Shown: positions 1 through 30,894 of the stretch, piece by piece
How positions within the stretch are numbered: position 1 is the stretch's first letter
Layout of the letters: the number at the start of each line of letters is the position of its first letter
Virus record (IMG/VR): IMGVR_UViG_3300044712_000069
Coordinates: 1-30,894 of that record
DNA from: a virus
DNA: 30,894 bases
Direction: 5' to 3' (one strand)
The notes under the pieces: generated by a model
What the model was told of the DNA's origin: nothing
Databases searched by the model: none
What the model saw: the letters and a program-made list of their open reading frames with translations, nothing else
Position numbers and translations under genes: made by a program

Positions 1-41
1 TGAGGACGGCTCTACCCGCAGTTCAAACCTTTTGGGGTATT

Positions 42-57
42 ACACTAGAACTAGTGT
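42..57. promoter_or_regulatory. Inverted repeat upstream of terminase
   Basis: ACACTAGAACTAGTGT has perfect 7-bp arms (ACACTAG / CTAGTGT) around AA. The internal 11-mer ACTAGAACTAG (44-54) recurs at 5607-5617 in the leader of the capsid gene. Presence in two non-coding leaders suggests an operator or part of a late promoter. No convincing -35/-10 pair could be assigned here, so the role is inferred. Confidence 0.4.
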
Positions 58-90
58 CTAAAACCTACGAAGGCACTAGATTTAGGAACC

Positions 91-549
91 ATGCCAAACC
101 CACCCAAACCCGCGGAACTGAAACGCCAGCTAGGGAATCCAGGCAAGCGCGCCCTACCCATACCCGCCGCTTATGTCGAAGGCGGATACGTCGAACCCCT
201 ACGCCCGCTCGAATTTGCCGGTAAGCAACTATGGGATTCAGCCATGACCACCGGCCAAAGTTGGATCGCGCGAAACTCCGACACGCAACTTCTACTAATG
301 ACTTGCGAACAGATGGACAGACGCACCGACCTAATTGCCAAGATTCACGAAACGGACGAATGGCGTTTATACCGCGCGCTTCACGATCTAGAGAAAATGA
401 TTAGCTCGAACCTAGCCCTACTTGGATTTACGCCGACGGACAGAACCAGGCTTGGACTTGCGGAAGTCAAAACCGCGAGCAAGCTGGAAGAACTAATGGC
501 ACGAAAGGAACAACGTGTGGCCCCCGAAATGGCTAACTCCAGTTCCTAA
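91..549 (+). CDS. terS: Terminase small subunit, P27 family
   Basis: 152 aa. The small terminase subunit recognises phage DNA and loads the large subunit for packaging. The N-terminus carries the P27-type signature L-G-N-P-G-K-R (residues 14-20) followed by a short Pro-rich stretch. The rest is mostly helical, as expected for this family, and the length is typical. The start is set by an AGGA Shine-Dalgarno at 84-87, four to six bases before ATG. It is the first gene of the packaging/head operon and overlaps terL by 35 bases, so the two are probably translationally coupled. Recognition rests on the signature and on the TerL neighbour. Confidence 0.9.
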   Translation: MPNPPKPAELKRQLGNPGKRALPIPAAYVEGGYVEPLRPLEFAGKQLWDSAMTTGQSWIARNSDTQLLLMTCEQMDRRTDLIAKIHETDEWRLYRALHDLEKMISSNLALLGFTPTDRTRLGLAEVKTASKLEELMARKEQRVAPEMANSSS

Positions 550-2014
550 CAGCGACCTACTCAACGGCGACGGGGAAGTAGTTATCGACTTTGCCGAAGC
601 GTTCGGCATTATCACTAAGGACTCGATAGCCGGTCGCGCAGGGTCGCCGCTAGTTTTGCGAGAGTGGCAAAAGGAACTAATCCGCCACGTCTTCGCGGGC
701 GACGGGGAGCGTTACCGGTTTAGAACTTCCCTGATCGGACAGCCCCGTAAGAACGGCAAGTCCGCGCTGGCTTCGGTGTTCGGACTCTACGGTCTAATCC
801 TGGGAGCAAGGGGCGCGGAAGTGTATTCGGTCGCCGCCGAAAAGGAACAGGCTCGAATCGTATTCGCCGACGCTAAGCGTATGGTCGAAGCGTCACCCGA
901 ACTAAGCGCAATCACTAAGCTCTACCGCGACGCAATCGAACTACCGAAGGCGGGTTCCGTCTATCGCGTTCTATCTGCCGAAGCCTTCTCGAAAGAAGGT
1001 TTGAATCCGAGCCTTACGGTTTTTGACGAGCTTCACGCGCAGCCTAATCGCGAACTATTCGACGTAATGTCGCTCGCTATGGGAGCTAGACCGTCGGCGC
1101 AACTTATCGCCATTACAACGGCCGGTGTAAAGACCGACACTACGGGCCAAGACTCTATTGCCTATTCGCTCTACAACTATGGCAAGCGCGTTTCGACGGG
1201 CGAGGTAGACGACCCCACCTTCTTTATGGCCTGGTGGGAAGCCGACCTAGAAGCCGACCACCGCGACCCCGAAACGTGGCGATTATCAAACCCAGGCTTT
1301 GACGACATCTGCGCAGCCGACGACTTCGTATCCGCCGTTCGACGCACACCCGAAGCGGAATTTAGAACTAAGCGATGTAACCAATGGGTCAGTTCCCAGA
1401 TTAGCTGGCTACCAACGGGGACGTGGGACGCTTGCGCTGGCGAAACGGAAGTAGGCGACAAAGATTACATTCTGGGGCTTGACGGGTCGTTTAGCGGGGA
1501 CGCAACCGTAGTCACCTATACGACTATCGAGGACATTCCGCAAATTGGAATCGTCGGAGCATGGGAAAAGGACGCAACTATCCACGACGATACTTGGCGC
1601 GTGGACGTTCTGGAAGTTGAAGAAACGATTAGGCAGTTCGTAAAGGCGCACCCGAACGTAAAAGAAATCGCTTGCGACCCTTACCGCTGGACGCGCACCA
1701 TGCAGGTTCTACAAGACGAAGGCTATCCGGTGGTGGAATATCCGTCTACTAACGCCCGCCGTATGGTTCCAGCTTGCGCTAAGTTCTACGACGCGGTCGT
1801 CGATCAGAAGGTTATTCACGACGGCAATCCATTACTAGCCCGCCACATTTCTAACGCCGTAGTCAAAGTGGACAACTTAGGCCCCCGTATTGTGAAGGAA
1901 AATAGGGCTTCCCAAAGACGTATCGACGCGGCCGTAGCAGCCGTGCTATCCTTCGACCGTGCAACGGTGGGTAGAATAGAAGACGAGCCTTTGGTTCCAC
2001 AATTCTTCGTTTAG
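515..2014 (+). CDS. terL: Terminase large subunit
   Basis: 499 aa, the ATP-driven DNA translocase and headful/cos nuclease. The ATPase domain has a Walker A-like loop G-Q-P-R-K-N-G-K-S (75-83) and Walker B L-T-V-F-D-E (167-172). The C-terminal RNase H-fold nuclease shows the expected acidic residues D323 (in G-L-D-G-S), D388 (in A-C-D-P-Y) and D471 (in R-I-D-A-A). Length matches HK97-type TerL. Translation starts at GTG 515, with AAAGGA at 504-509 inside terS. No in-frame damage is visible. Confidence 0.95.
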   Translation: MWPPKWLTPVPNSDLLNGDGEVVIDFAEAFGIITKDSIAGRAGSPLVLREWQKELIRHVFAGDGERYRFRTSLIGQPRKNGKSALASVFGLYGLILGARGAEVYSVAAEKEQARIVFADAKRMVEASPELSAITKLYRDAIELPKAGSVYRVLSAEAFSKEGLNPSLTVFDELHAQPNRELFDVMSLAMGARPSAQLIAITTAGVKTDTTGQDSIAYSLYNYGKRVSTGEVDDPTFFMAWWEADLEADHRDPETWRLSNPGFDDICAADDFVSAVRRTPEAEFRTKRCNQWVSSQISWLPTGTWDACAGETEVGDKDYILGLDGSFSGDATVVTYTTIEDIPQIGIVGAWEKDATIHDDTWRVDVLEVEETIRQFVKAHPNVKEIACDPYRWTRTMQVLQDEGYPVVEYPSTNARRMVPACAKFYDAVVDQKVIHDGNPLLARHISNAVVKVDNLGPRIVKENRASQRRIDAAVAAVLSFDRATVGRIEDEPLVPQFFV

Positions 2015-2021
2015 GGCGGAC

Positions 2022-3383
2022 ATGGCAAGTTTTATCGACAGACTGCTAAACAGGCGGTCAATCAGTTTCCAAACCTTATGGGGTTCTGGGGAAGACGTAA
2101 TCCTGGGAACTCAGTCCGGAACCTATGTCACCTCGGACACCGTCTTCAAGGTAAACGCAATTTACTCGGCCGTGTCACTAATCGCCGACACCATTTCGAC
2201 CCTACCGCTCGACGCTTACATTCGGATCGACGGCGAGCGTCGTCCGTTCCGCCCACGTCCAGCCTGGGTTACTAAGCCAGACGTAGACCTAGTAAGCAAA
2301 GAGCCGTTCTATAACGCCGTCATTGTTTCTATGCTTCTAGACGGAAACGCCTTTATCCGTGTCTACCGCGACGCGCAGGGTAAGCCACTAAACCTAGTGG
2401 TGCTAAACCCTACCGACGTAGAGGTCGTCCGCAACGGTATCGGTCGCGTAATGTATCGCGTTCAATCCCACGACGAGCTTCTTTCGTCTGAGCAGGTTCT
2501 TCACATTATCGATGTGCTAAAGCCAGGTCAGATTCGCGGCGTATCCCGCGTGGAAGCACTAAAGGAAAACTTCGGTCTGGCAATCGCGCTAGAGTCATTC
2601 GCCGCCCGCTACTTTGGCCAGGGCGTAACTATGGCAGGCCACATCGAGTTCCCAGGCAATCTATCCCCAGAGCAAGCCAAAGACTTGTCAGACGCGTTCT
2701 CTAGTCGCCACGGCGGTTTCCGCAAGGCACATAAGGTCGGCGTTCTTTCCGGTGGCGCGAAGTTCGTTAGCGATCAGGTAGATAACAACGCTGCCCAATT
2801 CATCGACTCCCGCCGTATGGCCGTCGAGGACGTAGCCCGCGCATTCAACATTCCACCGCACCTACTTGGCCTACCTGGAACAAACACCTATTCATCGGTC
2901 GAGCAGAACAACATCGCTTATACCCAAATGACGCTTCGTCCAATCGTGCAGAAGCTCGAAGGTGCGTTCTCTACTTTGCTATCTGCCGAAGCCGGTGGCG
3001 AAAACGCGTTTATCCGTTTCAGCATGGACGGACTTCTACGCGGTGATTCAAACTCGCGCTTTGCCGCTTACTCTAATGGCTTGCAGTCCGGTTGGCTAAC
3101 CGTAAACGACGTTCGCCGACTAGAAGACCTAACCCCTATCGAGGGTGGCGACATCGCCCGCGTTCCACTTGCAAACATTGCAATTACCGACGCAGGTATC
3201 GTTGCGGAAGACAAGAAGGTAATGATGGCAAACCGCCTAGTTACTGCGGGCTACGATCCGAAGGAAGTTCTAGCCGCCCTAGACCTACCGGCAATCAAAC
3301 ACACGGGAGTTCCGAGCGTAATGCTTCAAGGTGTGGCGCAGATAGACCCAGAAGACCCGCAGGGCGTTTACGAGGCTAACTAA
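2022..3383 (+). CDS. Portal protein, HK97 family
   Basis: 453 aa. It forms the dodecameric ring at the capsid vertex through which DNA is packaged and to which the connector attaches. The early segment V-N-A-I-Y-S-A-V-S-L-I-A-D-T-I-S is characteristic of HK97-type portals, as is the I-P-P-H-L-L-G-L segment in the second half. Length is normal. The ATG lies seven bases after the terL stop with a purine-rich AGGGCGG before it. The stop overlaps the next start (TAATG). Confidence 0.93.
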   Translation: MASFIDRLLNRRSISFQTLWGSGEDVILGTQSGTYVTSDTVFKVNAIYSAVSLIADTISTLPLDAYIRIDGERRPFRPRPAWVTKPDVDLVSKEPFYNAVIVSMLLDGNAFIRVYRDAQGKPLNLVVLNPTDVEVVRNGIGRVMYRVQSHDELLSSEQVLHIIDVLKPGQIRGVSRVEALKENFGLAIALESFAARYFGQGVTMAGHIEFPGNLSPEQAKDLSDAFSSRHGGFRKAHKVGVLSGGAKFVSDQVDNNAAQFIDSRRMAVEDVARAFNIPPHLLGLPGTNTYSSVEQNNIAYTQMTLRPIVQKLEGAFSTLLSAEAGGENAFIRFSMDGLLRGDSNSRFAAYSNGLQSGWLTVNDVRRLEDLTPIEGGDIARVPLANIAITDAGIVAEDKKVMMANRLVTAGYDPKEVLAALDLPAIKHTGVPSVMLQGVAQIDPEDPQGVYEAN

Positions 3384-3649
3384 TGGCTATCACTTCGGGA
3401 ACTCAAATGATTGGGACGGAGCGCACCCAGATAGACGGAAACTCCGTGAATTGGGTAATGCTAACTATTCGCAACAACGAATCGACCAAGACTCTATACG
3501 TCGGCAATAGCACCGTTACCGTTGGAAACGGCTTGCCTATTGTGAAAGAATCGACTCAAAGTTTCGAGCTACCACCAGGGGAGAGCCTATCCATGATTAG
3601 CGATAGCGGAAGCCATAGTGTTTCTTGGCTAAGAATCGAGCGTGTCTAA
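3383..3649 (+). CDS. Small beta-rich head protein
   Basis: 88 aa, not assigned to a named family with certainty. The sequence is rich in alternating Val/Thr/Ser and has the segment L-Y-V-G-N-S-T-V-T-V-G-N-G-L-P. Such segments occur in small beta-sandwich virion proteins, so a capsid decoration or vertex protein is possible. There are no cysteines, signal peptide or membrane segments. It overlaps the portal stop and the protease start by one base each (TAATG), which ties it to the head operon. The structural role is inferred from position and composition. Confidence 0.75.
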   Translation: MAITSGTQMIGTERTQIDGNSVNWVMLTIRNNESTKTLYVGNSTVTVGNGLPIVKESTQSFELPPGESLSMISDSGSHSVSWLRIERV

Positions 3650-5346
3650 TGCCGTATTTTATTTGGAACGAATCCCCTAGTTGTTCGGGTTGGGCCGTAG
3701 TCAAAGAAGACGGCGAAGTAAAGTCCTGCCACAAAGACAAGCAATCCGCCATCGACGCTATGGTCGGAATTAGCGTGGCCGAAGGTATCGAGCCAGGCGG
3801 AACCTACGAACCACACTCCGAAGAAGTCCACGTCCAACAAGACGAATACAGAATCGAATCTGGTCCAGGTGCGGTTATTGCCGACATCGACGGAACGCTT
3901 CTAACTTTCCAGGGTCAGCGTATAGACCGAGTCCACGACTTCCTAAACACTTTCGAAGACACGGAAATTATTATCGTGACGGCAAGACTCGCTTCGGATC
4001 GGGCAGAAACCGAACGCGAACTAGATAATGCCGACATCGACTACGACTTGCTATTTATGAAGCCAAATGCCGATACCGATTCGACCGATTGGAAGAAGGC
4101 AACGGCAGAACGTCTTTTGGAAACCTATAACGTAATGGTTGCCGTAGACGACAATGCCGACATTCGTTCCGCGTATCGCGACTTGGGCATTACCGCAATT
4201 GCCCCCAGCGAGGTTCCAGCTTCGACCGACGACGAGTCGCAAGACGAAATGGACGAGCGCGCAGTAAACCTAACCCCACCGGCCTACATGAGAGCCGCAG
4301 CCCGACAAGGCTTGCGCTACTACGAAGAAGGTAAGGCTGGCGATGGAGTGGTGGAAAGAACTATCCGTGAAGCTCGCGCTATGGCGGAAGGAAATGTCAC
4401 GGCAGATAAGTGGGTTCGGATTCGGGCTTGGATTAGCCGTCACCTTGTTGATTTGGATTCGCCCGCCGCTAGACCTGATTCCCCTGATTATCCAAGTCCT
4501 GGCGTAGTCGCTCACTTGCTTTGGGGTTCGGGGCCTTCTAAGGCTTCGGCTCGCCGTGCGTTGGCCTATGCCGAGGGCGTGGTTAGTAGAATGGAACAAG
4601 AGAACGAAGGCCGAGCGAAAGGCGAAGCATTGTCAAAGATTGAAACTCGCGTATTCACAAACGAGTTTGAAGTCCGCGAAGACGGCGAAGGAATGACCCT
4701 AACCGGTTATGCCGCCCGATTCAACGAGCCAAGCGAGCCGCTTCCGTTTATCGAGCGTATCAAGCCAGGCGCATTCAAGCGATCTATCAACTCACGCAAC
4801 GACATAAAACTTCTATGGAACCACAATACCGACATGGTTCTAGGCTCTACCCGTGCGGGAACCCTAACTCTAAAGGAAGATGAAATCGGTCTACGCGTAG
4901 TCGCTACGTTGCCTGATAATTCATGGGGACGGGACGCAAAGGTTTCGATTCAGCGTGGTGACGTAACGGGTTTCAGCTTTGGATTCACCGTTCCAGCGGG
5001 CGGGGATTCATGGTCCAGCGATGGAACCGAGCGCACTCTAAAAAGCGTAAGACTTCTAGAGGTGTCTACCGGAGTCGCTTTCCCTGCCTACCCAAGCACC
5101 AACGGAACCGCTCAGGTTCGAGGACTTGACAAGGTCGCCCAGCGCAACAATATCGACGCGGACGCACTAGCAGACGCATTGCTAAAGATTGAAGACGGGC
5201 AGTCCATCTCTAAGGACGAAGCCGAAATGGTTTCCCGTGTAATCAACGACCTAGCACCTTCAGATTCAGTCGAGCAGAATCAGGGCGACTTGGGTATGCT
5301 TGCACTAAAGAAGAAGAAACTAGAACTACTACTCAAAGGAATCTAA
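3649..5346 (+). CDS. Prohead protease fused to a HAD-like phosphatase domain
   Basis: 565 aa, far longer than the roughly 200 aa of a typical HK97 prohead protease. Four parts are visible. (1) Residues 11-45: a small Cys-containing module (G-W-A-V-V-K ... C-H-K-D) seen in other phage head proteins. (2) Residues 74-187: HAD fold with D79-I-D81-G-T, T111 after a hydrophobic strand, K149/K150 and D167-D168. (3) Residues 206-318: helical W/R-rich module. (4) Residues 331-490: U35-type serine protease with H392 (W-N-H-N) and S443 (G-F-S-F-G-F); E471 is a candidate third residue. The C-terminus is Lys-rich and helical. ATG 3649 overlaps the previous stop (TAATG); the in-frame start 24 bases upstream is less likely. 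The protease should trim the capsid scaffold domain; the HAD substrate is unknown. Confidence 0.9.
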   Translation: MPYFIWNESPSCSGWAVVKEDGEVKSCHKDKQSAIDAMVGISVAEGIEPGGTYEPHSEEVHVQQDEYRIESGPGAVIADIDGTLLTFQGQRIDRVHDFLNTFEDTEIIIVTARLASDRAETERELDNADIDYDLLFMKPNADTDSTDWKKATAERLLETYNVMVAVDDNADIRSAYRDLGITAIAPSEVPASTDDESQDEMDERAVNLTPPAYMRAAARQGLRYYEEGKAGDGVVERTIREARAMAEGNVTADKWVRIRAWISRHLVDLDSPAARPDSPDYPSPGVVAHLLWGSGPSKASARRALAYAEGVVSRMEQENEGRAKGEALSKIETRVFTNEFEVREDGEGMTLTGYAARFNEPSEPLPFIERIKPGAFKRSINSRNDIKLLWNHNTDMVLGSTRAGTLTLKEDEIGLRVVATLPDNSWGRDAKVSIQRGDVTGFSFGFTVPAGGDSWSSDGTERTLKSVRLLEVSTGVAFPAYPSTNGTAQVRGLDKVAQRNNIDADALADALLKIEDGQSISKDEAEMVSRVINDLAPSDSVEQNQGDLGMLALKKKKLELLLKGI

Positions 5347-5523
5347 ATGGCTACCAAAGAGCAAATCAAGAAGGCAATCCTAGAGGTAGCCGGCAACCCG
5401 ATCAGCGGCGCAATCGCCGACCTAGCAGACTCAATGGCCGACGCTGTTGTCGCCATTGACACTCCCGCCTTCGCTGGCGAGGCAAAAGAAGCGCGTGTAA
5501 CCAAGCCGACCGAAATTCGATAG
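5347..5523 (+). CDS. Small conserved head-operon protein (58 aa)
   Basis: 58 aa, starting ATG one base after the protease stop. It begins M-A-T-K-E-Q-I-K-K-A-I-L-E-V-A-G-N-P and ends with a basic tail A-R-V-T-K-P-T-E-I-R. The middle is Ala/Asp-rich and helical (A-I-A-D-L-A-D-S-M-A-D-A-V-V). Similar short proteins occur between the protease and capsid genes of other siphoviruses, as I recall them, but no function is known to me. It is the last gene before a strong terminator, so it closes the packaging/maturation transcript. Confidence 0.8.
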   Translation: MATKEQIKKAILEVAGNPISGAIADLADSMADAVVAIDTPAFAGEAKEARVTKPTEIR

Positions 5524-5542
5524 TCGCCAAGCTTACGCTTCT

Positions 5543-5585
5543 CCCCGCCGGTCTTCCCCTTTCACCGGCGGGGTTCTTCTTTTTG
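5543..5585 (+). terminator. Rho-independent terminator before the capsid gene
   Basis: A perfect 10-bp stem, CCCCGCCGGT (5543-5552) and ACCGGCGGGG (5564-5573), with an 11-base loop, followed by TTCTTCTTTTT. It separates the terminase-protease transcript from the capsid gene and implies a separate promoter in 5586-5691. Confidence 0.92.
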
Positions 5586-5691
5586 CGGTATGCAGTAGTG
5601 CTATAAACTAGAACTAGGCGTGTGAGTTAGCTCTAGCCGTTTTGGTCTGCGTCAGCGCGACTAATTACATTCATTCAATTTAGGAGAAACA
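5586..5691 (+). promoter_or_regulatory. Promoter-bearing leader of the capsid gene
   Basis: A 106-base non-coding stretch between a strong terminator and the capsid gene, so a promoter is expected. It holds an AT-rich box TATAAA (5602-5607) overlapping the 11-mer ACTAGAACTAG (5607-5617) also present at 44-54. A TTGCGG lies upstream (5583-5588), but the 13-base gap to TATAAA is too short for a standard promoter. A strong Shine-Dalgarno TTAGGAG precedes ATG 5692. The exact promoter is unresolved. Confidence 0.5.
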
Positions 5692-6855
5692 ATGTCAGAG
5701 TTCATCAAGGCTCAACACGAACTCCGCGCAAACTTGACCATGCAAATTCGCGAGGTCATCGACTCGGCAGAGGCCGAGGGTCGCGGACTAGATTCTGAGG
5801 AATTGCAGAAGATCGACCGTATCGAGGCCGACATTCGCAAGGCCGACGAGTCCATCGAGGTAGCAACCCGCGCAGAGGCTCGCAAGGTTGAGGCTTCCGT
5901 AGCCGCTAAGGGATTCATTCCTTCGGTTTCCGAGGAGCGTTCCGCTGGCGACGTATTCCGCGCACTAGCTAAGGGCGAGGCTCGTTCTTACGAGTTCGAG
6001 AAGCGCGCCGCTCTAGTATCTTCCGCTAACACCGTTCCTAAGTCGTTCTACGACCAGGTATTCGATGTTGCTCGTCTAGCTGGCCCAATGCTAGAGGTTT
6101 CGGACGTAATCCAGACCACCACCGGCGAGAACCTAACTATCCCAACCCTAACCGCTTACTCGACCGCTGCACTAACCGCAGAGGGTTCGGCTATCTCGGC
6201 TTCGGAGCCTACTTACAGTTCAATCACTTTGGGCGCATACAAGTATGGCTTCCTAATCCAGGCAGCCAACGAGCTAGTTACCGACGCAGGTTTCGACCTA
6301 GCTTCTCACCTAGCACGTCAGGCAGGTAACGCTATTGGTTACGCAGTAAACGCTGCTCTAACCACCGGAACCGGAACCGTTCAGCCTCTAGGTATCGCTA
6401 CCGCAGCTGGCACCGGCGTTACCGGCGGCACGGGGGTTTCAGGCGGCTTCACCGCGGACAATCTTATCGATTTGGCCTACTCGGTAAATGGAAGTGTCCG
6501 TCGCTTGCCATCGGCCGGATTTATGGCGAACGGTCAGACCATCGGTGCTATGCGTAAGCTAAAGGACACCGCTGGCAACTACCTATACCAGGTAGGCGTT
6601 GGCTACCCTGACACCTTCGCTGGCTTCCGCGTCGTGGAGAACCCACACGTTGCAGCCATCGCAACCGGTGCAAAGTCCGTTCTGTTCGGTGACCTAGAGT
6701 CCTACAAGGTTCGCCTTGCAGGTGGTATCCAGGTTCAGTCTTCACAGGACTACGCTTTCGCAAACGACCTGACCACCTGGCGTTTCTTGATCCGTCTAGA
6801 CGGTAACTTGACCCACCAGGCTCACGTTTCAGCCTTCAAGGGTGCAGCTAGCTAA
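5692..6855 (+). CDS. Major capsid protein, HK97 fold
   Basis: 387 aa. The first ~100 residues are charged and helical, matching the scaffolding delta domain removed by the prohead protease. The rest carries typical HK97-fold stretches such as F-L-I-Q-A-A-N-E-L-V-T-D (after about residue 190) and the glycine/threonine-rich T-G-T-G-T-V-Q-P-L-G-I-A. A strong AGGAG Shine-Dalgarno precedes the ATG, and the gene is flanked by terminators, so it forms its own high-level transcript. Leucine usage is extreme: by hand count 18 CTA, 7 TTG, 2 CTT, 2 CTG and 1 CTC of 30. Confidence 0.95.
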   Translation: MSEFIKAQHELRANLTMQIREVIDSAEAEGRGLDSEELQKIDRIEADIRKADESIEVATRAEARKVEASVAAKGFIPSVSEERSAGDVFRALAKGEARSYEFEKRAALVSSANTVPKSFYDQVFDVARLAGPMLEVSDVIQTTTGENLTIPTLTAYSTAALTAEGSAISASEPTYSSITLGAYKYGFLIQAANELVTDAGFDLASHLARQAGNAIGYAVNAALTTGTGTVQPLGIATAAGTGVTGGTGVSGGFTADNLIDLAYSVNGSVRRLPSAGFMANGQTIGAMRKLKDTAGNYLYQVGVGYPDTFAGFRVVENPHVAAIATGAKSVLFGDLESYKVRLAGGIQVQSSQDYAFANDLTTWRFLIRLDGNLTHQAHVSAFKGAAS

Positions 6856-6871
6856 TCCCTTGTAACAAACT

Positions 6872-6914
6872 GATAGGCCCCGTGTTGTAGGTTGCACGGG
6901 GCCTATCTTTATTT
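6872..6914 (+). terminator. Strong terminator after the capsid gene
   Basis: A perfect 13-bp stem, GATAGGCCCCGTG (6872-6884) and CACGGGGCCTATC (6895-6907), with a 10-base loop and then TTTATTT. It isolates the capsid message from the glycosyltransferase cassette. Confidence 0.95.
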
Positions 6915-6928
6915 GCTAGGCTAATCGC
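6892..6928 (+). promoter_or_regulatory. Candidate leaderless promoter of the glycan cassette
   Basis: TTGCAC (6892-6897) and TAGGCT (6917-6922) are 19 bases apart, and TAGGCT ends six bases before ATG 6929. There is no Shine-Dalgarno. This spacing would start the transcript at or next to the ATG, as in actinobacterial leaderless genes. The -35 box overlaps the preceding terminator stem. Inferred from pattern only. Confidence 0.45.
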
Positions 6929-8104
6929 ATGACAACCTACGGCGCAATTTCAATCGCAAGCAATTCTCCAGGCTCGCCTACGGGCTATGGAGTCCAGGGC
7001 CTACTACTAGCCGAACGCCTAAAGCGCGACGGCTACGACGTTGCCGCACTATCCAACTTCGGTCTAGAAGGCAACATCTCAACGCTCGAAACCAAATACG
7101 GCCCGATCGCACACTATCCCCGTGGCTACACGCTCTATTCGGGCGACGTTCTAGAAACCCACCACAAGCACTTCCTAGCCGGACGTGAAATCCCAAACGC
7201 AATTCTTACGCTTTACGACGCTTGGGTTTACCTAGACGTGCCACAACTAGAAGACCTAAAGTTCTGGTCTTGGACTCCGGTAGACCATCTATCCGTTCCG
7301 CCAAAGGTTGCGGCTTGGGCTAAGCGACCGAACGTAAAAACTATTTCAATGAGTCCGTTTGGACAAAGGCAATTTCAAGCTATCGGCGTAGACTCTACCT
7401 ACATTCCCCACGCCGTCGATACTTCGGTTTACAAGCCGACTGACAACATCGAAGGCTATTCGCTAAAGCAATACATGGGCGTAGGCGAGGACGACTTTAT
7501 CGTCGGTATGGTGGCCGCTAATAAGGCCAATGGTTCGATTCACCGCAAGGCCTATGCGGAAAACCTACTTAGTTTCGCGATGTTCCGACAGAAGCACCCG
7601 AACGCTTACCTATACATTCATGCCGAGCCGTCTAGGGTCTTCGGCGGTTTCCACCTAGCAACCCTTATGAAATCCGTAGGACTTCCAGAAGACGCGGTGT
7701 TGTTCCCTAATCCGCATAAACTTCGCTATGGGTATTCGTCCGAGGAAATGGCAGGGCTTTATTCCGCGATGGACGTTCTACTACACGCGTCCTACGGCGA
7801 AGGCTTCGGCGTTCCAGCCATCGAAGCCCAGGCTTGCGGAACCCGTGTCATTGGTTCTAATTGGGCGGCAACTCCGGAACTACTCGGTTCGGATTCTTGG
7901 TTAGTAGACGGCCAGCCGTTCTGGGACGAAGCGCAGTCATCGTTCTTCCAGATTCCGCTAGTGCCTTCCCTAGTAACCGCCCTTGAGCAGGCATACAACG
8001 CCCCTAGAGGGGTTTCTACGGCAAGCGTAGAATTCGCTAAGCAATTCGAAGTCGAAGCCGTCTATGAGCAGTATTGGAAGCCGTTTCTAGCCGAGAACCT
8101 ATGA
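6929..8104 (+). CDS. Glycosyltransferase, GT4-like (GT-B fold)
   Basis: 391 aa. It should transfer a sugar from a nucleotide-sugar donor to an unknown acceptor. The N-terminus has S-P-T-G-Y-G-V-Q-G followed by a helix, as in GT4 acceptor domains. The C-terminal donor domain has the E-X7-E motif (E291 and E299, in E-G-F-G-V-P-A-I-E) and then A-C-G-T-R-V-I-G-S. No signal peptide or membrane segment is seen, so it acts in the cytoplasm. It lies after the capsid terminator and is the first gene of a three-gene cassette, overlapping the next by four bases (ATGA). Acceptor candidates are capsid or tail proteins, or host-derived glycans. Confidence 0.88.
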   Translation: MTTYGAISIASNSPGSPTGYGVQGLLLAERLKRDGYDVAALSNFGLEGNISTLETKYGPIAHYPRGYTLYSGDVLETHHKHFLAGREIPNAILTLYDAWVYLDVPQLEDLKFWSWTPVDHLSVPPKVAAWAKRPNVKTISMSPFGQRQFQAIGVDSTYIPHAVDTSVYKPTDNIEGYSLKQYMGVGEDDFIVGMVAANKANGSIHRKAYAENLLSFAMFRQKHPNAYLYIHAEPSRVFGGFHLATLMKSVGLPEDAVLFPNPHKLRYGYSSEEMAGLYSAMDVLLHASYGEGFGVPAIEAQACGTRVIGSNWAATPELLGSDSWLVDGQPFWDEAQSSFFQIPLVPSLVTALEQAYNAPRGVSTASVEFAKQFEVEAVYEQYWKPFLAENL

Positions 8105-8748
8105 TCCCCGTTCTAGGTTTTGCGACGCTATCCAGGTTCGACCTGGCGCAACGTCTATTGGATTCCATCGACTACCCCGTCGAACACCTGGTAATCGTAG
8201 ACAACTCTGGCAAAAAGGTATTCGAGCCGAAGGTAAATGACAACGTAAAGAATCTCTGGGTTCTACGGGTGCCAAGCGGACTCGGTGCTAACGGGGCCTG
8301 GAACCTAATCATCAAGTCCACGCCTCACGCGCCCTATTGGGTTATCCCAAACGACGACGCACACTTCGAACCAGGCGCACTCGAAACCATCGCTAGAGAA
8401 GTCCAGACGGACAAGTTCAACTTCTTGAACATTTCCCCTAAGTGGTCGTGCGTAATCCCGACAGAAGGCAGCGTAGGCAAGGCGGGACTATGGGACGAAG
8501 TATTCCACCCGATCTACTTCGACGACGACGAATACGAATGGCGTATGCGCGAACTAGGCGTAGAGTTCCACACTATCAACGCACGCGTTTACCATGACAA
8601 TAGCTCAACGCTTCACAGCGGATTCCAAGAGCGTAACGCCATGACCTATACCCGTAACAACTCCATGTTTACTAACAAGCGGGCGGCTAAGAACATCGGC
8701 ATTATTGGTTGGTCGCTAAAAGTGCGAAGGGAAAACAGATGGGACTAA
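8101..8748 (+). CDS. Glycosyltransferase, GT2-like (GT-A fold)
   Basis: 215 aa. The N-terminal strand P-V-L-G-F-A-T-L-S-R-F-D resembles the nucleotide-binding start of GT2 enzymes. The metal-binding segment is probably N84-D85-D86. A later F-D-D-D-E-Y-E-W-R-M-R-E-L-G block (about residue 139 on) resembles the catalytic acidic region. It is shorter than many GT2 enzymes but looks intact. ATG 8101 overlaps the GT4 stop (ATGA), and the 3' end overlaps the next gene by ten bases, so the three are co-translated. The product linkage and acceptor cannot be read from the sequence. Confidence 0.85.
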   Translation: MIPVLGFATLSRFDLAQRLLDSIDYPVEHLVIVDNSGKKVFEPKVNDNVKNLWVLRVPSGLGANGAWNLIIKSTPHAPYWVIPNDDAHFEPGALETIAREVQTDKFNFLNISPKWSCVIPTEGSVGKAGLWDEVFHPIYFDDDEYEWRMRELGVEFHTINARVYHDNSSTLHSGFQERNAMTYTRNNSMFTNKRAAKNIGIIGWSLKVRRENRWD

Positions 8749-9161
8749 GGGTTTACACCGGTGGAACCTTCGACTTATTCCACGCGGGCCACGTTGAGTT
8801 TCTAAAGACTTGCGCTCAACTAGGCGACGATGTCTATGTGGCTCTAAATACCGACGAATTTATAGCCGAATACAAAGGCAAACCGCCCGTCATAAGCTAC
8901 GAAGATCGCAAGAAGGTTCTTCTGGCGTGTAAGTATGTGGACTTCGTAATCCCTAACTCAGACGGCAAAGACTCGTGCCCTACTATCGAATCCGTGGCCC
9001 CGCACATTATCGCTATCGGTTCGGATTGGGCGCGTAGGGATTACTACAAGCAAATGAATTTCACGCAGGATTGGTTGGACGAAAGAGGAATAAGCCTTAT
9101 CTATATTCCCTATACCCAGGGCATTAGTTCTACCGAAATAAAGCAAAGGCTAGGGAAGTAG
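8739..9161 (+). CDS. Cytidylyltransferase-like nucleotidyltransferase
   Basis: 140 aa with the hallmarks of the TagD/RfaE/CTP:phosphotransferase superfamily: Y-T-G-G-T-F-D-L-F-H-A-G-H, with H15-A-G-H18 as the nucleotide-binding HxGH, and G-I-S-S-T-E-I-K (128-135), matching the family ISTT motif. Length is right for a single-domain enzyme such as glycerol-3-phosphate cytidylyltransferase. It should make a CDP-activated (or similar) alcohol or sugar, perhaps for the two glycosyltransferases just upstream. ATG 8739 with GAAGGGAAAA upstream is chosen; an earlier in-frame start lies deeper in the GT2 gene. Confidence 0.9.
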   Translation: MGLRVYTGGTFDLFHAGHVEFLKTCAQLGDDVYVALNTDEFIAEYKGKPPVISYEDRKKVLLACKYVDFVIPNSDGKDSCPTIESVAPHIIAIGSDWARRDYYKQMNFTQDWLDERGISLIYIPYTQGISSTEIKQRLGK

Positions 9162-9173
9162 AATAGACGTATG
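9155..9173 (+). promoter_or_regulatory. Candidate leaderless start motif, copy 1
   Basis: GAAGTAGAATAGAC then G-T-ATG. TAGAAT (9159-9164) resembles a -10 box and ends six bases before ATG 9171; no Shine-Dalgarno is present. The same 14-mer, in the same position relative to the ATG but a different reading frame, occurs before the peptidase gene at 19577. Confidence 0.5.
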
Positions 9174-9770
9174 ATTACCAACGGATACTGCACACTAGCG
9201 CAAGTAAAAGCGGGACTCCGCATAAATGACACCGTGGACGATTCCCTTTTGGAGATGGCGGTAGAGTCCGCTTCCCGCGCGATGGATTCCTACTGCAATC
9301 GCGTCTTCTACTCCACCGGCACGGCAGTAGTTCGCTATTACTCACCACGCGATTCTTACCTATGCGAAATCGACGACCTAGTATCCCTGACTTCGCTATA
9401 CACAAACAATAACCAGACTCAGACCAGCTATAACGTCGCTTGGACTTCCGAGGACTATCAGCTTGAACCGCTAAATGGTTTGGCAGATTCGCAGCCGGTT
9501 CCTTATACCCAGATTCGTGCGATCGGTAACCTAACATTCCCGAACCTAAATGGCGAAGCAAGCGTAAAGGTTACGGGCGTATTCGGTTACAACGCAGTCC
9601 CAATCGCCGTTACCCAAGCAACCGTTATCCAGGCTTCCCGTATTTACAAGCGACTAGACAGCCCGCTAGGAATTATCTCCGGTGAGCTTGGTTCTATGCG
9701 CGTAGGCACTCGCCTAGACCCAGATGTAGCTCAGCTCGTAGACGGCTTCCGTAAAGTGAGAATGGCCTAA
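9171..9770 (+). CDS. Head-tail connector protein (gp6-like)
   Basis: 199 aa. The N-terminal half (C-T-L-A-Q-V-K-A-G-L-R-I ... L-L-E-M-A-V-E-S-A-S-R-A-M-D-S-Y-C) has the helical pattern of HK97 gp6-like adaptors that sit under the portal. It lies after the glycan cassette, the usual position after the capsid gene in related phages, which suggests the cassette was inserted between capsid and connector. It probably starts without a Shine-Dalgarno (see the motif at 9155). It overlaps the next gene by one base (TAATG). Confidence 0.85.
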   Translation: MITNGYCTLAQVKAGLRINDTVDDSLLEMAVESASRAMDSYCNRVFYSTGTAVVRYYSPRDSYLCEIDDLVSLTSLYTNNNQTQTSYNVAWTSEDYQLEPLNGLADSQPVPYTQIRAIGNLTFPNLNGEASVKVTGVFGYNAVPIAVTQATVIQASRIYKRLDSPLGIISGELGSMRVGTRLDPDVAQLVDGFRKVRMA

Positions 9771-10177
9771 TGGCAGACATTCAACAACTGCGAACCGGTA
9801 TCTGCAACAACCTAGCGACGATTAGCGGCCTACGCACTTCGATAGACATTCCAGACAACCCGAACCCGCCCGTTGCTATCGTCCAGCTAGTCCGCGTCGA
9901 GTATCGCCAAGACTTTAGAAACGGCATGGCGGAATACACTTTCGCCGTTCAGGTTCTCGTCGGTCGCGTAGACGAACGATCAGCACAACGCAATCTAGAC
10001 GCTTACTGCTCTAGCGATTCCGCGTCGTCTATACGGGGTGCGATAGAATCGAATAGGAATCTTGGTGGTTACGCTTATGACTGCGTAGTTACCGAGATGT
10101 CGTCTTACGGAAGCGTTCTGGTAAACGACACCACCTATCTAGCGGCGGAATTCGCCGTTAGAGTGCTTGCAAGCTAA
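9770..10177 (+). CDS. Probable tail terminator / tail completion protein
   Basis: 135 aa. No firm motif, but size, position between connector and tail tube, and the mixed alpha/beta pattern (I-C-N-N-L-A-T-I-S-G-L-R ... A-E-Y-T-F-A-V-Q-V-L-V-G) fit siphovirus tail terminator proteins that stop tail-tube growth and join it to the head. It starts at TAATG with the connector gene and is followed by a good Shine-Dalgarno for the tail tube. A neck protein is the main alternative. Confidence 0.65.
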   Translation: MADIQQLRTGICNNLATISGLRTSIDIPDNPNPPVAIVQLVRVEYRQDFRNGMAEYTFAVQVLVGRVDERSAQRNLDAYCSSDSASSIRGAIESNRNLGGYAYDCVVTEMSSYGSVLVNDTTYLAAEFAVRVLAS

Positions 10178-10189
10178 TTAGGAGAAAAC

Positions 10190-10597
10190 ATGGCAAAGCT
10201 AGTTCTCACCGACGTTGTTACCACCATTGGCGGAACTGACTACTCGGCGAACATCAACCAGGTAGAAATTTCCGTTTCTGCCGACGAAGTAGAAACCACC
10301 GCATTTGGTTCTGCTTGGCGCACCTCAACCAACGGCCTAAAGTCTGGAACCTTCACCGTATCGTTCCACTCTGACTACGCCGCTGCTGCAATCGACTCCG
10401 GTCTATGGACCTTGTTCGGTTCTGCCGCTACCGTTGTCGTAAAGCCAGCTGGAACCGCGACTTCCGCTTCAAACCCAAGCTACACCTTTGCAGTAAACGT
10501 AAACAACCTGACCCCAATTTCGGGCGCAGTTGGCGACCTAGCAGTAGCAAACGTTACCTGGCCGATCACCGGTGCAGTAACTCGCGCAACTGCCTAA
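10190..10597 (+). CDS. Major tail protein (tail tube)
   Basis: 135 aa, strongly beta-rich with many Thr/Ser/Val/Ala, as in siphovirus tail tube proteins. Segment V-E-I-S-V-S-A-D-E-V-E-T-T-A-F-G is typical of the family. A strong Shine-Dalgarno (TTAGGAGAAAAC) fits the high output needed for a tube subunit. It is followed directly by the frameshifting chaperone gene, the standard siphovirus order. Confidence 0.85.
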   Translation: MAKLVLTDVVTTIGGTDYSANINQVEISVSADEVETTAFGSAWRTSTNGLKSGTFTVSFHSDYAAAAIDSGLWTLFGSAATVVVKPAGTATSASNPSYTFAVNVNNLTPISGAVGDLAVANVTWPITGAVTRATA

Positions 10598-10619
10598 CAA
10601 CTAAAAAGGAAACCTACAA

Positions 10620-10871
10620 ATGAGAATAAATCTCGAAATCGAACAAGTAGACGGAACCAAGCAAGAGGTTACCGCTTCAGCCATTGACCTAGTCAAGTTC
10701 GAGGAAAAATACGACATCAGCGTATCTAAGCTCGATAAGGAAATGAAGCTTACCCACTTGCTATTCCTAGCTCACACGTCGCTAAAGCGACAGAACAAGA
10801 CCGCTCTAGACTTCGACGCATGGCTAGAAACGGTTGAGAGCGTAGGAGCTTCGGCTAAAGACCCAAAATAG
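10620..10871 (+). CDS. Tail assembly chaperone, short form
   Basis: 83 aa, acting like the lambda G product: it coats the tape measure during tail assembly and is not part of the virion. The sequence is charged and helical. It ends at tandem TAG TAG directly behind the slippery heptamer C-CCA-AAA (10862-10868). Position between tail tube and tape measure is the standard one. Ribosomes that do not shift make this form. Confidence 0.85.
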   Translation: MRINLEIEQVDGTKQEVTASAIDLVKFEEKYDISVSKLDKEMKLTHLLFLAHTSLKRQNKTALDFDAWLETVESVGASAKDPK

Positions 10872-11014
10872 TAGGGCTTGGCGATAAGTCGTCACATTGG
10901 TTTATCGCCGGCCTTGCTGTTGAAACGGGCATAGCCCCGTCGGTTCTTATGCAGGAATCCGATCGTATGTTGTGGACTATGGGTCGCTACTTGATTTGGA
11001 AACACTCGGCATAA
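10620..11014 (+). CDS. Tail assembly chaperone, -1 frameshift product
   Basis: About 131 aa. Slipping back one base at C-CCA-AAA avoids the TAG and continues for 48 codons in the -1 frame: I-V-G-L-G-D-K-S-S-H-W-F-I-A-G-L-A-V-E-T, then through M-Q-E-S-D-R-M to ...L-I-W-K-H-S-A, ending at TAA 11012-11014. This extension has no start of its own and its protein-like composition (Trp, His, Met well placed) supports translation. It corresponds to the lambda GT protein, whose T domain recruits tail tube subunits. Only a fraction of ribosomes should make it. Confidence 0.85.
10862..10868 (+). other. Slippery heptamer for -1 frameshifting
   Basis: CCCAAAA in the phase C CCA AAA, fitting X-XXY-YYZ, directly followed by TAG TAG in the zero frame. 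Both A-site and P-site tRNAs can re-pair on CCC AAA. Confidence 0.85.
10880..10909 (+). other. Hairpin downstream of the slippery site
   Basis: GGCGATAA (10880-10887) pairs perfectly with TTATCGCC (10902-10909) around a 14-base loop; two T-G pairs may extend the base. It begins 11 bases after the heptamer. It is well placed to slow ribosomes and stimulate slipping. Confidence 0.65.
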
Positions 11015-11044
11015 CCCCTGCTAATCGCGGGGGTTTTGCTTTTG
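11013..11044 (+). terminator. Terminator/attenuator inside the tail operon
   Basis: AACCCCTGC (11013-11021) and GCGGGGGTT (11027-11035) form a 9-bp stem with one T-G pair and a 5-base loop, followed by TTGCTTTT. The left arm overlaps the TAA (11012-11014) that ends the frameshift product, so a shifting ribosome would occupy the stem. Downstream tail genes have no obvious promoter, so this is probably partial or regulated. Confidence 0.75.
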
Positions 11045-11073
11045 GTAGACTTGAAGAAACAAGGAGTCGGTTT

Positions 11074-11697
11074 ATGTTTATAGGTGGCGAAGTATCGGCT
11101 CAAGACATCAAGCGCATAAACGCCGCCCTAAAGCTGGTCGAGCCAGAACTGCTCAAAGAGATTCGTTCTGAAATCAAGTCAATTACCAAACCGATTCAAG
11201 ACCAGATAAAGAAAAACATTCCAAGCAAGCCACCTATGAGCGGTATGGGTGGAGTTGTCTTTAACAAGAAGACCGGAAACTACTCGATAAACGAGGGTCG
11301 CCTACGCTGGGACGGAGCAGGCTTACGTTCGCCTAGTGCCGTAAAGCCAAATGCCGTAACGGTAAATAGTTCTATGCGAGCTACGGGGCGTTCGCTAAAT
11401 ACTGCCCTGGCAAAAATCGTCGTGCGATCCGCAGCCGTTTCTATGGCAGACATGGCAGGACGCGTGAACAAGAGCCGACCGATTTCGCGTGAGTATTACT
11501 ACCGCAACCGCGCAGGTGAAATCGTGAAGCGTAAGCACCGCGTTACCACGCAGGGCAAGACTTTTATTCGCAACCTGGCAGGGTCGGCTTCCCGTTACGC
11601 TTGGCCCGCACTAGAAGGTAAAATTGACGAAGTAGCTAAGGAACTCGAAACCCGTGTTTTGGATAAGTTCTATCGCAAGCTAAATAGAAGGTTCTAA
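11074..11697 (+). CDS. Putative gp10-like tail completion protein
   Basis: 207 aa, basic. ATG 11074 is preceded by GGAG at a good distance; a longer frame from 10972 would overlap the frameshift product and the terminator, so it is rejected. Features are K-P-I-Q-D-Q-I-K-K-N-I-P, then a Gly/Pro turn, a central basic segment, and a C-terminal helix after Y-A-W-P-A-L-E. This resembles HK97 gp10-like neck or tail completion proteins, but only weakly. Lying between chaperone and tape measure is slightly unusual for that role. It overlaps the tape measure gene by one base (TAATG). Confidence 0.6.
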   Translation: MFIGGEVSAQDIKRINAALKLVEPELLKEIRSEIKSITKPIQDQIKKNIPSKPPMSGMGGVVFNKKTGNYSINEGRLRWDGAGLRSPSAVKPNAVTVNSSMRATGRSLNTALAKIVVRSAAVSMADMAGRVNKSRPISREYYYRNRAGEIVKRKHRVTTQGKTFIRNLAGSASRYAWPALEGKIDEVAKELETRVLDKFYRKLNRRF

Positions 11698-14402
11698 TGG
11701 CTGGAAATGTAAAAGTTGTTCTCAAGTCCGTATGGGACGACAAGGGCGTTAGGGACGCACAACAACAACTAGGCAATTTAGGCAAAGGTCTAGGCGTATC
11801 TTTCGCCGCCGTATCCGCTGCCGTAGTCGGTGCGGGGATAGCCGTTGCGGGCTTTGCTTCTAAAGCCGTAGACGCAGCCGAGAACGTCCGGCAGGCAGAC
11901 AACCGACTAGGCCAAGTTGCTAAGTCAATGGGGCTATTCGGCTCACAGACCGCAGACGTAACTAACCGCCTTATTGCGCTCGCGGAAGCAAACGAAGTCA
12001 ATCTTGCTATTGACGCGGAAACCATCAAGCTGACGCAGTCCAAGCTTCTAACCTTCAAGGAACTAGCTGGAAGCGCAGATGAAGCGGGTGGAGCTTTCGA
12101 CCGCGCGACAATGGCCGCCCTAGACCTAGCCGCCGCTGGATTCGGTTCGGCGGAAACCAATGCCACACAACTAGGTAAAGCTCTACAAGACCCGATCAAG
12201 GGCCTAACCGCGCTAACCCGTTCCGGTGTCACCTTCACAAAGCAAGAGAAGGAAAACATCAAGACCCTGGTTGAATCTGGCCAGACCCTAAAGGCGCAAG
12301 ACCTAATCCTGCAAGCCATCGAAACGCAGGTAGGTGGAACCGCCCAGGCAACCGCTAAGGCTTCCGACAAGATGAAGCTGGCGTTTGAGAACGTCTACGA
12401 AACCGTCGGAAAAGCCCTATTGCCGGTATTCGACGACTTGGCTAATGAAGTCGTAGCACTTACCCCAGAAATTGCCGACGCTCTAACGCCCGTCATGGCA
12501 CAACTAGCCGAGGTCTTCCGCAAAGAGATTATTCCGCTTATCAAGGAATTTACCGGTTGGCTTGCGTCACCGCAGGGAACTAAGGCCGTCAAAGACCTAA
12601 CCGCTGCCGTTGTCGATTCCGTAAAGGGCTTCTTCGACTTTACTAAGAAGCTAATGGAGAATTGGGATCAGATAGTCGCCGTTACGGGCGTTCTGGTTTC
12701 GCTCTATGGTGCTATCAAAATCTTTACCACCGTTACCACGGCCGCCCGCGCCGCTATGTTGCTATTCAACGTAGCCCTTACCGCCAACCCAATCGGTGCG
12801 CTACTTGTCGTCCTCGGTCTGACTACCGCTGCCGTTATTGCCTTCACGAAGGAAGTAACACCTGCAACCCAGGCAATCAAGAACGCCAAGAACGAAACGA
12901 TGGCACTTGAGCAAGAACAAATTAGGCTCAAGGAAAAAATCAAGCAGGGTGGACTTGGCTGGCAGAACTACCAAGACCAGCTAATCAAGGTAAACGACAA
13001 ACTTATGGAAGCCAAAACCGGCTTCTCTACTTCGGCGGGTGAAGCGAACCGTTTTGCCAACATCAAGCTAACGGGCGTAAACAACGAAATCGACGCAACC
13101 GCTCGCAGACTAAAGGGACTAGCTAACCAATTCGGTGAAACCACGGGTGAAGCTCAAAGATTCGCTAACCTACGCCCAGCTACTACTAATACAGGTGGCA
13201 ACGGTGGCGGTGGCGGTGCGTCTGGTCCAACCCCTGCGGAACAACTTGCAGAAGCTCGCAAGAAGGTTCAAAAGATTATTCAGGACGCGCAAAAGCGTGT
13301 CGCAGAAGCACAGAAGACCTATACAAAGGCAGTAGCCGCAGCGGACAAGGCGTTCCTAGAGAACGAGCTAAAGATTCGTGAGGACTACGGCAACCGCCTA
13401 GCCGACATTATCGAGCAGTCTAAGAACCGAATCCGCAACGCCTACAAGTCGATCGCAGAGTTCAACGTATCGACGTTCCTATCAAACTTCCAAGAGGTAG
13501 AAGCGGCTCGTCTAAAGTCCTTCGAAGACGCTAAGAAAGCAGCCGAAGAAGTAGGCACGGCGTTTACTGAAGTATTTACCGCTGGCGACCCCGTAAAGGC
13601 TTACCTAGACAACCTTCGCGCCAAGATCGCGTCAAACAAGAGGGTTCTGGATACTAGCGCAAAGCTACTTGAAGCAGGTTTCTCGCAGACCTTCATCGAG
13701 CAGATTATCTCCACCGGTGAAACGGGTGGTATCGCATTAGCAGAAGGTCTACTAGCAAGTAGTCCAGAAACTATCCGCGAAGTCCAAGCTCTATTCAAGG
13801 AAATTGAATCCGTTGCAGGCGCGGGTGCAGACGCTCTAGCAAATCAGCTATACGAAAAGCAGGGCCTAGCAACCCAAGAACTAATTACCCTATTCGACGA
13901 CACTAATAAGCAACTTCTAGACGCACTAGCCGCTAATTACGATGACTACACAAAGTCACTAGCCGACGCTGGAACCGCACTAAAGGATTCTCTAACTGCT
14001 ATTACGGCAGACTTTGACAGCGCGATCGCCGAGATGGAAGGCAAGCTAGGGGGACTAGGTGCGACCGTAAAGTCGTTCCGCGCCATGCTTACCGGTTTAG
14101 CCGAACAAACTATCGCGGCTACTACTCCAATCGCTAAGGGTTCGGTCGGTAAGACTAGTGACGGTGGTGGTTTCCAATTCAACATCGACCAGGCTCTAGG
14201 ACAGGCCCCTGGAACTTTCGCTGCTTCTCAATTCCCACCAATCGCCGCCAAACCAAGCACGTTACCGGCAACCACGCAACCCGCTACTGTTATCAACGTG
14301 AATGTAAAAACGGATCAGACTCAATCAACCGCCCAGGTCGGTGCAGTTATCGCAAACGCGATTAGCAAATACACATCTAACGGTGGAAAGGTTCTGCTCT
14401 AG
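11697..14402 (+). CDS. Tail tape measure protein
   Basis: 901 aa, the longest gene here. It sets tail length and is ejected on infection. It has an N-terminal hydrophobic Ala/Gly-Val stretch (about 35-55), a long hydrophobic block (about 325-382) with N-P-I-G-A-L-L, a Gly-rich linker (about 500-511) and a long Ala/Lys/Glu coiled coil (about 513-590). At 901 codons a tail of roughly 130 nm would follow from the usual 1.5 angstrom per residue, an inference. The large minus-strand frame opposite it is a shadow. The stop overlaps the next GTG start. Confidence 0.93.
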   Translation: MAGNVKVVLKSVWDDKGVRDAQQQLGNLGKGLGVSFAAVSAAVVGAGIAVAGFASKAVDAAENVRQADNRLGQVAKSMGLFGSQTADVTNRLIALAEANEVNLAIDAETIKLTQSKLLTFKELAGSADEAGGAFDRATMAALDLAAAGFGSAETNATQLGKALQDPIKGLTALTRSGVTFTKQEKENIKTLVESGQTLKAQDLILQAIETQVGGTAQATAKASDKMKLAFENVYETVGKALLPVFDDLANEVVALTPEIADALTPVMAQLAEVFRKEIIPLIKEFTGWLASPQGTKAVKDLTAAVVDSVKGFFDFTKKLMENWDQIVAVTGVLVSLYGAIKIFTTVTTAARAAMLLFNVALTANPIGALLVVLGLTTAAVIAFTKEVTPATQAIKNAKNETMALEQEQIRLKEKIKQGGLGWQNYQDQLIKVNDKLMEAKTGFSTSAGEANRFANIKLTGVNNEIDATARRLKGLANQFGETTGEAQRFANLRPATTNTGGNGGGGGASGPTPAEQLAEARKKVQKIIQDAQKRVAEAQKTYTKAVAAADKAFLENELKIREDYGNRLADIIEQSKNRIRNAYKSIAEFNVSTFLSNFQEVEAARLKSFEDAKKAAEEVGTAFTEVFTAGDPVKAYLDNLRAKIASNKRVLDTSAKLLEAGFSQTFIEQIISTGETGGIALAEGLLASSPETIREVQALFKEIESVAGAGADALANQLYEKQGLATQELITLFDDTNKQLLDALAANYDDYTKSLADAGTALKDSLTAITADFDSAIAEMEGKLGGLGATVKSFRAMLTGLAEQTIAATTPIAKGSVGKTSDGGGFQFNIDQALGQAPGTFAASQFPPIAAKPSTLPATTQPATVINVNVKTDQTQSTAQVGAVIANAISKYTSNGGKVLL

Positions 14403-15622
14403 TGTCTATTCCTACGCCGAAAGTAGAAATCGGTTTTGACATCACGGGTTCGAACGCTCCACTATTCACGCTAGACGACCCCGTAAAAGGTCTACTGAAT
14501 AACACGCAATACCCGCTCGGTGGACAAATCTTCTACGATGTAACCCAATATCTAATCAGCGTTTCTATCGACCGCGGTAAGAACCGAGAACTAGACGTAT
14601 ACGACCCTGGTTTGGCTAACGTCGTGCTACAAAACCGCCAGCGTATCTTTGACCCATTGTTCACTTCTTCGCCCTTCTATGGGCAGATTATCCCGAAGCG
14701 AGCGATCAGGATTAGTTACGATAACCAGCTAGCGTTCGTTGGAGTTATCGACGATTGGAACTTCTCGTATTCCCCAAATGGTGAAAGCCTAGTATCCGCT
14801 GCCGCTTCCGACGCGTTCGTCTACTTCTCAAACCAGACCCTAGACGCTCAGACTTTCACATCACAGAAGACCGGTGAGCGTATTGCCGTAGTGCTATCCG
14901 ACGCTTCGGTTAGCTGGCCCCTAGAGAACCGCAGTCTGGAAACGGGATTTACCACGATCGCGGGCGACACCGTCGCGCAGGATACGAACGTTCTGGATTA
15001 CCTGCAAACCGTAACACGCTCGGAGCCAGGTTCGCTATTCATCGGTAAGGACGGAAACGTCGTCTTCAATGACCGACGCACGGCCGCTTCTTCTGGTGGT
15101 GTTACCTTCGCGGACGATGGAACGGGAATCACCTATAACCAACTTGGTATCGAATACGGATCGGAAACGCTCTACAACGAAATCGTCGTGGGTGCGACCG
15201 GCGGAACTGCAATCGTCACCGACTCTACTTCGCAAGCCGAATACGGTGTATTGAACCTAACCCAAACGGGTCTACTGATTCAGGCACAGGCCGACGTGAA
15301 CGCGCTGGCTTCTTATCTAATCTCGCTCTACAACCAGCCCGAATACCGCTTCCGCACTTTGGAAGTTCAGCTAGATGAGCTAACAACGGCGCAACAACAA
15401 CAAATCTTAAACTTGGAAATCGGTTCGGTTGTGAGAATCAAGTTCACACCTAACGGTATCCCGCCAGCGATTGACCGCTACGCGGAAGTAATCCAAATCA
15501 ACCACGGAAGCAATCAAATAACTCACAGCGTAAAGCTAAGTTTCGCAACTCTAGAAACCGCACTACTCGTCCTAAGTGACGCAGAGTTCGGTAAACTAGA
15601 CCTATACGCTTTAGCGTTCTAA
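14402..15622 (+). CDS. Minor tail protein (distal tail / hub)
   Basis: 406 aa, mostly beta. It begins at GTG 14402, overlapping the tape measure stop. The position directly after the tape measure, and segments such as Y-L-I-S-V-S-I-D-R-G-K-N-R-E-L-D-V-Y with repeated V-R-I-K-F and S-V-K-L-S-F strands, fit the tail-tip hub proteins of actinophage siphoviruses. No lysozyme or peptidase motif is visible. It is followed by a strong Shine-Dalgarno (AAGGAGAATC) for the first fibre-like protein. Confidence 0.75.
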   Translation: MSIPTPKVEIGFDITGSNAPLFTLDDPVKGLLNNTQYPLGGQIFYDVTQYLISVSIDRGKNRELDVYDPGLANVVLQNRQRIFDPLFTSSPFYGQIIPKRAIRISYDNQLAFVGVIDDWNFSYSPNGESLVSAAASDAFVYFSNQTLDAQTFTSQKTGERIAVVLSDASVSWPLENRSLETGFTTIAGDTVAQDTNVLDYLQTVTRSEPGSLFIGKDGNVVFNDRRTAASSGGVTFADDGTGITYNQLGIEYGSETLYNEIVVGATGGTAIVTDSTSQAEYGVLNLTQTGLLIQAQADVNALASYLISLYNQPEYRFRTLEVQLDELTTAQQQQILNLEIGSVVRIKFTPNGIPPAIDRYAEVIQINHGSNQITHSVKLSFATLETALLVLSDAEFGKLDLYALAF

Positions 15623-15630
15623 GGAGAATC

Positions 15631-16287
15631 ATGCCAGGTTTAGGCCGTAAAGTTTTTAGCGCGGGGTCAATTCTCGCGGCGGCAGATGTTCAGGGCTATC
15701 TGCAAGACCAGGCGGTAATGGTCTATAACAGCTCTACCGACCGCTCTACCTCATTAGGAACCGCCGTATCCGAAGGTATGGTGACCTACCTAAAGGACAC
15801 GAACGTCCTTGAAATGTATGACGGATCAGCCTGGACTTCCGTAGCCGCTGGTGACATCACCGCCGTAACCGCTGGAACAGGTCTAACGGGTGGCGGAACC
15901 GCTGGGTCCGTAACCCTAAACGTGAACTATGCTGCCGTAGGTTCTGGTATTACACTTTCGGGAACCGCAGTTGTATTCCCGTCTACCGCAGTCAGCGCGG
16001 CTTATACAGCCGTGGCAGGTTTGGACAACGGAACGATTATCGTTACCGGAACCGCCGCCGTAACCGTGACCGTCCCAGACATTCTTGCTACGGGCGATTC
16101 CCTAAACGTTATCCGTGACACTTCGGGAACCGTTACCCTGGCCGCTGGAACGGGCGTGACTTCTTGGGCAGGTGCAGGAACCGCAGGAACCGCAGTCACC
16201 TTCAAGATTGACCAACAATACAACGGCGCGCAGGTTATCAAGACCGCCGCCAACACTTACCGAGTTATTGGAAAGATTACTGTCTAA
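15631..16287 (+). CDS. Tail fibre-like protein with Gly/Thr repeats
   Basis: 218 aa, beta-rich. A-G-T-G-L-T-G-G-G-T-A-G-S-V-T-L (81-96) is a repeat motif common in trimeric phage fibre shafts. An earlier segment has the virion-type pattern M-V-Y-N-S-S-T-D-R-S-T-S, then L-E-M-Y-D-G-S-A-W. The protein is almost free of cysteine and charged residues. It lies just before three related receptor-binding candidates and overlaps the first by one base, so it may form the shaft to which they attach. Confidence 0.7.
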   Translation: MPGLGRKVFSAGSILAAADVQGYLQDQAVMVYNSSTDRSTSLGTAVSEGMVTYLKDTNVLEMYDGSAWTSVAAGDITAVTAGTGLTGGGTAGSVTLNVNYAAVGSGITLSGTAVVFPSTAVSAAYTAVAGLDNGTIIVTGTAAVTVTVPDILATGDSLNVIRDTSGTVTLAAGTGVTSWAGAGTAGTAVTFKIDQQYNGAQVIKTAANTYRVIGKITV

Positions 16288-16859
16288 TGCCATTCGGACT
16301 AGGGTTCTTTGCGACCGCTGGTGCAGGTGGCGCAGCGGGTTCTTTTGACCTACTCGAAACCCAGGTGCTAACGGGTAACACCGCTTCCATAACCTTCAGC
16401 TCGCTATCTACTTACGCAAGCACCTATCAACACCTTCAACTGCGATACACCGCAAGAGTTACGGAAAACATTGGCGGTGCAGGAACTTTTTATCTAAATG
16501 TGAATAGCGATACAGGCTCAAACTACGCTCGCCACTTCCTAAGAGGTAACGGTTCAAGTGTTGTTACGGCATCATTAACAAGCACTAACGCACCAGACAT
16601 AGGCTACACGGCTGGCTCGGAGAGTGCGGCTAACATCTTCTCCGCTGGTGTGATTGACATTCTTGATCCTTTTGAAACAACGAAATACAAAACTATGCGG
16701 ACTTCTTCGGGGCTAGTTTCTGGTTACAAAGAGGTTTGGTTGAGTAGCTTGCTATGGCAGAACACTAATGCCCTATCCAGCATTTCGTTGGAAACTTATG
16801 GAAGCCATAGTTTCGTGCAATACTCTCGCTTCTCGCTATACGGAATAAAGGCGGCATAA
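16287..16859 (+). CDS. Receptor-binding-like tail protein, paralogue 1
   Basis: 190 aa, beta-rich, with an N-terminal Gly/Ala stretch not shared by its paralogues. Core landmarks are S-I-T-F-S-S-L, F-Y-L-N-V-N-S-D-T-G-S-N-Y, a D-P-F-E-T-T-K-Y-K-T-M block and a C-terminal S-R-F-S-L-Y-G-I. The same order occurs in the two genes that follow. A jelly-roll-type host-binding domain is plausible. It overlaps both neighbours by one base (TAATG). Confidence 0.65.
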   Translation: MPFGLGFFATAGAGGAAGSFDLLETQVLTGNTASITFSSLSTYASTYQHLQLRYTARVTENIGGAGTFYLNVNSDTGSNYARHFLRGNGSSVVTASLTSTNAPDIGYTAGSESAANIFSAGVIDILDPFETTKYKTMRTSSGLVSGYKEVWLSSLLWQNTNALSSISLETYGSHSFVQYSRFSLYGIKAA

Positions 16860-17356
16860 TGCCTACTAACACTTATACACCACTGGCAACGATAACCCTA
16901 ACGGGGACAGACTCGGAGATTGTCTTTGCCTCAATTCCAAATTCCTACCGTGACTTAGTGCTAGTCGTTGGAAACATGACCGCAACTGCAGCCAATACCT
17001 TTTACCTACAAGCAAATTCAGACGGCGGTTCTAACTATTCTTGGGTAACTGCTTGGGGAGTCGGTTCGGGTTCAGGCGGTAGCGCGACCCTTACAAATAA
17101 TGGAGCTTTGATAGGTGCTTATACAGGGCTTTCGACTAGCACAGCGCAGACAACAGTAGTTCAACTTATGGACTACTCGGCAACCGATAAGCACAAGACA
17201 ATTCTTGCTAGACACAACAACTCGGCAGGTGAAGTTTCTATGAGCGCAAGTCGCTGGGCTAGTAATACAGCTATCAACTCAATTTCTCTAAAAGTTTTGC
17301 CGAGCGGTTCGTTTCAGAGTGGAAGCACATTCAGTTTGTTTGGGGTGATCGCATAA
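16859..17356 (+). CDS. Receptor-binding-like tail protein, paralogue 2
   Basis: 165 aa. It shares with its neighbours I-V-F-A-S-I-P, F-Y-L-Q-A-N-S-D-G-G-S-N-Y, a K-H-K-T-I block and the C-terminal S-T-F-S-L-F-G-V. Otherwise it has diverged strongly, as expected for host-range proteins. Base composition is low: the 60 bases from 17161 are 42% GC by hand count, against 58% for the 60 bases from 5761 in the capsid gene. The function as receptor binding is inferred from position and fold pattern. Confidence 0.65.
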   Translation: MPTNTYTPLATITLTGTDSEIVFASIPNSYRDLVLVVGNMTATAANTFYLQANSDGGSNYSWVTAWGVGSGSGGSATLTNNGALIGAYTGLSTSTAQTTVVQLMDYSATDKHKTILARHNNSAGEVSMSASRWASNTAINSISLKVLPSGSFQSGSTFSLFGVIA

Positions 17357-17868
17357 TGCAGGTAATTCAACATCAGGAATTAGCTTCGTCTCAGGCAAGC
17401 ATTACCTTTAGCTCAATTCCGCAGACCTTCACCGACCTAGTGCTAAAGCTAAGCCAAAGAGGAACTAACACAGACGCTACGGCGGTTTATCTGGAGTTCA
17501 ACGGAGTGACTACGGGTTACACCGCTAGGCGATTGCTTGGAGATGGGGCTTCGGCTAGTTCGGCTTCCTTTACAACAGGTTTCTTTTCGGGCTTGACAGG
17601 TTCTAGCTTTACCGCAAACACTTTCGACTCTACCGAGTGTTACATTCCAAACTATACAAGTTCTAACGCCAAGTCTTATAGCAGCGAGCATGTGACCGAG
17701 AACAATGCAACGACATCGTTTCAGGCGATTTACGCAGGGCTTTGGACAGGCACAGCCGCTATCACTCAAATAGTAATCAAGCCGTTCACGGGCAGCTTTG
17801 TCCAATACACTTCCGCCACCCTTTACGGCATAACAAAAGGTTCAGACGGAATCGTAACCGTTAGCTAA
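17356..17868 (+). CDS. Receptor-binding-like tail protein, paralogue 3
   Basis: 170 aa. It shares S-I-T-F-S-S-I-P, a central Y-L-E-F-N-G-V-T-T-G-Y block and the end S-A-T-L-Y-G-I with the two genes upstream. Unlike them it has a short extra tail (K-G-S-D-G-I-V-T-V-S) and one Cys in the middle. It is the last of the fibre genes. It may be a third subunit of a hetero-oligomeric tip or an alternative adhesin. Confidence 0.65.
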   Translation: MQVIQHQELASSQASITFSSIPQTFTDLVLKLSQRGTNTDATAVYLEFNGVTTGYTARRLLGDGASASSASFTTGFFSGLTGSSFTANTFDSTECYIPNYTSSNAKSYSSEHVTENNATTSFQAIYAGLWTGTAAITQIVIKPFTGSFVQYTSATLYGITKGSDGIVTVS

Positions 17869-17882
17869 CAGAAAGAAAAGAA

Positions 17883-18119
17883 ATGACTCAAGAAATCCCA
17901 ACCAAGCTGATCGTGGACTGTTCCACAGGTGAAAGGACTATCGTTCCTTTGACCGAGGCCGAGATTGCCGAGCGTGAAGCAATGGCGGCTCAAGCACTAG
18001 CAGAGCAGGCCGCTCGTGAAGCCGAGGAAACCGCAAAGGCTGAGGCAAAGGCTTCTGGTATTGCGAAGCTTCTGGCACTTGGACTCACCGAGGCCGAGGC
18101 AACCGCTCTAGTAAACTAG
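17883..18119 (+). CDS. Small Ala/Glu-rich helical tail-associated protein
   Basis: 78 aa. A short beta start (K-L-I-V-D-C-S-T-G-E) leads into a long Ala/Glu helix (about 25-60) and a C-terminal L-G-L-T-E-A-E-A-T-A-L motif. Small proteins of this make-up commonly follow fibre genes in siphoviruses and may be fibre chaperones or tail-tip components. The start at ATG 17883 has GAAAGAAAAG upstream. No catalytic motif is seen. Confidence 0.65.
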   Translation: MTQEIPTKLIVDCSTGERTIVPLTEAEIAEREAMAAQALAEQAAREAEETAKAEAKASGIAKLLALGLTEAEATALVN

Positions 18120-18155
18120 TAACAAACCTACGCCCTATCTTTCGGAGCGTATCTA

Positions 18156-18368
18156 ATGAATGACGAACAAATCCCTACCTGGGCTATTGAGCTAATCAAG
18201 CAGGTAGAGCGACTAAACGAAAAGTTGCCTACGCACGTCGAATGGGTAGAGCGAAACATTCTCGATCATGAGAAGCGTATTCGCGAAATTGAACGCCGTA
18301 TTTGGATAGCCGCTGGCGCGTCCGGTGTCTTCGGTGCAGCCGTTACATTCCTAATCCAAAGCTTCTAA
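18156..18368 (+). CDS. XhlA-like membrane-anchored lysis protein
   Basis: 70 aa: a charged helical N-terminus (E-K-R-I-R-E-I-E-R-R-I) followed by one C-terminal membrane segment (about 49-68, A-A-G-A-S-G-V-F-G-A-A-V-T-F-L). This is the layout of XhlA/hemolysin-type proteins that cooperate with holins in other phages. It opens the lysis cassette and overlaps the next gene by one base (TAATG). A tail-associated membrane protein is an alternative. Confidence 0.65.
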   Translation: MNDEQIPTWAIELIKQVERLNEKLPTHVEWVERNILDHEKRIREIERRIWIAAGASGVFGAAVTFLIQSF

Positions 18369-19408
18369 TGCGTCGCTGGCTAATCGCCTTACTTCTTGCT
18401 TTCGGCTGGTTATTCTCGACCCCTGCAAATGCCGACGTTAGACAAGACGGCGACACCATTCAATTCAGCTACCAATGGGGAAGCGTCACCCGCACCTTCA
18501 CCGACTCGGTTGTAACCATTACCGTCGTGAACGACATAACAAACAAGATCGGGTATGGCGGGGAAGTCATAGACACCTACCGAATCACACTAGGCGACCA
18601 GGTAATCGAAGTAACCGAGAAGCACGGGGCCAGAGATTACGTCTTCACAATCACCGGAAGCCAGACGCTAACGCTAGAAGGTATCGACCACGGATTCTGG
18701 GCGGGATTCTACGGCCCGATTATGACGATCGCCGCGACTCCCATAGCTCAACCAATAGAACCCACAACATTATCCCCAGAAACGCAATCTGCGACCACAA
18801 GCGACGCAACTATCTCACCAACCCAATCAGTAACGGCAAGCCCAGAGCCAACCCCAGAACCGCAACCCACTCCAACACCGTCACCAGAGCCAGCCCCAAG
18901 TCCAGAACCAATTTCTTCACCTACGCCCGAACCCGTCCAGCCAGAACCGACCCCAGAAGCAACACCATCACCAACGCCAACGGCAAGTTCCCCGACGCAA
19001 TCGCCAGAACCAGAACCAACGCAATCGCCCATAATCCCAAGCGAAACAGCGACACAATCAGAATCAGTAGTAGCGCAACCAACGCCCCTGCCCATAGTGA
19101 CAGAAGCACAAACCCCGCAAGTAATCGACCCAACACCCGTTCAGTCTAGCGAAGGTATAAATGAAGAACCGACTACAACTTCCACGGAAGCTGCTCAAAT
19201 CCCAGAAGAAACTTTCAGCGAGTCGGTATCAAGCGCAATCGAAGCAACCGTCACCCAAGCCATCGGAGCCGCCGTCGAAGCCGTGGGAGAATTAGTGAAG
19301 ACGTTTCAATCGGCCGGCCTAGACATGACTCCCGAACAGCGCAAACAAGCCCAAGAAATCGTCGTATCGTCGGTAATGGTTAGCCAGGTAGTAAGGAAAA
19401 TAAAGTGA
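18368..19408 (+). CDS. Secreted Pro/Thr/Glu-rich protein of the lysis region
   Basis: 346 aa, unknown family. The N-terminus M-R-R-W-L-I-A-L-L-L-A-F-G-W-L then S-T-P-A-N-A is a classical signal peptide with cleavage after A-N-A (about residue 22). A beta-rich domain follows (about 23-125), then about 145 residues of low-complexity Pro/Glu/Thr/Ser (P-E-P-T and T-P-S-P-type repeats), then a helical C-terminus (about 275-346). The Pro-rich part could span the cell wall. The last base of the preceding stop is the first of its ATG, and its end overlaps a GTG start. A role in lysis or envelope blocking is inferred only from location. Confidence 0.8.
   Translation: MRRWLIALLLAFGWLFSTPANADVRQDGDTIQFSYQWGSVTRTFTDSVVTITVVNDITNKIGYGGEVIDTYRITLGDQVIEVTEKHGARDYVFTITGSQTLTLEGIDHGFWAGFYGPIMTIAATPIAQPIEPTTLSPETQSATTSDATISPTQSVTASPEPTPEPQPTPTPSPEPAPSPEPISSPTPEPVQPEPTPEATPSPTPTASSPTQSPEPEPTQSPIIPSETATQSESVVAQPTPLPIVTEAQTPQVIDPTPVQSSEGINEEPTTTSTEAAQIPEETFSESVSSAIEATVTQAIGAAVEAVGELVKTFQSAGLDMTPEQRKQAQEIVVSSVMVSQVVRKIK
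18830..19130 (+). repeat. Degenerate Pro/Glu/Thr codon repeats
   Basis: Imperfect tandem arrays of CCA-GAA-CCA-ACC-like codons encode the low-complexity linker of the secreted protein. Such arrays drift by slippage. They also keep several other frames open, producing long false reading frames on both strands. Confidence 0.6.
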
Positions 19409-19587
19409 AGTTCGTAAAGGCACTATTGAAAGACCTGCTGGATCAGGCATGGACGCTCGTTGCGCTGGTAATCGGTTATGTCGTTCTCGAAGGCACGGCC
19501 CGCACGCTAACGGGTTGGCTAATCCTGGGAACCCTTCTCGTCTGGGTTTTGACCTTCCCGCTGCGTTACGACCGCGAAGTAGAATAG
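19405..19587 (+). CDS. Small two-TM protein, possible holin
   Basis: 60 aa from GTG 19405, which overlaps the upstream TGA (GTGA). Two hydrophobic segments, about 17-31 and 35-52 (W-L-I-L-G-T-L-L-V-W-V-L-T-F), with a basic start (K-F-V-K-A-L-L-K) and charged end. Size, topology and position just before the M23 peptidase suggest a holin or antiholin. A second candidate holin lies after the peptidase. Confidence 0.65.
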   Translation: MKFVKALLKDLLDQAWTLVALVIGYVVLEGTARTLTGWLILGTLLVWVLTFPLRYDREVE

Positions 19588-19594
19588 ACCTATG
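19577..19594 (+). promoter_or_regulatory. Candidate leaderless start motif, copy 2
   Basis: GAAGTAGAATAGAC then C-T-ATG. TAGAAT (19580-19585) ends six bases before ATG 19592. It matches the motif before 9171 at 14 consecutive bases although the overlapping stop codon is in another frame, so it is conserved as DNA rather than protein. Confidence 0.5.
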
Positions 19595-20038
19595 CGCTTC
19601 CCGTTCGACCCGAAATACATCACCGACCGCTTCGGCACTCTATCCGAGTTCCGTAAGTCCCGTGGTATGCAACCGCACTCCGGCGTAGACTTCGGCCGTC
19701 CTGACAACACCCCGATTCCTTCGGTGGCTAACGGGACTATCGTTCTACAACAATGGAGCGACGTGCTAGGCAATGTTTCGGTTCTGCGTGTAATGGGCAA
19801 GGATAAGGAAATTCGCTACTTCGGTTTCTGCCACCTAGCCGAACCAGGCTTGGCAGTTGGAACGAAGATAAAAGAAGGCGACATTATCGGCAAGGTCGGC
19901 GGCGGTAAGAAGACCCCTAGCGGATCAGCGTCTTCGGGAGCGCACCTACACCTAACCCTAAGCAAAGAACTAAAGGGCGTGTTTGGGCCAACGAGCGTAA
20001 AGCAAGACCCAATCGCCTACCTAAAGGAAAACAAGTGA
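19592..20038 (+). CDS. M23-family peptidase (endolysin candidate)
   Basis: 148 aa, almost exactly one LytM/M23 domain. Zinc and catalytic residues are visible: H29-S-G-V-D33, H81, and H118-L-H120. The family cuts peptide cross-bridges of peptidoglycan. There is no signal peptide, transmembrane part or cell-wall-binding domain, so it would need a holin for export. No other endolysin is recognised in the window, making it the best lysin candidate. It sits between two small membrane proteins and overlaps the second (GTGA). The start lacks a clear Shine-Dalgarno. Confidence 0.88.
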   Translation: MRFPFDPKYITDRFGTLSEFRKSRGMQPHSGVDFGRPDNTPIPSVANGTIVLQQWSDVLGNVSVLRVMGKDKEIRYFGFCHLAEPGLAVGTKIKEGDIIGKVGGGKKTPSGSASSGAHLHLTLSKELKGVFGPTSVKQDPIAYLKENK

Positions 20039-20394
20039 TCAAAGACATTATTTTTAGGGCTATCGGTCTATTCCTAGCTACCTTCTTCGCCGGAACCGGA
20101 GTCGGTTCTATCGCGACTAATGGCGATTGGTTGCTTGGTTCGGTAATCGGTGTTGGAACCGCGTTCGCTGCCGTTTTGACAATGCTCGGTGTTTCGCTCA
20201 CCTGGCAGGGGACTCTAAACGCGGACGATGTTGCCAACGCATTTCGCGCCGCAGTAGCTAAGGCAGCCGAAGGTAACGAAAATCTTCAAAAAGCCCTAGA
20301 GGTCGAGAAGGACGGGAGCTTCGATTTCGACGACGTAGACTTTGATGGCGACGACGACCTATACGACCCGAACGCAAAAGACGAAGTAAAATAA
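20035..20394 (+). CDS. Holin-like membrane protein with acidic tail
   Basis: 119 aa from GTG 20035, overlapping the peptidase stop. Two hydrophobic segments (about 8-28 and 32-52) are followed by a soluble helix and a very acidic C-terminus (D-F-D-D-V-D-F-D-G-D-D-D-L). Holins usually have charged tails of this kind, though mostly basic ones. AAAGGA precedes the start. It ends the plus-strand late operon before the control region. Confidence 0.7.
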   Translation: MIKDIIFRAIGLFLATFFAGTGVGSIATNGDWLLGSVIGVGTAFAAVLTMLGVSLTWQGTLNADDVANAFRAAVAKAAEGNENLQKALEVEKDGSFDFDDVDFDGDDDLYDPNAKDEVK

Positions 20395-20551
20395 AAGCTA
20401 TGACGGCCGGAAAGTCCCTGATAAAACTACGGTTTAGGTCACACTTCGCTTCGGTGAACTTAAGATAGCCGAACGCTTTAGGTCTAGAGTGCGTCGCAAA
20501 TAGGCCAACACACCGTTTACACGGCCGATAGCCCCGTCAGAAATGGCGGGG
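20395..20551. other. Non-coding control region with paired repeats
   Basis: 157 bases, the longest gap in the window. ACGGTTTAGGTC (20429-20440) and ACGCTTTAGGTC (20473-20484) are direct repeats differing at one base, with starts 44 bases apart, about four helical turns. A small hairpin TCAC...GTGA lies between them. The 3' end contains a terminator stem. Operator or origin function is possible but unproven. Confidence 0.45.
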
Positions 20552-20560
20552 TTATCTTAT
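20527..20560 (+). terminator. Terminator of the late operon, overlapping a WhiB stop
   Basis: 13-bp stem, GATAGCCCCGTCA (20527-20539) with TGGCGGGGTTATC (20544-20556), two G-T pairs, closed by a GAAA tetraloop. TTAT follows on the plus strand. It lies between converging genes and overlaps the stop codon of the minus-strand WhiB gene. Confidence 0.7.
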
Positions 20561-20881
20561 TGCACCTAGCTTGAACTTCTCGACTCTAGCGGCTGACCGC
20601 TCTAAAGCCTTCTCTAGTGTTGTCTTACCCCTGCGAATGTCGATTCTCTGGTGTGGGGTTAGCCCGCCCCAAATGCCATACCCTTCGTCTGCCGCAAGCG
20701 CATAAATAGCGCACTCCCGTTGAACGGGGCAGGTCCCGCACAGCTTCTTCGCCATGCGTAATTCATAGGACTCACCGCCAGATTCGGGGAACCATAATTC
20801 TCCGTCTACTTCTTGGCAGACCGGCGTTCCCTTCTGCCTAATCGCGTCGGCTAATAACGTAAATGCTTGTTCCGCTTTCAT
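20552..20881 (-). CDS. WhiB-family iron-sulfur regulator 1
   Basis: 109 aa. Cysteines C22, C48, C51 and C57 match the WhiB arrangement C-Xn-C-X2-C-X5-C that binds a [4Fe-4S] cluster. G69-I-W-G-G follows and then basic residues (about 79-108), the putative DNA-contact tail. WhiB proteins bind the host sigma factor and redirect or block transcription; some phage versions are known to act on host genes. It is transcribed against the late operon from its own promoter (20889-20917), seven bases between the -10 box and ATG, so the message may be leaderless. Confidence 0.92.
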   Translation of the reverse strand: MKAEQAFTLLADAIRQKGTPVCQEVDGELWFPESGGESYELRMAKKLCGTCPVQRECAIYALAADEGYGIWGGLTPHQRIDIRRGKTTLEKALERSAARVEKFKLGAIR

Positions 20882-20884
20882 AAA

Positions 20885-20902
20885 GCAAACGATAATGCTT
20901 GC
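20885..20902. promoter_or_regulatory. Imperfect palindrome over the WhiB1 -10 box
   Basis: GCAAACGATAATGCTTGC has 6-bp arms matching at five positions and covers the -10 hexamer of the WhiB1 promoter. It is a candidate operator, possibly for autoregulation. Confidence 0.35.
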
Positions 20903-20917
20903 TTATTGAAACGTCAA
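20889..20917 (-). promoter_or_regulatory. Promoter of WhiB1
   Basis: On the minus strand TTGACG (-35, 20912-20917) and TATCGT (-10, 20889-20894) are 17 bases apart, close to the vegetative consensus. The -10 box ends seven bases before the ATG at 20881. The -35 box overlaps the end of the second WhiB gene. Confidence 0.7.
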
Positions 20918-21180
20918 ATTCTGTCGCCTGGTGTTGTCCCGCCCCAGATTCCGTGCTTCTGCGAGGTTGTCAGCGCGTAGGTAAAACATTGCTCAATAAT
21001 CGGGCAGGTCTGGCACAACGCCTTAGCGACCTTCGTATACGCCGATCGCAGTTCTGGGTCGGTTATGTCTTCGGGGAAGAATAGTTCGGGATACGGCTCG
21101 CATGGAACGCCACCGGCAGCATGAATCGACTTCAATAGCTTGAAGTGCTTCGTGTCGGTAATAAATTGTCGGTGAGCCAT
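20914..21180 (-). CDS. WhiB-family iron-sulfur regulator 2
   Basis: 88 aa. C27, C56, C59 and C65 fit the WhiB cluster pattern, with G77-I-W-G-G near the C-terminus. Unlike its neighbour it stops soon after the glycine turn (G-D-R-I), so it lacks the basic C-terminal extension and may act by protein-protein contact rather than DNA binding. Shared features around F-F-P-E and L-C-x-T-C-P suggest that the two arose by duplication or were both selected. It is divergent from the exonuclease gene across 33 bases that would carry control sites for both. Confidence 0.88.
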   Translation of the reverse strand: MAHRQFITDTKHFKLLKSIHAAGGVPCEPYPELFFPEDITDPELRSAYTKVAKALCQTCPIIEQCFTYALTTSQKHGIWGGTTPGDRI

Positions 21181-21213
21181 TATAGGTTTAGGCTACTAGA
21201 CGAAAGAGAAATT
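21166..21213 (+). promoter_or_regulatory. Promoter and leader of the recombination operon
   Basis: TTGTCG (21166-21171) and TAGGCT (21189-21194) are 17 bases apart. GAAAGAG serves as Shine-Dalgarno before ATG 21214. The -35 box lies inside the start of WhiB2 on the opposite strand, so the divergent promoters overlap. Confidence 0.6.
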
Positions 21214-22095
21214 ATGGCTCTACACGCACCGGAAGACTTCAATGGGGCAAAACTACTAGGGGTCTTTGAATCGGGGACTAGCGAGTGGCACGAAGCCCGC
21301 GCAGACGGTATCGGTGGCTCGGAAGTGGGAACAATTCTCGGACTCAACCCGTGGGAGTCGCCGTATTATTTATGGGCCTTAAAGACCGGACAACTACCGC
21401 CAAAGATTCTGGATTCGTTTGCGGTGAAACTAGGTAACGTCCTAGAGCCGGTCATTTTAGATACTTTGCTTCCGCAAGCGCACCCTGATTGGGAAATCTA
21501 CCGCACGGGAACTTACCAGCACCCCACCCTGCCGTTCCTACACGCCAACCCAGACGCGCTGGCAAAGATAAATGGCGAGTGGGTGGTAGTCGAAGTGAAG
21601 ACTTCGCGTAACTATTGGAGCGAAACCCCGCCACACTACGAAGCCCAGGTGCGTCACTACATGAACGTTCTCGGAATCAAGCGCGGCGTTATTGTCGGCC
21701 TGGTTGCGATGGATTGGGTCGAAACCTGGATAGAACACGACGATTTCGAAGCGCAGGTAATCGAGCAGAAGGCAACCGAGTTCTGGAAGATGGTGCAGGA
21801 AGGCACGGCCCCAGACTTCGACGGATCGGAAAGCACCTACACCGCCGTTAGGGAATTGCACCCGCTAATCGACGGCACGGAAGTAGAAATCGACGGACTA
21901 CATGGCTTGGCAATCGCGCAGGAAAAGTTCGAGCGCGCCGAAGCCGAACTAAAGAAGTTAAAGTCAGAGGTGCTGGCTATTATGGGAAACGCACAACACG
22001 CTTACGTTCAAATGGGCGAAGAAAAGATAAGGGTCGCTTCCAGGCAAGCCCGCAACGGTGGAACTCCGTTTCTAGTGATTAGGAAGAACAAATGA
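21214..22095 (+). CDS. YqaJ/lambda-Exo-like recombination exonuclease
   Basis: 293 aa. The protein digests one strand of double-stranded ends to feed an annealing protein. G-G-S (34-36), D114 (in A-N-P-D-A-L), E127-V-K129 (in V-V-V-E-V-K-T-S) and Q145 follow the YqaJ nuclease motif order. A C-terminal helical, Glu/Lys-rich region follows. The start at ATG 21214, not the upstream ATG 21145, is supported by the Shine-Dalgarno and promoter. It is first in the early operon and overlaps the next gene by ATGA. Confidence 0.88.
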   Translation: MALHAPEDFNGAKLLGVFESGTSEWHEARADGIGGSEVGTILGLNPWESPYYLWALKTGQLPPKILDSFAVKLGNVLEPVILDTLLPQAHPDWEIYRTGTYQHPTLPFLHANPDALAKINGEWVVVEVKTSRNYWSETPPHYEAQVRHYMNVLGIKRGVIVGLVAMDWVETWIEHDDFEAQVIEQKATEFWKMVQEGTAPDFDGSESTYTAVRELHPLIDGTEVEIDGLHGLAIAQEKFERAEAELKKLKSEVLAIMGNAQHAYVQMGEEKIRVASRQARNGGTPFLVIRKNK

Positions 22096-22301
22096 TGTTA
22101 TTGCTAGGTGACGAGGTCACTTGCTTTCGCGAAGTAGGCGGCGATACTTCGATCGTCACCGGACGCGTTACGGGTATCGTGCAGAACGATAACGGCGACC
22201 TAAAATACTTTTACATAAAGGGAATAGAAGCGGCCTTCTGGGTTAGCGACGGCTGGACTTTTGAATACGAAGAAGAAATAGAAGGGGAAACAAATGGCTA
22301 G
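22092..22301 (+). CDS. Small beta-rich hypothetical protein
   Basis: 69 aa, acidic C-terminus (E-Y-E-E-E-I-E-G-E). The core V-T-G-R-V-T-G-I-V-Q-N followed by K-Y-F-Y-I-K-G suggests a small beta barrel. No known family recognised. It overlaps the exonuclease stop (ATGA) and the start of the probable annealing protein by eight bases, so it belongs to the recombination operon. Confidence 0.7.
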   Translation: MMLLLGDEVTCFREVGGDTSIVTGRVTGIVQNDNGDLKYFYIKGIEAAFWVSDGWTFEYEEEIEGETNG

Positions 22302-22851
22302 GTTCAATTTAGACGATTACGAAACCGTCGAATCCCGTATCAAGCGATTCTACGAAGCTTACCCAGACGGCAGAATCGTGACCGAGTGGGCTAACGAGTT
22401 TGCCGAGCAACCGGAAAAGGCTCGCTGGGTTATGAAGGCGACTATCTACCTTGACGCGGGCGACCAGGCCAACAAGCTTGCAAAGGCCACGGGCTACGCA
22501 AGCGAAACCGAAGGCACGGGCGGGGCCAACAATGTAGACGCGGCGGCCAATGGAGAAACCAGCGCGATCGGACGCGCATTAGCCAACATGGGGCTAAGCG
22601 GAAACAAGCGAGCTTCGCGCGAGGAAATGCAAAAGGTCGAGCGTGTAACCGAGACCGATTGGATTGCCGAAGCCCAGGGAATCCTAAACGTAAACGACCT
22701 ACGCAACCTATACACTAGAGCGAAGGCGCAAGGCGCAACGGCAGAGGTATTGGAGCAGCTAAAGGATTATGCAAACGCACTCAATACTTCGAGCGAAGAT
22801 ACAGGAACTAGAGGAAGCGTTCCTGGAAGCGGCAAGGGCCAAAAACGTTGA
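22294..22851 (+). CDS. Probable single-strand annealing protein (Rad52/ERF-like)
   Basis: 185 aa. E-T-S-A-I-G-R-A-L-A-N-M-G-L (88-101) resembles the helix motif shared by Sak/ERF/Rad52-type annealing proteins. The N-terminal half (Y-E-T-V-E-S-R-I-K-R-F-Y ... W-V-M-K-A-T-I-Y) is also typical of actinophage genes next to YqaJ nucleases. The C-terminal 50 residues are a poorly structured tail ending in basic residues. Pairing with the exonuclease upstream gives a two-component recombination system like lambda Exo/Beta. No biochemical support is possible from sequence alone. Confidence 0.7.
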   Translation: MARFNLDDYETVESRIKRFYEAYPDGRIVTEWANEFAEQPEKARWVMKATIYLDAGDQANKLAKATGYASETEGTGGANNVDAAANGETSAIGRALANMGLSGNKRASREEMQKVERVTETDWIAEAQGILNVNDLRNLYTRAKAQGATAEVLEQLKDYANALNTSSEDTGTRGSVPGSGKGQKR

Positions 22852-22957
22852 ACGGGCAGCCTTCTATAACCGTGAACTCGTCTACTACCTAATAAAGCTC
22901 GCAAATGTTATTGGAAATCCAACGCCAGATCGCGGAACTGATAGCGGAGAACTCTAA
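22769..22957 (+). CDS. Small helical protein overlapping both neighbours
   Basis: 62 aa in another frame, overlapping the annealing protein by 83 bases and the next gene by 53. It is the only frame that fills 22852-22904. The sequence is helical and charged (Q-E-L-E-E-A-F-L-E-A-A-R-A-K-N), ending in G-E-L. AAAGGA is present just before ATG but unusually close (two bases). Kept as plausible; the protein may be short-lived or not made. Confidence 0.45.
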   Translation: MQTHSILRAKIQELEEAFLEAARAKNVERAAFYNRELVYYLIKLANVIGNPTPDRGTDSGEL

Positions 22958-23225
22958 GGGTTCCAGCGCGTTATTCGAAGCGGAAAAGGCCCTAGCCGAA
23001 GCCGACTATGAATTGGATACGGCGGAATCTAAGGCGTTTATTTCTGCCGAAGGTAGCGTCGCCGACCGAACGGCTATTGCACGGCTCAAATCGGCGCAGG
23101 TGCGCTTAGAACGTGACCTTAGACGTGCGGAGCTAAACCGCATAAAGCTAAAAGTTAAGACTATTGAAACCGCGCTTATGGCTTTGGCGACGCAAGCCAA
23201 ACTGATACAAGCCGAGCTAAGATAG
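22905..23225 (+). CDS. Coiled-coil hypothetical protein of the recombination operon
   Basis: 106 aa, nearly all helix: heptad-like Leu/Ala with Glu/Lys (E-K-A-L-A-E-A-D-Y-E-L-D-T-A-E, then R-L-K-S-A-Q-V-R-L-E-R-D-L-R-R-A). It belongs, from memory, to a family of phage coiled-coil proteins of unknown role found next to recombination genes. No Cys, TM or catalytic motif. A 6-bp CCCCAG/CTGGGG stem follows at 23233-23261, before the HNH gene. Confidence 0.7.
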   Translation: MLLEIQRQIAELIAENSKGSSALFEAEKALAEADYELDTAESKAFISAEGSVADRTAIARLKSAQVRLERDLRRAELNRIKLKVKTIETALMALATQAKLIQAELR

Positions 23226-23286
23226 AAGAAGACCCCAGCGATGGCAGCAACCACCCTGGGGCATGAGCCAAGAAAGAACCTTGACT

Positions 23287-23844
23287 ATGAATAATTCTAA
23301 GACCTGCTCTAAATGCCAGCAAGTAAAATCCCTAGAGTTTTTTTACCGATCAAAGGGCTACATTTACTCCGCTTGCAAGGCTTGCCACAGTAAACAAAGT
23401 ATGGAATGGCAACAAAAAAATAAGGACGCTTTCCGCGCCTATAAAAAACAATGGCAGAGAACTAACTCTACCAAAATTTACGAGTATGTGACCAAGTATC
23501 GGTCTGATAAAACGGCCCAAGTCAAAGAATGGCGTAGCGATTGGGAAAAAAGAAATTCCCATAAATCAAGAGAATACCGAGTTAGAAAAAAGAATCTGAA
23601 GTCTAGGCTTTATACGACTTTGATTACAGATAAAGACATTCGTAAACTTCTACAACAACCGTGCCTATACTGCGGAGCAAAGGCAGAACACGTTGATCAC
23701 GTATTCCCACTATCTAGAGGTGGAGCGCATACTTTGGGAAACCTTGCGCCGGCTTGTTCAAAGTGTAATTTAAGTAAGGCAACCAAAACAATAATGGAAT
23801 GGCGCATCTGGAAAATCCGTGTAGGTTTAGGGCATGAAGAATAG
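23287..23844 (+). CDS. HNH endonuclease with zinc knuckles, probable recent insertion
   Basis: 185 aa from ATG 23287 (an alternative ATG lies 24 bases upstream; AAGAAAG precedes the chosen one). N-terminal C-S-K-C and C-K-A-C zinc ligands, a long basic middle, then C-L-Y-C-G, V-D-H-V-F-P-L-S-R-G-G and C-S-K-C-N-L-S-K: the HNH layout. Two 60-base stretches (from 23401 and 23461) are 40% GC by hand count, against 58% in the capsid gene, with AAA/TTT-rich codons. Free-standing HNH genes often behave as homing endonucleases. It overlaps the next gene by 11 bases. Confidence 0.85.
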   Translation: MNNSKTCSKCQQVKSLEFFYRSKGYIYSACKACHSKQSMEWQQKNKDAFRAYKKQWQRTNSTKIYEYVTKYRSDKTAQVKEWRSDWEKRNSHKSREYRVRKKNLKSRLYTTLITDKDIRKLLQQPCLYCGAKAEHVDHVFPLSRGGAHTLGNLAPACSKCNLSKATKTIMEWRIWKIRVGLGHEE

Positions 23845-24172
23845 CGACCTAAAGAAACTCCGTGAACGCGATCCCTGGTGTTGGCATTGCGGAACCGAAT
23901 CGACACTAGTCCCGCACCACCGAGCTAATCGAGGAATGGGATCTAGCAAAGTCCTAGACACGTTGCAAAACGTCATTATGGTTTGCTCACGCTATAACGG
24001 CGACATGGAGTCGGACGCTAACATCGCTAACCAGGCACGGGACTTAGGGCATAAGTTGTCTAAATTCGCCTCGCCGAGTGCGCCGGTATTTGACAATTAC
24101 CAGAAAAAGTGGTTTTATCTTGACGAAAAGGGGAATAAAAATGAAAGCGAACCACCCAGCTACCTTATCTAA
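23834..24172 (+). CDS. HNH-like zinc protein, actinophage type
   Basis: 112 aa. W-C-W-H-C-G followed by V-P-H-H-R-A-N-R-G-M-G-S-S-K is a recurrent actinophage motif: a zinc CxxC and an H-H-R of HNH type. A second half has V-M-V-C-S-R-Y-N-G-D-M-E-S-D. The catalytic ββα fold appears complete but shorter than in the upstream HNH gene. It may nick DNA in replication or recombination. ATG 23834 lies inside the previous gene. Confidence 0.75.
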   Translation: MKNSDLKKLRERDPWCWHCGTESTLVPHHRANRGMGSSKVLDTLQNVIMVCSRYNGDMESDANIANQARDLGHKLSKFASPSAPVFDNYQKKWFYLDEKGNKNESEPPSYLI

Positions 24173-24383
24173 CGAGTTCTGGCAGAGGCTAGAAGCCGAA
24201 CGCTATGACATTAGCTACCGCAACCCAATTCCTAAGCCACTCGTAAAGGTGCTCGTAAAGGAAGTGAAGAAGGTTCCAGAACGGCTAAAGTCGATTTACT
24301 TTCACGCCGGACGCTACGCAGCGGGCGACCGCGATCGCTTGGCTACCCAGGCAAATGAAGAATTTGAGAAGTTGGAACAATGA
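24141..24383 (+). CDS. Small basic hypothetical protein
   Basis: 80 aa. Start ATG 24141 is chosen because AAGGGG lies seven bases upstream; an earlier in-frame start at 24078 overlaps the HNH-like gene more. The centre is Lys-rich (K-P-L-V-K-V-L-V-K-E-V-K-K-V-P). No known domain. It overlaps the replication gene by four bases (ATGA), suggesting a replication-related accessory. Confidence 0.65.
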   Translation: MKANHPATLSNEFWQRLEAERYDISYRNPIPKPLVKVLVKEVKKVPERLKSIYFHAGRYAAGDRDRLATQANEEFEKLEQ

Positions 24384-25186
24384 GCGCAGAAGCCGTCACG
24401 GTAGTTCTTCACCATTCACGCGCCGAGGGAACCGCGAAGCTGGTTCTATGGGGAATTGCTAATCACCATTCAGACGCGGGAGCTTGGCCGTCAATAGCCA
24501 CGCTTGCCAAATACGCGGCCGTATCCGAGCGTCGAGTTCAACAAATTATTCGCGAACTTGCCAATCTAGGCGAAATCTACATCGACGACCAGGGCGGACT
24601 AGGCCAGGGCCAATACAAGACCAACCGTTACCACATTCTTATTCAATGCCCTAGCGACTGCGACGGATCACTAAACCACCGAACAGGGGTGAAATCTGGT
24701 GCAATCAGGGGTGAAATCCAGAGTCAATCAGGGGTGAAGCCGGTTTCACCAGAACCTAATAAAGAACTTAATAAGAACCTAACAGTTCAGAGTGTTGAGT
24801 TTGACGAGTTCTGGAATGAGTATCCAAAGAAGGAAGGCAAAAAGCCAGCGTTCAAGGCGTTTGCGTCTGCGCTACGCCGTGCAACCTTCGAAGACATACT
24901 TGCCGGTGTAATCAGATACAAGAACTCCGATCGGGTTACACGGGGCTACGTCATGCTCGCAAGCCGTTGGCTAAACGAAGACCATTGGGAAGATCACCTG
25001 GAACCGTCTAAGGACTCCGAAGCTGCCGAACGCAATAAGCAACGACGCGAACGCGAACTAGAAGCTTCCAGGGCTTACCTAGCAGAACTAAAAGCGCAGG
25101 AAGCCGAAGCGAGCGGGCCGAAGACGTGTAGGCACGGCAAGAACTTAGCCCTATGCTTGCCTTGTTCAAAGGAAACTAATGCCTAG
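24380..25186 (+). CDS. Replication initiation protein, wHTH
   Basis: 268 aa. Residues about 20-80 form a winged helix-turn-helix (P-S-I-A-T-L-A-K-Y-A-A-V-S-E-R-R-V-Q-Q-I, then a wing), as in lambda O-like and DnaD-like replisome organisers. A linker with S-P-E-P-N-K-E follows, then F-D-E-F-W-N-E-Y-P-K-K-E-G-K-K (about 142 on), the typical second domain. The end has a zinc-binding C-R-H-G-K-N-L-A-L-C-L-P-C. With no polymerase or helicase in the window, it would load host replication enzymes. It overlaps the next gene by eight bases. Confidence 0.82.
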   Translation: MSAEAVTVVLHHSRAEGTAKLVLWGIANHHSDAGAWPSIATLAKYAAVSERRVQQIIRELANLGEIYIDDQGGLGQGQYKTNRYHILIQCPSDCDGSLNHRTGVKSGAIRGEIQSQSGVKPVSPEPNKELNKNLTVQSVEFDEFWNEYPKKEGKKPAFKAFASALRRATFEDILAGVIRYKNSDRVTRGYVMLASRWLNEDHWEDHLEPSKDSEAAERNKQRRERELEASRAYLAELKAQEAEASGPKTCRHGKNLALCLPCSKETNA

Positions 25187-25430
25187 TCAAACCTGCCTAC
25201 GTTGCGGATACGTTTGGGAAATTTCACTTTCACGCAACAACCCCGAAAACTGCGAATCCTGCCGCACCACGAAGAAGAATCGAATCCGTGAGTGCATAGT
25301 TTGGCACGGACACTTTGCCGAAGACTTTGTCACACCCGTAGACGAGAATGGGCTAGAAGTTATGCCTGGAATCAGAACTTGCGGTAACAAAGACTGCGTT
25401 TCACCAGCGCACATAACTAAACTAAAGTAA
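25179..25430 (+). CDS. Zinc-ribbon protein with degenerate HNH-like end
   Basis: 83 aa. C-L-R-C and C-E-S-C form an N-terminal zinc ribbon. The C-terminal C-G-N-K-D-C-V-S-P-A-H-I is the closing motif of some HNH/His-Cys endonucleases, but the first catalytic H/D is not evident, so it may be a DNA-binding remnant or adaptor. ATG 25179 overlaps the replication gene by eight bases. Confidence 0.65.
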   Translation: MPSQTCLRCGYVWEISLSRNNPENCESCRTTKKNRIRECIVWHGHFAEDFVTPVDENGLEVMPGIRTCGNKDCVSPAHITKLK

Positions 25431-25446
25431 ACGAAAGAGGTAACAA

Positions 25447-25758
25447 ATGATTCGAAACCAGGCCCTAGTCACCGTCACCGGTTGGCTAAACGACGCTAAG
25501 ACCTTCGATTGGGGATCAGCGGCAAAGGTATCCGTAGACGTTCGCAAGCAGAACCCAGCGGGCGAGTGGGAAACCGTAGACAAGCTCGTCTATGACGTAA
25601 CCTACGAAGGCGTATTCCCAGACGCTAAGCAGGTAATCGCAACCGGCCGAATTGTTGGCGTAAACACTTACGAGAAGCGCGACGGAACCGTCGGCGTAAG
25701 TATCAAGGTTCGCGCTACCGACGTAGCACCTGCCGAGGAAACGGACGCGCCATTCTAG
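25447..25758 (+). CDS. Single-stranded DNA-binding protein, OB fold
   Basis: 103 aa. Beta-rich start (A-L-V-T-V-T-G-W-L) and G-R-I-V-G-V-N-T-Y-E-K fit the OB fold. The tail E-E-T-D-A-P-F mimics the acidic tip with terminal Phe through which bacterial SSB recruits partners. Shine-Dalgarno GAGG precedes ATG. It sits between replication initiator and RusA, and its last codons contain the presumed RusA start region. Confidence 0.78.
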   Translation: MIRNQALVTVTGWLNDAKTFDWGSAAKVSVDVRKQNPAGEWETVDKLVYDVTYEGVFPDAKQVIATGRIVGVNTYEKRDGTVGVSIKVRATDVAPAEETDAPF

Positions 25759-26171
25759 TATTCGAGGTATTCGGCGACCCAGCCCCGCAAGGCTCTAAGC
25801 GAGTAGTGCGGGGTAGGGTAATCGAAGCTTCGAAGAAGCTAAAGCCGTGGCGTGAAGCCATCGCGAAGGCGGTAGAGGACAAACTTCCCGCCGATCACCA
25901 GATAATTCTCGACCCCGTATCGGTCGAAGTAAATTTTTATCTACCCCGCCCACCTTCCATAAAGCCCACAAAGCGGCCAGCCCCAATCGTTCCACCGGAC
26001 ATCGACAAGCTCGCCAGGGGAGTCCTGGACGGATTAGGGCAGGGACTAAACGGCAAGTCAGGGGACGGGCGACTATGGGCCGACGATAGCTTGGTAATCG
26101 AGCTGGTAGCCCGCAAGTTTTACGCCGACGCTCGCAAACCAGGCGCAGACATCAAAATAACAATTTGGTAA
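25752..26171 (+). CDS. RusA-like Holliday junction resolvase, ATT start inferred
   Basis: 139 aa if begun at ATT 25752. RusA enzymes cut four-way junctions as dimers. The family N-terminus F-G-D-P-A-P-Q-G-S-K-R is intact, but the frame has no ATG, GTG or TTG ahead of it; the first GTG (25806) would remove the motif. Catalytic acids are D83-I-D85-K86 and D93 (P-D-I-D-K-L-A-R-G-V-L-D), plus D111/D112. ATT 25752 overlaps the SSB stop, with GAGGAA 11 bases upstream. A sequence error or frameshifted fusion to SSB are the alternatives. Confidence 0.75.
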   Translation: MLVFEVFGDPAPQGSKRVVRGRVIEASKKLKPWREAIAKAVEDKLPADHQIILDPVSVEVNFYLPRPPSIKPTKRPAPIVPPDIDKLARGVLDGLGQGLNGKSGDGRLWADDSLVIELVARKFYADARKPGADIKITIW

Positions 26172-26188
26172 CACACGAAAAAATGTGC

Positions 26189-26245
26189 TTGCACCCTAAG
26201 CGTTTCTGGCAGTAACCTAAACACGTCAAACGAAAGGGAAATCAA
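26189..26245 (+). promoter_or_regulatory. Promoter of the small-gene operon
   Basis: TTGCAC (26189-26194), 18-base spacer, TAACCT (26213-26218), then AAAGGG as Shine-Dalgarno before ATG 26246. TTGCAC also appears before the GT4 gene at 6892. The gap 26172-26245 has no gene. A weak CACA...TGTG hairpin lies just upstream. Confidence 0.55.
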
Positions 26246-26389
26246 ATGACAACTAGAACTAAGGACGCGCTAACCGTAGCCGTAATCATGATCGCCGGTA
26301 TCGCCGTATTCGTAGGCGACCTACACCGCACAATCCTTCAGGCCGTCTGGCCGGTAATCACCGCTTACATCGACTACCTATTCAGCTAA
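26246..26389 (+). CDS. Small single-TM protein (47 aa)
   Basis: 47 aa with a hydrophobic core V-A-V-I-M-I-A-G-I-A-V-F-V-G (about 11-24) flanked by charge (R-T-K-D before, D-L-H-R after) and a second moderately hydrophobic aromatic end. It follows a good promoter and AAAGGG Shine-Dalgarno, so it is expected to be expressed early. Function unknown; superinfection exclusion or membrane perturbation are possible. Confidence 0.65.
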   Translation: MTTRTKDALTVAVIMIAGIAVFVGDLHRTILQAVWPVITAYIDYLFS

Positions 26390-26399
26390 AGGGGCAGAA

Positions 26400-26693
26400 A
26401 TGACAAAACTACGCGAACTATTCCGTCGCAACGCTTCGGATACTTCAATCCAGGCAGCCGAGTCTATCGACACCGGCAAACTCGAAGGCATGGTGCTAAA
26501 CGCAATCCGTGACGCAGGGGCTTTAGGAATGACCCAGACCGAGCTTCTGGCAAAGTTCCCAGGCTATTCCTACTCGTCGATCACCGCCCGCCCAAGCGCA
26601 CTAAAGCGCAAGGGCCTTATCTACGACTCCGGACTACGCCGCCCATCGGCCAACGGACGCAACCAAATCGTTCTAGTGGCGGTGAAGAAGTGA
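26400..26693 (+). CDS. Winged-helix DNA-binding-like protein
   Basis: 97 aa. Central segment M-V-L-N-A-I-R-D-A-G-A-L-G-M-T-Q-T-E-L then A-R-P-S-A-L-K-R-K-G-L-I looks like a winged helix. AGGGG precedes ATG. Likely a regulator of early genes; the target is unknown. It overlaps the next gene by four bases (GTGA). Confidence 0.7.
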   Translation: MTKLRELFRRNASDTSIQAAESIDTGKLEGMVLNAIRDAGALGMTQTELLAKFPGYSYSSITARPSALKRKGLIYDSGLRRPSANGRNQIVLVAVKK

Positions 26694-26884
26694 AGCCAAA
26701 CGAGGAAATGCGTAAGGCTATCGCTCACTCGCTCGACGCGCTGGAAATGATTAGCTGGAACGGTGGTTTTGAAGCCGCTATCGACGCGATAGATGAAATG
26801 TCAAACGAACTACACAACAAAGGCGAGCAACTACCGGCAGAAATCCTACGCTGGGCTGCCAAAGAGCTAAGGGGCGAGAATTGA
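26690..26884 (+). CDS. Small acidic helical protein
   Basis: 64 aa from GTG 26690, overlapping the upstream stop. Largely helical (A-I-A-H-S-L-D-A-L-E-M-I, A-I-D-A-I-D-E-M). No family recognised. Start and stop both overlap neighbours, consistent with coupled translation. Confidence 0.6.
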   Translation: MKPNEEMRKAIAHSLDALEMISWNGGFEAAIDAIDEMSNELHNKGEQLPAEILRWAAKELRGEN

Positions 26885-27138
26885 TAGATAAGGTCTTGGG
26901 GGAAGTATGGCGAGCGCGTTCCGACTGCTATTCATGCGGCGAAGTGTCTTACCTGCATTACCCCATAAAAGAAGATCGACGTATCGGCCTTCCAGAATGT
27001 TCGACTTGTGGCAATTCACTTGCGTTTACATCGCTCGAATCTAGCGAGTTCGAACTTTTGGTTTGGGGCCAGCTATCAATCACACTCAACTTTTACACAT
27101 CGACCGACCCGGTGGTCGAAATTAGATTAGGAAACTAA
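26881..27138 (+). CDS. Small zinc-ribbon protein
   Basis: 85 aa from TTG 26881, overlapping the previous TGA. Two Cys pairs, C-Y-S-C and C-S-T-C, frame a 20-residue loop: a zinc ribbon. The C-terminal half is beta-rich (Q-L-S-I-T-L-N-F-Y). DNA or protein binding is possible; no named family. Confidence 0.6.
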   Translation: MIDKVLGEVWRARSDCYSCGEVSYLHYPIKEDRRIGLPECSTCGNSLAFTSLESSEFELLVWGQLSITLNFYTSTDPVVEIRLGN

Positions 27139-27147
27139 GGGGAGAAA

Positions 27148-27360
27148 ATGAAGAATGTAACTAGGTTGATCGCGGAACTATTGTTCGAGCGCGAGCTAGA
27201 CGAAGACTACGAGCTAGGCACACGCTACGGGGCCGAAATGAATCGCAAGGCGACCCTAATGCAACTCCAACTACTACACGACCAGGCGAACAAGGGCCAC
27301 AAGGCCGGTATCGCGAAAGCAATCGAAAATCTAGGCGGCAAGGTTAGGCCAGAAGCATGA
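27148..27360 (+). CDS. Small helical hypothetical protein
   Basis: 70 aa with GGGGAG as Shine-Dalgarno. Charged helix (E-L-L-F-E-R-E-L-D-E-D-Y-E-L-G), then A-T-L-M-Q-L-Q-L-L-H-D-Q-A. No cysteine or membrane segment. It precedes the redoxin gene, overlapping by ATGA. Confidence 0.6.
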   Translation: MKNVTRLIAELLFERELDEDYELGTRYGAEMNRKATLMQLQLLHDQANKGHKAGIAKAIENLGGKVRPEA

Positions 27361-27656
27361 TGAAGATAACCGTATGGGAGCTACCAAACTGCGTTCAATG
27401 CAATCAGACCAAGCGCGAGTTTGACAAGCGCGGGATTATCTACACGACCCGCAAGCTAACACCAAAGGCCGTAGACAAGTTCCTAGCACTAGGACTTACA
27501 TCGGCCCCGATCGTCGAAACCGACGACCGCCGCTGGAGCGGATTCCGCCTAAACCGAATCGCCAGCCTAGAATCGCACCTAAAGACCGAGCGTATGCGCG
27601 GGGTGAACGTGCCACTAGAGCCTATGGTTCAGGTCGCAGACGAGGTGGAAGAATGA
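27357..27656 (+). CDS. NrdH/glutaredoxin-like redoxin
   Basis: 99 aa. Active site C12-V-Q-C15 after a beta strand, T-S-A-P-I-V with the cis-proline, and W-S-G-F-R, all typical of NrdH-redoxins that reduce class Ib ribonucleotide reductase. It is longer than most NrdH proteins by a C-terminal tail of about 20 residues. No reductase gene occurs in the window, so it would serve the host enzyme. ATG 27357 or 27360 are both possible. It overlaps both neighbours by four bases. Confidence 0.85.
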   Translation: MMKITVWELPNCVQCNQTKREFDKRGIIYTTRKLTPKAVDKFLALGLTSAPIVETDDRRWSGFRLNRIASLESHLKTERMRGVNVPLEPMVQVADEVEE

Positions 27657-28030
27657 AGAATTACATCGCACCAATTAGTTATGACGAACTCGACCGCATG
27701 AAAGAAATCTTGCTCGGTCGAAGAATCGTAGAAGCCAGCGGTCAAAATCTAACGCTAGACGACGGCACCATCTTGCAAATCGTCCCAAACGAAGGTGGCT
27801 GTATTTGCGGGGCGGGCGACTACGAACTGCGTAGCATTACAAAGTTTGACAACGTCATTACCAGCGTGGAAGTAAGAAGCCTAGCGGACGAAGGTGGCCA
27901 GACCTATCAACTATTTGTTTACTCCGGTGGTATCTCGACATCAGTCGCACAGATAGTTGGCGACGATGGGAACGGTTATTACGGAACAGGTTTTGAAATT
28001 TATGTCACGAAGGTAGGGGAGCAAGAATGA
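27653..28030 (+). CDS. Conserved actinophage-type hypothetical protein
   Basis: 125 aa. M-K-E-I-L-L-G-R-R-I-V, L-T-L-D-D-G-T-I, N-E-G-G-C-I-C-G-A-G-D-Y-E-L and Y-Q-L-F-V-Y are motifs I recall from a family of small phage proteins of unknown function. Mostly beta. No membrane or secretion signal. It ends in G-E-Q-E, resembling the G-E-Q-K endings of the next genes. Confidence 0.75.
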   Translation: MKNYIAPISYDELDRMKEILLGRRIVEASGQNLTLDDGTILQIVPNEGGCICGAGDYELRSITKFDNVITSVEVRSLADEGGQTYQLFVYSGGISTSVAQIVGDDGNGYYGTGFEIYVTKVGEQE

Positions 28031-28308
28031 AGAAGCCAAAGGAACTTACAAAAGAACAATGGGCTAAATACAAGGGTGACCTAGACCTAGCCCTAAACGT
28101 TATGAATAAGGCCCTAGACCTAGTTGCAGACACCAACTTCAATGCTGGCGAGTTAATCGAACGTAAGCGCATTATCGCGCTGCTAGAGCCTTTGGCAAAG
28201 CATGACGAGTCTTGCTATGACCAGGGCAAAGTCAGCTGCTATTTCGAGGACTGCCAGGCTTCCAGCTACGAATACGCAATCGAACTAATCAAAGGAGAGC
28301 AGAAGTGA
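28027..28308 (+). CDS. Hypothetical protein, first of the G-E-Q-K array
   Basis: 93 aa. Contains E-R-K-R-I-I-A-L-L-E, close to E-R-E-R-I-I-K-L-L-E of the gene at 28543, so the two are related in this segment. Three Cys. The last residues I-K-G-E-Q-K are encoded by the repeated junction that provides the next gene's Shine-Dalgarno. Confidence 0.7.
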   Translation: MKKPKELTKEQWAKYKGDLDLALNVMNKALDLVADTNFNAGELIERKRIIALLEPLAKHDESCYDQGKVSCYFEDCQASSYEYAIELIKGEQK

Positions 28309-28310
28309 GC
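28288..28310 (+). repeat. Junction repeat, copy 1 (23 bp)
   Basis: A 23-bp direct repeat identical to 28449-28471. It begins ATCAAAGGAGAG and ends GTGAGC. It encodes I-K-G-E-Q-K-stop in one frame and includes the Shine-Dalgarno and GTG of the next gene. Confidence 0.9.
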
Positions 28311-28469
28311 GTAGAACTAGGCAAGTTTCAATGGGAAATTAGATACCCAGCAGTACCCGAAGGTCATCACTGCGGTTTTGACTTTACCGAAGACCAAGCG
28401 ACTGCAAAGTGTAAGTGCGGAGCAGTAGCAACTAACCCAGCATTCTTTATCAAAGGAGAGCAGAAGTGA
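28305..28469 (+). CDS. Small hypothetical protein (54 aa), G-E-Q-K array
   Basis: 54 aa from GTG 28305, overlapping the preceding TGA. It has W-E-I-R-Y-P-A-V-P, H-H-C and C-K-C, suggesting metal binding, and ends F-I-K-G-E-Q-K. AAAGGAGAG lies at good distance. It is one of the tiny cassette genes made by junction duplication. Confidence 0.6.
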   Translation: MSVELGKFQWEIRYPAVPEGHHCGFDFTEDQATAKCKCGAVATNPAFFIKGEQK

Positions 28470-28471
28470 GC
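28449..28471 (+). repeat. Junction repeat, copy 2 (23 bp)
   Basis: Identical over 23 bp to 28288-28310, with starts 161 bp apart. A shorter variant, AGGAGAGCAG then AAATGAGC, follows at 28531-28548 and a weaker one near 28748. Confidence 0.9.
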
Positions 28472-28546
28472 AAGAAAAAGCCAAAGCCACCTACTGATTG
28501 GTGCGATGTTGTGACTTGCACTTGTGGACAAGGAGAGCAGAAATGA
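28466..28546 (+). CDS. Very small protein (26 aa), G-E-Q-K array
   Basis: 26 aa from GTG 28466: Lys/Pro-rich start (S-K-K-K-P-K-P-P) then W-C-D-V-V-T-C-T-C and the G-E-Q-K end. It has the same strong Shine-Dalgarno as its neighbours and overlaps both by four bases. Three Cys may bind metal. It may serve mainly as a translated spacer. Confidence 0.45.
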   Translation: MSKKKPKPPTDWCDVVTCTCGQGEQK

Positions 28547-28758
28547 GCGACCTACAAGATCTAATTCACACCAACGCACACAACGCCTACGAAATCGGCG
28601 TAAAAACTGAGCGTGAACGCATTATCAAGTTGTTAGAAGAAGCGGCATTTACCGAAGTGAACATTGGCACTCCAAAAAAGCCAAATGTAATCAAAGTGAA
28701 GTGTGACGCAGTTCGCCTACCACTACTAATCCAGTTGATAGAAGCAGGTCAGAAATGA
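28543..28758 (+). CDS. Small helical protein of the G-E-Q-K array
   Basis: 71 aa from ATG 28543 (GGAGAG upstream); a longer frame from 28498 would overlap the 26-aa gene. E-R-E-R-I-I-K-L-L-E is shared with the gene at 28027. It ends in E-A-G-Q-K. Function unknown. Confidence 0.65.
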   Translation: MSDLQDLIHTNAHNAYEIGVKTERERIIKLLEEAAFTEVNIGTPKKPNVIKVKCDAVRLPLLIQLIEAGQK

Positions 28759-28964
28759 GTAACTGGAACAGAGCCAACTATCGCCAGGTGATTGACCTAC
28801 TCAAAGACGACAAGCTTGTCTGGTCACCGGACTTCGACGCGATTCGAAAGCACCTAGCCGACGTATTCGACGAACACCTAATCGACAGCGACTTTAGCTA
28901 CGGCACTCTAAACTATCTAGCAGAGAAGCTACTAGCGGACGAGAACGACCTAACCCATGCTTGA
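28755..28964 (+). CDS. Small acidic hypothetical protein
   Basis: 69 aa from ATG 28755, overlapping the previous TGA. Helical and acidic (V-I-D-L-L-K-D-D, V-F-D-E-H-L-I-D-S-D). AGGTCAGAAA serves as a weak Shine-Dalgarno. It overlaps the next gene by eight bases. Confidence 0.6.
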   Translation: MSNWNRANYRQVIDLLKDDKLVWSPDFDAIRKHLADVFDEHLIDSDFSYGTLNYLAEKLLADENDLTHA

Positions 28965-29181
28965 AGACCTAATCCCACCAGGACGGCAGTTCACCTGCAA
29001 AGTGCGCACCGTAGCCGAATCACTCGACGCGAAAGATAAAGAGATTCTTGTGAACGCCGTCAATAGCGACGCATGGAGCTTCAAGACCCTAAGCAACGAG
29101 TTAGCCAAGCGCGGCCTAGTAATCGTCGATACAGCGATCGCCAAACACCGACGCAAACAATGCGCTTGCTTTAGGAAGTAA
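28957..29181 (+). CDS. Small HTH-like protein of actinophages
   Basis: 74 aa. P-P-G-R-Q-F-T-C-K-V-R-T-V, then I-L-V-N-A-V, L-S-N-E-L-A-K-R-G-L and I-A-K-H-R-R-K-Q-C-A-C-F is a pattern I recall as a small actinophage DNA-binding family: helix-turn-helix with a basic Cys tail. It lies directly before the metallophosphoesterase (TAATG) and shares M-L-E-D-L at its start with it. Confidence 0.72.
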   Translation: MLEDLIPPGRQFTCKVRTVAESLDAKDKEILVNAVNSDAWSFKTLSNELAKRGLVIVDTAIAKHRRKQCACFRK

Positions 29182-30332
29182 TGCTAGAAGACCTAACGAA
29201 CCTGGATAAGCAGGGCAGCGACCGGAAGCAACCGATTCCGAAGGAAGCCTGGCGACCACAGCTAGAGCTAGACGCAGACGGCGGATACTTTGTCAGCTCA
29301 CCGCGCACGGCCCCGATCAGCGACGCAACCGAGCTACTAGCCGAGTTCGACCTAAACCCGAACGAATGGATTATCACCAACGTTCGACGGGGCAAGTGGC
29401 AGACGTATCACGGGGAATGGCTAGAGAGCTATCGCGTATCCCTAAAGCCCGTAGCGCAACGTTCGAACCTTATCCCCTATGACGACCTAGAGCGTGAACT
29501 AAAGCGATGGAAGCCGAAAGCAAAGAAAACACAACCAGGTAACCTAACGGCTATCTATAACATTGGCGATACTCAATGGGGTAAAGACGCAGGGGACGGA
29601 ACAAGCGGAACTCTACAACGCACCCAATCGGCCCTAGAAGCCGCCCTAGAACACCACAACGTAATCTCTAAACGCGGTATCGGCCAAATAGCACTACCCC
29701 AGCTAGGCGACTGTATCGAAGGAACCGTATCCCAGGGCGGTCGAATTATGGGAAGGCTAGACCTAGACCTAACGGCGCAGGTCAGACTAGGCCGTCGCGT
29801 TCTGCTCGAATGGGTAAAGGCGTTCGCCCCGCTAACCGATCGCTTGATTATCCCCGTCGTCCCAGGCAACCACGACGAAACCACGCGGCAGGTAATCGTA
29901 GACCCGATGGACTCTTGGCAGGTCGAGATAGTCCAACAAGTCCTAGACATCTGTAAGGCGCACCCAGACCTACAACACGTCGAGGGCAGGTTTCCGGAAA
30001 GAGATAACACAACACTTGCGGTCAATCTATCGGGAACCCTAGTCGGCTTCGCACACGGCCACCAGATTCGGGACGTTCAGAAGTGGTTTGCGGGACAAGC
30101 ATTAGGGAATACACCCGTCGGCCAAAGCGAAGTTCTTATCTCGGCGCACTACCACCACTACGCCGTGAAGCAACTCAACCACCGCCTCTGGATTCAGATA
30201 CCATCACTCGACGGCGGATCGCATTGGTTCGCGGACCGAACGGGTATGGGCGGCAACGCGCCAGGTGGAATCGTGTCTTTAGTTGTAGGCGAGGGATACG
30301 ACCCGCGCCGTGACCTTGTTGTATTGAGTTAG
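29181..30332 (+). CDS. Metallophosphoesterase (calcineurin-like)
   Basis: 383 aa. Metal-binding motifs in order: D130 (I-G-D-T-Q), D177 (L-G-D-C-I), N230-H231-D232 (G-N-H-D-E), H292-G-H294, and H323-Y-H325-H326. This is the arrangement of MRE11/SbcD-type and related nucleases or phosphatases. A unique N-terminal region (about 1-115) could be a specificity domain. Many actinophages carry such a gene near their HNH/terminase end. It may process DNA ends or junctions. Confidence 0.85.
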   Translation: MLEDLTNLDKQGSDRKQPIPKEAWRPQLELDADGGYFVSSPRTAPISDATELLAEFDLNPNEWIITNVRRGKWQTYHGEWLESYRVSLKPVAQRSNLIPYDDLERELKRWKPKAKKTQPGNLTAIYNIGDTQWGKDAGDGTSGTLQRTQSALEAALEHHNVISKRGIGQIALPQLGDCIEGTVSQGGRIMGRLDLDLTAQVRLGRRVLLEWVKAFAPLTDRLIIPVVPGNHDETTRQVIVDPMDSWQVEIVQQVLDICKAHPDLQHVEGRFPERDNTTLAVNLSGTLVGFAHGHQIRDVQKWFAGQALGNTPVGQSEVLISAHYHHYAVKQLNHRLWIQIPSLDGGSHWFADRTGMGGNAPGGIVSLVVGEGYDPRRDLVVLS

Positions 30333-30339
30333 GGGCCAA

Positions 30340-30513
30340 ATGCCAATTTATGAATTTACCTGCCTGGTATGCGATAAAACTTTAGAAATGAATTTACAGC
30401 TAGAAGATAGCCAGCACTTGACCTGCCCAGAGTGCCAGGAGCCTATGAAGCGAAGCTACACGTTCGGAGCAGTAACGTTCAACGGTTCGGGTTTCTACAA
30501 GACTGATAAGTAG
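30340..30513 (+). CDS. FmdB-type zinc-ribbon protein (57 aa)
   Basis: 57 aa beginning M-P-I-Y-E-F-T-C-L-V-C, the signature start of FmdB-family zinc ribbons, with C-P-E-C as second half. Ends N-G-S-G-F-Y-K-T-D. GGGG precedes ATG 30340. The family is proposed to be regulatory; role in phages unknown. Confidence 0.82.
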   Translation: MPIYEFTCLVCDKTLEMNLQLEDSQHLTCPECQEPMKRSYTFGAVTFNGSGFYKTDK

Positions 30514-30837
30514 ATGTTCCCTAAACCCTGCCTAGACTGCAACCGACTCCACACCGACGGCGGAGATTGGTGTTCGCCGTGCCGACGCGAAAGACAAAGA
30601 AAACAACAACCTAACGTGGCTAGGCAGTTACGTAAGGCCAAGCTCTATAACGCTGAATACCAAAGACTCTCAAAGCTAGTAAGAGCCAACGCCGTTCAAT
30701 GTCACCTATGCGGTGAAGGCTACCGGCCCCTAGACCCGTGGACTGCGGATCACCTAGTAGCAGGTGACCCTATGTCGCCACTCGCGCCAGCTCACCGAAG
30801 CTGCAACTCGCGTCGAGGAAACAAACCACTCCAATAG
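30514..30837 (+). CDS. HNH endonuclease near the packaging end
   Basis: 107 aa. C-L-D-C and C-S-P-C zinc pair, then C-H-L-C-G, W-T-A-D-H-L-V, L-A-P-A-H-R-S-C-N-S-R-R-G: classical HNH. It starts directly after the FmdB-like stop. If the window ends are joined it lies just upstream of terS, where HNH proteins in HK97-like cos phages help the terminase cut cos. Confidence 0.9.
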   Translation: MFPKPCLDCNRLHTDGGDWCSPCRRERQRKQQPNVARQLRKAKLYNAEYQRLSKLVRANAVQCHLCGEGYRPLDPWTADHLVAGDPMSPLAPAHRSCNSRRGNKPLQ

Positions 30838-30894
30838 GCCCACCGCTTAACCCGAGGGTAGGGGCAAACATCAGAACAGACGCGGGTTCGATAC
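30838..30894. other. Non-coding end, possible packaging region
   Basis: 57 bases with the imperfect palindrome TAACCCGAGGGTA (30848-30860) and the segment GCGGGT (30882-30887), which is complementary to ACCCGC at window positions 14-19. If the window is a circularly joined unit this makes a hairpin across the junction between HNH and terS. A cos site is possible. Not shown by the sequence alone. Confidence 0.3.

Follow-up and report, generated by a model that had tools for sequence, protein, structure and literature searches.

A cassette of three genes between the capsid and connector genes of a small phage likely serves virion glycosylation, in a slot that is fixed across a marine and freshwater actinophage family and with a probable loop-based RNA control. 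The argument starts from observed genes, synteny, module exchange, promoter enrichment, capsid co-variation and loop/target complementarity, from which we infer the glycan, its acceptor residue, its donor, that an RNA control exists and in which direction it works. During late infection, the glycosyltransferase GT4 would add a first sugar to the major capsid protein (MCP), most likely at Ser/Thr 241 in a predicted loop. A second transferase, GT2, would then extend it with a second, lineage-specific sugar, building a short O-glycan before or during assembly. The donor for GT2 would be made by the nucleotidyltransferase encoded third in the cassette; in sister phages, an NAD-dependent epimerase would take this role. 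Since the two distal genes are exchanged as one unit, the capsid could acquire a different outer sugar with no change in how it is attached. At the end of the capsid mRNA, a hairpin would present a loop of 8-10 nt for pairing with two gene starts, that of GT4 and that of the gene which follows the tail-tube gene. This pairing would most likely lower translation of these two genes relative to capsid and tail tube, or possibly activate it.

The cassette and its slot

The window, which is the entire IMG/VR viral contig IMGVR_UViG_3300044712_000069 (30,894 nt; features are on the + strand unless marked), has the gene order of a small siphophage: terminases, portal, prohead protease, HK97-type capsid, the slot, connector, tail terminator, tail tube, tape measure and replication genes. 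Its closest isolate is Pontimonas phage phiPsal1 (MG835450), a ~31-kb phage, since lost, that was present as a minor sequence within the Pontimonas salivibrio assembly (PMC6106888), and the two have a common genome plan. Clues to the host are this nearest isolate, which infects Pontimonas, and a WhiB-like regulator gene (20552-20881, - strand), also carried by phiPsal1. A pattern-based scan of bacterial genomes found no GT4 relative, and thus gives no host or prophage link. Codon and GC content give no foreign signature for the cassette.

The slot lies between the MCP gene (HK97 fold, 5692-6855; PF05065, E 2e-53) and the gene of a gp6-like head-tail connector (9171-9770; phrog_442, PF05135). 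The first gene of the cassette (6929-8104) encodes a GT4 glycosyltransferase of the GT-B type with 391 aa, the proposed initiating enzyme (PF13692/PF00534; phrog_2170, E 8e-38). Its Glycos_transf_1 and Glyco_trans_1_4 domains score above their cut-offs, at 39.6 (cut-off 27) and 36.5 (26.4) bits. The second gene (8101-8748, 215 aa), the proposed distal transferase, is GT2-like (GT-A); its product has no Pfam match and does match phrog_29879, annotated as 'galactosyl transferase' (E 2e-31). The AlphaFold model of this protein (pLDDT 86.8) has a GT-A fold, and Foldseek matches it to solved GT2 enzymes with E about 1e-8. The third gene (8739-9161, 140 aa, PF01467) encodes a cytidylyltransferase-like nucleotidyltransferase, proposed to supply the GT2 donor. 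The GT2 start overlaps the GT4 stop (ATGA), the third gene overlaps GT2 by 10 nt, and all three reading frames are intact, which bears out the preliminary description of a three-gene set placed between a perfect terminator and the connector gene.

The third protein is closest to glycerol-3-phosphate and ethanolamine-phosphate cytidylyltransferases and to the C-domain of HldE. In common with TagD and the HldE C-domain, it has the PF01467 fold, the HxGH motif and the KYVDFVI and GISSTEI motifs. It scores below the equivalog cut-offs of TagD (TIGR01518, 91.7 vs 165.4 bits) and of the HldE C-domain, a heptose-1-P adenylyltransferase (TIGR02199, 79.7 vs 181.5 bits). Because it falls short of every equivalog cut-off, the activated sugar donor that had been ascribed to it is something we infer.

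A DNA-level search of phage records returned just short matches to Streptomyces phage nucleotidyltransferases, and protein searches were therefore used. When the third gene alone was compared with 2.9 million viral contigs, about 70 of the best 80 matches lay in the order MCP-GT4-GT2-nucleotidyltransferase-connector. The same three-gene set at the same site, which had been suggested as a search, is thus common in uncultured relatives of phiPsal1. Close relatives of the third gene also occur in phages with neither this MCP type nor the cassette (L150, L162, L174, L179, L188, L191 and L192).

Among relatives of the capsid, the cassette sits at the same place behind the capsid gene. The space up to the connector is either empty (about 90-190 bp) or filled with GT4 and variable genes. 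Behind GT4 are found GT2 with the nucleotidyltransferase, another GT2 with an NAD-dependent epimerase, an extra GT1-like gene, a methyltransferase or an RmlD-like gene; in phiPsal1, the slot holds GT4, a methyltransferase and GT2. The limits of the exchange are seen by comparing the window with a relative, G003. The DNA is 89% identical through the last base of GT4 (8104), and similarity resumes at 9158. Nothing aligns in between, because the GT2 and nucleotidyltransferase of the window replace the GT2b and epimerase of G003. Positions 8105-9157 thus make up an exchangeable distal module with no detectable nucleotide similarity, set between flanks that are ~89% identical. The window-type GT2 accompanies the nucleotidyltransferase in 70 phages and the epimerase in none, while other GT2s accompany the epimerase in 9 phages and the nucleotidyltransferase in 4 (Fisher p 2e-9, uncorrected for relatedness). 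This pairing indicates that the distal transferase moves as a unit with its supply gene. Similarly composed cassettes are also seen in Mae-JY09 and S-CBS4, whose capsids are of other types.

The cassette is bracketed by the hairpin on its 5' side and by the promoter-like element of the connector on its 3' side. The hairpin behind the capsid gene (6872-6907) resembles an intrinsic terminator: a perfect stem of 14 pairs (-28.1 kcal/mol) is followed by TTTATTT. The preliminary description was right in calling it perfect, and the stem is one pair longer than the 13 counted there. The hairpin follows the MCP gene in relatives with and without the cassette, and the sequence of its stem varies. A two-hexamer sigma-70 scan found no promoter on the + strand, and the actinobacterial extended -10 was used in its place. 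Such an element, TGCTAGGCT, lies at 6914-6922, six bases before the GT4 ATG. Between hairpin and GT4, 45 of 62 non-redundant relatives have the extended -10 TGNTANNNT; shuffled sequences give 4.2. This enrichment supports the earlier proposal that the cassette has a promoter of its own, and the short distance to the ATG suggests that the GT4 transcript is probably leaderless. On the other side, a -10-like TAGAAT (9159-9164) is placed six bases from the ATG of the connector gene, and empty-slot relatives retain both this element and the hairpin, so that the cassette is flanked by a terminator on one side and the following promoter on the other.

The hairpin loop and its complementary gene starts

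The stem of the hairpin varies freely, but the loop hardly changes within a lineage, and its sequence is the start of GT4 in reverse complement. In the window, the loop seed GTAGGTTG (6887-6894) is complementary to CAACCTAC, bases +5 to +12 of the GT4 reading frame (6933-6940), and to AACCTACAA (10611-10619), directly before the ATG of the gene that follows the tail-tube gene. The latter encodes 83 aa (10620-10871; phrog_6889, unknown function) and is the second conserved loop target. The predicted duplex energies with the two targets are -12.4 and -11.8 kcal/mol. Both targeted genes stand directly behind the gene of a most abundant virion protein.

Loop and target differ in step between lineages. 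At the GT4 start, the loop TTGTAGGTTG goes with CAACCTAC, TTTGGTTGAT with ATCAACCAAA, TCTAGGTTG with CAACCTAGA, and TGCGTAGGC with GCCTACGC. At the start of the post-tail-tube gene, GTAGATTG goes with AATCTAC, TGCGTAGA with TCTACGCA, and TATAGGTTG with CAACCTAT. A match of at least 7 nt to the phage's own loop is present at 48 of 67 GT4 starts (1.8 expected) and at 51 of 57 post-tail-tube starts (2.2 expected). When loops were swapped among phages, the observed sum was reached in 0 of 2000 trials for each target, in permutations that ignore relatedness. In an unbiased scan of 1168 gene starts from 38 genomes, matches of at least 8 nt fell mostly on these two genes, at a rate of 4.6% vs 0.9% with other-type loops. 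On the capsid tree, the loop type changes about 18 times, unclassified loops included. Tests of single columns agree at columns 4 and 8 and disagree at column 9, where many cases are G-U pairs, a point noted after the test. The independent single-column changes that agree are 1/1 and 3/3 for the second target, and about 2/2 for GT4. phiPsal1 and L080 have no clear pairing between loop and gene start.

Two simpler origins of the complementarity were considered. A purely coding origin of the second target (Asn-Leu-Gln) is rejected: members of the window clade carry the site outside the gene, in the 5' leader, and spell the Asn-Leu codons otherwise, so that protein coding does not explain the match. 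A purely cis role with GT4 is rejected as sufficient, because empty-slot phages keep both the loop and the second target.

Another explanation is that the complementarity is a by-product, either of a site for a DNA- or RNA-binding protein or of Asn-Leu coding with a CTA bias. In 13 genes, 244 of 450 leucines are encoded by CTA, an unusual preference for a phage with 52% GC; since this is more than half, it raises the chance of finding AACCTAC, which occurs 11 times in the window vs 4.2 in shuffles. We nevertheless regard such a by-product as unlikely. The motif sits at the apex of the hairpin as the reverse complement, loop and targets differ together across loop types, and some clades have the sites in leaders, others in differing reading frames.

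Pairing of the RNA is the reading that we prefer. A conserved seed that is complementary to several phage transcripts and co-varies with them, as found here, characterizes a base-pairing regulatory RNA. The candidate hairpin persists without the cassette, and its sequence has changed together with its targets in several lineages. There is about an even chance that the hairpin which ends the capsid mRNA works as a riboregulator with several targets, pairing in trans or within the read-through transcript and throttling the genes after the capsid and tail-tube genes. Possible further targets in the window are a loop-complementary AACCTAC (62-68) after a -10-like element before the small terminase gene, and another (18125-18131) just downstream of TAAACT. 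Loop-complementary tags of this kind were seen after -10-like elements of other transcripts at 62 and 18125 and, in L114, at 7253 and 8396, and in a type-B phage these tags have the type-B sequence.

The element matches no Rfam family at threshold, sub-threshold matches being taken as chance, and no description of it was found in Rfam or in the largely open-access literature searched. P4 CI RNA is a phage RNA that pairs through a short seed with phage transcripts. The P1/P7 c4 RNA also pairs with phage transcripts through a short seed (PMC12197685). The window element would resemble both in pairing near gene starts or leaders. It differs in that c4 and P4 CI govern lysogeny and immunity, whereas the window seed is found in a capsid-mRNA 3' hairpin and its targets are late genes.

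Capsid residue 241 and the proposed glycan target

The candidate acceptor emerged from a column-by-column comparison of MCPs from phages with and without GT4, and loci fetched afterwards served as a test. Residue 241, a Thr in the window (codon 6412-6414), is Ser or Thr in 140 of 146 distinct capsids from GT4-bearing phages and in 0 of 40 from GT4-less ones (MCC 0.91). In the later, out-of-sample loci, the counts are 31/35 and 0/22. This is the best Ser/Thr column of the capsid; the next, Thr 325, tracks GT4 less closely (MCC 0.73). Six capsids from GT4-bearing phages have Ala at 241. On the tree, the GT4 state changes only four times, with Ser/Thr 241 concordant in about 3.9 of the 4, and with so few gains and losses a sign test is unable to reach significance (p 0.125). 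In the capsid AlphaFold model, which is poor (pLDDT 56), residue 241 falls in a predicted loop and placement at the surface is unsupported. Elsewhere in the capsid, His 378 is present in 89 of 89 cassette-bearing capsids, and Glu takes its place in 8 of the 9 capsids that the first set has from empty-slot phages.

Phages with GT2 and without GT4 do not have Ser or Thr at 241, which is what an initiating role of GT4 would predict. In four such phages (L063, L064, L336 and L339), GT2 occupies the slot after the capsid gene, and the enzyme may there be a remnant or act on something else.

The acceptor might instead be another virion protein (tail tube, connector or minor tail protein), with the capsid co-variation hitch-hiking on linked ancestry. 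In mycobacteriophages, tail-tube subunits are glycosylated alongside capsids, one tail-tube column of the present set reaches an MCC of 0.61, and the independent events are few. This account seems improbable, however, as the best columns in the connector (0.40), tail terminator (0.49), tail tube (0.61) and protease (0.57) stay below the 0.91 of the capsid, and the capsid column held in the loci fetched later.

Somewhat less probable still is that the cassette modifies the host surface, by seroconversion or superinfection exclusion, and leaves the virion unchanged. Phage glycosyltransferases that alter the host surface are established in the gtr systems. Moreover, P. salivibrio, the host of the nearest isolate, has a cell wall rich in glycosyltransferases (PMC6106888). 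Against this, the gtr-type arrangement of a membrane-anchored flippase and transferase is missing: none of the three cassette products has a membrane segment (the highest 19-residue hydropathy is 0.92), and a flippase or membrane partner is absent. The cassette also sits in the late structural region, MCP residue 241 tracks GT4, which is unexpected for a target on the host, and phiPsal1 is described as lytic. Glycosylation of phage DNA is very improbable: such phage enzymes are known (Pyle et al. 2024, as cited in PMC12619734), but base-hypermodification enzymes are absent among the replication proteins scanned (RecE/YqaJ, RusA, HNH and replication initiator) and the part of the small early ORFs that the scan covered, GT4 is preceded by a promoter of its own within the late region, and its presence tracks a capsid residue.

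The evidence favours O-glycosylation of the capsid, started by GT4, and the cassette would probably act on the virion rather than on the host surface. Where the preliminary description left the choice between capsid and tail, soluble enzymes, a fixed site and co-variation at residue 241 now point to the MCP, and the preference for the virion over the host surface is probable.

Related systems and neighbouring observations

Virions of mycobacteriophages such as Che8 and Rita are glycosylated by phage enzymes, according to Freeman et al. 2023 (via PMC11256854, PMC11600133, PMC12619734). The present case is a variant of this known process in another setting. Alike are the phage-encoded glycosyltransferases, which in the mycobacteriophages, often together with methyltransferases, decorate the capsid and tail tube of siphophages of Actinobacteria. 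There, the glycans are reported at C-termini, and the genes of Maravista lie near the 3' end of the genome. In the window, by contrast, the set lies between the capsid and connector genes and includes a putative donor-supply gene, the distal pair is exchanged, and the candidate site, Ser/Thr 241, is internal.

In phiPsal1, GT4 and GT2 are 54% and 36% identical to those of the window and occupy the same slot; a methyltransferase gene lies between them on the other strand, and the nucleotidyltransferase is absent. Microcystis phage Mae-JY09, with another capsid and host, carries GT4 (35% identical to that of the window), a GT2-like gene and an epimerase behind its capsid gene. Synechococcus phage S-CBS4, also with another capsid and host, has GT4, GT2 (27% identical) and a methyltransferase in the head-gene region. 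Inspection of the sequence before GT4 revealed no RNA element in either of these two phages. As far as the literature searched goes, neither the layout of the cassette nor the candidate acceptor site nor the RNA element has been described before.

If the proposed model is true, virion glycosylation would extend from mycobacteriophages to abundant aquatic actinophages, where there is no antibody selection. Variation of the capsid glycan would then need another cause, such as particle stability, protist grazing or phage-binding proteins. The swapping of an outer-sugar module beside a fixed attachment enzyme would amount to a natural experiment on capsid 'serotype' for which a specific candidate residue can be named. 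The loop and its targets would offer a simple rule by which a small phage balances capsid and tail tube against their neighbours.

Upstream of the capsid gene, the prohead protease (3625-5346) carries an N-terminal HAD/PNKP-phosphatase-like domain (residues about 81-191). A homologue of this domain was present in only eight other fetched loci, which belong to a few contigs, and it thus seems to have been gained and lost inside the protease gene.

Follow-up and report, generated by a model that had tools for sequence, protein, structure and literature searches.

A conserved terminator-like hairpin at the -1 stop codon of a phage tail-assembly chaperone gene probably marks the border between two transcription units

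Results

The window analysed here spans the whole of a virus record, 30,894 bases. Among cultured phages, the closest relative found was Pontimonas phage phiPsal1 (MG835450), whose terminase is 59.6% identical and which was reached by protein search alone; blastn of the chaperone-junction region against cultured phages gave no match, and an Rfam search of the window and four relatives returned no RNA family. As phiPsal1 was discovered during the sequencing of a streamlined marine Microbacteriaceae strain (it is no longer available; PMC6106888), the window phage likely has a planktonic actinobacterial host, and small planktonic actinobacteria are probably the hosts of the dozens of relatives with the same junction. 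Chaperone-bearing viral contigs yielded 25 and 80 loci in two scans, and a scan of bacterial genomes for the chaperone yielded three more, two of them in one Microbacteriaceae metagenome-assembled genome. With near-identical sequences collapsed to one, the junction set comprised 62 distinct sequences.

The short frame-0 gene at 10620-10871 (+ strand, 83 aa) follows the tail tube gene (10190-10597; phrog_4574, major tail protein) and precedes the tape measure gene (11697-14402; phrog_27166), and this position together with its relatives points to a G-like tail-assembly chaperone gene. Its protein had no match in Pfam and fell in no named family, and nine of ten chaperone relatives matched phrog_6889 (unknown function) with weak scores (best E 1.8e-4). 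The frame-0 stop codon TAG (10869-10871) directly adjoins a slippery heptamer, CCCAAAA (10862-10868, + strand), which lies in the register X_XXY_YYZ, and most relatives carry CCCAAAA or AAAAAAA at the same position. The -1 frame extension (10865-11014, + strand), corresponding to the T-like part of a G-T fusion, translates as KIVGLGDKSSHWFIAGLAVETGIAPSVLMQESDRMLWTMGRYLIWKHSA and ends at TAA 11012-11014, 143 nt past the frame-0 stop. Both the in-register heptamer and the -1 frame are conserved in relatives, so that the frameshift frame proposed in an earlier note on this DNA, made from its letters alone, is real, as is the stop of unshifted ribosomes that the note had placed about 140 bases upstream. 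Judged from sequence, the chaperone layout is of the lambda G/G-T type with a programmed -1 frameshift, whose product in cells is predicted.

A stem-loop 3' of the slippery site (10869-10919, + strand) is a candidate frameshift stimulator, with a predicted fold of -28.4 kcal/mol (z = -6.0) that is stable in near relatives and weak in several distant ones. Across 53 sequences its pairing, assessed as far as the last pair but one, is kept only in part, and a strictly conserved stimulator stem was not upheld.

A hairpin of nine pairs, AACCCCTGC-TAATC-GCGGGGGTT, occupies 11013-11035 (+ strand), its stem beginning with the final two bases of the -1 stop TAA, and is followed by TTGCTTTT. The T-rich tract, TTTTGCTTTT (11034-11043, + strand), contributes its first two bases to the stem and is likewise T-rich in relatives. 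The earlier note had located this overlap of stop codon and hairpin correctly. For 11000-11060 the fold energy is -22.6 kcal/mol (z = -3.9), and none of 200 dinucleotide shuffles was equally stable. A terminator scanner run over positions 1-15000 ranked the hairpin second, behind 6872-6907; since the whole scan yields fewer sites than shuffled sequence does, however, its single matches are not evidence.

Conservation is more informative. In 51 of the 62 distinct junctions, a hairpin with a T-tract starts -3 to +3 nt from the end of the -1 stop, meaning that the outer end of its stem falls anywhere from the first base of the stop to 3 nt past it; one further locus (L008) has a like hairpin, but its T-tract is too short for the script cut-off and it stands outside this count. 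The stems differ among relatives (AACCCCTGC, GAGGAAGGCACCCC, GCCGCTCC, GAAAACCCCCG and others) and their place is constant, which indicates that position and structure are kept rather than sequence, and hence that the overlap of -1 stop and hairpin is a conserved feature and not an accident of the window. The hairpin is thus terminator-like, as in the note, and conserved. A stable, GC-rich hairpin, a T-rich tract directly after it and a conserved place are what is expected of an intrinsic terminator, and we infer that 11013-11043 acts as one.

Other sites in the window offer a comparison. A terminator behind the major capsid gene (stop 6853-6855) lies at 6872-6907 (+ strand, z = -6.2) after a spacer of 16 nt, counted from the last stop base to the first stem base, and TAGGCT (6917-6922) comes after it, six nt ahead of ATG 6929. 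A further terminator-like hairpin with a T-tract precedes the major capsid gene (5543-5584, + strand, 10-bp stem, z = -2.0). At 9159-9173 (+ strand), TAGAAT stands six nt ahead of ATG 9171 and supplies, with its TAG, the stop codon of the open reading frame before it; a near relative (L006) has GGTAGAATAG at the matching position; this is a probable leaderless promoter inside the structural gene block.

The distance from stop to stem differs sharply between the two kinds of terminator. At the chaperone junction the spacer is -3 to +3 nt (51 loci), or -2 to +7 nt to the first G-C pair, whereas behind the major capsid gene it is 14-23 nt in all 17 loci, which were picked by hand, leaving out hairpins inside genes and the opposite strand of the chaperone hairpin; the two distributions do not overlap. 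Li and colleagues showed that in E. coli a terminator a few bases past a stop codon is almost fully repressed, about 10-15 nt of free RNA being needed, and that a one-base change of frame that moved a stop from 28 to 5 bp upstream of the terminator lowered termination from about 90% to below 10% (PMC4824070). The capsid terminators obey this spacing rule. The overlap is specific to the chaperone junction, where the -1 stop is so placed that a shifted ribosome would block the stem.

The loops of these terminators have regularities of their own. The capsid-terminator loop contains a conserved core, TTGTAGGTT or TGCGTAGG (window 6872-6940; L002, L009, L018, L032, L050, L055, L065). In a subset of phages, a run of 6-11 nt in this loop (11 nt in L018) is complementary to the beginning of the following gene; in the window, the loop GTTGTAGGTTGC is complementary to ATGACAACCTACGG. 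The two capsid-loop types each pair with matching gene starts, a signal that may partly reflect homologous glycosyltransferase genes. A general complementarity of capsid loop and next start was rejected, as it is confined to this subset and missing in L008, L094, L097, L099 and L102. Some chaperone-terminator loops (L046, L048, L049, L050, L053, L054) are ACTACGCAT or CCTACGCA, the reverse complement of the capsid-terminator loop TGCGTAGG from the same phage group.

Immediately after the T-rich tract, the window has a putative -10 box, GGTAGACTTG (11044-11053, + strand), whose hexamer TAGACT (11046-11051) fits the actinobacterial TAnnnT or TANANT (PMC3890552). Behind it, a Shine-Dalgarno sequence AAGGAG (11061-11066) and ATG 11074-11076 (together 11061-11076, + strand) open the first gene of the downstream unit (11074-11697, + strand, 207 aa, no named family), which is followed by the tape measure gene. 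The pattern TA[GA][AG][ACT]T occurs 3-13 nt past the hairpin in 44 of the 46 hairpin loci that have no inserted gene, compared with 4.9% of random 36-nt stretches from those loci, and 34 of the 46 have the stricter GGTAGA[AC]T, whose background rate is 0.6%; column counts give G-G-T-A-G-A-(A/C)-T-t-G. The two hairpin loci without a box are L078, a near miss, and L100. Matches in L083, L103 and L104 are off-consensus, and no tail-gene start was found behind them; a tRNA at the off-consensus junctions (L083, L100, L103, L104, L054) was tested as a candidate and none was found.

Distances from the hexamer to the probable start codon cluster at 6-8 nt and at 17-25 nt. The shorter distance is that of leaderless genes, of which actinobacteria have many (PMC3160421); the longer, to whose class the window belongs, gives space for a short leader carrying a Shine-Dalgarno sequence such as the one seen here. 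In Corynebacterium glutamicum, TAnnnT (reported as TANANT) is present at 97% of starts and the -35 element is weakly conserved, a -35 motif having been found for 704 of 2,522 promoters (PMC3890552). A sigma-70 scan of the junction detected no -35 box or sigma-70-like pair; given the proportion in C. glutamicum, a -35 element is not a strict requirement of actinobacterial sigma-A promoters. A conserved TAnnnT, suitably spaced from the start of the gene, is in keeping with such a promoter, and the box at 11044-11053 would serve as the promoter for the next tail genes.

Over the 62 junctions, the presence of the hairpin and that of the box tend to coincide (Fisher p = 1.3e-4, a descriptive value because the loci are related). 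A first pass with a strict motif had given a weaker association (p = 0.026), which on inspection was due to genuine variants such as TGTAGAAT and to loci with inserted genes; the second pass used the looser pattern with its own background rate, and two loci were corrected by hand (L008 to hairpin, L060 to none).

Six relatives (L002, L005, L034, L041, L067 and L017) carry opposite-strand genes between the hairpin and the tail gene. Five share a homologous inserted gene on the - strand (L002 6416-6877, L005 3744-4316, L034 872-1336, L041 1288-1749, L067 1219-1719), and L017 has small unrelated open reading frames. In all six, the box [AG][AG]TAGAAT[TG]G stands directly 5' of the displaced tail gene, so that the box goes with the tail gene rather than with the hairpin. 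The inserted antisense family begins MGAVKEA... or MGAMKE..., is 153-190 aa long as called and recurs between the chaperone terminator and the tail gene; the two members scanned had no Pfam match.

Other junctions lack the hairpin. L056, L059, L060 and L092 have neither hairpin nor box, and the next ATG follows a few bases past the -1 stop; translation of the next gene might here be coupled to frameshifted ribosomes. In L018, L065 and phiPsal1 there is no terminator and the box overlaps the stop codon TAG. In the numbering of loci phiPsal1 is L109 (L109 6170-6231 = MG835450 11169-11230); its annotated gene phiPsal1_017 begins inside the chaperone -1 extension (stop 11230), the frameshift product is unannotated, and the annotated start is probably too early.

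Discussion

Our analysis points, with good though not full confidence, to 11013-11053 as the border between a capsid, tail tube and chaperone unit and a tape measure unit. RNA polymerase that has passed the capsid, tail tube and chaperone genes would stop at the intrinsic terminator at 11013-11043, and transcription of the tape measure and distal tail genes would begin afresh at a sigma-A-type promoter, recognised chiefly through TAGACT 11046-11051. The transcript would begin at about 11057-11059 with a short leader, and many relatives would make the next mRNA without a leader. The same order, a terminator and then TAnnnT, recurs behind the major capsid gene, in support of such a border. The tail genes therefore seem to be served by a promoter of their own: the box is conserved, stays with the displaced tail gene and is mostly missing from junctions that lack the hairpin. 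Weighing against this reading are the failure to recognise a -35 box, the hairpin loci whose box is missing or off-consensus, and the boxes that occur without a terminator in L018, L065 and phiPsal1.

The hairpin, its T-rich tract, their position, the conserved box and the contrast in spacing are features of the sequences themselves; why the terminator is packed onto the -1 stop we infer from the paths that ribosomes would take. Most would be released at the frame-0 stop (10869-10871), some 140 nt ahead of the terminator, as the usual low shift rates suggest (the ratio in lambda is 30:1; PMC5009743). With so early an exit, the terminator would not have to stand clear of the -1 stop and could lie directly on it. 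At the capsid gene all ribosomes would reach the stop, and the terminator is kept 14-23 nt away. Now and then a shifted ribosome may allow some polymerase to pass, as a by-product, and that frameshifted ribosomes cause some read-through is plausible from the published E. coli data.

The overlap could also be read as a regulatory device, as in the earlier note, in which transcription of the tape measure genes could depend on frameshifting: the leading shifted ribosome would cover the left arm of the stem, the terminator would fail, and tape measure output would track the shift rate. The -1 stop overlaps or nearly contacts the stem in 51 of 51 hairpin loci, in contrast to the 14-23 nt behind capsid genes, as the mechanism would require, and the loss of termination when a stop stands 5 bp away in E. 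coli (from about 90% to below 10%; PMC4824070) makes it physically sound. Read-through is nonetheless unneeded if the downstream genes are served by the conserved -10-like box, and the overlap persists in the six loci with inserted genes, which read-through would enter first and in antisense; related phages without a terminator at the chaperone junction exist, and tight gene packing with relaxed constraint accounts for the overlap. We therefore regard such gating as improbable. The dependence of tape measure transcription on frameshifting that the note proposed is unsupported, given a box at 44 of 46 loci that stays with the tail gene in six of six; the stop is placed as in a translation-coupled attenuator, but the downstream genes would not lack a promoter of their own, on the assumption that the box is one.

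Two further roles can be considered for the hairpin. It might mainly stabilise the 3' end of the upstream mRNA, processed or blocking exonucleases, and not be a strong terminator, as would suit a GC-rich stem that closes the structural gene block and is conserved in structure but not in sequence. The T-rich tract in nearly all loci and the promoter-like box directly after it are, however, as for a terminator, with which a stabilising role is in any case compatible, and we give this reading little credence. Least probable of all is a long-range stimulation of the frameshift, after the model of gene 10 of phage T7, whose frameshift reportedly involves a CCCC located over 200 nt downstream, within the transcription terminator (PMC5009743). 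The window stem does hold CCCC, 143 nt past the shift site, but L073, L075 and L076 share the slippery site and have a left arm without CCCC, and a nearer candidate stimulator exists at 10869-10919; with CCCC missing in several relatives, a T7-like role for it was rejected.

The junction is therefore most likely a border between two units and not a switch controlled by frameshifting. The overlap is tighter than a mere lack of constraint requires, and this may leave room for a function. It is conceivable, though we consider it doubtful, that the overlap is under selection, each shifting leading ribosome passing one polymerase and so adding tape measure transcripts to the output of the promoter. 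Were this proved, recoding would be linked to transcription, and the G:GT chaperone ratio to the supply of tape measure, across a group of actinobacterial phages. The border itself provides a clear transcription map for a little-studied phage group: a capsid, tail tube and chaperone unit and a tape measure and tail unit each have their terminator and their probable promoter, the predicted mRNAs often being leaderless. The contrast in spacing, 14-23 nt against overlap, agrees with the published finding that a ribosome terminating close to a terminator represses it, and amounts to a natural test of that rule.

The arrangement shares elements with several known systems. As in lambda G/G-T, a short gene lies between tail tube and tape measure, with a slippery heptamer near the end of frame 0 and a conserved -1 extension; unlike lambda, the window and most relatives have a terminator and a promoter-like box after the -1 stop, although in L019-L026, L056, L059, L060 and L092 the next gene follows directly. 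A GC-rich hairpin, a T-tract and a -10 box, with 6-8 nt to the start codon in many relatives, resemble a terminator followed by an actinobacterial sigma-A promoter, often a leaderless one (PMC3890552, PMC3160421), but here stop codon, hairpin, -10 and start codon are compressed into about 65 nt and the stop comes from the frameshift frame. With pyrBI-type attenuation and the repression of terminators by ribosomes (PMC4824070), the junction has in common that a ribosome ending nearby can block the hairpin; it differs in that no known signal shifts the ribosome position and the downstream genes apparently have their own promoter. T7 gene 10 (10A/10B) likewise has a terminator downstream of a frameshifted structural gene (PMC5009743), although the gene is a different one and the CCCC element is not conserved in the relatives of the window. 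Closest is phiPsal1, with the same gene order and a terminator behind the capsid gene, but with no terminator after the chaperone and with its GGTAGACTGG box overlapping the -1 stop TAG.
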